Source: Desulfatitalea tepidiphila
GTDB lineage: Bacteria > Desulfobacterota > Desulfobacteria > Desulfobacterales > Desulfosarcinaceae
Assembly: GCF_001293685.1 (NCBI RefSeq)
Contig: NZ_BCAG01000003.1
Location: 1,488,001 to 1,552,000 of the forward strand
DNA: 64,000 nt
Direction: 5' to 3'
This document shows positions 1 to 64,000 of this stretch, piece after piece (position 1 is the stretch's first letter; each line of letters begins with the position of its first letter). A model generated the notes under the pieces. The model ran no database searches. It saw nothing but the letters and a program-made list of their open reading frames with translations, and had not been told where the DNA came from. The translations under genes and the position numbers were made by a program.

Positions 1-1358
1 AAACGGCTCAAGAATTCGATGGTCGCCTCACTGGTGTTGTCTGCGACGATAATCAGGTTGTCGTTTCCAAATACCTCGATAAAATTCAAAAAACATTGAC
101 GCTTGTTGATTTGCGGGATTTTGGTGCCACCATTTCGGTGATCGCAAATACGATAAATAATTTTCAGTTTGCTGTTATCAGCAACACGTTGTCTTGGAGG
201 TGCCTTAAGTGCGTCCGTATTAGGAAATGAAATTTTCATTTGGGCCTGATTGAATGTTGTATTGGATTGTGATTGATAACAATTAGAATTTTTATAAGGT
301 TTTGAATTGTAACCCTTTCTGATGATTTCCATTGATCTACTCACAAGCGCTTCGACTTCAATATCGATGTGAAAACGCTTGGCGCTTCGAAAACATGCTT
401 CGTAATCGAATTGATGATCCAGGATATGCTCAAATTCTTCAATGGTGTTTGCTTTATACCCATTGACGTCATTAATTATCAATTCAGGCAAAGCGCCATT
501 GCAAGTTCCCAGTACAGGGGTCCCCTTGGATATACTTTCAAGAATAGTTCGACCGAATGGCTCAGACATCTGACTGGGCATCAAGAAAAGTCGCGCCTTG
601 GAAAATGCTTCTCTATGAGCTATGCCTCGCTTTAATTCACCTCTGAACTCGAAACCCTTGATTGTTTTACTCAGCTCCATTAATTGATTTTCAAGGGGTT
701 TGTTGCCCGTTCCGTATGCCAAAAAGTTCTTTTCTGGATGTCTTCTGGCCAGTTCGACGAATAGGTCCAGACCTTTTGTTCGCCAGCCCCAGTTCAGTCC
801 GGCTACCCATAAATAATAGTCCTGACGGTCGGAAGGGGGACATAAGAAATACTCATCTTCTGATAGCCCTGTGTGCAAGGAGAATGATACCGCCTGTTGC
901 CATTCGGAGTTAGGGTCAACCCATTGGTTGAACTGAAATTCAGAAACAAAACGGTACCAAGTATTTTCACGAAAGGCAAACCACTCGCTTTTCTTTTTCG
1001 TATCCGGAACGAATTCATGAAATGTGCAAATTATTGGAATGCCCAAAGACTTCAAGGACTCAGCAGACCAGAAACTTTGAGACCAAATCACATCGGGTTT
1101 AACTTCTTTGATGATGGCCGGTAGGCTTTGGGCAAAGGGCCAAACATTTTTTTCAGGGCCAGGCAGTGGCGGAACATCCGATTCAATTATTTCAAACGGA
1201 TATTCATTGATAACTGTTCTTTTGGGTACGATACAAACAAAATCCTTATGAGTATTGTGCAGACCCCAAGCTAAGTTTTCCACACATGCTTCTATGCCAC
1301 CGTACGATATGGTAGGAAATTGCTGAAGGTCGCGACTCCCAATCAATGCAATTCTCAT
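1..1358 (-). CDS. Two-domain glycosyltransferase, C-terminus cut by window edge
   Basis: The frame is open on the minus strand from an ATG at 1358 to base 1 with no stop, so the protein is at least 452 residues and partial. The first ~350 residues look like a GT4-type retaining glycosyltransferase: N-terminal MRIALIGSRD with a YGGIE glycine loop, and a C-terminal half with MSEPFGRTILESISKGTPVLG, the usual GT4 nucleotide-sugar site (shown here in part: EPFGR...E). A second region starts near residue 405 (KIIYRICDHRNGG, then a VADN strand end), which resembles the start of a separate GT2-like domain. It is the last gene seen in the minus-strand island below flagellin, so a role in glycan assembly on flagellin or surface polysaccharide is inferred. 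The exact sugar is unknown. Confidence 0.72.
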   Translation of the reverse strand, partial: MRIALIGSRDLQQFPTISYGGIEACVENLAWGLHNTHKDFVCIVPKRTVINEYPFEIIESDVPPLPGPEKNVWPFAQSLPAIIKEVKPDVIWSQSFWSAESLKSLGIPIICTFHEFVPDTKKKSEWFAFRENTWYRFVSEFQFNQWVDPNSEWQQAVSFSLHTGLSEDEYFLCPPSDRQDYYLWVAGLNWGWRTKGLDLFVELARRHPEKNFLAYGTGNKPLENQLMELSKTIKGFEFRGELKRGIAHREAFSKARLFLMPSQMSEPFGRTILESISKGTPVLGTCNGALPELIINDVNGYKANTIEEFEHILDHQFDYEACFRSAKRFHIDIEVEALVSRSMEIIRKGYNSKPYKNSNCYQSQSNTTFNQAQMKISFPNTDALKAPPRQRVADNSKLKIIYRICDHRNGGTKIPQINKRQCFLNFIEVFGNDNLIIVADNTSEATIEFLSR

Positions 1359-1536
1359 AATGAAAGCCTAAGATGCTGACTTGTTTTGCCCTGAAAAAGT
1401 AAAAGTATTTATATTTCAAAACAAATCAATAAATTCACTTTACAGCCTTTGGTATATTTCCTTAAAATAAGAATAAAAGATAATTGGCCCACTTAGGTAA
1501 TGTTATCGTACAATTACACAACACCTCTTCCAGATA

Positions 1537-2712
1537 TCACACCAAGCTACGTAAAAATTCGGGAAGATAACTTTGAGGCTTTAAATTTAGCAGGGTTCTT
1601 CTGTCACTTTGAAGGTCCTTAAAGGACAGGTGTTCTATCTCACGCATCGTCAAATCAAGCATGTTTTCAGCTTCACCTCGGCATACCACGCCGACCCCGA
1701 AATCGCAGTCAAGGACGAACACCCGTAGATCGTTGCGTGTGGACCGAAGCCGTACGACCGATTTCCACACATCACCGCACCAATTTCCATTCCATCCAGC
1801 AAGGTTCATTCTATGGGCAGCTTCCCAAGATTCGGCCGGTAAAGCAGATGCCTCGCTTGGCGGATTGCAGTCGTGCATGAGAATCAACCCTCCGTTTGCA
1901 AGAAAATCCAAAGCATTGGATACATCTTGATAGGATTGATGATAAGTGTTCAGCCCATCCACGAAGGCCACATCGATCTTTTGCTTGTCGAATATCAAAG
2001 GTGCATGTCGTGCAAAAAATACATCCGAGGTTAAATAGTAGAATTCACAGCTATCGACCAACTTAAATGTCGGCGGGGGATTTTCGTTCGTGGCCCTGAG
2101 CGTAAGGTGAACGGCTTTGCTGGAACCGGACTGCAAGCATTTAAAATGCGTCACCATCACATTTGTCATCATTTTGTCGACGAAGTCTTGAGATGGTGTC
2201 GGATCAACACCATATTTATTTTTAGCATCGATATTACAGAAGCATTCTCCTGCGTCTATACCAATTTCCAGATAGGTATTCGCTTTGGTATGATTTATGA
2301 TTCGTTGAATAATTTCGAAATGATTCAATGAATTATCATTCGTTTCAAATTCGGATGGGAAAGGTTTATCCATCGCAGCAAGACGATCCTGAGCAATCTT
2401 AAGATGAGGGTTACACTGTAGAGATTGCCGATAACTTTTAATAGCATCATCCTTTTTGCATTGATGCGCATACGTTTCCCCGAGATTATAATGATATTCG
2501 GCAATTAAGGGATTGACGTCAATCGCTTTCTTGATGAGTTGCCCGGCTTCATTCAGTTTTCCGCGTTGCAACGAGAGGACACCCAGTAAATTCAAAGCAT
2601 CAGGATCAAATGGATTTTGGGAGAGAATAGTTCTATAAAGAACCTCCGCGGCTTCTAACTCACCAGTTTGATGGATTGCCATGGCATCTTTTAAAATGGA
2701 TTCTATTTTCAT
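1537..2712 (-). CDS. TPR-repeat SAM-dependent methyltransferase
   Basis: 391 residues. Residues ~1-115 form three TPR units (A-L-Y-R...P-D-A-L-N-L-LG pattern). Residues ~135-391 are a class I SAM methyltransferase of the Methyltransf_24 type: motif I is YLEIGIDAGEC, an acidic strand end is VDVAFVDG, and a later strand is GGLILMHDC. The TPR half resembles those of the neighbouring TPR-glycosyltransferases, so the same substrate-docking scheme is likely. Inferred role: O-methylation of a sugar or a protein side chain, plausibly on flagellin glycan. It starts 108 bp downstream of the 2821-4290 gene. The start ATG at 2712 has no strong Shine-Dalgarno. Confidence 0.75.
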   Translation of the reverse strand: MKIESILKDAMAIHQTGELEAAEVLYRTILSQNPFDPDALNLLGVLSLQRGKLNEAGQLIKKAIDVNPLIAEYHYNLGETYAHQCKKDDAIKSYRQSLQCNPHLKIAQDRLAAMDKPFPSEFETNDNSLNHFEIIQRIINHTKANTYLEIGIDAGECFCNIDAKNKYGVDPTPSQDFVDKMMTNVMVTHFKCLQSGSSKAVHLTLRATNENPPPTFKLVDSCEFYYLTSDVFFARHAPLIFDKQKIDVAFVDGLNTYHQSYQDVSNALDFLANGGLILMHDCNPPSEASALPAESWEAAHRMNLAGWNGNWCGDVWKSVVRLRSTRNDLRVFVLDCDFGVGVVCRGEAENMLDLTMREIEHLSFKDLQSDRRTLLNLKPQSYLPEFLRSLV

Positions 2713-2820
2713 TATGTTTTCGCTTTCTATCTAGGAATTGGCAATAAAAAAATAAAGCAAATTTCAGGCCATCATCTTTTGTTTAACATGATCCGAAAAT
2801 TTTCCGGGAAATAGATGATG

Positions 2821-4290
2821 CTAATGATGTGAAGCAGGAGACCACTGTTTAAGTTCCTCGACCAAGGTAGATACCAGAGCCCTCCAATCATCTTTTTCTG
2901 GTTGTCTAAAAAGGCGTGCCGTCGGATACCATGGGGTGTCCGAACGGATTTGAAGCCAACGCCAATCGGCTGCATGAGGCAATAGAATCCACACTGGTTT
3001 TCCCATGGCGCCGGCCAGATGGGCGGTGGCTGTATCAATGGAGATGACCAGATCCAGATGACTGATAGCTGCTGCTGTCGCATGAAAATCAACTAGAGAA
3101 TTACCCCAATGTATCATATTGGCATGTTCGAGAAGGTCGGCGGTGATACCTGGCGGCAATTGTTTCTGCAGACTAAAAAATTGTAAATTTGTCATTACTT
3201 TCGTCAACCTTGAGATAATTTCCCACGGGCAAGAGCGTCGGGGGTCTGTTGCGCTTCCGGACCATACAAGACCAATGCGAGCTCCACATCGAGAAGAAAG
3301 TCGGGATTGCCACCGGGATACTTCCACTGGCGAAGGATGCAAATATGGTATTTGTGCTGGGATGCTTTCTATAGTCGTTCCGAAAAGAAGCGGAAGGCTC
3401 ATCAGTGGAACATAGAGATCATAATCTATTTCCCGAGGCTTTAGACGGCCAAAGGGAATGATTCGATCGACAGATGTTATGTGTTCCAACAGAGATACGA
3501 GGGAGGCATGGACCTCAAGGGTTACGGTGCCACCTAATGCTTTGACCATCGGCATATAGCGGCAAAACTGAATGACATCTCCCAAACCCTGTTCACAATG
3601 CACCAATAGCCGTTTATCTTGAAAAGGTGCTCCATTCCAACGTAAGATGTTGAGTTGATGAGGGTATACTTGTCGCGCCGATTGGCGATGAAAACGCCAT
3701 TCATATTCTTGCCATCCATTGCGGAAGTCTCCTTCAGCCAACAATGCTATCGCATGGTTGAAGTGTGCTTCAGGATAATTCGGATTCAGTTTCAGGGCGG
3801 TTTCATACCAGATTTTGGCTTTTTTCAGGTCGCCTTGATCGTGCCATGTCTTGCCAATGTTGTTCAAGGCCTTCAAATTTTCAGGATCAAATGCCAGCGC
3901 CCGGCCATATGGGGCAAGCGCACCGTTTGATCTTCCTTCTTTATAAATGGTATTCCCCAAATTGATCAACGCATCGGTATCACGGGGATTTAAATCTATT
4001 GCGCAACGGTATGCGTTCTCTGCTTCCAAGAGCATATCCATTGCCTGCAGAACGTCCCCGCGGCAGCGATGGAAGCGTGAGTCTTTTGGATTGATTGAAA
4101 GAGCCTTGTTGAACTGTGACAATGCAGCATCCCAGTCCCCGAGTTCCATGAGGACACGCCCGTGAAGGTAAAACACATCCGGTTCGTCTGGGTAGCTCAA
4201 GGCAAGTCGAGCGTAGGCAATGGATGCAGCCTGCCAATTCCCGCTGGCGACAAATTTCTCGGCCTCTTCGACGAAAGCACTACTTTCCAC
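2821..4290 (-). CDS. TPR-GT9-like glycosyltransferase
   Basis: 489 residues starting with GTG. Residues ~1-190 carry five or so TPR units. The rest is a GT9/heptosyltransferase-like fold with the hallmarks CEQGLGDVIQFCRY, IGLVWSGS, SIDTATAHLAGAMGKPVW and a C-terminal P-W-Y-P-T-A-R-L-F-R-Q. Family knowledge: such proteins transfer sugar from a nucleotide donor, while TPRs dock protein acceptors. The start overlaps the stop of the 1054-aa gene by 11 bp, indicating translational coupling in one operon. It is highly similar in layout to three other modules here, so local duplication is likely. Substrate unknown; flagellin glycosylation is the working inference. Confidence 0.8.
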   Translation of the reverse strand: MESSAFVEEAEKFVASGNWQAASIAYARLALSYPDEPDVFYLHGRVLMELGDWDAALSQFNKALSINPKDSRFHRCRGDVLQAMDMLLEAENAYRCAIDLNPRDTDALINLGNTIYKEGRSNGALAPYGRALAFDPENLKALNNIGKTWHDQGDLKKAKIWYETALKLNPNYPEAHFNHAIALLAEGDFRNGWQEYEWRFHRQSARQVYPHQLNILRWNGAPFQDKRLLVHCEQGLGDVIQFCRYMPMVKALGGTVTLEVHASLVSLLEHITSVDRIIPFGRLKPREIDYDLYVPLMSLPLLFGTTIESIPAQIPYLHPSPVEVSRWQSRLSSRCGARIGLVWSGSATDPRRSCPWEIISRLTKVMTNLQFFSLQKQLPPGITADLLEHANMIHWGNSLVDFHATAAAISHLDLVISIDTATAHLAGAMGKPVWILLPHAADWRWLQIRSDTPWYPTARLFRQPEKDDWRALVSTLVEELKQWSPASHH

Positions 4291-7200
4291 AACCGCACAG
4301 CTCCTTTTTTATGGCTTTCGAGACAAAGCGGATCGTGTTTTGCCAATCTCCGGCTATGGGCTGTCGGAACAGCCTCACGGTAGGGTACCAAGGCGAGTCA
4401 TCGCGTTGAAGCATCCAGCGCCAATCAGGAAGATAAGGCAACAATACCCAAGTGGGTTTTCCCATGGCGCCTGCCAAATGAGCTACAGCCGTATCAACGG
4501 TGATCACCAGGTCAAGGCAGGATATAGCTGCCGCCGTATCGCAGAAATCTCTAAAATGCTGGCCCAAATGGATAAAGCCTTCCAATTGACCGACCTTTTC
4601 GGAATCCCTTGGGGAGAGTTCCTTTTGAAGGCTGTAGCACTGAACGCCATCGAAATTGATTATCTCCTGAAAGTCTAAAACATCACAAGAACGGTTATGG
4701 TCGTTAATGTGATTGGGATTGCCGGACCATACGAGACCAATCTTAAACTTTTCACAATTTATTCGATCGCGCCATAAAGCGATCTTTTCGGGCCTGGGTG
4801 TCAAATAGGGGATGGAGTTTGGAATCGTCGACGGTGTGATGTTCAGGTGGCTTGGTAAATCCAACAGTGGCACATAAAAGTCTGCAGGCGCCAATTCCAT
4901 TGATTCGGAACTTAATTTTTCCAAATGATCGACACCCGGAAAACCCTGAAAGATTGGCATCAACTGGGGCTGTACTTGAAATGTCACCAATCCACCAAGT
5001 GCTTTAACAATTGGCAGAAAGCGTGAGAATTGGATGGTATCGCCCAAACCCTGTTCACAGTGGACGATCAACCGTTTACCAGGGAAAGGTTTTCCGTGCC
5101 ATCGTGGGATGTTGAAGCGGTGCGGATAGGCTTGTTCTCGTATCCTCCCTTCTTTGAACCGCCATTTATAATGGTACCAACCGGATTCAAAATCCCCTTG
5201 CATCAGGCAGGTCGTGGCCAGGCTGAGTCTTGATTGAATATCATCGGGCGCCAGGTCGAGTGAGCGCTCAAAATGATGGCGCGCCTGTGCCAAGTCGAGT
5301 TTTTTCAAATAGAGTTTTCCCGTTTCACGGTGAGCTTGCGCATTGTCAGGCTGGATCCGGAGCGCTTTTGTATACCATGTGATGGCAGCTTCAAGGTCAT
5401 CCAGGTCCATATATACGTTTCCAAGATTGTAATAGGCCTGTAAATAATCCGTGTTGCAGCCGATTGCGCTGAAGAACATGGCCATGGCTTTTTCTGGTTG
5501 ACGCATTCGTTGATATGCCAGGCCGAGGTTATTCATAGAAAAATAATCGAATGGATTTTGCAGAAGAGCGAGGGGCAGTGTCCTGATCGCATCTTCGTAT
5601 TTTTCGGCTTCAAGATAAAGTAATCCCAAGGTGGCTAATGCGGGGCCATTCTCCGGATCCAACGCCAATAAATCCAGGTAAAGGTTCTCAGCCTTTGCGT
5701 ATGATTTTCTATGATGCAGTGAAACAGCAGAGTTATATAAGCATAGGTGCGGCTCATGAGTGTAGGGGGCCTTTTTACGTTCTGCCCATCGGGATAAGTC
5801 ATTGGCGATCGCCCTGAGAGGCACATCCCAATTACCTGGCTCTGTTTGCCGAAAAAGCTGCATGGAAGAATACCAGGGCGTTTTGATATCGAAAAGGAAC
5901 CAGCGCCAGTCGGGAATAAAAGGCAAAAGCACCCAGACTGGTTTTCCCATGGCTCCAGATAGATGGGCTGCAGCTGTATCGATAGAGATGACCAAGTCAA
6001 GATTGGCAATAACCGCTGCCGTGTCGGAAAAATCCCTCAACTCAGGGCCCAATTGGATTACCCATTCAGCGCTATTGTTTTGTTCCCGGCAGACATGTTT
6101 TTGCAATCCATACCATTGTATGCCTGGTATTTCGGACAGGATTTTGAATTTATTGAGACTGCAATGTCGTGACGGATCAGCAGCCGAGCCCTGCCAAACC
6201 AAACCGATTTTTAATCCGGCACCCGATAATCGATCTGACCAATATGCAGTCTTTTTACGATCTGCGAAAAGATAGGGAGCGTTGGATGGTATTGTTTCGC
6301 GCGTGATGCCAAGTTTCCCTGGCAGGCTGAGCAAGGGGATACAATAATCACAACGAGCGCTTGGGGGGGTATCCAAGTTTCGTAGGATGACTTCGTCAAT
6401 ATAAGGTAACGACCTGAATAGATTGAACAGCGCAGGTCTTGTTTCAAACACGACGTGTGCGCCTTTTGATTTCAGCACCAACAAAAACCGACTGAACATT
6501 AAGACGTCGCCAAATCCCTGTTCATCATAAACCAGGATTGTCTTCCCATTCAGCGACTGACCTTCCCAGAGTGGCAGATCATATCGGTTCGGGTAACCGT
6601 TATTTTCGCCGAAAAAACGCAGGCGCCATTCATATTCCTTCCAGCCTTCGTGAAAATCCTGCAACAGCAAAAGCACCAAACTTAAATTGAAGTGTGCCTC
6701 GATGAATTCCGGCTGTAATCGAATGGCTTCGCGATAATGTCGGGCTGCCTCCTCGAAATGGTGTGTCAGGCGCGCCAAGTTGCCGAGATTGCATTGGGTG
6801 CGTGCACAATAAGGGGCGATTCGAACTGCCTCCATAAGCACACTTCTCGCCTCTTCGGTCCGATTCATTTTTGATAGACAAATTGCCAACAGGTTGAAAG
6901 CCGGAACATAATTCGAATCGATTTTAATAGCAGTGCGCAAATGGCGTTCGGCGCCATAGAAATCATGTGTAGAAAGGAGGATCTCACCCCAGCTGAAATG
7001 GGCTTTAGCATGATTCGGATTAATCCCTAAAACGATTTTGAAACATCGGACGGCAGCGCCGAAATTCCCATCATTTTTGTGGACCAATCCTTCGTTGTAG
7101 AGCGCTGGCACCATGGCGGGTTCGATAGCCAATGCCCTTCTGAACGACAGCAGGGCGGAATCGTATCGACCGCAAGCCATCCAGGCCAGACCGATCTCAT

Positions 7201-7444
7201 TATGAAAGTCAGGTTGACCTGATGGAACCGATAATGCTTGGGATAAATGCTTTAATGCTTCCGGGTATTGCCGCTGAGCCAAGGTAATCAAGTCGTGGAG
7301 ATGTAATGTATCCGTTTGGTGAGAAACATTATCCATAGTATTTAGACCTATCGAGTAGTCTCGATGGGCCCGATCGGGTTGAACCGCATTGGAGATATTC
7401 GTTGAAGAATGGTTGCGAAAATCTGATGTCAAACGACTATTCAT
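4280..7444 (-). CDS. Double TPR-GT9-like glycosyltransferase (tandem fused modules)
   Basis: 1054 residues made of two complete TPR + GT9-like modules in one chain. Module A spans about residues 55-560 (YDEQGFGDVLMFSRF, IGLVWQGSAADP, SIDTAAAHLSGAMGKPVW). Module B spans about 565-1054 (CEQGLGDTIQFSRF, IGLVWSGNPN, TVDTAVAHLAGAMGKPTW). Both keep the glycine-rich donor loop and the C-terminal D-W-R-W segment, so both may be active. It is the middle gene of the array, overlapping the downstream 489-aa gene. The in-frame fusion of two whole enzymes suggests processive or paired sugar addition, which is inference. ATG at 7444; 162 bp separates it from the upstream 607-aa gene. Confidence 0.8.
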   Translation of the reverse strand: MNSRLTSDFRNHSSTNISNAVQPDRAHRDYSIGLNTMDNVSHQTDTLHLHDLITLAQRQYPEALKHLSQALSVPSGQPDFHNEIGLAWMACGRYDSALLSFRRALAIEPAMVPALYNEGLVHKNDGNFGAAVRCFKIVLGINPNHAKAHFSWGEILLSTHDFYGAERHLRTAIKIDSNYVPAFNLLAICLSKMNRTEEARSVLMEAVRIAPYCARTQCNLGNLARLTHHFEEAARHYREAIRLQPEFIEAHFNLSLVLLLLQDFHEGWKEYEWRLRFFGENNGYPNRYDLPLWEGQSLNGKTILVYDEQGFGDVLMFSRFLLVLKSKGAHVVFETRPALFNLFRSLPYIDEVILRNLDTPPSARCDYCIPLLSLPGKLGITRETIPSNAPYLFADRKKTAYWSDRLSGAGLKIGLVWQGSAADPSRHCSLNKFKILSEIPGIQWYGLQKHVCREQNNSAEWVIQLGPELRDFSDTAAVIANLDLVISIDTAAAHLSGAMGKPVWVLLPFIPDWRWFLFDIKTPWYSSMQLFRQTEPGNWDVPLRAIANDLSRWAERKKAPYTHEPHLCLYNSAVSLHHRKSYAKAENLYLDLLALDPENGPALATLGLLYLEAEKYEDAIRTLPLALLQNPFDYFSMNNLGLAYQRMRQPEKAMAMFFSAIGCNTDYLQAYYNLGNVYMDLDDLEAAITWYTKALRIQPDNAQAHRETGKLYLKKLDLAQARHHFERSLDLAPDDIQSRLSLATTCLMQGDFESGWYHYKWRFKEGRIREQAYPHRFNIPRWHGKPFPGKRLIVHCEQGLGDTIQFSRFLPIVKALGGLVTFQVQPQLMPIFQGFPGVDHLEKLSSESMELAPADFYVPLLDLPSHLNITPSTIPNSIPYLTPRPEKIALWRDRINCEKFKIGLVWSGNPNHINDHNRSCDVLDFQEIINFDGVQCYSLQKELSPRDSEKVGQLEGFIHLGQHFRDFCDTAAAISCLDLVITVDTAVAHLAGAMGKPTWVLLPYLPDWRWMLQRDDSPWYPTVRLFRQPIAGDWQNTIRFVSKAIKKELCGCGK

Positions 7445-7606
7445 TTGGTTGATTAATTTTTGGAATGTATATTTAAGTTAAGAGATCGCTCAAGATCGTC
7501 CATGTTCGATCCGTAGGTTGAATTTTACTGGCTTCGATGGCTATCTTGGTTTGTAAATCCGCGTGTAAATGATCTTGGAGAAAATGCTTTTTTGCTTCTT
7601 AGTTGG

Positions 7607-9430
7607 TCATGGTTCTGTTCTCTTTAAGTGCCTTAGCTCCTGCTCCATGGATGCAGTGACCGATGCCCAGTCCTTAGGGCGCGGCTGGCGAAATAGCGTA
7701 ATGGTTGGATACCAGTGCGTGTGTTTACCTTCCATGCCCCAGCGCCAATCCGGAATATAAGGAATCATAATCCAAGCCGGCTTTCCCATAGCGCCCGCCA
7801 GGTGCGCTACCGAAGTGTCTACGGTGATGAGCAGATCGAGTTGAGCCAGAACTGCCGCAGTATCGGAAAAGTCTTCCAGTCGGGTTCCCAACCTTGTAAT
7901 GTTGGAGTATGGATAAGCATCCAGTTGGCGCTCGGCAGCCCCCTTCTGAAGGGCGATAAATTGGATCGCTTTATGTTTTAACAGTGGTGACAGCGCTTCA
8001 AAGCCACATGACCTGATGGCATCGTTGCCATGTTCGGGCCGGCCGGCCCATACCAGCCCGATTTTCAATGGGCCAGGTGGCAATAAGCTTTTCCATTGGG
8101 CGGTTTTATTTTCAGAAGCCCTGATATAGGGTGCCCATTCTCCCATTTGCTGCGGCTTTAATTTCATCAGCCATGGAATACTCATCAGGGGGATGTAGTG
8201 ATCGAATGACACTTTAGATGGACCATTTGATGTGCGCTCGACAATTTGGTCGATACCCAGGGTGTTTTCAAGCAATGGAATGATCTCGGGCCTTGTTTCA
8301 AACACCAGACGGCCGCACATTGATTTAGCCCAGGGAAGATATCGGACGAACTGAAAGGTGTCTCCCAGGCCCTGTTCGTCATGCACGAAAAGCGTCTGAT
8401 TAGGGATCGTCCTGCCATCCCAGCGTCGGCCATGGATACGATGGGGGTAGATGGTGCGCCAGTGACTGAGGTTGAATCGGTGCTCGAAATCCTGCCAGCC
8501 CGACTGCCAGTTACCCTTCAACAAATTTAGCAAGGCGCGATTCCAACGGGCAACCGCGAGTTTGGGTTCGATTTGGAGCGCACGATTAAAATATTTCCCA
8601 GCGCGATCGAAATCTCCTATGTTTTTACAGGTTAGAGCCAAATTGTTCCAGGCCTCTGCGTAGTCAGGACGCAATTGGATGGCTTTGGAAAAATGAAGAA
8701 TCGCGGCATCATGCCTCTCCATCAATCGATATACGCTGCCCAGATTATAATGACCTTCCGCGAGTTTCGGATCGAGTGCCAAAACCTGTTCAAAAGCCGT
8801 AATTGCTTCCGTATAACGCTTTGAATTTTTGAGCATGTTTCCCATGTTATTATGTGCGGGCAGCATACCTGGATCTAATGCGATTGCTTTTTGGTATTTC
8901 TCAATTGCCGCTGTGGTTTTGGCTTTTCGGGAATCCAATTCTGCCAGGTTAAACCAGGCCTCGGCCAAATCCGGAGAGAGTCGCGCAGCTTGTTCGAAGC
9001 ATGAGCGGGCTTTTTCGAATTCCCCCTTGGCAAGGTAGGCCTTGCCGAGGTTGTTTTCTAGTTCCGCCCATCTCGGATTAATGACTTTGGCATGTTGCAG
9101 CCATTGTATCGCGTTTTCATTTTCCCCTTTGATTAAAAGCAGACTGCCCAGGCAAAATGCGCCTTTGGCGTGATCAGGATCGGCGGCCAGGAGTTGTCGG
9201 TAGTACTTTACGGCACCATCGAAATTTGATTGTGATTTCAAGCATTGGGCCATATTAAATAGCGCATCCGGCCAAGCGGGGCGCTCAATCAGAGCCTTTT
9301 GGTATAAGTTGGCTGCTTCAGCAAGACGTCCTTTCCGGTGGAGAGCCACCGCAAGGTTATATAAATTCTGTTCCGGCATTGTGGGAATAGTCCTTGGAAA
9401 GACATAGGGGATAGAAACTTTCGAGTCCAT
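7607..9430 (-). CDS. TPR-GT9-like glycosyltransferase, long TPR array
   Basis: 607 residues. Residues ~20-310 form about eight consecutive TPRs ending P-x-A-x-A-x-W-N-x-A. Residues ~320-607 are the GT9-like domain (HDEQGLGDTFQFVRY, IGLVWAGRPEHGND, TVDTSVAHLAGAMGKPAW, then D-W-R-W). The first 17 residues are not TPR-like; an alternative ATG near 9379 (MPEQNLYNLAV) is equally credible, since neither has a strong ribosome site. It is the first glycosyltransferase after flaF. Function is inferred as flagellin-directed glycosyl transfer from its location. Confidence 0.8.
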   Translation of the reverse strand: MDSKVSIPYVFPRTIPTMPEQNLYNLAVALHRKGRLAEAANLYQKALIERPAWPDALFNMAQCLKSQSNFDGAVKYYRQLLAADPDHAKGAFCLGSLLLIKGENENAIQWLQHAKVINPRWAELENNLGKAYLAKGEFEKARSCFEQAARLSPDLAEAWFNLAELDSRKAKTTAAIEKYQKAIALDPGMLPAHNNMGNMLKNSKRYTEAITAFEQVLALDPKLAEGHYNLGSVYRLMERHDAAILHFSKAIQLRPDYAEAWNNLALTCKNIGDFDRAGKYFNRALQIEPKLAVARWNRALLNLLKGNWQSGWQDFEHRFNLSHWRTIYPHRIHGRRWDGRTIPNQTLFVHDEQGLGDTFQFVRYLPWAKSMCGRLVFETRPEIIPLLENTLGIDQIVERTSNGPSKVSFDHYIPLMSIPWLMKLKPQQMGEWAPYIRASENKTAQWKSLLPPGPLKIGLVWAGRPEHGNDAIRSCGFEALSPLLKHKAIQFIALQKGAAERQLDAYPYSNITRLGTRLEDFSDTAAVLAQLDLLITVDTSVAHLAGAMGKPAWIMIPYIPDWRWGMEGKHTHWYPTITLFRQPRPKDWASVTASMEQELRHLKRTEP

Positions 9431-9880
9431 TTAAAAATTCGCGATCGTCGAAGGTTTGAGGGATACTTGCAATGCATAGTTTGCAATTTGCTTCGACGTA
9501 ATCGAGATTCTGTTTCAATGGCTTTAAGTGCTTTTTAGTTGGCTTCATATGCTTTGTAAATCTTTCACCAAAGAATAAATCGGTTAAAACCGATGTCCTG
9601 ATGCCAAGGGTGGGATGCCAGAAAACATTTATCACCTGCTCCAGTCCAGTGCATGAATCACAGCAAAATCAATGCCATGCCAAATTGGATCGTGAGTATT
9701 TTAACGCTTTCTATTTTAAGGAAATTACATGCGAAAAGGGGAGCAACTAATATTTCAGCGCCAATTCATCGCCGTTCTAGTAAGTTGTCGTGTCAATTTG
9801 ATGGCTATACGTCAGGGGAGAGGGAATAGATGAGCGCCGCCCGCCAAAAGAGGAGTCGAGCGGCGCTGGTAATGAAAGAG
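9431..9880. other. 450-bp gene-free stretch between flaF and the glycosyltransferase array
   Basis: No ORF here has domain-like composition. The only clear structure is a GC-rich inverted repeat at 9833-9867 (AGCGCCGC ... GCGGCGCT), just after the flaF stop on the minus strand. It may end or stabilise the flagellin-flbT-flaF transcript but has no U-tract. I see no sigma-28 or sigma-54 match for the array downstream. Confidence 0.4.
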
Positions 9881-10264
9881 TTATATGTCAGAGGCTGAGC
9901 CGCGGAGGCCGGCGGCGATGTTCTGGTTGATCCTGATCAAGACATTCAATTTATGCGATTCGGGAAAGGCCATTGTGTCGAAAATGCGCTGATCGATAAA
10001 TCGGCTTAGATGAATAATATTCTGCTTGATATCATTCGGTAAGGGATTCTCTGGCCGGGATACCTCGACCTGAAAAAAGGTCCATATTCTTTGATTGTAT
10101 CTCAACGCCGCATCCAGGCGTTCATTGCGATCCGGGGCACTCCAATTCTTCTGGCAATCCACTAACTTCAGTGCGCCCTGAGTCAAGACGCGGGCCTCGG
10201 TTTCCCTTCCGGACATGGACTGCTTATCAACTGACTGATAAGAATTAACTGCATTTTGTAACAC
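9881..10264 (-). CDS. flaF: Flagellar biosynthesis regulator FlaF
   Basis: 127 residues from a GTG at 10264. I prefer this start because an AGGAGG sits 9 bases upstream and the FlaF N-terminus (LQNAVNSYQS) follows directly; a longer frame back to 10291 adds residues not typical of the family. FlaF in alphaproteobacteria promotes flagellin translation or secretion and works against FlbT. The gene overlaps the end of flbT by 20 bp, a sign of coupled translation. Conserved features include the N-terminal A-Y/S-x-x-V segment and a central N-x-R-x-W-x-x-F helix. The flagellin-flbT-flaF order matches that of alphaproteobacteria. Confidence 0.85.
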   Translation of the reverse strand: MLQNAVNSYQSVDKQSMSGRETEARVLTQGALKLVDCQKNWSAPDRNERLDAALRYNQRIWTFFQVEVSRPENPLPNDIKQNIIHLSRFIDQRIFDTMAFPESHKLNVLIRINQNIAAGLRGSASDI

Positions 10265-10643
10265 GATCCAATACCTCCTGTTCAAAATCAATCAAATGTT
10301 GGGTTGATTTGAGCGCCTGATAATAGTTCCCTTTGAAGATCATTTCGTTGATGTTGTCGACCAACTCTATCGAACTGGGGGCGGCTTGCACAAATTCCCG
10401 GATCAATCTCCAGTAAGCTTCTTGATACTTTGTGAAATTTGGAGAGTCGACATACATCAATTGAATCGCCAAATAGATTCTCCGCGCCGGCGTAACGGCA
10501 TCATCAGGAGAAAGAATATTGTTCTGACGCAAAATAGGAACGTTGTTCTCAATGACAAATTCTGATTTGTTGGCACCATTGGAAATAACGGCACCACCGA
10601 TAATCATTTTTTCATTGGGCTTGAGTGTGATTTTCAGTGCCAT
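10245..10643 (-). CDS. flbT: Flagellin translational repressor FlbT
   Basis: 132 residues, the normal size for FlbT. It begins MALKITLKPNEKMIIGGAV and has the family's ILRQ segment and the helix P-A-R-R-I-Y-L-A-I-Q-L-M-Y. In Caulobacter, FlbT binds the 5' leader of flagellin mRNA and lowers its translation until the hook is finished. Here it lies directly downstream of flagellin, with its own sigma-28-type promoter at 10702-10728, behind a strong terminator. The separate promoter lets flbT/flaF be set apart from the very high flagellin level. Confidence 0.88.
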   Translation of the reverse strand: MALKITLKPNEKMIIGGAVISNGANKSEFVIENNVPILRQNNILSPDDAVTPARRIYLAIQLMYVDSPNFTKYQEAYWRLIREFVQAAPSSIELVDNINEMIFKGNYYQALKSTQHLIDFEQEVLDRVTKCS

Positions 10644-10701
10644 TTTTTAATGCCGTGTGTCAGCAGGTAATCTTTTTCAACTGTTAATCGGGCTTGTACT
10701 T

Positions 10702-10728
10702 ATATCGACCAAATGTCGGATAACTTGA
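10702..10728 (-). promoter_or_regulatory. Sigma-28 (FliA) type promoter of flbT-flaF
   Basis: Read on the minus strand: TCAAGTTA, 11 bases, GTCGATAT, against the consensus TAAAGTTT-N11-GCCGATAA (6/8 and 6/8 matches, exact spacing). It lies about 55 bp upstream of flbT, between the flagellin terminator and the flbT start. Confidence 0.65.
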
Positions 10729-10881
10729 ACAGCATTTTTTATGCCATCAACTGGAAAAGGTGCCCTTTTGGCTCTTGGAGGAAATTGGTGATTGTTCTTT
10801 ATTTCTTGAATTTGCGAAGTTTTTTAACTGTAGGTGTGCAGGGAAGAATAGTTTCTCAACACTCTTTTGTTCAAATATATA

Positions 10882-10912
10882 CATGGTAAAGGAGCGTTGC
10901 TCCTTTACCATG
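10882..10912 (-). terminator. Flagellin transcription terminator
   Basis: A perfect 14-bp inverted repeat (CATGGTAAAGGAGC) with a 3-base loop, 47 bp past the flagellin stop, followed on the minus strand by an A/T-rich run. The 315-bp gap 10644-10958 holds this and the flbT promoter. Confidence 0.8.
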
Positions 10913-10958
10913 TTTTGATTGCACCTAATTGGAATGATCTATCCTAAAGAATAAAATC

Positions 10959-11804
10959 TTAGAATAGTCTCAATACCGATTGTGCGGCCTGGGATGCCAG
11001 ACTCAATGAGGTGGTACCCAATGACTGACGCGTCTGCAGCATCAGCATATTGGCGCCTTCCTCGTTCATGTCAGCATTGGTCAGGTTGCCGGCACCGTCT
11101 TTCAGGGTGTTGATCATGTTGTTGGTGAAGTCCTGACGAATGGTGATGGTGCTCAGGTTGGTAGACAGTTTTTGGGCCTCCGACCGTAGCGAGGTGGTAG
11201 CATTGTCCAGGTTCGTGATAGCCGAGTTGATCGTTTCCAGGTCTGCCATCCCGCCAGTGCCGACCCAAGCATCTGTAGCTATGGAGATAAGGCTCAGGGT
11301 AGCGCCGGTGGAACTGGCATCAAAGCCGGTCATGGTCAAGCTGGAGTCGCCCTTTTCATCGAATTTAACCGTGTGAGTGACAAGAGTGCCATCAAGCAGG
11401 TTCACGCCCTTGTAGCCGGAGTCCTCTGCCAGGAGATCGATCTGGCAAAGCACCTGCATGTATTGGTTCTCCAATGTGTTCAAGGAGGCGGTATCCGTCG
11501 CGGAAAGGGCAGACTGTGCCAAAGACTTGGCGGAGGCGATCAGAGAGGTGATGGCTTCCACGCCGTCGTTGGCAGAAGCAATCAACTGGATCGATTCGGC
11601 CATTTCGTCTTTGCGCACGGCAAGGTCGTCGGCGCGTTGGGTGTGCTCCAGGGCGGTAAAGTAGTTGACCGGGTCGTCGACCGCCTTCTGTACACGCTGT
11701 CCAGTAGCCAGACGGGTTTGGGTGGTTTCCAGCATGTTCTGGGTTTTCTGCAGGCTGAACAGGTTTTTTCTCATGCCGGAGGTAAGGGTAATTGGATTAG
11801 CCAT
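10959..11804 (-). CDS. fliC: Flagellin
   Basis: 281 residues, a short flagellin with only D0/D1-type ends and a small variable core (~residues 140-190). The N-terminus MANPITLTSGMRKNLFSLQ and the motif TGQRVQKAVDDP match flagellins of the kind paired with FlbT/FlaF. The C-terminus SLASQAAQSVLRLF is canonical for export and polymerisation. The core is rich in Ser/Thr (SSTGATLSL), a fit for O-glycosylation by the downstream array. One cysteine (C120) is present, which is uncommon in flagellins. It has its own sigma-28 promoter, a ~150-base leader, an AGGAG ribosome site and a strong terminator. No fliD or fliS lies nearby. Confidence 0.93.
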   Translation of the reverse strand: MANPITLTSGMRKNLFSLQKTQNMLETTQTRLATGQRVQKAVDDPVNYFTALEHTQRADDLAVRKDEMAESIQLIASANDGVEAITSLIASAKSLAQSALSATDTASLNTLENQYMQVLCQIDLLAEDSGYKGVNLLDGTLVTHTVKFDEKGDSSLTMTGFDASSTGATLSLISIATDAWVGTGGMADLETINSAITNLDNATTSLRSEAQKLSTNLSTITIRQDFTNNMINTLKDGAGNLTNADMNEEGANMLMLQTRQSLGTTSLSLASQAAQSVLRLF

Positions 11805-11834
11805 GGTGTTTCTCCTTTTCTAGGATGTGTTGTC

Positions 11835-11846
11835 GGCCTTCTGGCC
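11835..11846 (-). promoter_or_regulatory. Hairpin in the flagellin mRNA leader, candidate FlbT site
   Basis: On the minus strand the leader contains GGCC-AGAA-GGCC, a short GC stem with a tetraloop, 31 bases before the flagellin start. FlbT is known to act on flagellin leader RNA in Caulobacter. That this hairpin is its target is inference. Confidence 0.35.
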
Positions 11847-11956
11847 TATTAAGTGAAATTAGTTATGCCAATCGAATCTTTGCTCAAATCAGGTGGCGCA
11901 TGCTCTCAACTGCCGCGTCGCCTCCTTTCCCGCTCGGATTGCGCCTGACAGCATAG

Positions 11957-11983
11957 ATATCGGCCGTCGCCAGTGGGACTTGA
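11957..11983 (-). promoter_or_regulatory. Sigma-28 (FliA) promoter of flagellin
   Basis: Minus strand TCAAGTCC, 11 bases, GCCGATAT: 5/8 in the -35 and 7/8 in the -10 of the FliA consensus, with exact spacing. It predicts a leader of about 145-150 bases, long enough for post-transcriptional control. Confidence 0.75.
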
Positions 11984-12044
11984 GTACTATTTTCACTTGA
12001 GTTGAAATTATCTGGGGTTTGTGGTTTTGAGGAGACTAAAATAT

Positions 12045-12060
12045 GCAATATGCATATTGC
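12045..12060. repeat. 16-bp perfect palindrome in the flagellin/regulator spacer, site 1
   Basis: GCAATATGCATATTGC is perfectly palindromic. Its left part (TGCAATATGCA, 12044-12054) recurs at 12278-12288. It lies upstream of the flagellin promoter in a 717-bp gap (11805-12521) that has no convincing gene. Typical of a dimeric activator or repressor operator. Confidence 0.5.
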
Positions 12061-12277
12061 AAAATTAATTGCCGTTAAGTGTCACGATTCATTTTGATAG
12101 TTCGGATGGAGCAGGCCAATATTTTGATCATTTCTCCATTAACGAACTATAAAAATATATATTTCAAATAAATAAACATAATTTTAATCGTATTATGTCA
12201 ACATGGATAGTATGATTTTAAAGGGTGGAGCGCACATGGCCTAACGGGAGAATCATCTGATTTGACCGTTTTGAATT

Positions 12278-12288
12278 TGCAATATGCA
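12278..12288. repeat. TGCAATATGCA, site 2
   Basis: Second copy of the 11-mer seen at 12044-12054, here extended as TTTGC-AATAT-GCAAA. It lies about 240 bp upstream of the GTG of the sigma-54 activator gene, so both divergent genes could be controlled through the pair. Confidence 0.4.
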
Positions 12289-12521
12289 AAACGTTTTTGG
12301 AGGGCTCCTCTCTCTTTGACTAGGAATATCAATTCGCTCGAACTGTTCTACGCATTTTTTTTCATGTCCGAAGTCTTGTTGTCATTAGAAAAATTGAATA
12401 TCTAAAAAGGTGTAACCAAACCCTAATAGAATAGGCAGAGTTTGATGGCATATGCCTTGCTAAGCCTAAGCCCGTTATCCCATCCAGCATCCATAAAACC
12501 CGAACCAGATGGAGGGCGAGC

Positions 12522-13595
12522 GTGCAAAACGGGGCAGTTTGTCCAAATGCCGGCGCAGAGACCGGCAAATGCCATTGCGATGATTTGGCTCATGGCGGAC
12601 CTGCGGAGCGAATCAGTTTTCACGGCGTTGTTGGGAAAAGCCGGTCCATGCAGAACGTGTTCAAACTGATCGAACGAGTGGCCGATAGCGACAGCACCAT
12701 CTTGATCAATGGTGAAACCGGTACCGGCAAGGGGTTGGTGGCCAAGGCCATTCACGCCAGCTCCTATCGAAAAGACAAACCGTTTGTCGCCATCAACTGC
12801 GGCGCCATACCGGAAAACCTGCTGGAAAGCGAACTGTTCGGGCACGTGAAAGGGGCCTTCACCGGCGCCACTTCCGCCAAGGTCGGGAAATTTGAAGTGG
12901 CCAACGGCGGCACCATCTTTCTGGACGAGATCGGGGACATGAGTCCCGATCTGCAGGTCAAGGTGCTCAAGGTTCTTGAAGAGCGTGAATTCGAACCGGT
13001 CGGCGGGTGCAAGACGGTGAAGGTGGACGTGCGCATCATCGCCGCCACCCATCGCGACCTGGAAGAGGCGGTTCAAAAGAACAATTTCCGCGAAGATCTG
13101 TTTTACCGATTGTATGTCATCCCCATCCAGCTGCCCTCCCTGAAAGATCGCCAGATGGATATCCCCCTGCTGACCAATTTTTTCATGAGCAAGCTCAACC
13201 GCGAAAAGAGAACGCAGGTAGAGAACATCACGCCGCGCGCCATGGAAGCGCTCATGCGACATGCCTGGCCGGGCAATGTTCGGGAATTGGCCAACATGCT
13301 CGAACGCCTGGTTGTGTTGAAGGGCGAGGGCACTCTGGACGTTGAAGACCTGCCCACAAAAATCAAGCCATCAGGAGAGTTCCAGCCGATCCCGGCAATG
13401 GACATGGCGATGCCGGACCTATGCCGGGAAGGGATTTGTCTGAACACTGCGGTCAGTGAATTCGAAAAAAACCTGATTTATCAATCGCTGGAGCAGACCG
13501 ACTGGGTGAAGAACAAGGCGGCCAAACTCCTGCAGGTCAAGCGAACCACCCTGGTCGAGAAGATAAAGCGCTACGACTTGCAAAAGTGCGCTTAA
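12522..13595 (+). CDS. Sigma-54-dependent activator without receiver domain (FlrA/FleQ-like master regulator candidate)
   Basis: 357 residues from a GTG with a GGAGGG site 5 bases upstream. The AAA+ core begins at ~residue 32 (FHGVVGKSRSMQ). It has Walker A GETGTGKG, the sigma-54 loop GAFTGA, Walker B GTIFLDEIGD and FREDLFYRL. The last ~45 residues are a Fis-type helix-turn-helix (AAKLLQVKRTTLVEKIKRY). The first 30 residues form no receiver or PAS domain, so activity is not set by phosphorylation on this chain. Its position at the head of the flagellar cluster, with three sigma-54 promoters downstream, points to flagellar control. A FlrC-like assignment is also possible. Confidence 0.82.
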   Translation: MQNGAVCPNAGAETGKCHCDDLAHGGPAERISFHGVVGKSRSMQNVFKLIERVADSDSTILINGETGTGKGLVAKAIHASSYRKDKPFVAINCGAIPENLLESELFGHVKGAFTGATSAKVGKFEVANGGTIFLDEIGDMSPDLQVKVLKVLEEREFEPVGGCKTVKVDVRIIAATHRDLEEAVQKNNFREDLFYRLYVIPIQLPSLKDRQMDIPLLTNFFMSKLNREKRTQVENITPRAMEALMRHAWPGNVRELANMLERLVVLKGEGTLDVEDLPTKIKPSGEFQPIPAMDMAMPDLCREGICLNTAVSEFEKNLIYQSLEQTDWVKNKAAKLLQVKRTTLVEKIKRYDLQKCA

Positions 13596-13653
13596 GCCGG
13601 ATCGAACCGGATCGAACTGACGCATCGACAACGAAAGGCGGGCCGCATTTAGC

Positions 13654-14361
13654 ATGGAAAAGGCAGACCCTCGTAAGGGCTCGGTTGGGCCGTGTGTGTT
13701 TCGCACCTTATCAACTCCAACTCGAGAGGCTTCGTTTGACAGTGCTGCTACCGGAGATGGGGACGGATCCGTTTGCTTCAGGCCCTCCTGTTGGTCTGAC
13801 AGCCGCAATGAGGGTAAAGCCGACCCACTCAATGGAAAAGACCTGGCGGTGCACCTCGAGGAGGTGCAGCAGCTGGCATTCCAACGCGGCTTGGGCAGCG
13901 GCCGGGAAGAAGCCTGCCGCATGGCCCAGGCTTCTGTTTTGCCACACCTCAAATCCCTGATCCAGAGCTTGAGCGGCTTAATCCACCAGATCAAAAACGC
14001 AGAATCTCGTACCAGCGCCAACGCGGTCTCTCTGGCGGCCGACATTGTTGAACGAGTGATCGGGGTCTCATCCGGTTCGTATGATTTCCAGGGATTGAAA
14101 AACGATTTAGGTCAAGCCGTAGTGAAAGCCAATCAGTTTCGAATTCGATTGAACCAGGAGGATTGGACCTACCTGAAAGAGTTGTTGGAAAACGAACGAC
14201 TTGCCTGGCCCGAGCATCCCTGTGTCGTTTTTCAGGCAGATGCCGAGATCGAAAAAGGGGATTTTCGGATTCAGGACACGGGCGACGAGCGCGAAACAAT
14301 CGATAGGCATGTCGCCCGGCACTTCGCTACTTCACAGCGTCCAAACACCAGTCCAGCATGA
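13654..14361 (+). CDS. FliH-like stator protein paralog (stand-alone)
   Basis: 235 residues. Residues ~70-225 follow the FliH C-terminal pattern: a helix A-A-D-I-V-E-R-V-I-G, then FRIRLNQEDWTYLKELL, then VVFQADAEIEKGDFRI, which parallels the fused FliH segment at 19877 (IKANPEDCRPIQNFL ... INADPSISRGGCMI). In that second motif GGC is replaced by GDF. Residues 1-60 are low in recognisable structure and the start is uncertain; no strong ribosome site precedes 13654. It sits between two sigma-54 activators. FliH normally dimerises on FliI; since the other FliH copy here is fused to FliI, this one could supply a second FliH chain. A divergent cargo adaptor is the alternative. Confidence 0.58.
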   Translation: MEKADPRKGSVGPCVFRTLSTPTREASFDSAATGDGDGSVCFRPSCWSDSRNEGKADPLNGKDLAVHLEEVQQLAFQRGLGSGREEACRMAQASVLPHLKSLIQSLSGLIHQIKNAESRTSANAVSLAADIVERVIGVSSGSYDFQGLKNDLGQAVVKANQFRIRLNQEDWTYLKELLENERLAWPEHPCVVFQADAEIEKGDFRIQDTGDERETIDRHVARHFATSQRPNTSPA

Positions 14362-14549
14362 CCCAAGCACTTCACCGACCCATCAGCACCAACCTGTGTT
14401 GCGTCAACAAAGTGACAACCTTACAAGCCACCTCACTTGTTAAAGGTCGACATTCTTCGATTTTGACCCATTCTTTATCCCGTTTTGCAGCTGGCATGTT
14501 TATTGCCAAAATCCATTAATCGTCGAATCAGAAAATTATTGACGGCTAT

Positions 14550-14663
14550 GTAAAAAGTCGGGAATTCGCTCTTCCCGTCATCCCGGCGGAAGCCGGGATC
14601 CATTATTTTCAATAGGTTCTGGATGCCGGCGTTCGCCGGCATGACGCCTCTGCGACTTTTTAC
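14550..14663. repeat. 114-bp MITE-like palindromic element
   Basis: Ends are perfect 11-bp inverted repeats (GTAAAAAGTCG ... CGACTTTTTAC). Inside are two hairpin halves, CCCGGCGGAAGCCGGG and GCCGGCGTTCGCCGGC. ATTATTGACG occurs directly repeated just outside (14535-14544 and 14673-14682), as expected for a duplicated target. It occupies most of the 414-bp gap 14362-14775, which holds no gene. Confidence 0.65.
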
Positions 14664-14775
14664 GGTTTTATCATTATTGACGCCTTAAAATGGATGGCTA
14701 CGTCAAAAGCTGTTGTCGGCCTTCTTGCCGTGTCGTCAAAATGGGTTTGAATCAAATTGATATCAGCCAACGATC

Positions 14776-15750
<975 letters not shown>

Positions 15751-15882
15751 CCGCAGGTAGGCAAGCTTTGCCGCACCTGTCGGCTGAATGACACCGGCAG
15801 TCCTGTCGACGAATCTCTTCAAAGTTAAAATAGTCATAACAAATCAATCAGATAAGCCCATGCGGGAAGATGCCTTTGCGAT

Positions 15883-15898
15883 TGGTACATAAATTGCT
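15883..15898 (+). promoter_or_regulatory. Sigma-54 promoter of the flgB operon
   Basis: TGGTACATAAATTGCT: GG and GC separated by 10 bases, with TTGCT intact and TGGTAC for TGGCAC. It is 34 bp before flgB, leaving a leader of about 22 bases with GGAGG. Confidence 0.8.
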
Positions 15899-15931
15899 CA
15901 AGCTTGAAAAACGATTGGAGGCACATCAAAT

Positions 15932-16354
15932 ATGGACACCCATACGCTTTTCGACAAGACCATTGACCTGGCTCAGCGAGCGCTCGACTTACGTTCCCGG
16001 CGTCATGAAGTGCTCCTTTCAAACATCGCCAACGCCGACACACCAGGCTACAAGGCGTTTGACCTGATGGTGGAAGAGGCGCTCTCCAGACAAACGCCCA
16101 AACAGGGGCAGCTTCAGATGCGTCGAACAGATGAAGGCCATCTTCCGGCCGGCGGTCCTGACTCGTCAACAGCGGTTCCCCGCAAAGTGGCGCTTACTCC
16201 CCAAGTGACCTTGAGGGGCGATGGCAATACCGTGGACATGGATCGCGAGATGTCGGCCCTTGCGGCCAATCAACTCCAATACCGGATGTCCACGCAGTTG
16301 ATCGCAAAGAAATTCCAGTCGCTACACAATATCATCAAGGGGGATAGGCAGTAG
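15932..16354 (+). CDS. flgB: Proximal rod protein FlgB
   Basis: 140 residues, normal for FlgB. The rod signature near residue 30 (LLSNIANADTPGYKAFD) and the C-terminal coiled-coil region with AANQLQYRMSTQLIAKKF are present. It forms the innermost rod ring that joins the MS ring and export gate. First gene of the flgBC-fliEFG operon, directly after a sigma-54 promoter; flgC starts 3 bases after its stop. Confidence 0.95.
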   Translation: MDTHTLFDKTIDLAQRALDLRSRRHEVLLSNIANADTPGYKAFDLMVEEALSRQTPKQGQLQMRRTDEGHLPAGGPDSSTAVPRKVALTPQVTLRGDGNTVDMDREMSALAANQLQYRMSTQLIAKKFQSLHNIIKGDRQ

Positions 16355-16356
16355 AT

Positions 16357-16809
16357 ATGAGTTTTCTGGATGCCCTTCAAACCAGTGCCAGCGGCCTTAG
16401 CGCCCAGCGCCTGCGAATGAATCTCATCTCCAGCAACCTGGCCAATGTCAATACCACGCGCACCGAAGACGGTGGTCCTTATCGAAGAAAAGACGCCGTT
16501 TTTCGGGCCACAGAATCGCAGGCCCCGTTCGGGGATCAATTGAACCGCAAGTTGACAGGAAATCGGCTGGAACAGGCCAATGTCGGTGTGGAGGTGACAG
16601 AGATCAGGGATGACTATCGCCCGCCGATCCTCAAGTTCGACCCCAATCATCCGGACGCCGATGAGCAGGGCTATATATCCTTGCCCAATATCAATGTGGT
16701 CGAGGAGATGGTGAATATGATTTCGGCCACCCGCAGTTATGAGGCCAACGTGACGGCGATTAAAGCCTCCAAGGACATGGCTTCGGACGCCATGGATATA
16801 GGAAGGTAA
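16357..16809 (+). CDS. flgC: Proximal rod protein FlgC
   Basis: 150 residues. It has SGLSAQRLRMNLISSNLANVNTT near the start and the closing VEEMVNMISATRSYEANV helix seen in axial proteins. Second component of the periplasmic rod. It lies between flgB and fliE with gaps of only 2-3 bases, so it is translated from the same message. Confidence 0.95.
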   Translation: MSFLDALQTSASGLSAQRLRMNLISSNLANVNTTRTEDGGPYRRKDAVFRATESQAPFGDQLNRKLTGNRLEQANVGVEVTEIRDDYRPPILKFDPNHPDADEQGYISLPNINVVEEMVNMISATRSYEANVTAIKASKDMASDAMDIGR

Positions 16810-16812
16810 TCG

Positions 16813-17121
16813 ATGAGCTTGATAAATTCCATACATACCAGCGTACTGCCGCCATCCCAAAACGGCATCGCATCGGCGGCCCTGGAGAAGAATGATTCAA
16901 AGGCGACCTTCGGTCAATGGCTCGAGCAATCCCTTGGCGAAGTGAACCAACTCCAACAGGCATCCAACGATGCCATGCAAAAACTGGTCGCCGGCGAGAC
17001 TCAGGATATCCACGGCACGATGATCGCCATGCAGAAATCGAGTATCGCCATGGAGTTGACCGTTGAAGTGCGCAACAAGATCATCAGCGCTTATGAAGAG
17101 ATCAAGCGCATGCAATTCTAA
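16813..17121 (+). CDS. fliE: MS ring-rod junction protein FliE
   Basis: 102 residues, standard for FliE. The second half (MQKLVAGETQDIHGTMIAMQ ... ELTVEVRNKIISAYEEI) matches the family: a helix with an I-H-x-x-M-I-A motif followed by the R-N-K-x-x-x-A-Y-E-E-I-x-R-M end. It joins the MS ring to the rod and is among the first exported proteins. A GGAAGG ribosome site overlaps the flgC end. Confidence 0.94.
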   Translation: MSLINSIHTSVLPPSQNGIASAALEKNDSKATFGQWLEQSLGEVNQLQQASNDAMQKLVAGETQDIHGTMIAMQKSSIAMELTVEVRNKIISAYEEIKRMQF

Positions 17122-17220
17122 ATTGTACATGGTCTTCCAGCCGAAAAACGGCCGGAAAAAAATCCCCGATGGCGGATCGCTAACTGAACGCATCAACGCT
17201 ACGACAAACGAGACGGTACC

Positions 17221-18822
17221 ATGCCCAACTCCATTGCTGAAATTCTCAAGCAGTTAAGAGCCATCCTGCAAACCATGTCCGCCGGTAAGATGATGGCCCT
17301 GTTTCTTCTCGTCGCCACCACCATCGCCGGCCTGGTGGTCCTGATCAGTTGGTCGGGACGCCCGGATTATGTTCCCCTCTACAGCCATATGTCGCCCGAA
17401 GATGCCGGCGAAGTCGTTTCCCTCCTGCGGGAAAAGAAGATCGCATATCAACTGTCCCATGACGGCGGCACGATTCAAGTGCCCCGCGAAAATATCTATG
17501 ATTTGCGTCTTGACCTGGCCTCCCAGGGGCTTCCCCGTGGTGGAACGGGATTCGAGGTGTTCGACAATACCAAGTTGGGCGTCACGGAATTTGTTCAGAA
17601 CATCAACTACCAGCGGGCCCTGCAGGGGGAACTGAGCCGGACCATCAACGGCTTGTCGGAAGTGGAAAGTTCGCGGGTTCATATCGTGATGCCCGATCGC
17701 TCCCTTTTCATTGAAGAGGAAGAACCGGCCAGCGCATCGGTGATTCTAAAGCTGCGCCATGGCCGATATCTCAGCGAAGATCAGATTCAAGGCATCGTTC
17801 ACCTGGTCTCTTCGAGCGTGCCCCGGTTGCAGCCCGGACAGGTCACCATCGTAGACCAGAATGGCAAGATGCTGGCCGGTTTGGAAGACGAACCCTCCAT
17901 GGCCAAAGTCAGCGCCGATCACTTGGAGCTTCAACAACGCAAGGAACGGTCGCTCGAGAAGCGGGTCCTGACCATGCTGGAAAAAGTGTTAGGCAAGGAC
18001 AAAGCGATCGTGCGGGTGGCATGCGATCTGGATTTTATTCAACAGGAACGAACCGAGGAAATGTACCTGCCCGATAACCAGGTGGTGCGCAGCGAACAGA
18101 TATCCAGTGAGGCATCCTCCAAGGCAGATGCCGGCGCCATCGGCGTTCCCGGACTAGCCAGCAACATCACCCAGTCGCAGAATGAACCCGGCCAAACAGT
18201 GCGGAAATCGGGATTCGAAAAAAATGATGCCACCCGCAACTACGAAATCGGCAAGACGGTCAGCCGCAAAGTGATGCCGGTGGGAGATCTGCAGCGACTT
18301 TCCGTGGCCGTTGTCGTCGATGGCACCTACAAGACGGTGACGGTCGGCAAGGGCGACAAACAGCGCGAGGAGAGTCAGTATGTGCCGCGCACGGCCGAAG
18401 AGATGGCCGCATTTGAAAACATCATCAAAAGTGCGGTCAATTTCGATGCGAATCGGGGAGACAAAATCGAGGTGGCCAATATCGCTTTCAACAGCGAACC
18501 GCTGATGGCCGATACGGCGGATACTGCGGCTCGATGGCTCGATGGCGTCCGGGAGTACAGCGGCATTTTCAAATATCTGATCGTGGGCATTTTCGTGCTG
18601 ATTACCTTCCTTTACGTGATTCGTCCCCTGATCAATTGGTTGACGGAAACCGCCTGGGAAGACGTCGATCTGCTCGAGCATCTGCCGCGAACGCTTTCAG
18701 AAATCGAAGGGCAGTATGCCAGCCAGGGCGGCATCGACTATGTTCAACAAGCGGCCAACATGATCAAATCCAACCAGAACGATACCGGCCGGTTGATGCA
18801 GCAGTGGTTGAAAGAAACATAG
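17221..18822 (+). CDS. fliF: Flagellar MS-ring protein FliF
   Basis: 533 residues, typical. Two membrane segments flank the periplasmic part: residues ~20-42 (MMALFLLVATTIAGLVVLI) and ~448-468 (YLIVGIFVLITFLYVI). The ring-building motifs LYSHMSPEDAGEVV and GGTGFEVFDNTKLGVTEF are clear. The cytosolic tail that binds FliG is at the C-terminus (EDVDLLEHLPRTLSEIE). It forms the inner-membrane base ring on which the C ring and export gate assemble. 99 bp after fliE. Confidence 0.95.
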   Translation: MPNSIAEILKQLRAILQTMSAGKMMALFLLVATTIAGLVVLISWSGRPDYVPLYSHMSPEDAGEVVSLLREKKIAYQLSHDGGTIQVPRENIYDLRLDLASQGLPRGGTGFEVFDNTKLGVTEFVQNINYQRALQGELSRTINGLSEVESSRVHIVMPDRSLFIEEEEPASASVILKLRHGRYLSEDQIQGIVHLVSSSVPRLQPGQVTIVDQNGKMLAGLEDEPSMAKVSADHLELQQRKERSLEKRVLTMLEKVLGKDKAIVRVACDLDFIQQERTEEMYLPDNQVVRSEQISSEASSKADAGAIGVPGLASNITQSQNEPGQTVRKSGFEKNDATRNYEIGKTVSRKVMPVGDLQRLSVAVVVDGTYKTVTVGKGDKQREESQYVPRTAEEMAAFENIIKSAVNFDANRGDKIEVANIAFNSEPLMADTADTAARWLDGVREYSGIFKYLIVGIFVLITFLYVIRPLINWLTETAWEDVDLLEHLPRTLSEIEGQYASQGGIDYVQQAANMIKSNQNDTGRLMQQWLKET

Positions 18823-18905
18823 GCCATTAATAGGTTTTTATAACACCCGGACAGCGCGACGGCACAGGACATTTTCTCGAACGACACGAGCGAAAACAGT
18901 CACAC

Positions 18906-19877
18906 ATGGACCCCAAACAACTCAAAGGTTCTGTAAAAGTGGCCATCTTGACTATGGCGATCGGTCGCGAGGCGGCCGAGGCGGTCGTCGGCCGGTTTTC
19001 CCAAGATGAACGGGCCTTGATTTCGAGGCTGCAATCACGCTTGGGTTCGGTGCCCCAATCCTTGATCAATCACGTGGCCCAGGAGTTCATCGAAAAGTCG
19101 GGATTACCCCTACAACTCGACAATACGGCCGGCGGCGATAAAGGAGATGAAGGGGGCGACAAAGAGAGTAAAAAAATTCCCAAGACGACACTGGAGGCCG
19201 TTCAGAGCATCGACCCCAACCAGTTGATTCAACTGATCAAGGACGAACACCCCCAGACCATCGCATTGATCCTGGTTCACCTGGACCCCTCCGTGGCAAG
19301 CGCGATCCTGGGCCGTTTGCCGGAAGAGATCATTCCCGATGTCGCATACCGTATCGCCAATTTAAACAATGTGTTGGCCGGTATGGTCAAAGAGGTGGAC
19401 AAGGTTTTCGAGGAGATTCTGAAAAACAAGGATCATGTCTCCACGCAGGAGGCGGGCGGTGTCGGTCGGCTGGCAGAGATTCTCAACCAGATCGACGGGA
19501 CCATCGTAGAACAGATCATCGAAGAGATAGAGGAAAACGACCCTGATTTGGCCGAAGAGATCAAACAGAAGATGTTCGTCTTCGAAGACGTTGTCCTGGT
19601 AGACGACAAGGGACTGCAAAAAGTGCTGCGCAGTGTGGAGTCCCAGGAACTGGCGGTGGCATTGAAAGCGGCTTCGGAAGATGTCAAAAATAAGATTTAC
19701 CGCAACATGTCCCAGCGTGCGGCGGAAATCCTCAAAGAGGAGATGGAGGTCCTCGGATCGGTGAGGATGAAAGACGTCACCGACGCCCAACAGAAGATCA
19801 CCCGCATCATCCAGGATATGGAGCGCAAGGGCGAGTTGATCATCACCGGTCGCGGTGGGGAAGAGTTCGTCGGATAA
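18906..19877 (+). CDS. fliG: Flagellar motor switch protein FliG
   Basis: 323 residues. The middle domain has DEHPQTIALILVHLDPSVA (EHPQTIA motif) and the C-terminal torque helix region has MFVFEDVVLVDDKGLQ and charged residues expected to contact MotA. A lysine/glutamate-rich linker (residues ~75-93) joins the N-terminal FliF-binding domain, which is less conserved than usual. It links the MS ring to FliM/FliN and receives torque. Its TAA shares an A with the ATG of the next gene, so translation is coupled to the FliH-FliI fusion. Confidence 0.95.
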   Translation: MDPKQLKGSVKVAILTMAIGREAAEAVVGRFSQDERALISRLQSRLGSVPQSLINHVAQEFIEKSGLPLQLDNTAGGDKGDEGGDKESKKIPKTTLEAVQSIDPNQLIQLIKDEHPQTIALILVHLDPSVASAILGRLPEEIIPDVAYRIANLNNVLAGMVKEVDKVFEEILKNKDHVSTQEAGGVGRLAEILNQIDGTIVEQIIEEIEENDPDLAEEIKQKMFVFEDVVLVDDKGLQKVLRSVESQELAVALKAASEDVKNKIYRNMSQRAAEILKEEMEVLGSVRMKDVTDAQQKITRIIQDMERKGELIITGRGGEEFVG

Positions 19878-21853
19878 TGGCACGAAAGGACCCTATGGAC
19901 CTTTATTGTTTTCCAAAAATAAAGGGGGCTGCCGACGGTAACGGTGAAGACCTCGATGGGCGACATGAAAGCGGCGAAAATGCCGTTGCCCAGAAAATCG
20001 CCGCCGTAGAAGCGCAGGCATTCGAAGATGGCTTCAAAAAGGGATGCAGTCAATCGCTTGGCCCTGAAAAAGAGAAGCTCAGCCATTTGAAGGAGATGCT
20101 CGATGCGGCCGCCGCTTCTATCCATGAGCGAACGGCAGCCATCAGGGACAATTGTGAAGACGATATCGTACGGGTTGCACTCGCGTTGGCCGGACACGTG
20201 ATTGAGCATGAGATTGAACTGCAGCCTGAATTGACCGCAAGCATTCTGGGACGGTCCCTTGAAATGGGAATCGGCCAGGAAAAGCTGAAAATCAAGGCCA
20301 ATCCCGAGGACTGCCGTCCTATCCAAAACTTTTTAAAGGCAAAGGTGCCGGATCCCGAAACCTATGGACGCATTCAGATCAACGCAGATCCCTCGATCAG
20401 CAGAGGAGGGTGCATGATCGAAACCGATTTTGGTGTGGTCGATGCCCGTATCGAGCAACAATTGGAGACTATTGCCGAGCATTTGCGTCCGGTGCTCTCA
20501 GAGAGCAAGGCCCTCTTGCGTCGGTCCAATGACGGCCATTCAAGCGTGGAAAGCTACCGCCAACGCATCAAAAGTGCGGTGCCTGTCAAAACATATGGCC
20601 ATGTCACCCAGGTAGTTGGATTGGTCGTAGAGGCCAATGGGCCGGCCGTCAAGTTGGGGGCGGTCTGCGATATCCAGTCCAGTCCAAATGATCCGCCCGT
20701 GTCAGCGGAAGTGCTGGGGTTCAGGGATCGGACCGTCTTATTGATGCCGTTGGAGGAAATAAGGAGCATCGGTCCGGGCAGCAAGGTGGTGGCCCGAGGC
20801 CAAAAGGCCGCCATTGCCGTCGGGCCAGAGCTTTTGGGCCGCATTATCGACGGCCTGGGAAATCCCATCGATGGAAAAGGGGCGGTGCGCACCGATGTCG
20901 ATTATCCGATCTACGCCCAACCGATCAATCCGCTGCTGCGCCAAAGAATTAAAAATCCCCTGGATCTGGGTGTTCGCGCCATCAACGGCCTGCTGACGGT
21001 GGGATGCGGCCAGCGCATGGGCATTTTTGCCGGTTCGGGGGTCGGCAAGAGCGTGCTCATGGGCATGATTGCCCGGGAAAGCAGCGCCGACGTCAACGTG
21101 ATCGCTCTGATCGGTGAACGCGGCCGCGAATTGAACGATTTCATCGAGAAGGAGCTGGGGGAAGAGGGGCTTGGTAAATCCGTGGTGGTCGTTGCCACCT
21201 CCGACCACCTGCCATTGGTACGCGTCCGCGGCGCCTTCGTGGCCACGGCCATCGCCGAGTATTTTCGTGATCAAGGCAAGACGGTCAACCTGATGATGGA
21301 TTCCCTGACCCGCTTCGCCATGGCCCAGAGAGAGATCGGGCTGGCCCTGGGGGAACCGCCGACGACCAAGGGCTACACGCCATCGGTGTTCACCATGCTG
21401 CCCAAACTGCTCGAACGCGCCGGCACTTCGGATCATGAGGGAAGTATCACCGGTCTCTACACGGTGCTGGTGGAAGGCGACGACATGAACGAACCCATTG
21501 CCGATGCGGCGCGCTCCATCCTGGACGGCCATATCGTTTTGAGCCGGGAACTGGCCCACCAGAACCACTACCCGGCCATCGATGTGTTGAAAAGCATCAG
21601 CCGGGTGATGGAGGATATCGCGTCGCTTCAGCACAAGCATCATGCCAAGCGCCTCAAGGAGTTGCTGGCGACCTATCGTAAATCCGAAGATTTGATCAAT
21701 ATCGGCGCTTACGTGAGCGGCAGTAATCCGTCCATCGATCGGGCCATCGCAAAGATCGGTCAGATCAATGCGTACTTGCGGCAGGATATCGGCGAAAGCG
21801 TGGGTTTGGAAGAGAGCCTGCAGCAACTGGAACATCTGATCAACAGCAAGTGA
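19877..21853 (+). CDS. fliI: FliH-FliI fusion: export ATPase with its regulator in one chain
   Basis: 658 residues, against ~440 for FliI and ~220 for FliH. Residues ~25-205 are FliH-like: a charged helical part, an A-L-A-L-A-G-H-V-I helix, and INADPSISRGGCMIETDFG with VDARIEQQLETI. After a ~30-residue linker, FliI starts near 235 (YGHVTQVVGLVVEANGP). Walker A is GSGVGKS (~386-392), then IALIGERGRELNDF and LMMDSLTRFAMAQREIG. No in-frame stop and no internal start with a ribosome site separates the halves, so this is one protein. FliH normally binds FliI two to one and holds it at the gate; fusion would fix at least one FliH per ATPase. fliJ follows 10 bases later. Confidence 0.93.
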   Translation: MARKDPMDLYCFPKIKGAADGNGEDLDGRHESGENAVAQKIAAVEAQAFEDGFKKGCSQSLGPEKEKLSHLKEMLDAAAASIHERTAAIRDNCEDDIVRVALALAGHVIEHEIELQPELTASILGRSLEMGIGQEKLKIKANPEDCRPIQNFLKAKVPDPETYGRIQINADPSISRGGCMIETDFGVVDARIEQQLETIAEHLRPVLSESKALLRRSNDGHSSVESYRQRIKSAVPVKTYGHVTQVVGLVVEANGPAVKLGAVCDIQSSPNDPPVSAEVLGFRDRTVLLMPLEEIRSIGPGSKVVARGQKAAIAVGPELLGRIIDGLGNPIDGKGAVRTDVDYPIYAQPINPLLRQRIKNPLDLGVRAINGLLTVGCGQRMGIFAGSGVGKSVLMGMIARESSADVNVIALIGERGRELNDFIEKELGEEGLGKSVVVVATSDHLPLVRVRGAFVATAIAEYFRDQGKTVNLMMDSLTRFAMAQREIGLALGEPPTTKGYTPSVFTMLPKLLERAGTSDHEGSITGLYTVLVEGDDMNEPIADAARSILDGHIVLSRELAHQNHYPAIDVLKSISRVMEDIASLQHKHHAKRLKELLATYRKSEDLINIGAYVSGSNPSIDRAIAKIGQINAYLRQDIGESVGLEESLQQLEHLINSK

Positions 21854-21863
21854 TGAGGCCGAC

Positions 21864-22304
21864 ATGCCCTACACCTTCAAATTGGAAGCACTGCGTCAGT
21901 TCCGTGAATTTGAAGAAGAACGGGTGCAACGCGAATTTTCCCAGGCCCAGCGGATTCTCGAGGCAGCTGCATCGAAGCTGGCGGAGCAAATCGCTGTACG
22001 GGACAAAACCGAAACCGAGTTTGCCGCGCATCAAGATTCGGGGACTGCCTCGCAATGTGCCATGTATAGGGGCTTTTTGCAGCGATTGGCCGAAGAGATC
22101 GAACTGCTTAATCAACGATTGCGGGTCGCCGAAAGAGATTGTGAAAAAAAACGACAGGCGCTTTTGGCTGCCGTTAAAAATCGAAAGACCCTGGACCGAT
22201 TGAAGGAGAAGGACGAGCAGGCCTATCGCCATAAGCAGGACCAGGAGGAAGGCAAGTTCATCGACGAAATGGCCATCAATCGATTCCAGCTCAACCGTGG
22301 ATAA
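21864..22304 (+). CDS. fliJ: Flagellar export chaperone FliJ
   Basis: 146 residues, almost wholly predicted helical with heptad patterning (FKLEALRQFREFEEERVQREF ..., given in part). It starts MPYTFKLEALRQ, typical of FliJ, which is the central stalk that inserts into the FliI hexamer and touches FlhA. Located right after the fused ATPase gene and before fliK, the usual position. Confidence 0.88.
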   Translation: MPYTFKLEALRQFREFEEERVQREFSQAQRILEAAASKLAEQIAVRDKTETEFAAHQDSGTASQCAMYRGFLQRLAEEIELLNQRLRVAERDCEKKRQALLAAVKNRKTLDRLKEKDEQAYRHKQDQEEGKFIDEMAINRFQLNRG

Positions 22305-22316
22305 AGGAAGTCAACC

Positions 22317-23876
22317 ATGCAGTTTGCGATGAAACTATTTGAAATTGCGCCACAAGGGCTCGCCAACGGTGCAGGCACTCAAAAAGTGGCGGTGAAAATG
22401 CCGGCCCAAGGCGCCTGCGGAGGCACCGACGTCGAAGCGCGTTTTGCTGACATCATGGCGGCACTTTTCGGCATGCCTTCGGAGCAGTTGGAAGACTCGC
22501 TGGCCCACTTGGAAACGATTTCCGCTGCGGATGCCGCCGAGGAGCGGGTGCCGGTCATCGACCTGACACAGCTGATGGGCTCAAGGGTCGCATCTTTCGC
22601 CGGTGAAGACGATACGACCCGCGTCGATCCGGAAGGTATCATGGATGCCTCCGAAATTTCGCGGCGCCTCGACGAGTGGATAGCCGCGGGCGTGGTGTCG
22701 GAGGAGAGCGCCAATGGGTTGGCTCCCTTGCTGGAAGGCGTTGGTGTTTCAACCGAGGTCGATGGCCTGGATCTCACCGCAAAGACGGTGATCGAGCAAC
22801 TCCTCGACACGGCGCAACAACCAGTCGATGGGGCGATGCGGTCTGACGATTCGTCCAAATTGGCCCAACCGGGCACCGGGACATTGGCCCAGCTTTTGGC
22901 CGCAGTTCAGCGCCGCGACAAGAATGCTTTGCAGATGCCCACGGAACGCGCTGAACAGGTTCAGGCCGACACGGCTTTAGGCGCTTCCGCGGATCTCGGC
23001 GACGAGGCCGTCGAGGCCGATGCTTTTCCGCCGATGATCGATGAAGGCGCTCCGAAAAAGAATGGTATGGCCGGTCCGGCCGCAAAATCGGTCGATTCGC
23101 AAGCATCCGGAAATTTTGGCGAAATGGTATCTTCGGCTGCCAGACAAAAACCCGAATCTATGGAAAAGGCACCAACCGAGACCAAACTGAGCGAAGTCTC
23201 GTTGAAAGAGCAGATTCGGCCTCAACATGATCATCAGGCCGGCCCACAGCTCCCGAACAGTGCGTCCCAGGGGAATAGCACGGTTCAACAACAGGCGGCT
23301 CCGCAGGAGATGGTCGCCGCCAACATCTCCACCGCTACACCCGCACCTGAATCTAAATTCGACAGCGCGGTTCATGCCAGTCATCAAACCCCTGAGGCGC
23401 CGAGCGACGCCAAGGAGATGCAGAGCGATGTCATCCGCCAGATCGTTCAGCGCATGACATTGCGTTCGGACGGTCGCCAGTCTCAGATGCAGATCCGGCT
23501 CAAACCGGAATTTCTAGGCAATCTGCGCATGGATGTCATTACCGAAAACCGTCTCGTCCTGGTCCGCATGACCGCCGAGAGCCACGCGGTCAAGGAGATG
23601 ATCGAACAGAACATCGGTTTGCTCAAGAATGAGCTGCAGCAGCACGGTCTTCAGATTCAAAAAATCGATGTGACGGTCTCCACGGACAACACCCCATGGC
23701 AGAGCGGGCAGCAGCAGGCGGCTTTCGATCAAGCTCGACAGCGCAATTGGCAGGGACATAACGGACGTCGTGCCGGCAGACAAGGGGTGGAGCAGGGCGG
23801 CGTCAACGCCGTCGACAGCGCCCAACCCACGACAAAGGCGCATGCAAAAACCAGCGAAGTCGATTTCTTCGCATAG
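22317..23876 (+). CDS. fliK: Flagellar hook-length control protein FliK
   Basis: 519 residues. The first ~370 are Ala/Pro/Gln-rich and low in complexity, as in the ruler part of FliK. The C-terminal ~110 residues hold the conserved domain: MQIRLKPEFLGNLRMDV, LVRMTAESHAVKEMIEQN, LLKNELQQHGLQI. It measures hook length and switches FlhB specificity through this end. The last ~35 residues are Gln/Gly-rich. Position between fliJ and flgD is conventional. Confidence 0.9.
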   Translation: MQFAMKLFEIAPQGLANGAGTQKVAVKMPAQGACGGTDVEARFADIMAALFGMPSEQLEDSLAHLETISAADAAEERVPVIDLTQLMGSRVASFAGEDDTTRVDPEGIMDASEISRRLDEWIAAGVVSEESANGLAPLLEGVGVSTEVDGLDLTAKTVIEQLLDTAQQPVDGAMRSDDSSKLAQPGTGTLAQLLAAVQRRDKNALQMPTERAEQVQADTALGASADLGDEAVEADAFPPMIDEGAPKKNGMAGPAAKSVDSQASGNFGEMVSSAARQKPESMEKAPTETKLSEVSLKEQIRPQHDHQAGPQLPNSASQGNSTVQQQAAPQEMVAANISTATPAPESKFDSAVHASHQTPEAPSDAKEMQSDVIRQIVQRMTLRSDGRQSQMQIRLKPEFLGNLRMDVITENRLVLVRMTAESHAVKEMIEQNIGLLKNELQQHGLQIQKIDVTVSTDNTPWQSGQQQAAFDQARQRNWQGHNGRRAGRQGVEQGGVNAVDSAQPTTKAHAKTSEVDFFA

Positions 23877-23901
23877 CGAATAGATCCGGGAGGATTGCTC
23901 G

Positions 23902-24582
23902 ATGACTATTTATGGACTGGAAAACGTCTCGTCGGCGGGTGCCCAGACCACGACGACTTCCAAAAACGATATAATGGGCAAGGATGACTTCCTGCGCCTG
24001 CTGGTGGCCCAGCTCGAGGCCCAGGATCCGCTAAATCCCATGGAGAGCACAGATTTCACCGCCCAATTGGCCCAGTTCAGCTCGTTGGAACAACTTCAGA
24101 ACGTCAATACCGCACTGGGCAACATCGGCACCTCCCAATCGGTGATGACCAACAGTCAGGCCGTTGGTTTTATCGGGAAAACCATAACGGCACTGGGCGA
24201 CACGGTGGAGGTTCAATCCGGTCAAAGCCAGGATGTCCAATTTACGCTCAATGAGCCAGCGGCCGGACTCTATGTCCGGCTCTACGACACATCCGGCAAC
24301 TTCATCCGCCAAATAGAGGGCGGGGCAATGGAGGCCGGAGAAAACCAGGTGGAATGGGATGGTTTGGACTATCTGGGAGGAAGGGTCCCGGACGGCGCGT
24401 ATACTTACGAGGTCGCTGCCATCGATGAGCTCGGCAACTCGGTCCGCGCCACCACCTTTGCATCCGGCATCGTCACCGGTGTCAGCTATAAAGACGGCGT
24501 TGCCTATTTGCAATGCGGCAGCCGGGAGATTCCCATGGGTAGTGTGATCGACGTGACATCGCCAGAGAATCCGGAAAGCTAA
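23902..24582 (+). CDS. flgD: Hook-cap protein FlgD
   Basis: 226 residues, usual length. The N-terminus has the diagnostic GKDDFLRLLVAQLEAQDPLNP and the scaffold segment FTAQLAQFSSLEQLQNV. The rest is a FlgD-type Ig/tudor-like part with FIRQIEGGAMEAGENQVEWDG. It caps the growing hook and is later lost. GGGAGG lies before the start. Confidence 0.94.
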   Translation: MTIYGLENVSSAGAQTTTTSKNDIMGKDDFLRLLVAQLEAQDPLNPMESTDFTAQLAQFSSLEQLQNVNTALGNIGTSQSVMTNSQAVGFIGKTITALGDTVEVQSGQSQDVQFTLNEPAAGLYVRLYDTSGNFIRQIEGGAMEAGENQVEWDGLDYLGGRVPDGAYTYEVAAIDELGNSVRATTFASGIVTGVSYKDGVAYLQCGSREIPMGSVIDVTSPENPES

Positions 24583-24676
24583 AGATAGAGAAAAGCATCG
24601 GGGAGCGCTATCGCAGCTTCAACAATAGACGATTTGTACGAGAAAAAATCAACTCACATAAAGAGGGAGTATCATC

Positions 24677-25876
24677 ATGATCGGATCGCTTTATTCAGGT
24701 ATTTCGGGCTTGAAAGCCAACACCAGCGCCATGGCGGTCATCGGCGACAACATCGCCAACGTCAATACAACCGGTTTCAAGACGTCACGGGTTGAGTTCT
24801 CCAACATCTTCAACGCGACTTTAGGCCAGAGCAAAACACAGATTGGACGCGGCGTTACCATGAGCGGCGTCTCCTCCAACTGGAACTCGGGCACCATGGA
24901 GACGACCAACACGGCCACCGACCTGGCCCTCAACGGTCCGGGCATGTTCATCGTGCGGAATACGGCCAACAACGGTCAATACTACACCCGGGCTGGGCAA
25001 TTCGAATTCAATGCCGACAACCTGCTGGTCAACGCCGATGGACTGGAGGTTCAAGGGTATGCCATCGATGCCGCGGGAAACACCGGTGCCTTGGGCACCA
25101 TCACTTTACCCAGCGGTATCAGCACGCCTCAACCCACCACAGAGCTCACCATGGGCATCAATTTAGATGCCGGCGCCGCCGTGGGAGATACCTTCGACAC
25201 CACCATTTCGGTCTACGACTCGCTGGGCAACTCAGTGGAGCTCAATGTCAATTTCACCAACACAGCTGCGGGTGCCTGGACCTGCGCGATTACCCCTTCA
25301 GTGGGCGCGGCAACGATCACGCCTGCCAATTTCACCTTTGATGTCAATGGTGAATTAACGGCACCGGCCACCGACCCTGTCATCGCGGTCACAGGGCTGG
25401 CCGGCGATGATTTGTCAATCGATTGGCTTTTGTCGGGCGCGAGCGCCAGTCACGGTGCGGTCACAGGCTATGCCGGTACTTCGGTCAAGACCTCCCAGAC
25501 CCAGGATGGCTACCCGAGCGGCATGCTGCAGGGAATTTCCGTGGATGAAGACGGCATTTTCACGGCCCTCTACTCCAACGGCACCATGTCGCCCTTCGCC
25601 CAGATCGCCGTGGCCGATTTCGCTAGTTATGCCGGGCTTTCCAAGCAGGGTTCCAACCTGTTCACTTCTTCCCTGGCTTCCGGTCAGCCGGTCATATCGG
25701 TACCCAACACCGCCGGCGTAGGGGCCATTGCACCGAGCAGCCTGGAGATGTCCAACGTGGACCTGGCCCAGGAGTTCGTCTCCCTGATTACCACGCAGCG
25801 TGCCTTTCAGGCCAACTCCAAGGTGATCACCACCAGCGACGAGGTGCTTTCCGAATTGATCAATATAAAACGATAG
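24677..25876 (+). CDS. flgE: Flagellar hook protein FlgE
   Basis: 399 residues. The N-terminal axial motif is LYSGISGLKANTSAMAVIGD with NIANVNTTGFKTSRVEF; the C-terminus has SNVDLAQEFVSLITTQRAFQANSKVITTSDEV, diagnostic of hook and distal rod proteins. The middle D2 part (VGDTFDTTISVYDSLGN) is the FlgE-specific insertion. It forms the hook. Last gene of the block begun at flgB; 94 bp after flgD with a strong AGAGGGAG site. Confidence 0.95.
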   Translation: MIGSLYSGISGLKANTSAMAVIGDNIANVNTTGFKTSRVEFSNIFNATLGQSKTQIGRGVTMSGVSSNWNSGTMETTNTATDLALNGPGMFIVRNTANNGQYYTRAGQFEFNADNLLVNADGLEVQGYAIDAAGNTGALGTITLPSGISTPQPTTELTMGINLDAGAAVGDTFDTTISVYDSLGNSVELNVNFTNTAAGAWTCAITPSVGAATITPANFTFDVNGELTAPATDPVIAVTGLAGDDLSIDWLLSGASASHGAVTGYAGTSVKTSQTQDGYPSGMLQGISVDEDGIFTALYSNGTMSPFAQIAVADFASYAGLSKQGSNLFTSSLASGQPVISVPNTAGVGAIAPSSLEMSNVDLAQEFVSLITTQRAFQANSKVITTSDEVLSELINIKR

Positions 25877-25906
25877 TAAGCCGGCTTCGGCGGTACTAAA
25901 AAAAAG

Positions 25907-25940
25907 GGTAAAGTGTGAAGTGTAAAGTCTTAAGTGAAGG
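25907..25940. repeat. A/T-rich heptamer repeat, copy 1
   Basis: Variants of TAAAGTG/TTAAGTG in tandem; the end AAGTGTAAAGTCTTAAGTG is nearly identical to 31971-31989. It lies just after flgE in the 448-bp gap 25877-26324. That gap also contains a 9-bp stem (GGGTGCCCC ... GGGGCACCC, 26024-26056), a possible terminator for the flgE message, and the motA promoter, but no gene. Confidence 0.45.
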
Positions 25941-26023
25941 AATTCTGTCGATTAGACGGATATTTACGTTGATCCTATAGGGTTCGATACTTTAAACTCT
26001 ATCTGTAAATGATGTGATTTTGC

Positions 26024-26056
26024 GGGTGCCCCTGGTTATTGCAGATGGGGGCACCC
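26024..26056 (+). terminator. Possible terminator after flgE
   Basis: Nine-base stem GGGTGCCCC / GGGGCACCC with a 15-base loop, 148 bp past flgE. No strong U-tract follows directly, so this may be a processing or pause hairpin instead. Confidence 0.35.
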
Positions 26057-26255
26057 CTTCTCAACCCCCCTGTCAAAGCCTTGACTCGCAGTGATGAAAT
26101 TTGACGAGAAGCTTTCTATCCAACTGCGATGGTCGTTGGCGGTTTTTTTATCATCTCTCTTTGCCTCCCCGATAAATTACGAAAAGAACAAATATTTTAG
26201 ATAGATATTGGCATACTCGTCATAGGCGGGCACTGTTCGCCAACGCCCTGCCTTG

Positions 26256-26271
26256 TGGCACACTCCATGCT
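26256..26271 (+). promoter_or_regulatory. Sigma-54 promoter of the motA-fliLMNOPQR-flh operon
   Basis: TGGCACACTCCATGCT: complete TGGCAC, 10 bases between GG and GC, and TGCT. It is 54 bp before the motA TTG start. Confidence 0.8.
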
Positions 26272-26324
26272 AACCTCTGAAAACTGGTTGGAGATTGGTC
26301 GTATCAGCACCCCTGGAGGAAGCG

Positions 26325-27095
26325 TTGGATTTAGCCACATTACTCGGAATTGTCGTCGCCGTCGGCCTGGTTTTCTTCTCCATTGTCATGGACGGATCCG
26401 CCACGTGGTTCATCAACTATCCTTCCCTGATGATCGTCCTGGGCGGGACAATGGGTGCGACACTGATCAACTATCCGATTTCCGACGTGGTCAGCATGTT
26501 CAGGGTCACAAAAAACGCCTTTCGTCAGAGAACTCCCAATCCGCTGGGCATTATCCCGGTCATGGTCGATTTTGCGAAGCGCGCCAGGAAGGAAGGGGTC
26601 TTGGCCTTCGAGAAGTACATCAGGGAGATCGACGATCCGTTCTTGTCAAAGGCCATGCAGATGGCGGTCGATGGACTGGGCAACGATGCCATCGAAGAGG
26701 TGCTTAACACGGAGATCTTGTGGCTGGAAGAGCGCCATCGCCTGGGAGCCGAGATCTACGCCACCATGGGCACATTCGCACCGGCGGTGGGGATGCTGGG
26801 AACGATCATCGGACTGGTCCAGATGCTGATGCAGATGAAAGACCCCTCCGCCATCGGCGCCCCCATGGCCGTGGCCTTGTTGACCACTTTCTACGGTACG
26901 TTGCTGGCCAACTTTCTCTTCTTGCCGATCTCGGGCAAGCTCAAGGTGCGCAGCCGCCAGGAGATCCTGGCCAAACAGATGGTCGTGCAGGGTATCCTCG
27001 CCATTCAGGCCGGAGACAACCATCGTATCGTATCCGAAAAGCTCAAGGCTTTCTTGTCGCCCACGGCGCGCCTGGCCGAAGAGAAGGGGGTTTGA
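26325..27095 (+). CDS. motA: Flagellar stator protein MotA (first stator locus)
   Basis: 256 residues if translated from the TTG at 26325, chosen because GGAGGA is 4 bases upstream and the product then starts MDLATLLGIVVAVGL like other MotA/PomA proteins; an ATG 30 bases upstream lacks this. Four membrane segments are visible. The loop between segments 2 and 3 has ARKEGVLAFEKYI and LEERHRLGAEIY for FliG contact. The region PAVGMLGTIIGLVQML with a later proline completes the ion path. First gene after a sigma-54 promoter and followed by two motB genes. Confidence 0.92.
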   Translation: MDLATLLGIVVAVGLVFFSIVMDGSATWFINYPSLMIVLGGTMGATLINYPISDVVSMFRVTKNAFRQRTPNPLGIIPVMVDFAKRARKEGVLAFEKYIREIDDPFLSKAMQMAVDGLGNDAIEEVLNTEILWLEERHRLGAEIYATMGTFAPAVGMLGTIIGLVQMLMQMKDPSAIGAPMAVALLTTFYGTLLANFLFLPISGKLKVRSRQEILAKQMVVQGILAIQAGDNHRIVSEKLKAFLSPTARLAEEKGV

Positions 27096-27099
27096 CCGC

Positions 27100-27816
27100 A
27101 TGGCGGCTCGCTTTCCAAAAGCAGGTCTTCAACACCCGGCGGCCGGGCAAGCCCGGGAGGGCTGGCAGATCGTCTATACCGGATTTATCCTGATCATGCT
27201 CTGCTTCTTTATCATGCTCACCTCCTTTGCTTCCCTGGACCCATCGCGCATCACCCGATTCGTTAATTCTTTCAACCACGCGGTCAACGTGCTGAGCGGC
27301 GGACAGAACATCGAAGAAGGAGACGCCATCGTCGATGAGCAGGTCAACCTGCTGGCCAGAGAGGACCTGCGCGCCAAGCTGTTTGAGAGCGTGCATCAGG
27401 CCGCCCGCGATGAGGGCATGACGCATATCGAAATCTCGCAAGTGCCCACAGGTGTCGTGCTCCGCCTGAAAGAGAAGCTGTTGTTCGATAGCGGCGAGGC
27501 GGTTCTGACGGAAGAGGCCAGGGAGCAGTTGGATCCGGTCGGTCGAATCATTCAGCGCATCGGCGCTCCTGTGGAGATTCAGGGGCATACGGACGACCGG
27601 CCGATTCGCGGCGGTCGATTCCCCTCCAACTGGGAACTGTCCACCGCGCGCGCCATCAGCGTGCTTCGCTTTTTAAGTGCCTCGGACGGGGTGGAGAGCC
27701 GGTTGCTGTCCGCGGTGGGCTATGCGGAATTCAACCCCCTGGCGGACAATTCCACGGACGAGGGCCGCGCCACCAACCGGCGGGTGGATGTCGTGTTCCA
27801 AATGGAAATCGAATAG
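27100..27816 (+). CDS. MotB-like protein lacking the channel aspartate
   Basis: 238 residues. The C-terminal OmpA-like peptidoglycan-binding domain is intact (LLFDSGEAVLTEEA, IQGHTDDRPIRGG, ARAISVLRFL, NRRVDVVF). The single membrane segment is W22-QIVYT-G28-FILIMLCFFIML. In ordinary MotB, and in the other two here, the equivalent of residue 28 is aspartate (W-x4-F-x-D). Glycine there would abolish proton carrying in a homodimer. The gene starts 4 bases after motA and the next motB starts 8 bases after it, so all three are coexpressed. A mixed MotB1/MotB2 dimer or a structural stator anchor is inferred. Confidence 0.82.
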   Translation: MAARFPKAGLQHPAAGQAREGWQIVYTGFILIMLCFFIMLTSFASLDPSRITRFVNSFNHAVNVLSGGQNIEEGDAIVDEQVNLLAREDLRAKLFESVHQAARDEGMTHIEISQVPTGVVLRLKEKLLFDSGEAVLTEEAREQLDPVGRIIQRIGAPVEIQGHTDDRPIRGGRFPSNWELSTARAISVLRFLSASDGVESRLLSAVGYAEFNPLADNSTDEGRATNRRVDVVFQMEIE

Positions 27817-27824
27817 GGGCCGAG

Positions 27825-28535
27825 ATGATCCGACGACGGACATATGCACATATCCTGGAACAGGCCCCGGCCCACAATCGTTGGCTGACCACCTTCAACG
27901 ATCTGATCACTTTGTTGATGGTCTTCTTTGTGCTGCTATTCTCCATGGGACATATGGATGCCGAGCGTTTCAGCTCGTTTCAAAATGGCATGCAGAGCGC
28001 CATGGGAATATTGAATGCCGGACGCTTCGGCGATGAGGGGCCGATGGGCGATGCGGCCTCATCGTTCCAGGCCGAATCCGAAACGGCCGGGCAGTTCCTC
28101 GAGGGGTTGCCCGATGCCACCGGTCTGGAGGCGGAGTATACCCCCAAGGGTATCAAACTCACCCTTAATGACGACCTGCTCTTTGATTCGGGTAGCGCCG
28201 ACATCACCGGCAACGGCGTCGAGCTGCTCGAAACGGTTGGCCGGGTCATCAAGCCCGCACGCCGACACGTTCGGGTGGAGGGCCACACGGACGATCGGCC
28301 CATTTTCAACAACCGCTACCCATCCAATTGGGAATTGTCGGCGGCCAGGGCGGTCAATGTGGTCAAACTTTTGATCGATAGCACCGGTATCGATCCGACC
28401 CTGCTGTCGGCCGCCGGATACGGATCATTCAAACCCAAGACCGCCAATGACACCGAGGCGGGGCGTGCCGCGAACCGGCGCGTGGAAATCATACTGGGCC
28501 GGGAAGCACTCGAAGGCTCCGAAACAAAAGAATAA
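27825..28535 (+). CDS. motB: Flagellar stator protein MotB with channel aspartate
   Basis: 236 residues. The membrane segment R-W-LTTFN-D26-LITLLMVFFVLLFSM carries the proton-binding aspartate. The OmpA-like domain follows (LLFDSGSADITGNG, VEGHTDDRPIFNN, ARAVNVVKLL, NRRVEIIL). It binds peptidoglycan and, with MotA, forms the torque unit. Immediately downstream of the aspartate-less paralog; the two share the same architecture and probably arose by duplication. fliL starts 33 bases after it. Confidence 0.92.
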   Translation: MIRRRTYAHILEQAPAHNRWLTTFNDLITLLMVFFVLLFSMGHMDAERFSSFQNGMQSAMGILNAGRFGDEGPMGDAASSFQAESETAGQFLEGLPDATGLEAEYTPKGIKLTLNDDLLFDSGSADITGNGVELLETVGRVIKPARRHVRVEGHTDDRPIFNNRYPSNWELSAARAVNVVKLLIDSTGIDPTLLSAAGYGSFKPKTANDTEAGRAANRRVEIILGREALEGSETKE

Positions 28536-28568
28536 TCATAGGGACACGACGGACTGGAGGAAATCAGC

Positions 28569-29045
28569 ATGTCCACAAAAACGTTGGTGATCGTTCTGGC
28601 GGCAGTCGTTTTGGTAATCGCGGTGATGGGCGGCGGCTTTTTTCTCATGTGGACCAAAATGAACACCACTCTTGCCCAGATGCAGATGCAGAACGCGGCC
28701 GAAAACGAAGCCGAGGAGACCCCCAAAGAGGAAGAAGTCACCATCGGCCCCATCTACAAAATGGAGACCCTGATCGTCAACTTGGCCGATCAGGGCGGCA
28801 AACGCTACCTGAGAATCACCATGGAACTGGAGCTGAGCGCACCCGAGGTGATGGAGGAAATCAACAACAGAATGCCTCAGCTGCGCGATGCCATCCTCAT
28901 GGTCCTGCCCAGCAAGCAATATTCGGATATCGGCAGCACCGAAGGCAAAATCGCCCTGCGCGACGAACTCATCGCCAAGATCAACGGCATATTGAAAAAA
29001 GGTACGGTCACCACCATCTACTTCACGGAATTCGTTGTCCAGTAA
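28569..29045 (+). CDS. fliL: Flagellar basal body-associated protein FliL
   Basis: 158 residues. One N-terminal membrane segment (VIVLAAVVLVIAVMGGGFFLM), an acidic linker, and the FliL domain (METLIVNLADQGGKRYLRITMELEL ... RDAILMVLPSKQY, shown in part). It rings the stator and strengthens its attachment. Its place between motB and fliM is standard. A GGAGG precedes the start. Confidence 0.93.
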   Translation: MSTKTLVIVLAAVVLVIAVMGGGFFLMWTKMNTTLAQMQMQNAAENEAEETPKEEEVTIGPIYKMETLIVNLADQGGKRYLRITMELELSAPEVMEEINNRMPQLRDAILMVLPSKQYSDIGSTEGKIALRDELIAKINGILKKGTVTTIYFTEFVVQ

Positions 29046-29056
29046 CAGGAGCGATC

Positions 29057-30040
29057 ATGGCCGAACAGATACTATCCCAGGAAGAGATCGATGCCCTGCT
29101 CAATGCCATGGACAGCGGCGAAGTGGATGTCCAAGAGGAGGTGCAACCCAAGGCCAGAGCCGAGGCGCGCGCTTACGATCTGACCTCTCAAAGCCTGATG
29201 CTGCGGGATCAGTTCGATGCCCTGGACGAAGTCTACGATAAATTCGTCAACCTGCTCAACGTGGCCCTGACCAGTTCGCTGCAGCGGGCCATCGAAGTGA
29301 AGCAGATATCGAAGGAGATCGTCAAATTCGGCGAATTCCTGCGGGCGTTTTCCAACCCGACCGGGTTCAGTATCTACACCATGGAGCCCTTGATCGGTTC
29401 GGCGCTGCTGGCGGCCGAACCCAACCTCTGCTTCGCCCTGATCGACAGCATGTTCGGCGGCGTCGGGCGACCCCTGGCCAAGGTGCGCGAATTTACCCAG
29501 ATCGAACAGCGCATGCTCACCCGGTTTTACTCGGATGTGCTGACCGAACTGGAACGGGCCTGGCAAGTGGCCTACAACATCAAGGTGGTGCAAAAGAAGA
29601 CGGAAACCAAGCCCGAGTTTGTCAACCTGGTCAGTCCGGCGGACCTGGTGCTGATCTTCGTCTTTTCCATCGCCGGCGAGGAGTTTGTGGGCAACATTCA
29701 TATCTGTACCCCGTTTCTCATGCTCGAACCGGTAAAAGACAAGCTCTCCTCCCGGTACCTGCGCGAAAAGGATCGCGCCCACGCATTTCGCGGCCAGTTG
29801 TCAGTCCTGTTGCAGGATACAAAGGTGAAGATGGTGGCCGAGCTGGGCAAAACCGTCTACACCATCGGCAACATCCTCAAACTCGAAAAAGGGGATGTGG
29901 TGAAAATCAATTCCGGACCGCAGGACCCGGTCGTTCTCAAGGTCGAAGGCACTCCCAAGTACCTGGGGATGCCCGGCACCCTGAAAGGAAACCGGGCCGT
30001 GCAGATTTCCACGCTCATCAAGAAGGAAGAAGGAGTATAG
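29057..30040 (+). CDS. fliM: Flagellar motor switch protein FliM
   Basis: 327 residues from the ATG at 29057, which has AGGAG 5 bases upstream; the frame runs open further back inside fliL but that part is not coding. The CheY-P-binding N-terminus ILSQEEIDALL is intact, so the switch can respond to chemotaxis. The middle domain has GLNGMFGG-like SMFGGVGRPLAK, and the C-terminal SpoA domain follows (VVKINSGPQDPVVLKVEGTP). It forms the C ring with FliG and FliN. Confidence 0.95.
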   Translation: MAEQILSQEEIDALLNAMDSGEVDVQEEVQPKARAEARAYDLTSQSLMLRDQFDALDEVYDKFVNLLNVALTSSLQRAIEVKQISKEIVKFGEFLRAFSNPTGFSIYTMEPLIGSALLAAEPNLCFALIDSMFGGVGRPLAKVREFTQIEQRMLTRFYSDVLTELERAWQVAYNIKVVQKKTETKPEFVNLVSPADLVLIFVFSIAGEEFVGNIHICTPFLMLEPVKDKLSSRYLREKDRAHAFRGQLSVLLQDTKVKMVAELGKTVYTIGNILKLEKGDVVKINSGPQDPVVLKVEGTPKYLGMPGTLKGNRAVQISTLIKKEEGV

Positions 30041-30046
30041 GGTACA

Positions 30047-30460
30047 ATGGCAGCTGATAAACCACAGGCCAAAGGCGGCACGCAACCTAATACCGGCACA
30101 GCGGGCGGACCCGCTCATCCGCCTGTGAATTCCGGCGCCCAGGCCGGTCAATCCCCCCATGCCTTCTCCGGATTGAAAGGCCAGGCCGAAGGCGGCAAAC
30201 CGGCCAATTTGGACTTTATCCTCGATATCCCCCTTGAAATCACCGTAGAACTGGGGCGCACCCGCATGTTGATTCACGATCTGCTAAAGCTGGGGCAGGG
30301 CTCGGTGATCGAGTTGACCAAGCCGGCCGGCGATACCCTGGAAATTCTGGCGAACAATCGTCTGATCGCCAAGGGGGACGTCGTCGTGATGAATGACAAA
30401 TATGGCATCCGCCTGACCGAGGTGATCAGCCCGGTGGAGCGACTGGAGAAGCTGAAATGA
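30047..30460 (+). CDS. fliN: Flagellar motor switch protein FliN
   Basis: 137 residues. About 55 residues of low-complexity Pro/Gly/Ala precede a SpoA domain (FILDIPLEITVELGRTRM, LKLGQGSVIELTKPAGD, NNRLIAKGDVVVMNDKYG), which is clearly FliN. It completes the C ring and docks FliH, so here it may bind the FliH part of the fused ATPase. Its TGA overlaps the fliO start. Confidence 0.95.
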   Translation: MAADKPQAKGGTQPNTGTAGGPAHPPVNSGAQAGQSPHAFSGLKGQAEGGKPANLDFILDIPLEITVELGRTRMLIHDLLKLGQGSVIELTKPAGDTLEILANNRLIAKGDVVVMNDKYGIRLTEVISPVERLEKLK

Positions 30461-30876
30461 ATGAAGCCCCTGATCTGACCCTGGCGGCCATCAAGATGGT
30501 GCTCTCCCTGGGCCTGGTGCTGGCTATCCTGTACCTGGCCTATCGCTGGACGCGCCGTTCTCTGCCGGCCGGCACCGTCGGCGGAAGAGGCCGTTTGATC
30601 CAGGTGTTGGGCAGCCAATACCTGGGCGTCAAAAAATCCATCGCGGTGGTCCGGGTGCCGGGCAACATCCTGGTTCTGGGCATCGGGAACGAGCAAATCA
30701 ACTTGTTGACGAAGATCGATGATCCGGAAGTGATGGCCGCCTTCACCTCGGAATCGGAGCTTAATGTCAAGGGGGGCGGAGGGTTCAAGGATCAACTCCA
30801 GCGTATGTTGCGTCCCATGCAAACGCGTTGCGACCGGGGCGCTGCCAACGACGCTCCATCTGAGGTATCCCGCTGA
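30457..30876 (+). CDS. fliO: Flagellar export assembly factor FliO
   Basis: 139 residues with one membrane segment ([21 protein letters not shown]) and the FliO domain ([34 protein letters not shown]). It helps assemble the FliP pentamer. It overlaps fliN by 4 bases and its TGA overlaps the ATG of the fliP signal-peptide frame at 30876 (TGATG), indicating tight coupling. Confidence 0.88.
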
Positions 30877-31642
30877 TGGTGTTTCGCATGAGACATGTGA
30901 ATTGGGTTGTGGCGGCCCTGCTGATCGGATGGTTTTTTTCGGTGTGGCCCATGCTGCCGAGACCGGACCCGGCCTGCTTCAGATCGATGTGGCCCAGGGG
31001 GAAAATCCGGGCAAGATGGGCGTAGTGCTGCAGATTTTCCTGTTGCTGACCATCCTGAGCCTGGTGCCGTCGATCCTCATCATGGTCACCTGCTTTACCC
31101 GCATCGCCATCGTGCTTTCCCTTCTGCGCCAGGCTATCGGGGCGGCGCAACTGCCGCCCAACCAGATCATCATCGGTCTATCGCTCTTTTTGACTTTTTT
31201 CGTCATGACACCGGTCTGGCAAAACGTGCACCAGAACGCCCTGAAGCCTTACCTTGACAACCAGTTGTCCTCGGCCGAGGCGCTCGAACGGGCGACAACC
31301 CCCATTCGCGGTTTCATGATCAAGCAGACTCGCGAAAAAGACCTGGCCCTGCTGGTCGGTATCGCCAAGATGGAACGCCCCAAAAACATCGACGATGTGC
31401 CGACCACGGTGCTGATTCCGGCCTTCATGATCAGCGAATTGAAAACGGCGTTTCAGATCGGTTTCATGCTCTATATCCCATTTTTGATCATCGATATGGT
31501 GGTGGCCAGTGTGCTGCTCTCCATGGGCATGATGATGCTCCCGCCGGTCATGGTCTCCCTGCCGTTCAAACTGATGATCTTCGTCTTGACCGATGGGTGG
31601 TTCCTGATCGTGGGCTCGTTGATCAAGAGCTTCAAGTTTTAA
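30876..31642 (+). CDS. fliP: Flagellar export gate protein FliP, with frame disruption in the signal peptide
   Basis: The conserved FliP body runs in the frame of 30929-31642: [51 protein letters not shown]. The expected cleavable signal peptide starts at ATG 30876 in another frame ([17 protein letters not shown]); it joins the body ([11 protein letters not shown]) only if one base is reread or added at the T7 run 30933-30939. As given, an intact frame starts either at ATG 30929, with almost no signal peptide, or from an unlikely upstream start inside fliO. Sequencing error, true mutation, or slippage are all possible. FliP forms the core of the export gate with FliQ and FliR. Confidence 0.85.
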
Positions 31643-31684
31643 CCTTCAACCCTTTTACCGGACAGCATCCAGGAGGCGTAACGA

Positions 31685-31954
31685 ATGACCCCCGAATTTA
31701 TCACCGGCTTTTTCCTGCAAGCCATTAAAACGGCCATCATGCTGGCAGGTCCCATGTTGGCAGTGGGTCTGGTGGTGGGCATCCTGGTGAGCATGTTCCA
31801 GGCCGCCACCCAGATCAATGAAATGACCCTGGTTTTTGTGCCCAAGATGTTGGGCGTCGCTGTGGCCCTGCTGGTCTTTTTCCCCTGGATGCTGCGGATC
31901 ATTACCGAGTTTGCCAACCGGTTGTTTACGAACATACCCATGTATTTGAATTAA
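31685..31954 (+). CDS. fliQ: Flagellar export gate protein FliQ
   Basis: 89 residues, two membrane helices (AIMLAGPMLAVGLVVGILVS and AVALLVFFPWMLRIITEF) around the AATQINEMTLVFVPKM loop that is strongly conserved in FliQ. Part of the FliP5Q4R1 gate. GGAGG lies 8 bases before the start. Confidence 0.95.
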   Translation: MTPEFITGFFLQAIKTAIMLAGPMLAVGLVVGILVSMFQAATQINEMTLVFVPKMLGVAVALLVFFPWMLRIITEFANRLFTNIPMYLN

Positions 31955-31993
31955 AGTAGTTTTAAGTTTTAAGTGTAAAGTTTTAAGTGAAGG
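31951..31993. repeat. A/T-rich heptamer repeat, copy 2
   Basis: TTAAAGTAGTTTTAAGTTTT followed by AAGTGTAAAGTTTTAAGTG. Fills the fliQ-fliR junction and overlaps the end of fliQ by 4 bases. Same family as 25907-25940 and 43475-43500. Confidence 0.45.
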
Positions 31994-32023
31994 TTGTCTC
32001 TCTACAACTCAGGGCCATTCCCC

Positions 32024-32803
32024 ATGCTGCTGCTCAATTTACCGCTCGATCAGATTCAGCTTTTCATGTTCGTGCTGGTGCGCGTGGGGGCCATTCTCTT
32101 TTCGATCCCTTTCCTCGAGGCACGAAATGTCCCCGTGCTGGTCAAGGCCAGCCTGACCATGGCGGTGAGCCTCATGCTCATCCCAATGCTGCCCGTGTCC
32201 GGCATGTCGCTCGTGGGTGACCCGACTCAACTGGTCCTGGGGATTGCGGGAGAGATCGCCGTCGGATTGATCATCGGATTGACGGTGCAACTTATTTTCG
32301 CAGGCGTCCAATTGGCAGGGCAATTGGCCGGATTTCAGATGGGGTTTGCCATCGCCAATGTGGTGGACCCGGCATCCAGCCTGCAAATTCCCATCCTGTC
32401 CCAATTTCTCAACCTGTTCGCCCTGATGATCTTCTTTGCGGTCAACGGCCACTACTATTTTATCAAGGCCCTGGTCGACTCGTTTACGTTGATTCCTCCT
32501 TTCGGCGTTCATATGGACGGCCAGATATTGAATTTTATCATGATGATGGCAGCCAATCTCTTCACGATCGCCGTAAAGGTCGGTGCGCCGGTCATGGTCG
32601 CCCTCCTGTTGACCCAAACCGCACTGGGGCTTACGGCACGCACCGTTCCCCAGATGCAGATATTTGTCGTCGCCATGCCGCTGCAAATCCTTCTGGGGCT
32701 TCTCTTTTTAGGGATTTCGTTGCCATTTTGCATGGTTTTTTTCGAAAAGATCTTCAAACAATTGGGCCTCAATATCATCGCTCTGATCAGCTTTTTTGGA
32801 TAA
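32024..32803 (+). CDS. fliR: Flagellar export gate protein FliR
   Basis: 259 residues from ATG 32024 (MLLLNLPLDQIQLFMFVLVR), the usual FliR beginning. A TTG at 31994 would add ten residues and sits directly behind GAAGG from the repeat, so that start is not excluded. Six membrane segments; the motifs GLIIGLTVQLIFAGVQLAGQ and GFAIANVVDPA are FliR-typical. Single-copy plug subunit of the gate. Confidence 0.93.
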   Translation: MLLLNLPLDQIQLFMFVLVRVGAILFSIPFLEARNVPVLVKASLTMAVSLMLIPMLPVSGMSLVGDPTQLVLGIAGEIAVGLIIGLTVQLIFAGVQLAGQLAGFQMGFAIANVVDPASSLQIPILSQFLNLFALMIFFAVNGHYYFIKALVDSFTLIPPFGVHMDGQILNFIMMMAANLFTIAVKVGAPVMVALLLTQTALGLTARTVPQMQIFVVAMPLQILLGLLFLGISLPFCMVFFEKIFKQLGLNIIALISFFG

Positions 32804-32815
32804 ACAGGACTTCGC

Positions 32816-33886
32816 ATGGCGGAAGAAAACGACCAGGAAAAATCAGAGAAGGCAACCCCTAAGAAGCGCGAAGACGCGCGGCGCAAGGGGCAAGTCGCCA
32901 AGAGTCGTGAAATTCCGTCGGTGCTGGTGCTCCTTGGCTCGCTGTCGGTCTTTTATTTTGCGGGCAGTTGGATGTTCAATCAGCTCACCGAAATCATGCG
33001 ATGGGTGTTTGACCAGACAGTTCATTTCCAACTGGGCGGAGAAAGCACCCATGAGCTGCTTTGGCAGCTGTTTCTCAAAATCGTCGTGGTGCTGGCACCC
33101 CTGGTGGCGACCGTGGCGGTGGCCGGTATTTTGGGAAACATCGCACAGACGGGCTTCATGTTGACCGGCGAAACCATGACGCCCAAACTCTCCAAGCTCA
33201 ATCCGCTCAAGGGGATGAAGCGCCTCTTTTCCATCACCTCCCTTGTGGAATTGATCAAGTCCGTGCTCAAGGTGATCATCATCGCCGGCGTCTCCTACAG
33301 CATGTTGCGCGGAGAGATGGAGAGCATCCCGGCGCTGGTGGAGTTGGAGATTCCGGCAATCCTCGCCTTTTTCGGACGAGTGGCCTTGAAGCTGGGATTC
33401 TATACCTGCCTCGTATTGATTATTCTGGCCGCATTGGACCTTTTCTTTCAGACCTGGAAGCATGAACGCGATCTGCGCATGACCAAACAGGAGGTAAAGG
33501 ACGAGTTCAAGCAGCGTGAAGGTGATCCGGCGGTACGCGCCCGCATCCGAGCGGCCCAGCGTGAAATGGCCATGAAACGCATGATGGAGGCTGTTCCCGG
33601 TGCCACCGTGGTCATTACCAACCCCACCCACTTGGCCATTGCCCTGAAATTCGAACGCGACATGCCGGCGCCGGTGGTTGTAGCCAAGGGCGCAGATCAC
33701 ATCGCCGCCAAGATCCGGGAACTGGCCGTCGCCCACGATGTTCCCATCATCGAACAAAAACCCCTGGCCAGGGCCATTTATAAGGATGTGGAGATCGGGC
33801 AGCAGATTCCGGTGGATCTCTACCAGGCCGTCGCCGAGATACTGGCCTATGTGTACCGCTTGAAAGGCTTGGTCCCCACCGCGTAA
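32816..33886 (+). CDS. flhB: Export gate switch protein FlhB
   Basis: 356 residues. The N-terminal amphipathic region EKATPKKREDARRKGQVAKS and four membrane segments precede the cytosolic part with the self-cleaving N269-P270-T271-H272 site (VVITNPTHLAIALKF). That site is needed for the change from hook to filament export, driven by FliK. Starts 12 bases after fliR. Confidence 0.96.
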   Translation: MAEENDQEKSEKATPKKREDARRKGQVAKSREIPSVLVLLGSLSVFYFAGSWMFNQLTEIMRWVFDQTVHFQLGGESTHELLWQLFLKIVVVLAPLVATVAVAGILGNIAQTGFMLTGETMTPKLSKLNPLKGMKRLFSITSLVELIKSVLKVIIIAGVSYSMLRGEMESIPALVELEIPAILAFFGRVALKLGFYTCLVLIILAALDLFFQTWKHERDLRMTKQEVKDEFKQREGDPAVRARIRAAQREMAMKRMMEAVPGATVVITNPTHLAIALKFERDMPAPVVVAKGADHIAAKIRELAVAHDVPIIEQKPLARAIYKDVEIGQQIPVDLYQAVAEILAYVYRLKGLVPTA

Positions 33887-34109
33887 TGCCGCTCCTCAAA
33901 GGGTTCCGGCGAGATTTTGACGCTCCGACGAATCGTTGGATGAATGAGCGAGGGTGCAGGGACGTCCAAGCCCTTTCCAGGAAGATAATCCTTTGAAATC
34001 CAATACGAAATAAAATTTCTAAACGCACCTGAAAGGTCACCGGCCTCAGGCATGGAAAATGCAGATCCAGCCATCGTCACGCGCAACCCCACGGAGTTCA
34101 AACAACCAT

Positions 34110-36224
34110 ATGACGGAAATCGCCGGAACCAGCACCCTGAGCAATCGACTTTCCATCGTCTCCAAAAACACGGATGTGATGATGGGGTTCGGGATCATGT
34201 GTATTCTCATGGTCATGATCATTCCGATTCCGCCCATGCTGCTCGATCTGTTTCTGACCTTCAATATCACCTTCGCCTTGATGATTCTGCTGGTCGGCAT
34301 GTATGTGATCAAGCCGATCGATTTTTCCGCCTTCCCAACCGTATTGCTGCTGTCCACCCTTTTCCGGCTGGCGCTCAATATCGCTTCGACCCGCTTGATA
34401 TTGCTGCATGGCGAAGGGGGAACCCAGGCGGCCGGTAAAGTGATCAGTGCCTTCGGCAGCTTTGTGGTCGGCGGCAATTACCTGGTCGGCTTGATCGTCT
34501 TCGTTATCCTGGTGGTGGTCAACTTCGTGGTCATCACCAAGGGCGCCGGGCGCATCGCCGAGGTTGCGGCCCGCTTTACCCTGGATGCCATGCCGGGCAA
34601 GCAGATGAGCATTGATGCCGATCTCAATGCCGGTTTGATCGACGACCAGGAGGCCCGTAATCGCCGTCAGCAAGTGGCCCGCGAGTCGGAGTATTATGGG
34701 GCCATGGACGGTGCCAATAAATTCGTGCGCGGCGACGCCATCGCAGGCATCATCATCACCCTTATCAATATCATCGCCGGGTTTGCCATCGGCGTGTTTC
34801 AAAACGGCATGTCCTTTGCCGATGCGGCCCAGAATTATACCTTGCTCACCGTTGGCGACGGTCTGGTCAGCCAGGTGCCGGCCCTGATCATCTCCACGGC
34901 AGCCGGCATTGTGGTCAGCCGGGCCGGTTCGGAAAACAACCTGGGCCTGGAGATTGGTTCACAACTCTTCGTCAAACCGCGCGCCCTGGCCGTAGCCGCG
35001 TTCATCCTCTTCGCCTTTGGTGCGATCCCGGGCTTGCCGACAGTTCCCTTTTTCATCCTGGCGCTCTTTGTGGGCGGCGTCGCCTATCTGTTATTCAAGG
35101 CCGAGCGTCAGAAGGCCGCCCAGCAGGTCGTGGAAAGGGAAAAGAGCGAACCCGAAGACGGTGGGGAGACCGCACAAATATTCAGGCCGTTGCCGCCCCT
35201 GGACATTCTCGCATTGGAAATCGGCTACGGGTTGATCCCGCTGGTCGACAGCCAGCAAGACGGCGAATTGCTCGATCGTATCAAGTCGATTCGTCGTCAA
35301 ATCGCCCAGGAAATCGGCATCGTCGTGCCATCGATTCATATTCAGGACAATATGCAACTCAGACCCGGCGAGTATGTCATCAAGCTCAAGGGCAATGAGA
35401 TCGGTCGGGGTGAGTTGATGCTGAACCAGTACCTGGCCATGAACCCCGGCAATGCGGACGATTCTATCCATGGCATTCCCACCAAGGAACCCACCTATGG
35501 CATCGACGCCATGTGGATCAAAGAGACGGTGCGCGAAGAGGCCATCGCCAAGGGATTCACGGTCGTTGATTTGTCCACGGTGATCACGACCCATCTCTCC
35601 GACATCATCCGGCGCCATGCTCAGGAATTGCTCGGCCGCCAGGAGACCCAGCAGTTGCTCGATGCCCTCAAGCAAACCCATCCCAAAGTGGTCGACGAGC
35701 TCGTGCCGGGGCATCTCTCCCTTGGCGGTGTGGTACGGGTTCTTCAGAATCTGCTGAGCGAACAGGTATCGATTCGTGACCTGCTGACCATCATCGAGGC
35801 CATGGCCGATTGGGCACCATCGGTCAAACAACTCGATGTATTGACGGAACATGTGCGCCAGGCCCTGGCACGGGCGATCACCCAGCAATATCTCTCGCCC
35901 GAAGGCGATCTGGTGGCGATCTCCCTCGGTCAAACCGCCGAACGGCGTATCGCCGAGTCGATCCAGCGAACCGACCAGGGAGATTACCTGGCGATCGAAC
36001 CCCAGGCCGCCCAGCGTTTGATCCATCATCTGGCCGGACAGTTGGACCAATTTACCCAGCGTAACCTGCAGCCGTTGGTTTTGTGTTCCGGTCAGATTCG
36101 ATCCCATTTCAAAAAGCTGGTCGATCGTTTCATCCCCAACCTCGTGGTGCTGGCCTATGAAGAGATTTTACCCCATATCAGAATTCAATCCATTGGAGTG
36201 GCGGAGCTGAAAGATGAAAATTAA
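34110..36224 (+). CDS. flhA: Export gate protein FlhA
   Basis: 704 residues from ATG 34110 (MTEIAGTSTLSN). An upstream in-frame ATG at 34059 gives 721 residues; the shorter form fits usual length but neither start has a strong ribosome site. Eight membrane segments, the FHIPEP signature region (FLLSTLFRLALNIASTRLIL, in part: LFRLALNIASTRL) and GDAIAGIIITLINIIAGF are present; the C-terminal domain docks chaperones. 223 bp separates it from flhB, with no gene between. Its end overlaps flhF by 11 bases. Confidence 0.94.
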   Translation: MTEIAGTSTLSNRLSIVSKNTDVMMGFGIMCILMVMIIPIPPMLLDLFLTFNITFALMILLVGMYVIKPIDFSAFPTVLLLSTLFRLALNIASTRLILLHGEGGTQAAGKVISAFGSFVVGGNYLVGLIVFVILVVVNFVVITKGAGRIAEVAARFTLDAMPGKQMSIDADLNAGLIDDQEARNRRQQVARESEYYGAMDGANKFVRGDAIAGIIITLINIIAGFAIGVFQNGMSFADAAQNYTLLTVGDGLVSQVPALIISTAAGIVVSRAGSENNLGLEIGSQLFVKPRALAVAAFILFAFGAIPGLPTVPFFILALFVGGVAYLLFKAERQKAAQQVVEREKSEPEDGGETAQIFRPLPPLDILALEIGYGLIPLVDSQQDGELLDRIKSIRRQIAQEIGIVVPSIHIQDNMQLRPGEYVIKLKGNEIGRGELMLNQYLAMNPGNADDSIHGIPTKEPTYGIDAMWIKETVREEAIAKGFTVVDLSTVITTHLSDIIRRHAQELLGRQETQQLLDALKQTHPKVVDELVPGHLSLGGVVRVLQNLLSEQVSIRDLLTIIEAMADWAPSVKQLDVLTEHVRQALARAITQQYLSPEGDLVAISLGQTAERRIAESIQRTDQGDYLAIEPQAAQRLIHHLAGQLDQFTQRNLQPLVLCSGQIRSHFKKLVDRFIPNLVVLAYEEILPHIRIQSIGVAELKDEN

Positions 36225-37674
36225 GCGTTTCGAGGCCTCCAGCATGTCCGATGCCCTGCGCATGGTCAAAAAGGATTTCGGTGAAGAGGCGGTGATCCTG
36301 TCGGCAAAAACCGTAAGCAAATCAAGCCGGATTTTTGGCAAACGTTCTGGAGGAAAAGTGATCGTTACCGCCGCCATTGACGAGGCGTTGCCTGGAACGG
36401 AAGCGAAAAACAGTGAAACGTCGGGTCAGTGGCAACTGCCGGACCTCTCCGATGTGTTACCGGAAGCATCCCCGAAGCCTCTGGAAGCCAACCGCACGAT
36501 TCTCGAACGCTTTACCCCCATCACGCGCACCGGGAAACAGAAACTCGGGCCCAAGCTGGTGCGGTTGATGACCGAATCCAAAAACATAACCGAACCATCG
36601 AAAAAGAGTGTGGACATGACCCTTTATCCATTCCTGTCGGGCCAGGGTCTCGATGAAGAGCTGGCATCGGAACTGGCGGCCTTGACTGAGGAGATGCTGT
36701 CGCCGGAAAGCTCGCAAAGCGAGCAGATCGAGGCGCTTGCCCAGGTGATCGAAACCAGGGCGTGGGTCGCTCCGACCACCCAACTTGGCATCAAAAACCG
36801 TCGCGTCGTCGTTCTGGTCGGCCCGGGCGGCGCAGGCAAAACGGCCACCGCCGCCAAACTTGCCGCCCATGCGATCCTGTCCCTGGAACAGACCGTAGCC
36901 CTTCTCAGTCTCGACAACCAACGGGTCGGCGGCACCGATGAACTGGCCCGTTTTGCCGCCGTCATGGGTCTCGATCTGGAGGTGGCCATGGATCCGGGCG
37001 AGGTGTCGACCGCCATGGAACGCATGGCTCAGGCCCAGCTCATCGTGGTCGATACGCCGGGACTGGTCCCCGATGATACGGCGGGCCGGTCACGGCTCGA
37101 GCAGATGATCGCCGCCCTGCCGGATCCGGAGGTGCATTTGCTGATCAACGCAGGCTGCCAGGAGAGGGTCATTTCCAAAGCCTTCCATTTCTATAAGGCG
37201 CTGGGGATCGACCGGCTGCTGCCGACGCATCTGGATTGGAACGAGCAGATCGGTCCTTTTGTCAACCAATTGTCGCGTTTCACGTTCCCCATGACCTATC
37301 TTGGATCAGGCATCCGGGTTCCTGAAGATCTCCATACAGCCAGCTCCCGGAATCTGGCCATGCGGCTGCTGGGGCTGGTCCCCGAAGAAGCGAAGGTTTC
37401 CGAGCCGGATCCCGAGGTGATGGTGGTGCCGCGGCGAATGGCCCTCGGTGAAGCCGGGCCGAAATATGTGGCCAATCGAAACTCCGACATTTTCCATCAG
37501 ACCGACTGCAAATCGGTCCAACGCATCAGTGAAGCGAATGCTTTGATATTCAAGGATTCAAACGAAGCCCTGGCACAAGGATTCAAACCTTGCCGCATGT
37601 GTTGCAGCGAGCACATCGTTCATAAACCCATCGATCGCCTGGCACGCACCCGCTATGCCGGCAGCAGGAATTGA
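36214..37674 (+). CDS. flhF: FlhF GTPase with C-terminal Ada-like zinc-binding extension
   Basis: 486 residues. The N-terminus MKIKRFEASSMSDALRMVKK is the FlhF B-domain; the SRP-type NG domain follows (GPGGAGKTATAAKLA at ~205, DTPGLVPDD at ~280, THLDWNEQ as the base-recognition loop). FlhF sets flagellum position and number with FlhG. The last ~75 residues are not part of FlhF: YVANRNSDIFHQTDC, then 27 residues, then GFKPCRMCC, giving H428, C432, C460 and C463. This matches small Ada-like metal-binding modules with HxxxC and CxxC. Its role here is unknown; a membrane or redox anchor is speculation. Confidence 0.92.
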   Translation: MKIKRFEASSMSDALRMVKKDFGEEAVILSAKTVSKSSRIFGKRSGGKVIVTAAIDEALPGTEAKNSETSGQWQLPDLSDVLPEASPKPLEANRTILERFTPITRTGKQKLGPKLVRLMTESKNITEPSKKSVDMTLYPFLSGQGLDEELASELAALTEEMLSPESSQSEQIEALAQVIETRAWVAPTTQLGIKNRRVVVLVGPGGAGKTATAAKLAAHAILSLEQTVALLSLDNQRVGGTDELARFAAVMGLDLEVAMDPGEVSTAMERMAQAQLIVVDTPGLVPDDTAGRSRLEQMIAALPDPEVHLLINAGCQERVISKAFHFYKALGIDRLLPTHLDWNEQIGPFVNQLSRFTFPMTYLGSGIRVPEDLHTASSRNLAMRLLGLVPEEAKVSEPDPEVMVVPRRMALGEAGPKYVANRNSDIFHQTDCKSVQRISEANALIFKDSNEALAQGFKPCRMCCSEHIVHKPIDRLARTRYAGSRN

Positions 37675-37678
37675 CGCA

Positions 37679-38560
37679 ATGATAGATAAAGAAACGACAT
37701 CGAAAATCATTCGCCTCAGGGACCGTAAAAACACGACATTCGCTAGAAGCCAGGATGAGCATCGCTTTCCCAAAATCATCTCGATCACCAGCGGCAAAGG
37801 AGGCGTCGGCAAGACCAACATCGTGGCCAATCTAGGCTACACCCTGAGGCGATTCGGCAAGAAAGTTCTCATTCTGGATGCGGATCTGGGGCTTGGCAAT
37901 CTGGATGTGCTGCTCGGCTTGACGCCGCAATACAACCTCTCCCACGTGATACGCGGTGAAAAGCAGGTGTCCGAGGTCGTGGTCACCGGCCCCGGCGGCA
38001 TGCAAATTCTTCCGGCCGCGTCCGGCATCCAGGATCTGACGGCGCTGACCCAGCAGGAACGCTATCTGGTCTTCAGCCAACTGGATGCGTTCATGAAAGA
38101 CTTCGATATCATGCTCATCGATACGGCGGCCGGCATTTCGGCCAATGTGCTCTACTTCAATATCAACTCCGACGAAATTCTTGTCGTTGCGACACCGGAA
38201 CCCACCTCGATTACCGACGCCTATGCCATGATGAAGGTGCTGTCGGTCAAGCACGGCACCGACCGCTTCCACCTGGTGGTCAATGCCGCTGCCAGCATCC
38301 AGGAGGCCGAGGACGTGTTCCGCCAATTGAGTCTGGTGGCGGATCGTTTCCTCAATATTTCAATGGAATATTTCGGATGTATCCTGCTCGATGAGAATGT
38401 GCGCAAAGGGGTCCGCCAACAAAAAGCGGTCACCGAGATGGCGCCCCTGGCCAAGGCGAGTCGCAATTTCATCGATCTGGCCAAGAAAATTATCGCATCA
38501 CCGAACTCGAACCGCACGACGCGGACGCCGGAGTGGCGCTTGACCGAGATGCCGAATTGA
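37679..38560 (+). CDS. flhG: Flagellar number regulator FlhG (MinD-like ATPase)
   Basis: 293 residues from ATG 37679, five bases after flhF, with AGGA upstream. Deviant Walker A SGKGGVGKTNIVANLG, then LDADLGLGNLDVLLGL and IDTAAGIS, and TPEPTSITDAYAMMK. An arginine-rich N-terminus (LRDRKNTTF) may bind FlhF. It limits the number of flagella, stimulating FlhF GTPase and, in polar flagellates, holding back the master regulator (FlrA/FleQ). Confidence 0.94.
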   Translation: MIDKETTSKIIRLRDRKNTTFARSQDEHRFPKIISITSGKGGVGKTNIVANLGYTLRRFGKKVLILDADLGLGNLDVLLGLTPQYNLSHVIRGEKQVSEVVVTGPGGMQILPAASGIQDLTALTQQERYLVFSQLDAFMKDFDIMLIDTAAGISANVLYFNINSDEILVVATPEPTSITDAYAMMKVLSVKHGTDRFHLVVNAAASIQEAEDVFRQLSLVADRFLNISMEYFGCILLDENVRKGVRQQKAVTEMAPLAKASRNFIDLAKKIIASPNSNRTTRTPEWRLTEMPN

Positions 38561-38589
38561 TTCGAATTCAATGCCGATGGGGGAAAACA

Positions 38590-39348
38590 ATGGCTGGACT
38601 GGAATCCCAACTCAAAAATCTGGATAAAGAAGATCACACCCTTCGCAATGAGATCATTGCCGAGTATCTGCCCTACGTGAATCGGATCGTCAATCGCATC
38701 GCGACCCATCTGCCGCCCACGGTCGAGGTCGATGACCTGGTCAATGTCGGCATCATCGGTTTGATACAAGCCATCGAGCGATACGATCCCAATCGCGACA
38801 ACAAGTTCATGACCTATGCGGTTTTCCGGATCAAAGGGGCCGTGTTGAGTGAATTGCGATCCAGGGATTTTCTGGGAAGGACCACCCGCAAGAAAATCCG
38901 CAGCCTGGAGAAAGCCTACATCCGATTGGAACAGAAACTGGGCCGCGAAGTTCAGGATGAAGAGTTGGCCGAAGAAATGGACATGGACCTGGATCAACTC
39001 TACCAGGTCAAACGGATGTCCAGCATCTCTTTCGTCAGTTTCGAAGAGATCGGCGCAGGCTCGAAAAACGAAAAAGAAAACATCATCAGCTACCTGCTCA
39101 ACGATGAAGACAGCGATGCGTTGTCATTGACCACCATCAAGGAGATCAAGGCGACGCTGGCCAATCACATCGAACAACTGCCCGAAAAGGAGCGTCTCGT
39201 CGTTTCCATGTATTACAGCGACGAGATGACGATGAAGGAAATCGGCATGGTCCTGGATATCACAGAATCGCGGGTTTCACAGATCCATTCCCAGGCGGTC
39301 CTGCGTCTGCGCAGCAAGCTGCGCAAGGATGGTTTTCTCGAAGAGTAA
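38590..39348 (+). CDS. fliA: Flagellar sigma factor sigma-28 (FliA)
   Basis: 252 residues from ATG 38590, preceded by GGGGGA; an ATG 57 bases upstream lies within flhG and is less likely. Regions 2 (LPYVNRIVNRIATHLPPTVE, DDLVNVGIIGLIQAIERYD), 3 and 4 (ITESRVSQIHSQAVLRLR) are all intact. It should read the three TAAAGT-N11-GCCGATA-like sites in this window (flagellin, flbT, flgM) and be held by FlgM. Confidence 0.95.
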   Translation: MAGLESQLKNLDKEDHTLRNEIIAEYLPYVNRIVNRIATHLPPTVEVDDLVNVGIIGLIQAIERYDPNRDNKFMTYAVFRIKGAVLSELRSRDFLGRTTRKKIRSLEKAYIRLEQKLGREVQDEELAEEMDMDLDQLYQVKRMSSISFVSFEEIGAGSKNEKENIISYLLNDEDSDALSLTTIKEIKATLANHIEQLPEKERLVVSMYYSDEMTMKEIGMVLDITESRVSQIHSQAVLRLRSKLRKDGFLEE

Positions 39349-39390
39349 GGGGAAGGCTTCGAGCCGACAATTCGAAAAAAGGAGAGATAT

Positions 39391-39930
39391 ATGCTGAGTA
39401 TCACCATACCCGTGTGGCTCTTGTTCGCCGTGGCCGGCCTGCCCACATTGCTCTTGCTTGGCCTGGGCATCCGACTGATGCGCCTTAAACGCCATCGAAA
39501 CAAGCAGCAGGAGAAGCAAGTGCCGGAAGCCCGAATAGGGTTGTCGCCGGAAGGTTTCGATCGACAGATGAACCAGGCGATTCTGCAACAGCAGATCGAT
39601 GCGGTGTTCCATGCGATGTTGACCATTCTCCAAACCGAACAGATCAAATTGAAGGCCCTCGTGCAGCAAGTCCACACCGCCCCCAACACCATTGAAACCA
39701 CCGATGCGCAGACCCAGGTGCTATGTAAAATCGAACCGGAGCAGCGTGCCGAGAATCAACCGCGTTCCCCGGAGCCGCGTCCCAGCGTTGCGGAAATGAT
39801 CAACAATGGGTTGAAGACCGAAGAGATTGGTCGGCGACTGGGCCTGTCGCAAAGCGAGATCGCGCTGGCGATGAAAATTCATGCCGGCCGAAACGGGAAC
39901 GGCACGGAGCGGGTGGGGAGGGTCGCCTAG
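39391..39930 (+). CDS. Membrane-anchored protein with C-terminal HTH-like region (DUF2802-like)
   Basis: 179 residues. An N-terminal membrane segment (ITIPVWLLFAVAGLPTLLLL), a helical middle, and a C-terminal segment VAEMINNGLKTEEIGRRLGL-SQSEIALAMKI that looks like a helix-turn-helix as in DUF2802 proteins. These genes are commonly found between fliA and later flagellar genes in deltaproteobacteria and gammaproteobacteria; no function is established that I can name. It likely shares the fliA transcript. A hairpin at 39951-39969 (CCGGGCAAT / ATTGCCGG) closes the block. Confidence 0.7.
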   Translation: MLSITIPVWLLFAVAGLPTLLLLGLGIRLMRLKRHRNKQQEKQVPEARIGLSPEGFDRQMNQAILQQQIDAVFHAMLTILQTEQIKLKALVQQVHTAPNTIETTDAQTQVLCKIEPEQRAENQPRSPEPRPSVAEMINNGLKTEEIGRRLGLSQSEIALAMKIHAGRNGNGTERVGRVA

Positions 39931-40039
39931 CGGCAAGATATCATCGGCAGCCGGGCAATCATTGCCGGGTAGTTGACGCGGCAGGGCGCTGCCTTTCCCT
40001 AATATTCTGAAATCATAATACATTCAAAATCAATAGAAG

Positions 40040-40055
40040 TGGCACGGCAGTTGCT
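40040..40055 (+). promoter_or_regulatory. Sigma-54 promoter of the flgFGAHIJ operon
   Basis: TGGCACGGCAGTTGCT is a complete match to TGGCACG-N4-TTGCT, 49 bp before flgF. Confidence 0.92.
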
Positions 40056-40088
40056 AAATGTACAGGGGAAAGCAGAGAAAGGACGATC

Positions 40089-40832
40089 ATGAGCGGAGCC
40101 ATCTACCAAGCGGCATCCGGTGCCTTGTTACAGCAAATGCGCATGGATATGCTTTCCAATAACCTGGCCAATGTCAACACCTCGGGCTACAAGGCAGACA
40201 AGCCCATCTTTCGGCTCGAAGCGCCTGACGCTCCAGAAGGCGGTGCGGTCGAAATACCCGGTCGACTCTCTCCATATGCCCCACCCATGGAGGCCCTGAC
40301 GGATTTTGGGCCGGGGCCGATGATACGAACCGAAAATCCCCTGGATATCGCCATCGTGGGAGGCGGTTTTCTGGAGGTGCAGGCTCCGGAAGGCGCGCGT
40401 TTCACGCGCAAAGGCAACCTGACCATCAATGAACGCGGGATTCTAAGCACCTCCGAGGGCTGGCCGGTGATGGGGCAGGGCGGCGAAATCGCCGTCGACG
40501 GCAGTAAAGTCGACATCAGTTCGCATGGCGAAGTGTATGTGGACGGTGAAGCTGTCGATGTGCTTCGAGTGGTGACCTTCGATCAGCCGGAACAGCTGAC
40601 AAAGACGGGCAATACCCTTTTTGCGGCGCCCCAGGGCGTGGCCGGAAATGTCATGGACGAAGACCAAGTCCAGGTCGCCCAGGGTTTTCTGGAAGGATCC
40701 AACGTGGATGCCGTTCGCACTATGACCGAGGTGATCGAGACCATGCGCATCTTTGAGGCCTACCAGCGCATCATCCGCTCCGTGGACGAAACCACGTCGA
40801 AAGCTGTCAACGAAGTCGGTAAAAATGTTTGA
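40089..40832 (+). CDS. flgF: Distal/proximal rod protein FlgF
   Basis: 247 residues. [20 protein letters not shown] near the start and GFLEGSNVDAVRTMTEVIET at the end are the axial-protein motifs; overall length and the ENPLDIAIVGGGFLEVQ segment fit FlgF rather than FlgG. Rod component. First gene behind the best sigma-54 promoter of the window; flgG follows after 36 bases. Confidence 0.93.
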   Translation: MSGAIYQAASGALLQQMRMDMLSNNLANVNTSGYKADKPIFRLEAPDAPEGGAVEIPGRLSPYAPPMEALTDFGPGPMIRTENPLDIAIVGGGFLEVQAPEGARFTRKGNLTINERGILSTSEGWPVMGQGGEIAVDGSKVDISSHGEVYVDGEAVDVLRVVTFDQPEQLTKTGNTLFAAPQGVAGNVMDEDQVQVAQGFLEGSNVDAVRTMTEVIETMRIFEAYQRIIRSVDETTSKAVNEVGKNV

Positions 40833-40868
40833 TTCGGTTTGCAGAGAACTTAACAAGGAGACCCGGCG

Positions 40869-41657
40869 ATGATTCGCAGCCTATGGACGGCCGCTTCAGG
40901 CATGCAGGCCCAATCCACCCATATCGATGTCATTTCCAACAACCTGGCCAATGTGAACTCAACCGGTTTTAAACGCAGCCGGGCCGAGTTTCAGGATCTG
41001 TTGTACGAGACCATGCGGCCTCCCGGTGTGAATGCGGCCGGCGGCAATCAGGTGCCCACCGGCATCCAGATCGGCCACGGTACCCGGACGGCCGCCACGC
41101 ACAAGATTTTTATTCAGGGCGATTTTCAACACACCCAGAATGAACTCGATATCGCCATCGAAGGGCAGGGCTTTTTTCAAATCATCCAACCCAATGGCGA
41201 TGTGGCCTATTCCCGTGCCGGCAACTTCAAGATCGACAGCGATGGCCGAGTCGTCACGTCCGACGGATTTCTCATGGAACCGGAAATCACCATCCCCACC
41301 GATACCCTCGCGGTCTCCATCAGCACCGATGGCACCGTATCGATTCTGCAGCCGGGCGATGGGGCACCCACCGATATCGGTAATATCGAGCTGGCCCGCT
41401 TCGTCAATCCGGCCGGCCTGAAAAGCATCGGCCGCAATCTTTTCGTACAAAGCGATGCCTCCGGCGATCCGATAACCGGCACGCCGGGCGAAGAGGGATA
41501 TGGCACCCTTGCCCAGGGATTCCTGGAAATGTCCAATGTCAGCGTCGTCGACGAGATGGTCAACATGATCACCGCCCAACGGGCCTATGAAATCAACAGC
41601 AAGGCCATTCAAACGTCGGACGAGATGCTGCAGCAAGCCAACAACCTGAAGCGTTAA
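40869..41657 (+). CDS. flgG: Distal rod protein FlgG
   Basis: 262 residues, the family's constant length. It has [40 protein letters not shown] with the FlgG-specific [10 protein letters not shown] insertion, and the C-terminal [20 protein letters not shown]. It builds the distal rod through the P and L rings. Confidence 0.96.
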
Positions 41658-41668
41658 CCGACTGAATC

Positions 41669-42664
41669 ATGAATCCGTACACCCGGAAAAAACGGATCGT
41701 TTGGCTCTCGCTGGGGTGGCTCGTTAGCGTGGCGCTGCTTCTGCCCACGCCGGCACCCTGCGACGCCACCGTTCGGATCCACCTGTCCCAGAAGGCCAAG
41801 GTGGACGCCGAAACCATCACCCTCGGAAATGTGGCCGACATTCTTGGCCCGGACCCGCAGCAAACCGATGCCATGGGCGGTATCGAGCTGGGCCGATCGC
41901 CGTTGCCCGGGCAATCCGCATGGGTGCATCCCGGCCAGGTCGCATCGGCGCTTAAACAGCACGGTTGGGCCCAGGATCAGTATGCAATTACCGGTTCCGG
42001 ACCGGTCAAGGTCGTTCGCAGTTACGCCGCCATTTCCCCTGAAAGAATCCGCTCCGCGGTGGTCGAATTCATCGAACGCCATGCGCCCTGGGATGCCGAT
42101 CAGATGAAAATCAGGCCGATTCTCTACAAGCAATCCCATCAGTTGCCGCCGGGCGATGTCGCGTTACAGGTAACGGCACCCAAACATACCGATTGGCTCG
42201 GTGCCGTTCCGTTTAAAGTCAACTTGCTGGTGGATGGGCATTTGGTCCAACGCACCAGTGTCCCGGCCTATATCGAGGTGTGGCAGGATGTGGTTCTGAC
42301 GGCAAAGCCTCTGGGGCGAAACCAGCCGATCACATCCGGAGATATTCAGACCCAGAAAATGAACCTGGCGCGCGTGCCGGCCAAGGCGGTGGTACGATCG
42401 GACCAGGCCATCGGCAAAAGGGCCAATCGATCCATCGCGGTCAACAGCATCCTGCGCACCGACCAGATCGAAGATCCACTGATGGTTCGCAAGGGCGATA
42501 TCGTTCAGGTGTTGGCCGAATCACAAGCACTGCGAATCGCTACCCAGGCCGTGGCCAAAGAAAATGGTGCGCTTGGGGATAATATCCAGGTGATGAATTT
42601 GCAGTCCAAAAAAAATATTTTCGCACAGGTCGTGGATGCCCAGACCGTAAAAGTGGATTTTTAA
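41669..42664 (+). CDS. flgA: P-ring assembly chaperone FlgA
   Basis: 331 residues. A Sec signal peptide (LSLGWLVSVALLLPTPAPCDA) leads into a FlgA N-domain and a C-terminal SAF domain (AKPLGRNQPITSGDIQTQKM ... MVRKGDIVQVLAES, shown in part). It assists FlgI polymerisation around the rod in the periplasm. Longer than the ~220-residue enterobacterial form, as common in deltaproteobacteria. Confidence 0.9.
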   Translation: MNPYTRKKRIVWLSLGWLVSVALLLPTPAPCDATVRIHLSQKAKVDAETITLGNVADILGPDPQQTDAMGGIELGRSPLPGQSAWVHPGQVASALKQHGWAQDQYAITGSGPVKVVRSYAAISPERIRSAVVEFIERHAPWDADQMKIRPILYKQSHQLPPGDVALQVTAPKHTDWLGAVPFKVNLLVDGHLVQRTSVPAYIEVWQDVVLTAKPLGRNQPITSGDIQTQKMNLARVPAKAVVRSDQAIGKRANRSIAVNSILRTDQIEDPLMVRKGDIVQVLAESQALRIATQAVAKENGALGDNIQVMNLQSKKNIFAQVVDAQTVKVDF

Positions 42665-42727
42665 AACCGCTTTGAACAATGACGCGGCATCTTGTGCAAT
42701 CCTTGAAAATATCGAGGAAACCGAAAA

Positions 42728-43471
42728 ATGCAACAACAACGCTTATCGGCTAAAGGAAGCATCCGCATAAAGGGCCTGAGCCTTGCAATCCTGGTGCTCG
42801 CTGCGGCATGGGGCTGTGCCGGCCCCATGCCGCAACGGCCCGACCCCGCAGCGACGGCCGCCCAGGGACTGCCTTCACATCGTACCATGGTGGAACCAGC
42901 AAAGCCCACTGATGGATCTTTGTGGAGCGAAAATGGTGAGTTGGTCGAAATGTTCACCAATCCCAAGGCACGGCGGATCGGTGATATACTGACCGTCAAA
43001 ATCGTAGAATCGTCCAGCGCCACCAACAAAGCCAGCACGACCACCGATCGCTCGTCGGGCATGTCCGCCAAGGTGGATGGCTTTTTCAACCTGGAAAAGG
43101 ACTTTCCCGCTACCCGCTCGTTTTTCAACCCGTTTTCGGGCGTGAACGGCAATATCAGCAGCGACTTCGAGGGAACGGGCGAGACGGAGCGCAGCGGTGC
43201 CTTGAACGCCTTTATGACGGCCATGATTGTGGATGTGATGCCCAATGGCAACATGGTCATCGAGGGCAATCGTGAGGTGCGGGTCAATGCCGAAAACCAG
43301 ATGATCACTCTCACCGGTCTCGTCAGGCCGAGGGACATTTCGGCCGACAACGTCATCTTGTCGACTTACATCGCCGATGCCCGCATCTCATACAGCGGCA
43401 CGGGCGTTCTCAATGACCGTCAAAAACCGGGATGGTTGACGCGCGCTTTGGACAAGGTATGGCCGTTTTAA
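42728..43471 (+). CDS. flgH: L-ring lipoprotein FlgH
   Basis: 247 residues. Lipoprotein signal with lipobox L-A-A-A-W-G-C near residue 30. FlgH motifs: LFTNPKARRIGDILTVKIVE-like segment (NPKARRIGDILTVKIVESS), NGNMVIEGNREVRVN, and SADNVILSTYIADARISYSG. It forms the outer-membrane ring, proof of a Gram-negative envelope. Confidence 0.95.
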   Translation: MQQQRLSAKGSIRIKGLSLAILVLAAAWGCAGPMPQRPDPAATAAQGLPSHRTMVEPAKPTDGSLWSENGELVEMFTNPKARRIGDILTVKIVESSSATNKASTTTDRSSGMSAKVDGFFNLEKDFPATRSFFNPFSGVNGNISSDFEGTGETERSGALNAFMTAMIVDVMPNGNMVIEGNREVRVNAENQMITLTGLVRPRDISADNVILSTYIADARISYSGTGVLNDRQKPGWLTRALDKVWPF

Positions 43472-43474
43472 AGA

Positions 43475-43500
43475 TAGTTTAAAGTTTAAAGTTTTAAGTT
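43475..43500. repeat. A/T-rich heptamer repeat, copy 3
   Basis: TAGTTTAAAGTTTAAAGTTT followed by TAAGTT, in the flgH-flgI spacer. Same family as the copies after flgE and fliQ. Confidence 0.4.
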
Positions 43501-43547
43501 ATGGAAAACCATTTTATTCAATCAGATAAAATTAAAACATTAATGTG

Positions 43548-44684
43548 ATGGACAAACAAATGAACATGGCCGGTTGCGGAAGATACAAAGGTTTGATGGC
43601 GATGATGGTCACGGTGGCACTGTTGACATGGATCGTTTCGCCGGCCGAGGCGGTAAGGATCAAGGATATCGCCAACATCAAAGGGGTACGGACCAATCAA
43701 CTGGTGGGGTATGGATTGGTGGTCGGTCTGGACGGCACGGGAGACGGGAAAAAGGCCACATTCACCATCCAATCCATGGTCAGCATGTTGGAGAAGATGG
43801 GGGTGACGGTCAATACCGATGACATCAAGGTCAAGAATGTGGCGGCGGTGATGGTGACGGCCGAACTACCGCCGTTCGCAAGGGCCGGCGCCCGCATCGA
43901 TGCACTGGTCAGCTCCATCGGCGATGCCCAGAATCTGCAAGGCGGCACCTTGCTGTTGACGCCGCTCAAGGCGGCCAACGGCCAAATTTATGCGGTGGCT
44001 CAAGGGCCGGTCAATACCGGTGGCTTTGCCGCCAGCGGCAACGCGGCCAGTGTTCAAAAAAATTTTCCGACGGTTGGACGACTCATCGACGGCGCCACCG
44101 TGGAACGCGACATCAATGCCGATTTCAATTCTCGCAGTTCCCTGACACTAAGCCTCCAACAACCTGATTTTACAACGGTGACCCGTGTCACCGATGCCAT
44201 TAATGCGCTTTTTCTCGATCCCATCGCCTTGGCATCGGACGCCGGCACCATTCAAGTCCAGGTGCCTGCCGCCTATTCCGGAAATCTCGTGGAACTGGTC
44301 GCCATGATTGAAAAGCTGGATGTCATGCCGGACAACTCTGCCCGGGTGGTGATCAACGAACGCACCGGCACCGTGGTTATGGGAGAGAATGTCCGCATTG
44401 CCACTATTGCCATTGCACACGGCAACCTGAGCATTCTCGTCAAAGAGAACTATGGTGTATCCCAGCCGGCGCCTTTTTCCCAAGGAGAGACCGTGGTGGT
44501 GCCGGACAGTGATCTATCGGTGCAGGAGGGGGAAAACCAGCTCGTTGTGATGCCCGCCGGTACCAGTATCGGTGAAGTGGTCAATGCGCTCAATGCTCTG
44601 GGCGTCTCACCGCGCGACCTCATTGCCATTTTCCAGGCGATAAAGGCGGCCGGCGCTTTGCAGGCCAAACTGGAGGTGATTTGA
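43548..44684 (+). CDS. flgI: P-ring protein FlgI
   Basis: 378 residues from ATG 43548 (a GTG just before and an ATG at 43560 are alternatives). Signal peptide LMAMMVTVALLTWIVSPAEA, then RIKDIANIKGVRTNQLVGYG and GLDGTGDGKKATFT, and at the end LNALGVSPRDLIAIFQAIKA; all are strongly conserved in FlgI. It forms the periplasmic P ring. Its TGA overlaps the flgJ start. Confidence 0.96.
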   Translation: MDKQMNMAGCGRYKGLMAMMVTVALLTWIVSPAEAVRIKDIANIKGVRTNQLVGYGLVVGLDGTGDGKKATFTIQSMVSMLEKMGVTVNTDDIKVKNVAAVMVTAELPPFARAGARIDALVSSIGDAQNLQGGTLLLTPLKAANGQIYAVAQGPVNTGGFAASGNAASVQKNFPTVGRLIDGATVERDINADFNSRSSLTLSLQQPDFTTVTRVTDAINALFLDPIALASDAGTIQVQVPAAYSGNLVELVAMIEKLDVMPDNSARVVINERTGTVVMGENVRIATIAIAHGNLSILVKENYGVSQPAPFSQGETVVVPDSDLSVQEGENQLVVMPAGTSIGEVVNALNALGVSPRDLIAIFQAIKAAGALQAKLEVI

Positions 44685-45031
44685 TGTCCGACGATTTGAT
44701 GTTTGCCATAGGGATGGCCCATTCCCTCAAGGCCAGGCCCACGGCCGCCGGGAGGATGGCACCCCTACCCCCGGATGATCCGGACAAACTGGAGGCGGCT
44801 TGCAAGGATTTCGAATCGCTGTTTATCAACCAGATGATGCAGCAAATGCGTAAAACGGTCCCCCAGGATGGATTGTTCAATGGCGGGCGGGCGGAAAAAA
44901 TTTATACCGAAATGTTGGACAGTGAAATGGCCCAATCCATCTCGAACCGGGGAGGAATGGGATTGGCCGCCATGTTGTACCGGCAGTTGGCCGCCGAGGC
45001 ACTGGATAAAATCGAAGAGGAGCCCAAATAA
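44684..45031 (+). CDS. flgJ: Rod-binding protein FlgJ, single-domain form
   Basis: 115 residues. It holds only the rod-cap domain (ACKDFESLFINQMMQQMRKT, YTEMLDSEMAQSISNRGGMG). The muramidase half found in enterobacterial FlgJ is absent, so a separate peptidoglycan hydrolase must open the wall; none is seen here. The start overlaps flgI as TGATG. Confidence 0.92.
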   Translation: MSDDLMFAIGMAHSLKARPTAAGRMAPLPPDDPDKLEAACKDFESLFINQMMQQMRKTVPQDGLFNGGRAEKIYTEMLDSEMAQSISNRGGMGLAAMLYRQLAAEALDKIEEEPK

Positions 45032-45035
45032 ATAT

Positions 45036-45062
45036 TAAAGTTTAATGCAGGAGAGGCGATAT
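45036..45062 (+). promoter_or_regulatory. Sigma-28 (FliA) promoter of flgM-flgN-flgK-flgL
   Basis: TAAAGTTT, 11 bases, GGCGATAT: 8/8 in the -35 and 6/8 in the -10 with exact spacing. It gives a leader of ~118 bases to flgM. Confidence 0.85.
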
Positions 45063-45187
45063 CGACATCAAGTGGTATTGTTTATGTTGGCGGACAGTCG
45101 ATTTGGATCGACGCGTCAACAGAACCTCATTGCTCCCGCAATGGGAGCGACCTGCAGACAGCGGGCGTAAGGAAAGGGAGGTCCTCG

Positions 45188-45523
45188 ATGAAGATAGATG
45201 GCAATCCAGGCGCAATCGAATACAGTGGCTACCTGAACAAGGTTCGGCAGCAACAACAGGCGTCGGATCAGCAGGTGCAATCCAAGGGCGGCCCGTCCGG
45301 CGGGACCGATACGGTGCATCTGTCCGATCGTGCGCGAGAGATTCAGCAGGCATCGCAGGCGTTAAAGGGCATGCCCGACGTCCAGGAGGCAAAGGTGGCG
45401 CAGACCAGGCTGGACGTGGACAGCGGCACCTATAAGGTCGTGGGCGCCCAGGTGGCCACTGACATGTTGCGCGAAACGTTTGAGAACAATTTGATTTTAC
45501 AAAAAATCAACACACGGGTCTAA
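45188..45523 (+). CDS. flgM: Anti-sigma-28 factor FlgM
   Basis: 111 residues. The FlgM core is DTVHLSDRAREIQQASQAL with V-D-S-G-T-Y-K-V and an end LRETFENNLIL. It binds FliA until the hook is built and FlgM is exported. Driven by a sigma-28 promoter, so FliA and FlgM form a feedback loop. The start has GGGAGG upstream. Confidence 0.92.
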   Translation: MKIDGNPGAIEYSGYLNKVRQQQQASDQQVQSKGGPSGGTDTVHLSDRAREIQQASQALKGMPDVQEAKVAQTRLDVDSGTYKVVGAQVATDMLRETFENNLILQKINTRV

Positions 45524-45525
45524 CA

Positions 45526-46029
45526 ATGGAACAGAAGCTCGACCAGCTGATCGCGGTACTCGAACAAACCATGGGGCTTTATGAGCGGATGCTGTCGGCC
45601 ATCGGAGAGGAGTTGGCGGCCGCCACGGCTTCAGACTTCGAGCGGTTCCGCCAGGCCGGCACGGAAAAAGAGAGCCTGGTTTTTCAACTCAAAAAAACGG
45701 AACAGTGCCGCGACGATCTCCTGCGGACGATCGCCGGCACCCTTGGTATTCCGTTTCAAAAAATCAATATCAGCACCCTGGTTTCGAAAATCGACAGCCC
45801 CCGGGCACAGCATCTATCCGAGTTGGGATCGGCTTTGCAGGATTTGATCACCCGGGTGCGTGAAGCCAATCGGGAGACGTGCATGATGGTCAGCCATTGC
45901 CTAGTGCTGGTGAAGCGATCCATCGGGTTTTTCCAGCATTGGACGCGGCTCTCCACTGTTTATGGCCAGAGCGGGAACATCTGTTCCGATCGTCGTGGCG
46001 GCGGACGGTTGGTTTCCGACACGGTCTGA
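45526..46029 (+). CDS. flgN: Flagellar chaperone FlgN
   Basis: 167 residues, helical, with the FlgN pattern MEQKLDQLIAVLEQTMGLYE, KESLVFQLKKTEQCRDDLL. It escorts FlgK and FlgL, which are encoded next. Two bases after flgM. The final ~20 residues (Gly/Arg-rich) are not family-like. Confidence 0.87.
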   Translation: MEQKLDQLIAVLEQTMGLYERMLSAIGEELAAATASDFERFRQAGTEKESLVFQLKKTEQCRDDLLRTIAGTLGIPFQKINISTLVSKIDSPRAQHLSELGSALQDLITRVREANRETCMMVSHCLVLVKRSIGFFQHWTRLSTVYGQSGNICSDRRGGGRLVSDTV

Positions 46030-46044
46030 GGAAGCTACTACGCA

Positions 46045-46185
46045 GTGTCTGTCCGCAAACAGGCAAATTGGGTCGAGATCAAGGCGCATGAAAAATTTAA
46101 CCGCAAGCATTTGGATGATATTCCGAGGATTAAATTTTTCGTGCAACACCGATATCGGGCCAATTGGACATTTGTGGATGGGCAC
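46045..46185. repeat. Imperfect inverted repeat, family B copy 1
   Basis: Arms at 46045-46080 and 46151-46185 are imperfect inverted copies (GTGTCTGTCCGCAAACAGGC versus the complement of CAATTGGACATTTGTGGATG and flanks). The right arm matches 51597-51629 with about five differences in 33. It lies in the 178-bp flgN-flgK spacer. Confidence 0.5.
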
Positions 46186-46207
46186 TGATTAAAAAGGGTA
46201 AGTCATC

Positions 46208-47611
46208 ATGCCAAACATCGCAGGCCTGCTCTATATCGGTCGCAATGCACTGGTCACCCAACAAAAGGCGATCGATATCACCGGCAACAACATCGCCAAT
46301 GTCAATACGCCAGGCTATTCCCGCCAACGCCTGAACATGGAGCAGAGTACGCCGATCCGTGACCTGAACACGACCATGAGCACCGGTGTACGGGCCCAAC
46401 AGAAAATTCAGCGGTTCTACGATCAGTTCACAACCAATCAACTCAACAGTGAAAACGAAGGGTTGGGTCGCTGGGAAGCGCAAAAGACCGCCCTGGGAAA
46501 AATCGAAGTGCTGTTCGACGAAGTGACCGGCTATGGTCTCAGTGAGGCCATGTCCGGGTATTGGACGGCGTGGCAGGATCTTTCCAACAATCCATCGGGC
46601 CACGTGGAGCGCACCAACCTGCTTTCCGCGGCCCAGTATCTGACCAGCACCTTCAACCAGTTGAGCGGCAACATCGCCGATGCCCAGGCCGACATCGATA
46701 CCAACGTGGTCAACATCGTCGAGGACGTCAACCGCCTGGCCTCGCAAATTGCCGAGTTGAACACCAAAATCACCCAGGTGGAAGTGACCGGGCACAATGC
46801 GAACGATTATCGCGACCAACGCGATTCGGCCATTTTCGAGTTGTCCAAGCTGATCGATATCAACAGCTTCGAGGACGGCGACGGCAATGCGACGATCATG
46901 GTCGGTGGTGGTAAACCCCTGGTCGAAGGCGCCTTCACGTGGAACCTGTCGACCGCGGAAGACGGCGGTGTTCAAAAGGTTTACTGGGAAGACAGCAGCA
47001 GCACACCGCACGACATTACCGACCGGATCGAATCGGGGGAACTCAAGGGCTGGATGGAAACGCGCGATGTGGTGATCAATGATTATATGACCCGGCTGGA
47101 TACCCTGGCCGGTGCGATCATTCAGGAAGTCAACGCTCTGCACAATGATGCGACCACCCCCTCGGGATTTGGACTCGATGGTTCTCAGAACGATTTTTTT
47201 ACGGGATCCAATGCCGGTGATATCGCTGTCAACAGTGACATCCTGGCCGATGTCAATCTGATCGCTGCGGCCGGAGATGCCGCCGCGCTCCCCGGCGACA
47301 ACAGCGTGGCCATTGCCATTGCCAATCTCCAGAGCGCCCTGACCATGTCGGGCGGAAGCGCATCGTTCGACGATTACTACACTTCGCTGGTGGGTGATGT
47401 GGGCAGTGATGTACAGACAGCCAATCTTAATTATGATCACCAATCCTCCATGATCCAGCACCTGGAAAATTACCGGGAGGAGGTGTCCGGTGTTTCGCTG
47501 GACGAGGAGATGGTGAACCTGGTTAAATTCCAGCACGCCTACAATGCGGCGGCCAGGCTTATCACGGTGACCGATGAAATGATGGAGACGATCATCTCCA
47601 TCGCGCGATAG
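46208..47611 (+). CDS. flgK: Hook-filament junction protein FlgK
   Basis: 467 residues. N-terminal LLYIGRNALVTQQKAIDITG with NNIANVNTPGYSRQRLN; C-terminal GVSLDEEMVNLVKFQHAYNA followed by AARLITVTDEMMETII. Both are HAP1 signatures. First junction protein between hook and filament. Shorter than enterobacterial FlgK (~550) because the middle domains are small. Confidence 0.95.
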   Translation: MPNIAGLLYIGRNALVTQQKAIDITGNNIANVNTPGYSRQRLNMEQSTPIRDLNTTMSTGVRAQQKIQRFYDQFTTNQLNSENEGLGRWEAQKTALGKIEVLFDEVTGYGLSEAMSGYWTAWQDLSNNPSGHVERTNLLSAAQYLTSTFNQLSGNIADAQADIDTNVVNIVEDVNRLASQIAELNTKITQVEVTGHNANDYRDQRDSAIFELSKLIDINSFEDGDGNATIMVGGGKPLVEGAFTWNLSTAEDGGVQKVYWEDSSSTPHDITDRIESGELKGWMETRDVVINDYMTRLDTLAGAIIQEVNALHNDATTPSGFGLDGSQNDFFTGSNAGDIAVNSDILADVNLIAAAGDAAALPGDNSVAIAIANLQSALTMSGGSASFDDYYTSLVGDVGSDVQTANLNYDHQSSMIQHLENYREEVSGVSLDEEMVNLVKFQHAYNAAARLITVTDEMMETIISIAR

Positions 47612-47633
47612 CAGACGTTCAAGGGGGGTTCCA

Positions 47634-48509
47634 ATGCGGGTCAGCAATGCCATGATGGCTGAAAACATTCAGAATTATCTCTACAAACAGACCAAGGCCC
47701 TTCTCAAGACCCAGGAAAGCATTGCCAGCGGAAAACGCATCAATCGTCTTTCCGATGACCCCATCGGCATGGGGCAGGCCCTGGGCTATCGCCGGACCAT
47801 TTCCAAACTCGAACAGTTCAACGAAAACATCACCTCGGCGCGGCAACATCTCGATACTGTGGAAAACATTCTGGCCGCGGTCACCGAGTTGCTGGAGGAT
47901 ACCAAAGATATCGCGGCCGACCAGGACCCTTCGATGCGCAGCATGATGGCCGATCAGGTGGTCACCATCCGCGATCAGATTTTTCAGCTCGCCAATTCTC
48001 GCAACAATGGCAACTATCTGTTTTCCGGAGATTTGACCGATACCCAACCGTTTGAATTGGACACCGCCACGGGCGTCTATTCCTACCAGGGGGACGGCGG
48101 TACCAAGGATCACATCATCGGGGAAGGCCTGCAGGTGAGCATTATCGCCGACGGCAGCCAGATTTTCCAGGGAGAAGGAGATGTCTTCGATGTCCTCAAC
48201 GACCTTGAGGCCGCCCTGCGGGCCGACGATGGAGACGGGGTGACCGATCAACTGCCGCTGCTCTCGGAGATCGTCGAGGGGCTCAACGGTATCCGGGCGA
48301 TCAACGCCGGGCAGAGCAAACGCCTCGAAGCGACCCAGAATTACAACAAGGCCTTTAACGTCAACGTCAGTGATCTTCTGTCCCAGGTGGAAGACACGGA
48401 CATTGTCGAGGCAGCCATCAACCTGCAACTCCAGGAAACGGCCTACGAGACCACTTTGGCGACGGCCGCCAAGATCATTCAACCCAACCTGATGAATTTT
48501 CTCAGCTGA
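47634..48509 (+). CDS. flgL: Hook-filament junction protein FlgL
   Basis: 291 residues. Flagellin-like N-terminus (QESIASGKRINRLSDDPIGM) and C-terminus (LQLQETAYETTLATAAKIIQ). Second junction protein. End of the flagellar plus-strand run; convergent with motB, with only 23 bp between stops and no visible terminator. Confidence 0.94.
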   Translation: MRVSNAMMAENIQNYLYKQTKALLKTQESIASGKRINRLSDDPIGMGQALGYRRTISKLEQFNENITSARQHLDTVENILAAVTELLEDTKDIAADQDPSMRSMMADQVVTIRDQIFQLANSRNNGNYLFSGDLTDTQPFELDTATGVYSYQGDGGTKDHIIGEGLQVSIIADGSQIFQGEGDVFDVLNDLEAALRADDGDGVTDQLPLLSEIVEGLNGIRAINAGQSKRLEATQNYNKAFNVNVSDLLSQVEDTDIVEAAINLQLQETAYETTLATAAKIIQPNLMNFLS

Positions 48510-48532
48510 TTTTGCCTTCAGAAAAGTCTGCT

Positions 48533-49276
48533 TTATCTGTTGTCGTGTGCCACCGGTGGAAGGTTGCTCAATATGATTTCGACGCGTCGATTCATTTCGC
48601 GTCCGCGTTCGGTCTGGTTGCTCTCGATGGGGCGATATTCCCCGAACCCCATGGTCGAGACACGCTTGGCGTCGATGGCCGAATGGCTCAACATGTATTC
48701 CGCCACGACGGCTGCCCGGGCGATGGAGAGCCGCAGGTTGGTCGGGTAGGGGCCGCCGCTGCGAATGGGTACATTGTCCGTGTGACCGGCAACGACGATG
48801 TCGCCGTTGTCTTTTTCCAGTACCTTGGCCACTCGCTCGAGCAAGGGCTTCAGTTTTTCCCGGATCTCCACTTTGCCGGAGTCGAACGTGCTTTCTCCCA
48901 TCAATCTGATGATCACTTCGCTCTCGTTAGACTCCATGGCGATCTGATCTTTATACTCCTCCAGCTGGGTGGAGAGCATGTCATCGATCTCCTTGCCCAG
49001 ATCCTCCCTGATCCGTGTTTCGATAATCTCCTGGTCAAAGTCACGGGCGATGATTTTCATGCCCTTGGGAATCTCCATGACCCGAACCTTGCGCTGGACG
49101 CCAAAGGCCTTTTCAAGAGATCCGGCCACTTGCTTGTATTTCTGACGGTCCATTTCAGAAAAGGAGAGCAGCAGAACGAAAAAACAGAGCAGCAGGCTCA
49201 TCAAATCGCCGAAGGTGACGACCCATTTGGGGGCGCCCGGATCGATTTTTTTCGGCTCTTCGGCAGGCAGGCCCAT
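48533..49276 (-). CDS. motB: Flagellar stator protein MotB (second stator locus)
   Basis: 247 residues. Membrane segment W18-VVTFG-D24-LMSLLLCFFVLLL keeps the channel aspartate. OmpA-like domain with VAGHTDNVPIRSGGPYPTN, ARAAVVAEYML and NRRVEIILS. Shares one base with the end of the motA gene before it. This pair, apart from the first motA-motB-motB set, gives the cell two stator types, as in bacteria using different ions or viscosities. Confidence 0.93.
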   Translation of the reverse strand: MGLPAEEPKKIDPGAPKWVVTFGDLMSLLLCFFVLLLSFSEMDRQKYKQVAGSLEKAFGVQRKVRVMEIPKGMKIIARDFDQEIIETRIREDLGKEIDDMLSTQLEEYKDQIAMESNESEVIIRLMGESTFDSGKVEIREKLKPLLERVAKVLEKDNGDIVVAGHTDNVPIRSGGPYPTNLRLSIARAAVVAEYMLSHSAIDAKRVSTMGFGEYRPIESNQTERGREMNRRVEIILSNLPPVAHDNR

Positions 49277-50070
49277 CAGTTTGCCTCGGCCTCGACGCCG
49301 GCTTTCGCTTCGGGCGTTTCTTCACGGTCGCGTTGTTTGGGAGAGAGGAAGATTTTAAGGGATTCTTCCAGCACCATGGGCGAGATACCACGGTTGATCC
49401 CCACGGCCGCCTCCACGATGATGCTCTTGTTGAGTTTTTCCTGATCGCTGCGCAAGCTCAGCTTGTCGGCCAAAGGCAGGAAGATGAAATTGGCCAGCAC
49501 GGCGCCGTAAAGCGTTGTCAGCAGTGCCACGGCCATGGAAGGTCCGATGCTGGCGGGATCATCCATGGAAGAGAGCATTTGCACCAGGCCGATCAGGGTG
49601 CCGATCATGCCGAAGGCCGGGGCGCTGTCGCCCATACCCTTGAAGACCGCCTGGCCGATGGCGTGGCGCTGAACGGTCAGGCGGATGTCCTTGCTGAGCA
49701 TATCTTCGATCAATCCCTCGTCATATCCGTCTGAAAGATATCTCAAGGCCTTGGCGGCAAAGGGATCCGAAGCGACCTCTTTTTCCAGGGCGATCAATCC
49801 TTCCTTTTTGGCGATGCGCGTGAAATTGACCATCTCCTCGATCATCGCTTCGGGATCCGACATCTTGACCAGGAAGGCCTTCATGGCCACGGCGATGGAA
49901 CCGATCACATCACTCATTTTGAATTTTATAAAGGTCACGGCAAAAGTGCCGCCCACGACGATGAGGACACTCGGGATGTTGACGAACATCAATGGACTGC
50001 CACCGAGAACGATGGCCATGACAATGAGAATCGAACCGCCGATTAAACCGATGATCGTTGCTAGATCCAT
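49276..50070 (-). CDS. motA: Flagellar stator protein MotA (second stator locus)
   Basis: 264 residues, four membrane segments. MDLATIIGLIGGSILIVMAI at the start, the FliG-contact loop (ARIAKKEGLIALEKEV-like: IAKKEGLIALEKEVASD), and DSAPAFGMIGTLIGLVQML with AVALLTTLYGAVLANFIFLP. PomA-like features suggest possible sodium use, which is inference. Begins 9 bases after the HD-GYP gene. Confidence 0.93.
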   Translation of the reverse strand: MDLATIIGLIGGSILIVMAIVLGGSPLMFVNIPSVLIVVGGTFAVTFIKFKMSDVIGSIAVAMKAFLVKMSDPEAMIEEMVNFTRIAKKEGLIALEKEVASDPFAAKALRYLSDGYDEGLIEDMLSKDIRLTVQRHAIGQAVFKGMGDSAPAFGMIGTLIGLVQMLSSMDDPASIGPSMAVALLTTLYGAVLANFIFLPLADKLSLRSDQEKLNKSIIVEAAVGINRGISPMVLEESLKIFLSPKQRDREETPEAKAGVEAEAN

Positions 50071-50079
50071 GGCTATTCC

Positions 50080-51270
50080 TTACTTCCTGATGAAGACGCT
50101 TTCTATAATATTGCCCGATTCGTAGTAGCGCTTTAGTTTTGTTATTAATGGGGGATCCAAACGCGTGCCGGCCGACATGACGCTGGCGCCGGACTTGGTC
50201 AAAATGGTACGCGACAGCACCATGCCTTTTTTTAAATCGACGACATGACAGGAGATGTCGTTTTTCTGAACACCGGCCTGCAACAGGGACAAGTTGAGTT
50301 CAAGCAGCATGTCCACCAGGGCCGGCGAGAGTTGGTAACCACGAAATTGCTGGAGATGATGAGCGGCTTCCTTCCGATCGATATGCTCTTTAACGAGCAG
50401 GTCGTCATATAAGGAGGAGGCCCCCACAATGGCTGCTGCCAGGGGAATTTGATCTCCGGACAACTCATCGGGAAAGCCGCGGCCATTGAACTGTTCATGA
50501 TGCATTCGGATCCACCCTGCCACCGGCCCAAAGCTATCGATCGGATCCAGGATCGCTGCACCGCGTTGGGGATGGGATCGATACAGCTCGTTTTCTTCAC
50601 CGGTGAATTCGGTTCGGCGCTTTTCCACGAGGCTCAAGGGAAGGCCGATCATGCCGATGTCGTGTAACAAGGCACATGCCTCGACCGTTTCGTAATCATC
50701 GGGCACAATATCCGGGTGCATTTTCGCCAGGGCTACGGACAGCTCGGCGACGCGTCGGCCGTGTGCGCCCAATTTGTCGCTGAAAGATTCAATGAGCTGT
50801 CCAAAAGCTGTCACGGTTTGGGCATGATTCCGATGAATGGCCGATCGATTTCGGTCTATCTCGTTTTCCAGGTCGATAATGCGTCCCGCGTTGATCACGG
50901 CCGTCATCAAATGCAATGGATGGGACGGCCAAGCCACGACATTGTCCGCACCCTTGGCCAGGGCGGTCGTCATTTGCGCCACATCGTCCCGGTCTATCAG
51001 CATCAACATGAACACATGATGATCGAGGCTCATCTGGCGTGTTTTTTGAATCACATCGAATCCGCCCAGGTCTTGAAGGGAAGGGGTACATATGACCATG
51101 TCGATGTGGTCTTCACCGACGATATCGAGCCCCTGCCGTCCATTTTGGGTCGTGCGAAACGTGTGGCCCTGCTGCGAAACCAACCGCTCCAACAGGCTTT
51201 GTTTCTCGACCTTGTCGACCAATATCAGGATCTGCATCTGCTCAATTCCTTTTTTTGCACTATCGGCCAT
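50080..51270 (-). CDS. Degenerate receiver-HD-GYP protein
   Basis: 396 residues; ATG 51237 (MQILILVDKVEKQ) is an alternative start with AAGGA upstream. Residues ~12-130 have a receiver fold, but the phospho-acceptor aspartate is Thr62 (DMVICTPSL) and the usual K-P lysine is W (VVAWPSHP). An HD domain follows: LLHDIGMIGLP, SHPQRGAAIL, HHEQFNGRGFP. The HD pair and HHE are kept; K of HDIGK is M, GYP is GFP, and the late D-x-x-D motif is changed (SSLYDD). Cyclic-di-GMP hydrolysis is therefore uncertain. It heads the second motA-motB operon, suggesting stator control by a second messenger. Confidence 0.8.
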   Translation of the reverse strand: MADSAKKGIEQMQILILVDKVEKQSLLERLVSQQGHTFRTTQNGRQGLDIVGEDHIDMVICTPSLQDLGGFDVIQKTRQMSLDHHVFMLMLIDRDDVAQMTTALAKGADNVVAWPSHPLHLMTAVINAGRIIDLENEIDRNRSAIHRNHAQTVTAFGQLIESFSDKLGAHGRRVAELSVALAKMHPDIVPDDYETVEACALLHDIGMIGLPLSLVEKRRTEFTGEENELYRSHPQRGAAILDPIDSFGPVAGWIRMHHEQFNGRGFPDELSGDQIPLAAAIVGASSLYDDLLVKEHIDRKEAAHHLQQFRGYQLSPALVDMLLELNLSLLQAGVQKNDISCHVVDLKKGMVLSRTILTKSGASVMSAGTRLDPPLITKLKRYYESGNIIESVFIRK

Positions 51271-51377
51271 AACTGACTAGAACTTAAATCCTTTCTATTC
51301 ATCCTGAACGGCACGTCGGCGCGCAAAGCACACTGTTTCATCATTACGCTGACATAATGGGCCATTTGCTTGCAGTC

Positions 51378-51454
51378 GTACTCGTACTCGTTCTTGTACT
51401 CGAAAGATGCCCCTGCTTGTGTCAACGATTCCAGGATGCATCGAGTACGAGTAC
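51378..51454. repeat. 13-bp inverted repeat with hexamer run
   Basis: GTACTCGTACTCG (51378-51390) and its complement CGAGTACGAGTAC (51442-51454), 51 bases apart, inside the 392-bp gene-free gap 51271-51662 between divergent genes. Function unknown. Confidence 0.45.
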
Positions 51455-51562
51455 CGTTGCGCTGAAGTATGTTTACTAGTGCCGTAAGAATCCATTCCAT
51501 GGGCTGTCTGGGTCGACATGTATGTCGGCGTATTTACGCCTACGTGTTCTAAGGCAGGGTTC

Positions 51563-51590
51563 TAAAGTTGATGGACAAATGGGGCGATAG
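51563..51590 (+). promoter_or_regulatory. Possible sigma-28 promoter of the histidine kinase gene
   Basis: TAAAGTTG, 12 bases, GGCGATAG: 7/8 and 6/8 matches but spacing one base long. It overlaps repeat family B, so chance is possible. Confidence 0.3.
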
Positions 51591-51629
51591 CGGCCTTATC
51601 GGGTCAATCGGCCATTTGCGGATGGACAC
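51569..51629. repeat. Family B repeat, copy 2
   Basis: TATCGGGTCAATCGGCCATT then TGCGGATGGACAC matches 46153-46185 with about five changes; the left half (ACAAATGGGGCGATA) forms an imperfect inverted arm. Confidence 0.45.
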
Positions 51630-51662
51630 GAGGCAACAGCTCCCCGGTATCTGGAGGCAATC

Positions 51663-52592
51663 TTGACAGAGATACATACGGACTCTCAATGCATGAGCGA
51701 TGGCGCTTGCCAGTCGAAGCCCGCGGCAGAGCGGCTGGCAACATACCACGCGCAATTGCTGCATTCGGAAAAAATGGCCGCCATCGGGCAGCTGGCTGCA
51801 GGTGTGGCCCATGAAATCAACAACCCCACGGGATTTATCAGCAGCAATTTGAAAACCCTTCAGAATTACCAGAACAGGATGACGGAGTTGATTGGATGCT
51901 ATCGTAATGTGGTCGGCATGCTCCGCGAATCCTCCTGTTTCACGCGGCTCGAGCCCGATCTCAAAAATGCCTTAAGCCATTTGGAGTCATTTGAAAAAGA
52001 ACACGATATCCAATACTTGATGGAAGATAGCATCGATCTGGTGAAAGATTGCAGTGAGGGGGCCATGCGTATCAAGAAGATTGTTTCAGACCTTAAAGCG
52101 CTTGCCCATCCTGGAGACGATCGTGTTCGAATGTTGGATGTCAATAAAGGGTTGGCGTCCACCTTGAACGTGGTTCAGAAAGAACTGAAATACAAAGCGG
52201 TCGTCAGACAAGAGTTCGGGAAGATTCCAGTGATTTGGGGATATCCTCAGGAACTCAATCAGGTGTTTATGAACATTCTGATCAATGCGGCCCAGGCCAT
52301 CGAGGGCAGGGGCCATATCCTTGTCAGAACCCGGGTCGCCGACGATCAGGTTGAGGTGATGGTCCAGGACGACGGTAGCGGCATTGCCCCGGAAAACATC
52401 CCCAGATTGTTTGAACCCTTTTTCACGACCAAGGCGGTGGGCAAAGGCACGGGATTGGGATTGCATATCGCCTATGACATCATCAAAAAACATCGAGGCA
52501 CCATCGAGGTGCAAAGCGAGTTGGGCAAAGGAACCACCTTTTCCGTTCGTTTGCCCGTTTCATCCGAGGAGCATGGCCATGCCGCCCCCTGA
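51663..52592 (+). CDS. Soluble histidine kinase without sensor domain
   Basis: 309 residues from a TTG with GGAGG 8 bases upstream. The H-box is GQLAAGVAHEINNP (His50), then N-box MNILINAAQAIEG, G1 VQDDGSGIAPENI, F-box EPFFTTK and G2 GTGLGLHIAYDI. No membrane or PAS segment lies before the H-box, so it must sense through partners. No standard receiver protein is nearby; the HD-GYP neighbour lacks its aspartate and the two sigma-54 activators lack receivers. Confidence 0.87.
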   Translation: MTEIHTDSQCMSDGACQSKPAAERLATYHAQLLHSEKMAAIGQLAAGVAHEINNPTGFISSNLKTLQNYQNRMTELIGCYRNVVGMLRESSCFTRLEPDLKNALSHLESFEKEHDIQYLMEDSIDLVKDCSEGAMRIKKIVSDLKALAHPGDDRVRMLDVNKGLASTLNVVQKELKYKAVVRQEFGKIPVIWGYPQELNQVFMNILINAAQAIEGRGHILVRTRVADDQVEVMVQDDGSGIAPENIPRLFEPFFTTKAVGKGTGLGLHIAYDIIKKHRGTIEVQSELGKGTTFSVRLPVSSEEHGHAAP

Positions 52593-52638
52593 AATGCCAT
52601 TTCATCAAGGCTGAGGGATTCGTAAAGAGTGGTTTGCC

Positions 52639-52760
52639 GACTGCGCCACAAGAAGTTCAAGATCAAGGCGCACGACATTCCGTGTCCCGAGGCGTAAAGG
52701 TCGTACGCCGCAAGGACCACGGAATGAGCGCAAAGCAGATATTGGGCTTCTTGCGCCGTC
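52639..52760. repeat. Family A palindromic repeat, copy 1 (between convergent genes)
   Basis: About 122 bp; GCGCC ends and an inner stem (GGCGTA ... TACGCC). Matches the reverse complement of 59700-59824 at roughly 100 of 120 positions by eye. It lies between the convergent histidine kinase and larB, two bases from the larB stop. Confidence 0.75.
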
Positions 52761-52761
52761 A

Positions 52762-53511
52762 TCAAGGCTGGTTGATGCAAGAGGCCATGTAGCCGGCCCC
52801 AAACCCATTGTCGATGTTGACCACGGCCACGTTGGAGCTGCAGCTGCTTAGCATGCCGAACAGGGCCGTCAGGCCGCCGAGACTGACGCCATAACCAATG
52901 CTGGTCGGTACCGCGATAACCGGGCGACGAACCATGCCCGCAACGACGCTGGGCAGGGCGCCCTCCATTCCAGCGACAACAATCAGTACGCGCGCCGCCT
53001 CCAACGCATCGCGATGGGCCATCAACCGATGGATTCCGGCCACGCCCACATCGAATACGGTTTCGACATTGTTTCCCATGGCGTCAGCGGTCAGAAACGC
53101 TTCGCGCGCCACTGGGATGTCGGAGGTTCCCGCAGACACCACCAAAATCTTGCCGAGTCCGGTCTTGGGAAGGGCTTTTCTTTGCCACACGATCATGCGG
53201 GCCGCCGGGTCATATGCGGCATCCGGCAGGCGCGCCCTTATCTCATCGGCCTTGATAGCGTCGACTCGCGTCACCAGAATAACCTGCTCCTGAACCTTCA
53301 TGCGTTCCATGATGCCTGCAATATGATCCGCCGATTTGCCTTCGCCGAAAATCACCTCTGGAAAGCCCTTGCGCAGGCTGCGGTGATGATCTATATGCGC
53401 ATAATCGATATCTTCCATGGCCAGATCTTCGAGGCGGGATTTGGCTTGAGCCACAGAGAGACGGCCCTTGGCAACGGCCTCGAGCAAATCGGTCAATAGG
53501 TGATGATTCAT
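52762..53511 (-). CDS. larB: Nickel-pincer cofactor biosynthesis protein LarB
   Basis: 249 residues. The C-terminal half is PurE-like (VVSAGTSDIPVAREAFLTAD, GVAGIHRLMAHRDALEAARV, VVAGMEGALPSVVAGMV, SIGYGVSLGGLTAL); the N-terminal ~90 residues are the LarB-specific part with FPEVIFGEGKSADHIAGI. LarB carboxylates and hydrolyses nicotinate adenine dinucleotide to start the Ni-pincer cofactor of lactate racemase and related enzymes. larC and larE are not in the window. Confidence 0.92.
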   Translation of the reverse strand: MNHHLLTDLLEAVAKGRLSVAQAKSRLEDLAMEDIDYAHIDHHRSLRKGFPEVIFGEGKSADHIAGIMERMKVQEQVILVTRVDAIKADEIRARLPDAAYDPAARMIVWQRKALPKTGLGKILVVSAGTSDIPVAREAFLTADAMGNNVETVFDVGVAGIHRLMAHRDALEAARVLIVVAGMEGALPSVVAGMVRRPVIAVPTSIGYGVSLGGLTALFGMLSSCSSNVAVVNIDNGFGAGYMASCINQP

Positions 53512-53562
53512 AGCAATCCGCTCCTTTCCAAGGGTGCTTTTTCACGCACGATAAGGCAAAAC

Positions 53563-53576
53563 GTGACCTGGGTCAC
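53563..53576. promoter_or_regulatory. Palindrome in the larB-kdsB divergent spacer
   Basis: GTGACC-TG-GGTCAC, six-base arms, in the 95-bp gap. It could be an operator for either gene; the factor is unknown. Confidence 0.3.
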
Positions 53577-53606
53577 TCCCACCTCGATTCAATAAAGGTT
53601 GATACC

Positions 53607-54347
53607 ATGCGCATCGTCGTCGTTATTCCATCGAGATATGGTTCTTCGCGATTCGAAGGCAAGCCACTTGCGTACATCGCCGGCAAACCCATGATTCAGC
53701 ATGTCTATGAAAGCGCCTCCCGTGCCGACAAGATTTCCGAAGTCACGGTAGCCACCGACGATCGTCGCATCTTCGATGCAGTCAAAAGCTTCGGGGGCCG
53801 GGCATTGATGACCTCTCCGGCGCACCGTTCCGGAAGCGACCGTGTCGCCGAAGCGGTTGAACAAATGGGGCTCGAACCAGACGATATCGCCATCAATGTG
53901 CAAGGTGACCAGCCCATGGTGCGTCCGGAAGGTTTCGATGCGGTCGTCGAGCCACTGCTGCGCGACCCGGAGCTTGGCATGAGCACCCTGGCGTTCGAAA
54001 TCACGGACCGTCAAGAATACACCAATCCGAAAGATTGTAAAGTCGTTATGGATTGCAACGGCGACGCGCTCTATTTTTCCAGAGCACCCATCCCCTGGGC
54101 CCGGGATGGCGGTGATGGTTTCACGGTGTTCAAACATCTGGGCGTCTATGCCTACACCAGAAAATTTCTACACATTTTTAATTCGTTGCCCAAAGGTCGC
54201 CTTGAACAGATCGAAAAACTGGAACAGCTCCGAGCCTTGGAATTCGGCCACCGCATCAAGGTCGTCATCTCGCCTTTCGACTCACCGGAAGTCGATCTTC
54301 CAGAGGACATCGCCCGTATCGAAAGGCTGCTCCGGATGGGTCAATGA
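53607..54347 (+). CDS. kdsB: CMP-Kdo synthetase KdsB
   Basis: 246 residues. Nucleotidyltransferase start VVVIPSRYGSSRFEGKPLAY, ATDDRRIFDAV, the INVQGDQPMV motif binding Mg-CTP, and SRAPIPWARD. It activates Kdo for LPS inner core, in the cytosol. Divergent from larB. Confidence 0.95.
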   Translation: MRIVVVIPSRYGSSRFEGKPLAYIAGKPMIQHVYESASRADKISEVTVATDDRRIFDAVKSFGGRALMTSPAHRSGSDRVAEAVEQMGLEPDDIAINVQGDQPMVRPEGFDAVVEPLLRDPELGMSTLAFEITDRQEYTNPKDCKVVMDCNGDALYFSRAPIPWARDGGDGFTVFKHLGVYAYTRKFLHIFNSLPKGRLEQIEKLEQLRALEFGHRIKVVISPFDSPEVDLPEDIARIERLLRMGQ

Positions 54348-54413
54348 TTTCTCTGGACTTTGAAGAGGTCTGGACGATTGCGATGAGGACGAGTAGCCTG
54401 GAAGGTTGAAAGG

Positions 54414-54462
54414 GCAGAGGCGCCCGCCAAGATGAAAAGGCATGTCGACAGCCTCTGCTTTT
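54414..54462 (+). terminator. Terminator after kdsB
   Basis: GCAGAGGC (54414-54421) pairs with GCCTCTGC (54451-54458), followed by TTTT. The 29-base loop is long. Between convergent kdsB and the universal stress gene. Confidence 0.45.
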
Positions 54463-54515
54463 GGAATCGATTTCTGCGCGATCGCCATCAGCAATGACGA
54501 GACGCGTCGTTCATT

Positions 54516-55040
54516 CTATTGCTGCAATGTCGGCACGACCAGAACAGGAACGGTCGTTTTTTTCAGGACCTTCTTGAGCGTTCCCTCCCCCAATCCGCTG
54601 GCGAGCAAGTGACGCTTCCGGTGCCCCAAGATGACCAGGTCGCACCCTTCTGTTTCCACCAGCCTTAAAATCTCTTCCGACACCGAACTGGCTTCGATGA
54701 CCCGATCATTGATTTTCAGAGACTTGGTCGGGGATACCTTCATTTCGGCTTCACTGCGAAGGTGTTGGATGGTCTCCCTGAGCACGAGCGCTTCGCTACG
54801 TTTCCCGATGAGGATTTCCCGTGCATATTGGGCGTGTTTTTGCTCGAGTTGCTTATATGCATCGTCACCGACGGCCATCTTGACCAACTCGGTACCAAAC
54901 GGTGAGGCGCCTTTTATGATGTGGACGATCAAAAGCTCCGCATGCTGCTTATCGGCAAGGGAGACGGCATATTCGAAAGCATATCTGGAAATTTTCGACA
55001 AGTCGGTGGCAAAAAGGATTTTGTTGATACTCGGCACCAC
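54516..55040 (-). CDS. Universal stress protein (UspA family)
   Basis: 174 residues. INKILFATDLSKISRYAFEY at the start, and the ATP-binding end G-H-R-K-R-H-L-L-A-S-G-L-G-E-G-T-L-K-K-V matches G-x2-G-x9-G-S loosely (second part GEGTLKKVL). Likely nucleotide-binding stress protein. It stands 78 bp upstream of the TRAP permease stop region and is transcribed alike, perhaps read through from dctM. Confidence 0.85.
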   Translation of the reverse strand: MVPSINKILFATDLSKISRYAFEYAVSLADKQHAELLIVHIIKGASPFGTELVKMAVGDDAYKQLEQKHAQYAREILIGKRSEALVLRETIQHLRSEAEMKVSPTKSLKINDRVIEASSVSEEILRLVETEGCDLVILGHRKRHLLASGLGEGTLKKVLKKTTVPVLVVPTLQQ

Positions 55041-55117
55041 GTTTCGTTCTCCATTTTAAAGAATGTAAAAATTTACATGGGCTTTGCAAGCCTTGCCCAT
55101 TGGATTTGGTTTCCGTA

Positions 55118-56431
55118 CTATAATACTTTTTCCGGCAGCCACAGGGCGATATCCGGAAAAACGATGATCAAAAAGAGCAGCAGGATCACCAGCAGAACGA
55201 AGGGCACCACCGACCAGTAGATATCCTGCATGGAGACGCCGTGGGGCTGGGCCAGCATTTTCATGTAAAAGAGATTAAAGCCGAACGGCGGCGTGATGTA
55301 ACCCAACTCCATGTTGATCACAAAGAGAATGCCGAACCAGATCGGATCGAAGCCAAGGGATTCGACCAGGGGCAAGAATACTGGAATGCAGATCAAGAGA
55401 ATGCCTCCCGGATCCATGAAACAGCCCAGGACCATCAGTACGGCCATCATGCCGATCAACATGATCCATCTACTGACTTCCAATCCGGTAAAAATCGAAG
55501 CCACCATTTCAGCGGCACCCATAGCGCTGTAGATATGCTGAAATAAGAGTGCCCCGAAAAAAATCCACATGATCATGGCCGTCATGCGGCAGGTATTGAC
55601 CACCGAATCGTGAAAGATGCTCCAGGCAAAGCGCCGATTGACGATCAGCACGATCAACGCACCAAAGGCGCCGATGGCGGCCGCCTCCATCGCGGTACAG
55701 ACCCCCATGTACATGAGGCCCAACACACAGGTGATCAACAGGATAGGAGAGATCACCGAAACCAGGCTGCGCAGTTTGGCCTCCATGGAGGAATCTTCCT
55801 CATCTGAAACCGCCGGCCCCATTTCCGGATTTTTGAGGCACCGAATGAAGATATACGCCATGAAGATCAATGACAGCAGTATGCCGGGAATCAACCCGGC
55901 CATAAATAGCTTGCCCACCGAAGCATTGGTCAAATATCCGTAAACGATCATCAGCACACTGGGCGGAATGAGAATCCCAAGGGTTCCACCTGCAGAGATG
56001 CACCCTACGGCGATCCTTTTATCGTAGCCCCGTTTGAGCATGGACGGCAGGGCGATCATCCCCATGGTAACGGTTCCCACCGCACTGATGCCGGCCATTG
56101 CCCCGAAGATGGCGCAAATGGCCACCGTTCCCATGGCCAGTCCGCCCCGGATCCGCCCGAACCAAAGATACATCATCTGGTAAAGGTCCTCGGCGATACC
56201 CGACCGCTGCAATAGATTGGCCATCAGCACAAATAGCGGAATGGCCAACAAAATCGGGCTGGTCCATCCCTGGTAGGCAGTGATCCCGACCAGGTACAAA
56301 GCATCCGGGCCCAGGTGCCAGACGGTAAAAAGAATGGCTACCGAGCCGAAACAAAATACCAGTGGGACGCCCAACGCCAGAAGGGTGATGAGGATGAGGA
56401 AAAATAAAATCGTTGTCCAGCCGAGTGCCAT
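55118..56431 (-). CDS. dctM: TRAP transporter large permease DctM
   Basis: 437 residues, about twelve membrane segments. GAMAGISAVGTVTMGMIALP, GYDKRIAVGCISAGGTLGIL and IPPSVLMIVYG are DctM signatures; late GCFMDPGGILLICIPVFLP also. It moves organic acids using an ion gradient together with DctQ and DctP. Begins 33 bases after dctQ. Confidence 0.94.
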   Translation of the reverse strand: MALGWTTILFFLILITLLALGVPLVFCFGSVAILFTVWHLGPDALYLVGITAYQGWTSPILLAIPLFVLMANLLQRSGIAEDLYQMMYLWFGRIRGGLAMGTVAICAIFGAMAGISAVGTVTMGMIALPSMLKRGYDKRIAVGCISAGGTLGILIPPSVLMIVYGYLTNASVGKLFMAGLIPGILLSLIFMAYIFIRCLKNPEMGPAVSDEEDSSMEAKLRSLVSVISPILLITCVLGLMYMGVCTAMEAAAIGAFGALIVLIVNRRFAWSIFHDSVVNTCRMTAMIMWIFFGALLFQHIYSAMGAAEMVASIFTGLEVSRWIMLIGMMAVLMVLGCFMDPGGILLICIPVFLPLVESLGFDPIWFGILFVINMELGYITPPFGFNLFYMKMLAQPHGVSMQDIYWSVVPFVLLVILLLFLIIVFPDIALWLPEKVL

Positions 56432-56464
56432 GGTTCAGAATCTCCTGCGGGTCTTGATTAGCGA

Positions 56465-56983
56465 TTAGTTTTCAACTGGTTGATGATCCTTGCGGACGAG
56501 GAATGCGATATCCCGTATGAGGTTTGTCAACTGTTGCAGTAAAAATAGAAAAGCACCTATCGGGATGGCCGCCTTTGCAGGATATAAAGGTGCCGCCAGC
56601 AGACTGAACGAGGTTTCCTTCGTCTCCCAGGCCTCCCAGGCGACGGCACCGGCTTTCCAGATCAGTACGAGCAATACCGTGAAAAAACATATCGACGTGG
56701 CGATATTGACGATCGCTTTACGCCGGGGACTGAATTTCTCATATAAGATTTCGACATTCACATGGCCGTTGTTGATGGCCGTGAAGCCGCCGGCAAGTGC
56801 AACATAGATGCACAAGGCGTACTGGTTGATTTCCAGAACCCAGATGGTCGGCATATTGAACAGATAACGGACAACAACTTCATAGGTTAACGATAGCATC
56901 ATGAAGATGGCCAGGTAGGAAACGATCCGCCCGGTCCATTCATTGGTCTTATCGATGAGTTTCAGGAAATTTTCAATCTGCAT
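56465..56983 (-). CDS. dctQ: TRAP transporter small permease DctQ
   Basis: 172 residues with four membrane segments and the family pattern WVLEINQYALCIYVALAGGF then NGHVNVEILYEKFSPRRKAI. Partner of DctM in the inner membrane. Same operon. Confidence 0.9.
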   Translation of the reverse strand: MQIENFLKLIDKTNEWTGRIVSYLAIFMMLSLTYEVVVRYLFNMPTIWVLEINQYALCIYVALAGGFTAINNGHVNVEILYEKFSPRRKAIVNIATSICFFTVLLVLIWKAGAVAWEAWETKETSFSLLAAPLYPAKAAIPIGAFLFLLQQLTNLIRDIAFLVRKDHQPVEN

Positions 56984-57117
56984 GGTCAGGGAAACCCCTT
57001 TTTGCCCTTGATCGGTAAGGTAAACCGATGGGGCGATCCGGCATGGGATGTTTGGTGCGCAGGGCCTCCTCCGATGATCAAGCGCCGGGGAAGGCCTGAT
57101 GTTTTCAATTCGTTTCG

Positions 57118-57144
57118 TTGCCCCGGCAATGAGCGCCGGGGCAA
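57118..57144 (-). promoter_or_regulatory. Intercistronic hairpin between dctP and dctQ
   Basis: TTGCCCCGGC / GCCGGGGCAA, a perfect 10-bp stem with a 7-base loop, in the 197-bp dctP-dctQ gap. No U-tract follows, so it fits partial attenuation or 3'-end protection, which gives more binding protein than permease. Confidence 0.55.
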
Positions 57145-57180
57145 GGATCGACCGAACAGGGAATGCAACCGTTATGATCC

Positions 57181-58212
57181 CTATTTTTCAGCCTTGTAAG
57201 CTCTGAGCATTTCGATGAGCTTGGCCGTGCCTTCGGACCGTTTGGAAACACCGTCCCAAATCTTCTGGCCCATGGCCTTGAGTTTGGCCACCTCTTCGGG
57301 TTTCATGCGATGGACCTCGATGCCAAACTTGTCCGGATTGGCGAGCATCTCCTGCTCCTGGGGATATTCTTTGGCCATGTACCATTCGTTCTGCAGACGG
57401 ACATACTTGATCACGATGGGTTTGATGTCTTCCGGCAGCTTGGTCCAGGCTTTGCTGGAGACATATACATTGCTGGTGGGGGATCCAAGTATCGGCGGAA
57501 GGATGGCGTGCTTGGCCACCTCTTTGAGGTTCATCGTCTGCATGGCCAGATAGGGAAAAATCGTGCCGTCCACAGTGCCTTGCTGCAGCGCAAGATACTG
57601 ATCTTCGGTGGGAAGGGATACCGGTTGGCCGCCCATCATCTGAACGATCGATCCGAAGAACCCGAACGAACGGATTTTTTTACCCTTGAAATCGGCGGTG
57701 GCGGTGGCCGGGAATGTGGTCATGTAACCATATGAGTTTCCGGCATGGATGGCGAGCAGTTCAGCGCCGCGCTTGCGGTAGGCTTCCTGCACGATTTTAA
57801 AGGCTTCGCCATCTTTGTAGGTTAACCAGAAATCGTCCAGTTCGGCTTTGTTTTCCAAGGCGAACGGCATACCGAACTCAACCAGTCCTTCGGGAATCTT
57901 GCCCGAATTGTAAATGCCGGAGCCGCCGGCCATTTCCAACACGCCGTTGACAACCGCATCGAACATTTCGACCGTACCGACGATTTCTCCCGGACCGAAC
58001 AGCTTGATTTCAAGCCGGCCGTTGGATTCCTGCTTGATCATGTCGCACATTTTTTGAAATGCAGGGTGCTGACCGGTGCTGGTGGCCCAAGCCGACTGTA
58101 ATCGCCAGATCATCGGCTTATCGCCTGCCGCGGCAACCCCGGAGAAGCAGATTCCCATAAGCGACACGACCGCCCAAAGGAAAACGATTCTGAACCTTTT
58201 GTTTTGCAACAT
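57181..58212 (-). CDS. dctP: TRAP transporter substrate-binding protein DctP
   Basis: 343 residues. Signal peptide (RIVFLWAVVSLMGICFSGVA then AAG). DctP fold with FGPGEIVGTVEMFDAVVNGV, KIRSFGFFGSIVQMMGGQPV and SLPTEDQYLALQQGTVDGTI; the R of KIRSFG is the carboxylate-binding arginine. Substrate unknown, an organic acid by family. First gene of the operon, divergent from the TetR-type gene. Confidence 0.92.
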   Translation of the reverse strand: MLQNKRFRIVFLWAVVSLMGICFSGVAAAGDKPMIWRLQSAWATSTGQHPAFQKMCDMIKQESNGRLEIKLFGPGEIVGTVEMFDAVVNGVLEMAGGSGIYNSGKIPEGLVEFGMPFALENKAELDDFWLTYKDGEAFKIVQEAYRKRGAELLAIHAGNSYGYMTTFPATATADFKGKKIRSFGFFGSIVQMMGGQPVSLPTEDQYLALQQGTVDGTIFPYLAMQTMNLKEVAKHAILPPILGSPTSNVYVSSKAWTKLPEDIKPIVIKYVRLQNEWYMAKEYPQEQEMLANPDKFGIEVHRMKPEEVAKLKAMGQKIWDGVSKRSEGTAKLIEMLRAYKAEK

Positions 58213-58513
58213 CCTATCCTCCTGATTCTTTTTGACAGTTAAAAAACTTTTGAATTCTGTTTTTAATGGGCTATTATTAACGCAAGATTCAATAACGATG
58301 CAAGAAAAATAAGTTGAATAAATTTTTATAAAATACGTAATATAACGAAAATTAAGGAATTAATAATATTTTTGAGGTCCATAAAAAATAGACCAGGATT
58401 GAATTATACTTTCATTTAGATATTCTTAGTGTTAATTTCTAATCGATTCACCGGCTGTTTGGTTTCATTATAGTGTTGGATCCACAGCAACCCTCTTTAG
58501 AAAAGGCCTGAAT
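58213..58513. promoter_or_regulatory. dctP / TetR-type divergent control region
   Basis: 301 bp, very A/T-rich. A weak dyad GGTC-N11-GACC lies around 58375-58393. It must hold the promoters for both genes; I see no sigma-54 or sigma-28 match. Operator assignment is inference. Confidence 0.3.
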
Positions 58514-59701
58514 ATGGATGTGATGGGCACAAAAGAGCAGATACTCAATGCGGCGGTTCGGGTCATGGCGGCCAAAGGGCAAGATGCCTCGATCGGAGAA
58601 ATCGCCGAGGCGGCAGGCGTCAACGTATCCCACATCTATCATTATTTCAGCAACAAGGAGGATTTACTGTTCCACACGGCCGGCGCCTATCTGAAGGACC
58701 GGATCCCCAATTTCAAGCGAAGGCTGGAGGGCATACGCGAACCCGTCAGTCTTTTGACCAAGTTGATTTGGGAGCAGCTGAAGTTCCATGAAAACAATGC
58801 CAATTATGCCAGATTCACCCTGTTCGAATGCCGCTCCAGAAAAGCCTTTTTTAAGCACGAGGCCTTTCGCTACTTTTTCGAATGGACCCAGATTACCAAA
58901 CAAATATTGACCGACGGAAAAGAGCAAGGCGTGTTCTCGTCCGAAGTTTCCACAGCCGTTGCGCGCGATATCATTCAGGGATTGATGGATGTCGAAAACA
59001 TCATGTTTTTCGCGGACAAACAAAAAAGCAGTTTTGTGGATGACTATGACGGCATCGTGGATCTGGTTCTGGCGATGATCGGCATAGAGGATCAAGCCAC
59101 GGTGGACAACAAGAACAAGCAAACCAAGATCATTAATGCGGCTGAAAACCTTTTTGCGCAAAAAGGGTATGGAAAAACCACCACCTTGGAAATTGCCAAA
59201 ATGGCTGAAATGGCCGAACGCACCCTCTACGAACATTTTCAGAACAAAGAAGATATTTTGTTTACGACGCTGGAACAACGCTTCAAGGGGCACCAGGAAA
59301 AGGTGGATGCGCTTTTCCGCATCGAGAAACCGCTGGACAGACTCGGACGGTTTATTTGCTATTTCTTTACCATCTACCTGAAGCAACCCGCCTTTGCCAA
59401 GACACTGATACTCGACGGCATCTTCAATCCCAGGTTCTACCATTCCAAGGCGTATGATGCCTTCGAAACCTATCTGGCCGTCATCGACGATATCCTCTAT
59501 GACGGCAAGGCCAGCGGCCAGATCACCGGCGGGGTCGACCATCGCATTTTCAAAAATATGTTTCTCGGCATTTTCAGCAACACGATGCTGCGATGGCACT
59601 TCGCCGACGAGCGGAACCTGGATATCGACATGGCGAGGTGGATCAAAGAGGTGGCCTTTCTGTTGACCCGTGCGGTGAAATCTCACCAAGTTCAACCCTG
59701 A
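58514..59701 (+). CDS. Double-domain TetR family regulator
   Basis: 395 residues, twice the normal length. Unit 1 starts at residue ~6 (KEQILNAAVRVMAAKGQDAS, then HIYHYFSNKEDLL). Unit 2 starts at ~200 (KQTKIINAAENLFAQKGYGK, then TLYEHFQNKEDIL). Each is followed by a helical ligand/dimer domain (e.g. ARFTLFECRSRKAFFKHEAF; AKTLILDGIFNPRFYHSKAY). TetR proteins dimerise; a tandem chain can act as a built-in dimer with two different ligand pockets. Divergent from dctPQM, its likely target. The TGA is formed at the edge of repeat family A. Confidence 0.9.
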   Translation: MDVMGTKEQILNAAVRVMAAKGQDASIGEIAEAAGVNVSHIYHYFSNKEDLLFHTAGAYLKDRIPNFKRRLEGIREPVSLLTKLIWEQLKFHENNANYARFTLFECRSRKAFFKHEAFRYFFEWTQITKQILTDGKEQGVFSSEVSTAVARDIIQGLMDVENIMFFADKQKSSFVDDYDGIVDLVLAMIGIEDQATVDNKNKQTKIINAAENLFAQKGYGKTTTLEIAKMAEMAERTLYEHFQNKEDILFTTLEQRFKGHQEKVDALFRIEKPLDRLGRFICYFFTIYLKQPAFAKTLILDGIFNPRFYHSKAYDAFETYLAVIDDILYDGKASGQITGGVDHRIFKNMFLGIFSNTMLRWHFADERNLDIDMARWIKEVAFLLTRAVKSHQVQP

Positions 59702-59824
59702 CGGCGCCGTAAGAAGCCCGATATCTGCGTTGCGCTCATCCCGTTGTCCTTTCGGCGTACGACAAGTACGCCTCAGGACACGGAATTTCGCGTGCCTTGA
59801 TCTTGAACTTCTTTCGGCGCCGTC
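59700..59824. repeat. Family A palindromic repeat, copy 2 (between convergent genes)
   Basis: About 125 bp bounded by GACGGCGCC and GGCGCCGTC, with an inner stem GGCGTAC ... GTACGCC. Inverted relative to copy 1. It contributes bases to the stop codons of both convergent genes (TGA at 59699-59701 and TGA read on the minus strand at 59823-59825). Confidence 0.8.
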
Positions 59825-60728
59825 AATCTACGGCTTTTGCGAATCCAAAATTATCTGGAAATGGTGTGTTCCTCGATGGCCGAAGCAGGGGGGGGGCGGG
59901 AGACTGACCAACGGAAGGGGCCTGCTGGGTGCCGGGCGTCGATGCTGCAGGGGGGGTGGCGGCTGGCTGAGCTGCCCGGCCGATCTGTTTTTTCAGAGCA
60001 TCGATCGTTTGTTGCATCGCATCGAGCTTGGCTTTTACCTCACTGGACACCTTAAGCGTTTCGAGCCGAAGCGCCAGATCCATGGCAGGTTTATCGATCT
60101 TGTTCTTCTCGAGTTCCGCCAGCAACCGATTGATGTCGGCCATACGCTGCTCTGTTGCCGCCACATTCGCCGTCAATTGATCCATCTGTTTTTTGAGCTC
60201 AGTGGTGATGGCGGCCATCTGTTGGCTTGCCTGATTGGAGGCATCAACCATCCCGTTTATCTGGCGGACAAGGTCATCACGTGTCGAATCGAGTTCCTTT
60301 TTATCGATTTTATTCTTGATGCCCTGCTGCACCTGGTTCAGCGTCTCCTGGAGCTTCTGCAACCGCACGTGAACGGCCGCAGCACTCTGATCACTTTGCG
60401 CGATCATCCGGGTCATATCATCTTCGAGTTTAGCCTGGCGCACCGACAAGGAAGAGAAGCGTGATTCGAGGTCGGCGGACAGCTTTTGAAATTCGATCAT
60501 GCCGGTGTCTTCGGTGCGAACCACACGCTTTTTGATATCCAGGTAGGTGATCACCAGAACGATCACGATCAATACCGGAATCATGATCGAGATGAGCGTG
60601 ACCCGCTGGCTGATCTTTTCCAGCCGCAGCTCATTGATCTCCGCGGGGATTTCAGACTTTTCGGCGGTTTCGACCAGATCTTCCGAACGCAACTTGAACT
60701 GTTCGTTATCTTCGAGGCGATCGTTCAT
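59823..60728 (-). CDS. Single-pass membrane coiled-coil protein, unknown function
   Basis: 301 residues, family not recognised. Residues ~44-64 form a membrane segment (LISIMIPVLIVIVLVITYLD). Residues ~80-245 are long helical coiled coil rich in Q, D, K. The end (~250-290) is Pro/Ala-rich and low complexity. The DNA there has a C9 run (59888-59896) and a C7 run (59950-59956), places where length could change and shift the frame. Orientation predicts a cytosolic N-terminus and external coil. Downstream of guaA on the same strand, 18 bp apart, possibly cotranscribed. Confidence 0.75.
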   Translation of the reverse strand: MNDRLEDNEQFKLRSEDLVETAEKSEIPAEINELRLEKISQRVTLISIMIPVLIVIVLVITYLDIKKRVVRTEDTGMIEFQKLSADLESRFSSLSVRQAKLEDDMTRMIAQSDQSAAAVHVRLQKLQETLNQVQQGIKNKIDKKELDSTRDDLVRQINGMVDASNQASQQMAAITTELKKQMDQLTANVAATEQRMADINRLLAELEKNKIDKPAMDLALRLETLKVSSEVKAKLDAMQQTIDALKKQIGRAAQPAATPPAASTPGTQQAPSVGQSPAPPLLRPSRNTPFPDNFGFAKAVD

Positions 60729-60746
60729 CTTTTATTTTCCTGATGG

Positions 60747-62276
60747 TTATTCCCATTCAATGGTGCTGGGCGGCTTCGAGCTGATGTCATAGACCACACG
60801 GTTGACGCCGCGCACTTCGTTGATGATCCGGTTGGAGATGCGGCCCATGAGGCTGTGGGGCAGTTTTGCCCAATCCGCAGTCATGGCGTCCTTACTGGTG
60901 ACCGCCCGGATGGCCACAATGTTTTCGTATGTGCGGCTGTCTCCCATGATACCGACACTTTTGAGAGGTAGCAATACGGCAAAGGATTGCCAGAGCTTGC
61001 GATAAAAACCGGCCTCCCGAATCTCCTCGAGCAGGACGGCGTCCACTTCCCGGAGTACCTGCAGGCGTTTTGAGGTGACTTCACCAATGATACGAATGGC
61101 CAATCCAGGCCCCGGGAAAGGCTGGCGCCAGACCAGATCGGAACCGAGCCCAAGTTGAGCGCCCAGTTTGCGAACCTCATCCTTGAAAAGATACTGGAGC
61201 GGTTCGACCAGTTTGAGTTTCATTCGCTTGGGAAGACCGCCGACATTGTGATGGGACTTGATCACCGCGGTAGGGCCGCCGAATGCCGAGCGAGATTCGA
61301 TCACGTCCGGGTAGAGCGTTCCCTGGGCCAGAAAGTTAGCCCCTTCTATCTTGCGTGCTTCGGCCTCGAAGACTTCCATAAATATTCTGCCGATGATCTT
61401 TCGCTTCTTTTCCGGGTCGGCCACCTTGGCAAGTCCATCAAGAAACTTTTTCCCTGCGTTCACATAGCGGATATTGAGCCTCAAATGCTCTTTGAACACC
61501 ACCTTGAGCTTGTTGGCCTCGTCTTTGCGCAGCAAGCCGTTGTCGACGAAGATGCAGGTCAGATGGTTGCCAATGGCCTTTTGAATCAACATGGCGGTCA
61601 CCGTGGAATCCACGCCGCCACTGAGGCCCAGTATGACTTTGTCGTTGCCCACCTTTTCTTTGATCTCGGCCACGGCACTTCGCGCAAAGGCTTTCATGCT
61701 CCAATTGCGCCTGCAGCCACACACATCGAACAAAAAGTTGTGCAGCATCTGCTTGCCCTTTTTGGTGTGAGCCACCTCGGGGTGAAACTGGAGAGCGAAA
61801 AATTTTTGAGTTTCGTTTGCCATTGCGGCAACGGGGGTGTTGTCGGTTTTAGCCGTCACATCAAAACCCGTTGGCAATTGAGAAATGGAATCCCCATGAC
61901 TCATCCAGACCTGGCTATGATCGGGTATGGACGAAAATAGTGCATCGGACTTGCAGATATTGAGTGCCGCAAATCCATATTCACGCTTCTGCGCTCGTTT
62001 GACAGTACCGCCAAGGGTATCGACCATAAAGTGCATGCCATAGCAGATCCCCAGAACAGGCAGCCCGAGATCGAATATACGCTGGTCGATCCTGGGACTG
62101 TTTTTTTCGTATATGCTCGCCGGTCCACCGGATAGAATGATGCCCTGAAGATCCATCTCCCTGATGCGCTCGATCGGGAGTGTCGGCGGTTCGATGATAC
62201 AGTAAACACCACACTCACGGACCCGGCGGGCGATCAATTGGTTGAATTGGGAACCGAAATCAATGATCAGAATCAT
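60747..62276 (-). CDS. guaA: GMP synthase (glutamine-hydrolysing)
   Basis: 509 residues. Glutaminase part: LSGGPASIYE, LGICYGMHF (Cys78) and QFHPEVAHT. ATP-pyrophosphatase part: LGLSGGVDSTVTAM. Dimer part: RQPFPGPGLAIRI and the end RVVYDISSKPPSTIEWE. It turns XMP into GMP. No guaB is nearby. ATG 62276, divergent from the next gene. Confidence 0.97.
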   Translation of the reverse strand: MILIIDFGSQFNQLIARRVRECGVYCIIEPPTLPIERIREMDLQGIILSGGPASIYEKNSPRIDQRIFDLGLPVLGICYGMHFMVDTLGGTVKRAQKREYGFAALNICKSDALFSSIPDHSQVWMSHGDSISQLPTGFDVTAKTDNTPVAAMANETQKFFALQFHPEVAHTKKGKQMLHNFLFDVCGCRRNWSMKAFARSAVAEIKEKVGNDKVILGLSGGVDSTVTAMLIQKAIGNHLTCIFVDNGLLRKDEANKLKVVFKEHLRLNIRYVNAGKKFLDGLAKVADPEKKRKIIGRIFMEVFEAEARKIEGANFLAQGTLYPDVIESRSAFGGPTAVIKSHHNVGGLPKRMKLKLVEPLQYLFKDEVRKLGAQLGLGSDLVWRQPFPGPGLAIRIIGEVTSKRLQVLREVDAVLLEEIREAGFYRKLWQSFAVLLPLKSVGIMGDSRTYENIVAIRAVTSKDAMTADWAKLPHSLMGRISNRIINEVRGVNRVVYDISSKPPSTIEWE

Positions 62277-62416
62277 CGTCTTCCTTTACTCAGTATATAT
62301 AATGATGAAAAGCAGTTAAACGGTTTGCGAAATCAGCCTGAATATGGTAGACAGCGCGAAAAATGTCAATAATTTTGATTTATGAACCGAGTCAACAGGC
62401 TCCTTGACGGTCTGAA

Positions 62417-63196
62417 ATGATTGTACAAATTTACGAAATCCAGACACCACGCGAAGCCGAGGAGATGATTCGATTGGAGGTGGATCACATCGGCAGTGTG
62501 ATGTTGGATCCATTTCCTGAGAGCCGGTTTGACCTCAAACAGACGATAAGGACCGTGCAGCAGGCCGGATGTAAAAGCAGCCTGATTCCGCTCTTTAACG
62601 ATGTGGATGCCATATCGCGGATGGTCGAGGAACTCAGTCCGGATATGTTGCACTTGTGTGAGACCCTCGGGTCTGTCGAAAAGGATCGAGATGGCGTCTT
62701 TGCTGCCTTGGATCGACAAAGAACATTGAGAGAACGATTCCCCGAAATTGAGTTGATGCGTTCCATCCCCATTGGTCAGCCCGGCAGAGCGGATCGATGG
62801 GGTACGTTGAAACTGGCGGCGCTATTCGAACCGATCAGCGATTGGTTCCTGACCGACACCATATTGTCGACCGACACGCCTGATGTAGAAATAGCGCAGC
62901 CGGTTCAGGGGTATATCGGCATCACCGGCATGACTTGCGACTGGGCCGTCGCCAATGCCCTGGTACGCAGCAGCCGTATACCCGTCGTTTTGGCCGGCGG
63001 TATTGGACCGCATAATGTCGCAGATGGTATCCGAAAGGTAAAACCCGCCGGTGTGGACAGCTGTACATTGACCAATGCGCTCGATTTGGAGAATCGTCCG
63101 ATTCGGTTCCAAAAAGATCTTGAAAAGGTGAAATCCATGGTCTTGGCCGCCCGAGAGAGTGACACGGCCCATCAGGTTGCATCAATACGTCAGTAA
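62417..63196 (+). CDS. TrpF-like (phosphoribosylanthranilate isomerase family) protein
   Basis: 259 residues, a TIM-barrel with VLAGGIGPHNVADGIRKVKP then GVDSCTLTNA near the end, like the TrpF phosphate-binding loops. The N-terminus lacks the CG motif (K-x-C-G) that holds the catalytic cysteine of true TrpF: it reads IVQIYEIQTPREAEEM. Not in a trp operon. A different isomerase or lyase role is likely; substrate unknown. Confidence 0.65.
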   Translation: MIVQIYEIQTPREAEEMIRLEVDHIGSVMLDPFPESRFDLKQTIRTVQQAGCKSSLIPLFNDVDAISRMVEELSPDMLHLCETLGSVEKDRDGVFAALDRQRTLRERFPEIELMRSIPIGQPGRADRWGTLKLAALFEPISDWFLTDTILSTDTPDVEIAQPVQGYIGITGMTCDWAVANALVRSSRIPVVLAGGIGPHNVADGIRKVKPAGVDSCTLTNALDLENRPIRFQKDLEKVKSMVLAARESDTAHQVASIRQ

Positions 63197-63252
63197 CGTC
63201 TGGACAACCGATTTGAATCCAAAAGATAACCTGTAAGGAGGATATCCCCAAT

Positions 63253-63816
63253 ATGTTAGAAAGTGGTGATCTGCGCAAAGGCACAAAATTGGAAATTGAC
63301 GGCGAACCCTATGTGATTGTGCAGTTTGAATTTGTAAAGCCAGGCAAAGGACAGGCACTATACAAATGCAAACTCAAGAACATGGTGACCGGAGCCCAAT
63401 TCGACAGGACCTATCGGTCGGGTGAAAAGTTTACACCTGCCGACTTGGAAGAGGTCCAGATGGAGTATCTCTATTTTGACGGCAACAGCTACTGCTTCAT
63501 GAACAACACCACCTATGAGCAGGAAATGCTGACCGCGGACCAGGTCGGAGAGGGCAAGGCATTTTTAAAGGACAATACCGTATGCAACGTTCTGCTCTTT
63601 CAAGGCCGCCCCATCGGGGTCACGCTACCCAATTTTGTCGAGCTTCGGGTGACCCAGGCCGAACCGTGGGCCAAAGGAGACACAGCCAGCGGGAGCACCA
63701 AACCGGCCACCCTGGAAACCGGCCATGTGGTCCAGGTGCCGCCGTTTGTAAACGAAGGAGAGCTGCTTCGGATCGACACCCGCAGCGGTGAGTATGTAGA
63801 ACGGGTTAAAGAATAG
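63253..63816 (+). CDS. efp: Translation elongation factor P
   Basis: 187 residues, full length. KOW-like domain with VKPGKGQALYK, where Lys32 is the usual site of beta-lysylation or other modification, and the C-terminal EF-P signature (ATLETGHVVQVPPFVNEGEL then IDTRSGEYVERV). It relieves stalling at polyproline runs; the Pro-rich proteins in this window (FliN, the 59823 gene) are natural clients. AAGGAGG precedes the start. Confidence 0.96.
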   Translation: MLESGDLRKGTKLEIDGEPYVIVQFEFVKPGKGQALYKCKLKNMVTGAQFDRTYRSGEKFTPADLEEVQMEYLYFDGNSYCFMNNTTYEQEMLTADQVGEGKAFLKDNTVCNVLLFQGRPIGVTLPNFVELRVTQAEPWAKGDTASGSTKPATLETGHVVQVPPFVNEGELLRIDTRSGEYVERVKE

Positions 63817-63826
63817 CAGGGTGCCG

Positions 63827-64000
63827 TTACTTCGGCAATTCGGAAGCGTGTGGCAGCAGGGCAGGGCTGTTTTCTTCCAGCTGACGCACAATATACTCTT
63901 TGATCCGGTTGCCGTCCATCGATTTGACGATCACCTCAAACCCGCGCAGGGTAAACGTTTCATTTTCCGTGGGAATACGACCGATCTGTTCGAGTACGTA
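63827..64000 (-). CDS. CorC/HlyC-type transporter protein, C-terminal end only
   Basis: 57 codons and a TAA on the minus strand, open to the window end. The sequence YVLEQIGRIPTENETFTLRG then FEVIVKSMDGNRIKEYIVR is the small CorC_HlyC transporter-associated domain (L-G-R-I-P-x-x-x-E...M-D-G-x-R-I). The upstream CBS and membrane parts would lie outside the window. Confidence 0.75.
   Translation of the reverse strand, partial: YVLEQIGRIPTENETFTLRGFEVIVKSMDGNRIKEYIVRQLEENSPALLPHASELPK

What the first reader, a model, noticed from the sequence alone, without database searches (positions are those of the whole stretch)
19877..21853. In-frame FliH-FliI fusion
One continuous 658-codon frame holds a full FliH C-terminal domain (ADPSISRGGCMIETDFG) and a full FliI with both Walker motifs, joined by a ~30-residue linker. 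FliH and FliI are separate proteins in the systems I know, with two FliH per FliI. A fixed fusion changes the stoichiometry and the cycling of FliI between cytosol and gate.
Basis: partly seen in the sequence, partly recalled or inferred. Interest (0 to 1): 0.75.

Follow-up and report, generated by a model that had tools for sequence, protein, structure and literature searches.

The report
FliH-FliI fusion plus second FliH
In one small group of sulfate-reducer-type bacteria, the motor protein that powers flagellum building is permanently joined to its anchor protein, and a second, specialised anchor gene lies nearby, so the normal two-anchor arrangement may be kept in a new way.

Summary
In detail: 19877-21853 (+) is one open 658-codon frame with a complete FliH and FliI. 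It is not a base error: the stop-free junction recurs in all 10 genomes of the clade whose junction is assembled, and the fusion has one origin (100/100). No stop-free fusion outside the clade appears in the rows listed for 291 genomes of the order or 394 of the phylum; both lists were cut. The interpretation needs changing. G016, a split relative, has it too, so it probably came first. It keeps an N-terminal motif that the fused FliH lost, and lost the C-terminal signature that the fused FliH keeps. Best reading: a heterodimeric stalk of FliH-FliI plus FliH2 that keeps two FliH per FliI. The heterodimer is inferred, not shown. My literature searches gave no description of this (listings, partly cut).

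The parts
19877..21853 (+). fliH-fliI fusion gene (658 aa; stop included in the end coordinate)
   Evidence: Open frame; Pfam FliH 71-199 and NCBIfam FliI 241-654; same continuous frame in 9 further genomes, one of them (G003) cut by a contig end inside FliI
19901..19924 (+). N-terminal motif 1 of FliH in the fusion (YCFPKI, within residues 9-16); the extreme N-terminus binds FliN in Salmonella
   Evidence: FP kept in 12 of 12 main FliH proteins of FliH2-bearing genomes examined; role by analogy of position with Salmonella Trp-7/Trp-10 (PMC13233425, passage)
19976..20524 (+). FliH coiled-coil helix and C-terminal domain (residues about 34-216), with the signature SRGGCMIETDFGVVDAR
   Evidence: AlphaFold2 elements; Pfam FliH; signature in 10 of 10 fused proteins
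20525..20545 (+). junction loop (residues about 217-223)
   Evidence: Non-helical stretch of lower pLDDT between helices 192-216 and 224-233; no stop in any of 10 fused genomes
20546..21850 (+). FliI, essentially full length, including the N-terminal helix that binds FliH in Salmonella
   Evidence: VIA-align of the model to 5b0o chain D: model 215-657 onto chain 2-455, Z 50.4, rmsd 3.2, 442 aligned; NCBIfam
13654..14361 (+). fliH2: free-standing divergent FliH paralogue (235 aa)
   Evidence: Pfam FliH 8.3e-08, 32.7 bits over the 24.1 cut-off; best fold match Salmonella FliH 5b0o, weak by itself; dN/dS about 0.2-0.3; directly downstream of the s54A regulator in 10 of 10 fused genomes
12522..13595 (+). 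sigma-54 activator upstream of fliH2 (s54A)
   Evidence: Pfam Sigma54_activat 1.5e-74; syntenic anchor
14776..15750 (+). sigma-54 activator downstream of fliH2 (s54B; lacks the receiver domain of the G005 relative)
   Evidence: Pfam; G005 relative has Response_reg; no convincing receiver remnant found in the window
18906..19877 (+). fliG, immediately upstream; its stop codon TAA shares one base with the fusion's ATG
   Evidence: ORF list and sequence; name by sequence reading; used as reference protein
21864..22304 (+). fliJ, next gene downstream, still separate
   Evidence: ORF list; name by sequence reading and position; same order

Best explanation
This is a natural FliH-FliI fusion protein of the flagellar export ATPase complex, working together with a second, free FliH (FliH2). 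SHOWN: the fused frame is real, conserved and of single origin in the trees made here; FliH2 is present in every fused genome examined, shows purifying selection in two close pairs, and has motif losses complementary to those of the fused FliH. INFERRED: FliH2 and the FliH part of the fusion pair through their long helices into an asymmetric heterodimer. The fused FliH keeps the standard C-terminal domain, which in cis holds FliI's first helix. FliH2 supplies the second stalk strand and a second N-terminal docking motif. The complex is then FliHI:FliH2 1:1, with two FliH chains and one FliI as in Salmonella, but with the two roles of the homodimer split between two genes. Proposed order: fliH duplicated, the copies diverged, then loss of the fliH stop codon in a tightly packed operon locked one copy onto FliI.
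For: (1) Fused genomes one clade, 100/100; FliH2-bearing genomes one clade, 93/99. (2) FliH2 follows s54A in 10 of 10 fused genomes; of 8 split genomes of the family with s54A and s54B both seen in place, 7 lack it and 1 (G016) has it. (3) Motif split: of 31 split FliH proteins from other loci that have an FP motif (of 100 in the set), 30 have an aromatic residue further on; of 12 main FliH proteins in FliH2-bearing genomes 3 have one (Fisher p 3.6e-6, but one clade, so not independent). FliH2 has F-x-P at the second-motif place in 11 of 12, G002 excepted. (4) The GGC-x-IET signature is in 10 of 10 fused FliH and 0 of 12 FliH2. (5) FliH2 dN/dS 0.27 and 0.21 in two close pairs. (6) In Salmonella the two FliH C-terminal domains of one dimer have completely different conformations and partners (PMC9114704, passages), a natural basis for such a split. 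(7) The position of Salmonella FliI Arg-30, in the patch bound by the second FliH domain, is His (8) or Leu (1) in the 9 fused proteins shown and Arg/Lys in 14 of 14 distinct split ones shown (mapping, residues).
Against: No direct evidence that FliH2 binds the fusion; only single chains could be modelled. FliH2 evolves fast and its model is weak (pLDDT 77.8, pTM 0.57; Foldseek E 9e-3; Z 8.3 with rmsd 7.1). FliH2 lies between regulators, not next to fliI. FliH2 is not tied to the fusion: G016 has it with separate fliH and fliI. The 'FliH2 first' order rests on that one visible split junction; in G018 the contig ends inside fliH. G002 FliH2 lacks about 35 C-terminal residues, lacks the second motif, and its contig has no s54B. 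69 of 100 split FliH in the set have no FP motif at all, so the two-motif pattern is a trait of part of the order only. The motif roles are by analogy.
Confidence: 0.55

Rival explanations
1. The fusion homodimerises through its own FliH part, giving two FliI per stalk; FliH2 does something else, such as regulation or binding another partner.
For: The fused FliH keeps the parts of a homodimerising FliH: long helix, C-terminal domain. FliH2 lies between two sigma-54 regulators.
Against: Does not explain the joint presence of FliH2 in 10 of 10 fused genomes or the complementary motif losses.
Confidence: 0.2
2. The fused frame is read, but FliI is also made separately, by internal translation start or by cleavage, so free FliI exists.
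For: In the window AGGAGG lies 4 bases before an internal ATG at codon 180 (20414-20416). At the same codon G001 and G006 have GTG with a four-base match (AAGG) to a ribosome-binding site 7-8 bases before.
Against: The start is not conserved: the nearest relative G007 (94% identical protein) has ACG there and six others CTG or CTC; no internal ATG/GTG/TTG with a binding-site match stands at one position in all 10 fused genomes. The A/G-rich run encodes the conserved RGG of FliH. Cleavage cannot be tested from sequence.
Confidence: 0.12
3. FliH2 binds the fusion only in some states (for example as an exchangeable spoke or carrier subunit), alongside fused homodimers.
For: Borrelia motors are reported with 21-24 FliH spokes around a FliI hexamer (PMC6248999, passages), so FliH need not be fixed at two per FliI.
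Against: Nothing in the sequences tests it.
Confidence: 0.12
4. Sequencing or assembly error joining two genes.
For: In 14 of 78 unfused loci fliH and fliI stand in one frame with a single stop codon between them, so one miscalled codon would be enough.
Against: Same open junction in 10 genomes of different species, with diverged sequence and one in-frame 7-residue insertion.
Confidence: 0.01

Closest known systems
Salmonella FliH2-FliI heterotrimer (PDB 5b0o; review PMC9114704, passages read)
   Same: Same two proteins; same FliI fold and the same FliH-binding first helix of FliI present
   Different: There separate chains and a FliH homodimer; here one FliH is covalently joined to FliI and a second, divergent FliH gene is present
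Mycobacterial ATP synthase peripheral stalk, fused b-delta with b' (PMC8617483, passages read)
   Same: A fused stalk subunit stands beside a second, different stalk subunit (b') in a rotary ATPase
   Different: There b and delta are fused and none of the catalytic ring; here the stalk protein is fused to the ATPase subunit itself. Analogy only
[quoted passage not shown]
   Same: A natural fusion of two flagellar export proteins that are usually separate
   Different: Export-gate membrane proteins, not the ATPase complex; the passages read mention no extra paralogue
V-ATPase peripheral stalk E/G heterodimer
   Same: Heterodimeric stalk (recalled); V-ATPase stalk chains appear among weak fold matches of FliH2
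   Different: Matches are weak (Z under 5); the heterodimer here is inferred; no fusion there (recalled)

Membership tests
FliI / SctN export ATPase (fused C-terminal part) | Match over the curated NCBIfam FliI score | tested here: met
   TIGR03497 658.6 bits against a cut-off of 629.8, residues 241-654
FliI / SctN export ATPase (fused C-terminal part) | Fold of FliI over full length, first helix included | tested here: met
   5b0o_D, Z 50.4, rmsd 3.2, 442 aligned, model 215-657
FliI / SctN export ATPase (fused C-terminal part) | ATP hydrolysis and hexamer formation | not testable with these tools
   P-loop GSGVGKS intact in all 9 full-length fused proteins aligned; activity needs an assay
FliH (fused N-terminal part) | Match over the curated Pfam FliH score, with the C-terminal GGC-IET signature | tested here: met
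   PF02108 77.8 bits against 24.1; signature in 10 of 10 fused proteins
FliH (fused N-terminal part) | Separate polypeptide from FliI | tested here: not met
   One frame, no stop, in 10 of 10 genomes with the junction assembled. So: a FliH-homologous domain, not a canonical FliH protein
FliH (free paralogue, FliH2) | Match over the curated Pfam FliH score | tested here: met
   32.7 bits against 24.1, residues 100-207
FliH (free paralogue, FliH2) | C-terminal GGC-x-IET signature found in split FliH of relatives | tested here: not met
   Absent in 12 of 12 FliH2 proteins. Therefore called a FliH-like paralogue
FliH (free paralogue, FliH2) | Dimerises with FliH and binds FliI | not testable with these tools
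   Only single-chain models were possible

The most novel reading that the evidence does not exclude
In this clade the flagellar export stalk is an obligate heterodimer of FliHI and FliH2: a gene duplication split the two conformationally different roles of the FliH homodimer between two proteins, after which one became covalently fixed to the ATPase. It would be a natural, genetically separated version of the asymmetric FliH dimer seen in the Salmonella crystal structure.
Probability: 0.5. Interest if true: 0.75.

Novelty: new variant of a known kind. Interest (0 to 1): 0.6.

Why it matters
The Salmonella FliH homodimer binds one FliI with two C-terminal domains in different conformations (PMC9114704); because both come from one gene, the two roles are hard to mutate one by one. 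If nature has put them on two genes here, each role can be tested alone. A covalent FliH-FliI link also gives a native test of whether FliI must ever leave FliH during export.

Tried and rejected
Sequencing error: rejected by relatives. Internal start at codon 180: looked strong in the window alone, judged unlikely because not conserved, although 3 of 10 fused genomes have ATG or GTG there with some binding-site match. Other fusions: the long frame of L162 and the shorter extensions in L154, L161 and L031 are not FliH (names read by eye). G213, G137 and G117 have fliH in another frame, and G097 has it in the same frame but cut off by a stop. A first alignment for structure prediction (A1) put FliH rows onto FliI and was not used. 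My first idea that FliH2 occurs only with the fusion was wrong: G016 has FliH2 with separate genes, and G018 has FliH2 with its junction cut off by the contig end. In the group table I labelled G018 'split'; this is not shown, and I left G018 out of the count of fusion changes. FliH2 was sought only in 60 relatives, with the window protein and with Pfam FliH; both missed the G016 copy, and no FliH2 profile was run over the order, so copies elsewhere may have been missed. A residue-level test of partner coevolution was not tried: too few pairs. No genome search was centred outside the window's phylum (one search failed), so absence elsewhere is untested apart from the 78 unfused loci of mixed labels. 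No Rfam match at 9000-26500. The fold search of the fusion covered in effect only residues 233-658.

Literature: searches that gave no description of this fusion or of a FliH2 partner are 20 of 45 papers listed; 0 papers; 0 papers; 15 of 256 listed; 8 of 98 listed; I saw listings only, open-licence PMC papers only. Papers of which I saw passages: PMC9114704, PMC6248999, PMC2674601, PMC13233425, PMC8617483, PMC7064499. None was read whole.

Full report
THE FRAME. 19877-21853 (+) is one open frame of 658 codons. Its ATG shares one base with the fliG stop, and fliJ follows at 21864 (both named by reading). Pfam finds FliH at 71-199 and the ATPase domains behind it; NCBIfam FliI over its curated cut-off. 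An AlphaFold2 model on 38 sequences (mean pLDDT 87.8, pTM 0.78) shows a low-confidence start (1-33), a long helix 34-115, the FliH C-terminal domain to a helix ending at 216, a loop 217-223, then the first FliI helix 224-233 and FliI. Against PDB 5b0o the model aligns from 215 to 657 onto FliI residues 2-455 (Z 50.4, rmsd 3.2, 442 aligned). So both partners are essentially complete and the true joint is about seven residues.

IT IS REAL AND CLADE-SPECIFIC. The window's family holds 30 genomes here; it includes Desulfosarcina, judging from contig L107, which has the contig length of G025, so it is probably Desulfosarcinaceae. Ten genomes carry the fusion: nine of the eleven of the window's genus, plus G011 of a second genus. 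G003 is cut by a contig end inside FliI but its junction is open. G004 is cut inside fliH and G008 had no match. Thirteen further family genomes had a FliI match without fusion; the remaining five gave no FliI match at the threshold used. Nine full-length fused proteins align end to end; their identity to the window's is 65-94%, and 48% over the part seen in G003. No junction has a stop. Among 291 genomes of the order, 151 had a FliI match at E 1e-60; no stop-free FliH-FliI frame was listed outside this clade (the list was cut), and the two longest other stop-free frames (G213, G097), plus two shorter ones, were checked and are not fusions. Among 394 genomes of the phylum, 241 had a FliH match; in the rows listed (also cut) the only FliH in a frame longer than 355 aa is the window's. 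In 20 of those 78 fliH and fliI share a frame, in 14 with a single stop codon between; the way these loci were ranked may favour such cases. The step to fusion is thus small, yet in this sample it was fixed once. G011 also has a second, separate fliH and fliI.

THE MISSED PARTNER. A FliH profile search of the own genome gave two hits: the fusion and a frame at 13654-14361. That 235-aa protein passes Pfam's FliH cut-off, has much the same order of helices and strands as the fused FliH but a shorter end, and its best fold match is Salmonella FliH in 5b0o (Z 8.3, rmsd 7.1, 128 aligned; Foldseek E 9e-3); for a long helical protein this alone would be weak. In all ten fused genomes it lies directly downstream of the s54A regulator; in nine of ten s54B follows, while in G002 s54B is on another contig. 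Of eight split genomes of the family in which s54A and s54B are both seen in place, seven lack it (G014, G015, G022, G023, G026, G027, G028) and one, G016, has it; the 746-base gap of G014, the largest measured, holds no such frame. G018, of the same genus as G016, also has it, but its fliH runs off the contig. The FliH2 proteins form one group (SH-aLRT 92, quick tree of 49 short sequences). On a tree of eight concatenated flagellar proteins from 21 genomes the fused genomes are one clade (100/100) and the FliH2-bearing genomes are one clade (93/99). Most likely order: FliH2 first, fusion second. A later split in G016 is possible but needs an extra step. Between close pairs FliH2 has dN/dS 0.27 (G000/G007) and 0.21 (G005/G010), so it is maintained; the 36-codon junction region gives 0.44 and 0.14 on few sites.

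COMPLEMENTARY LOSSES. Many split FliH proteins of the order carry two short aromatic motifs in the N-terminal tail: one around F-P (often F-x-x-H-Y-F-P-x-I) and, some 20-30 residues on, a second one with Phe. Of 100 split FliH proteins in the set 31 have an FP motif, and 30 of these have an aromatic residue further on; of 12 main FliH proteins in FliH2-bearing genomes all 12 have FP and 3 have any later aromatic residue, by eye not in the usual setting. FliH2 has F-x-P at the second-motif place in 11 of 12 (FxPLF in 6); G002 is the exception. The first motif is whole in FliH2 of G011, G016 and G018, and has no intact FP in the nine FliH2 proteins of the window's genus. At the other end the GGC-x-IET signature is in 10 of 10 fused FliH and in 0 of 12 FliH2. 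These are changes in one clade, so the Fisher value overstates the evidence. In Salmonella the extreme N-terminus of FliH, Trp-7 and Trp-10 included, docks on FliN (PMC13233425, passage); the match of our motifs to that site is by position only.

HOW IT PROBABLY WORKS. [quoted passage not shown] the two differ completely in conformation (PMC9114704, passages). In the fusion, the domain with the standard signature is tethered seven residues from FliI's first helix, so it is well placed to hold it in cis. The patch is changed: Arg-30 corresponds to residue 242, which is His (8) or Leu (1) in the 9 fused proteins shown and Arg or Lys in 14 distinct split ones; Arg-76 and Arg-93 were not compared. 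That fits a changed second partner, FliH2. I put 0.55 on the heterodimer. A fused homodimer, separate production of FliI, and a looser role of FliH2 share most of the rest. Cycling between cytosol and gate is not excluded by the fusion, since Salmonella FliI is described as cycling in complex with FliH.

INTERNAL START. AGGAGG stands four bases before an in-frame ATG at codon 180 in the window. G007 has ACG there, G001 and G006 GTG with a short AAGG match upstream, and the other six CTG or CTC; no start with a binding-site match is shared by all ten. The purine run is largely forced by the RGG of the FliH signature.

NOVELTY. I found no report of a natural FliH-FliI fusion or of a FliH2 partner in five searches of open-licence papers (listings only, three of them cut). 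Subscription papers are not covered. Natural fusions of other export proteins are known (FliR-FlhB), and a fused stalk subunit beside a different one is known in mycobacterial ATP synthase. Hence: a new variant of a known kind.

Noticed in passing
window 14776-15750 (+): The flagellar sigma-54 activator s54B lacks the N-terminal receiver domain that the G005 copy has (Pfam Response_reg); a search with that domain found no convincing remnant in the window (one chance-level match, E 2.4) and none in G007.
   Followed up: partly
window 26295-28535 (+) and 48533-50070 (-): One MotA followed by two MotB-like proteins in tandem, and a second MotA/MotB pair on the other strand in the same flagellar region (Pfam).
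   Followed up: partly
L192 (G024) and L191 (G053): fliH and fliI in the same frame with a single TGA between them, one codon away from a fusion.
   Followed up: partly
phylum genomes G356, G377, G397, G443, G509, G538, G579, G599, G607, G619, G630, G677: Two FliH-family matches in one genome; second flagellar systems or further free FliH paralogues, not examined.
   Followed up: no
L182 (G002 contig C42) 5158-5754: FliH2 frame ends about 35 residues early compared with the others; real shortening or frameshift not decided.
   Followed up: no
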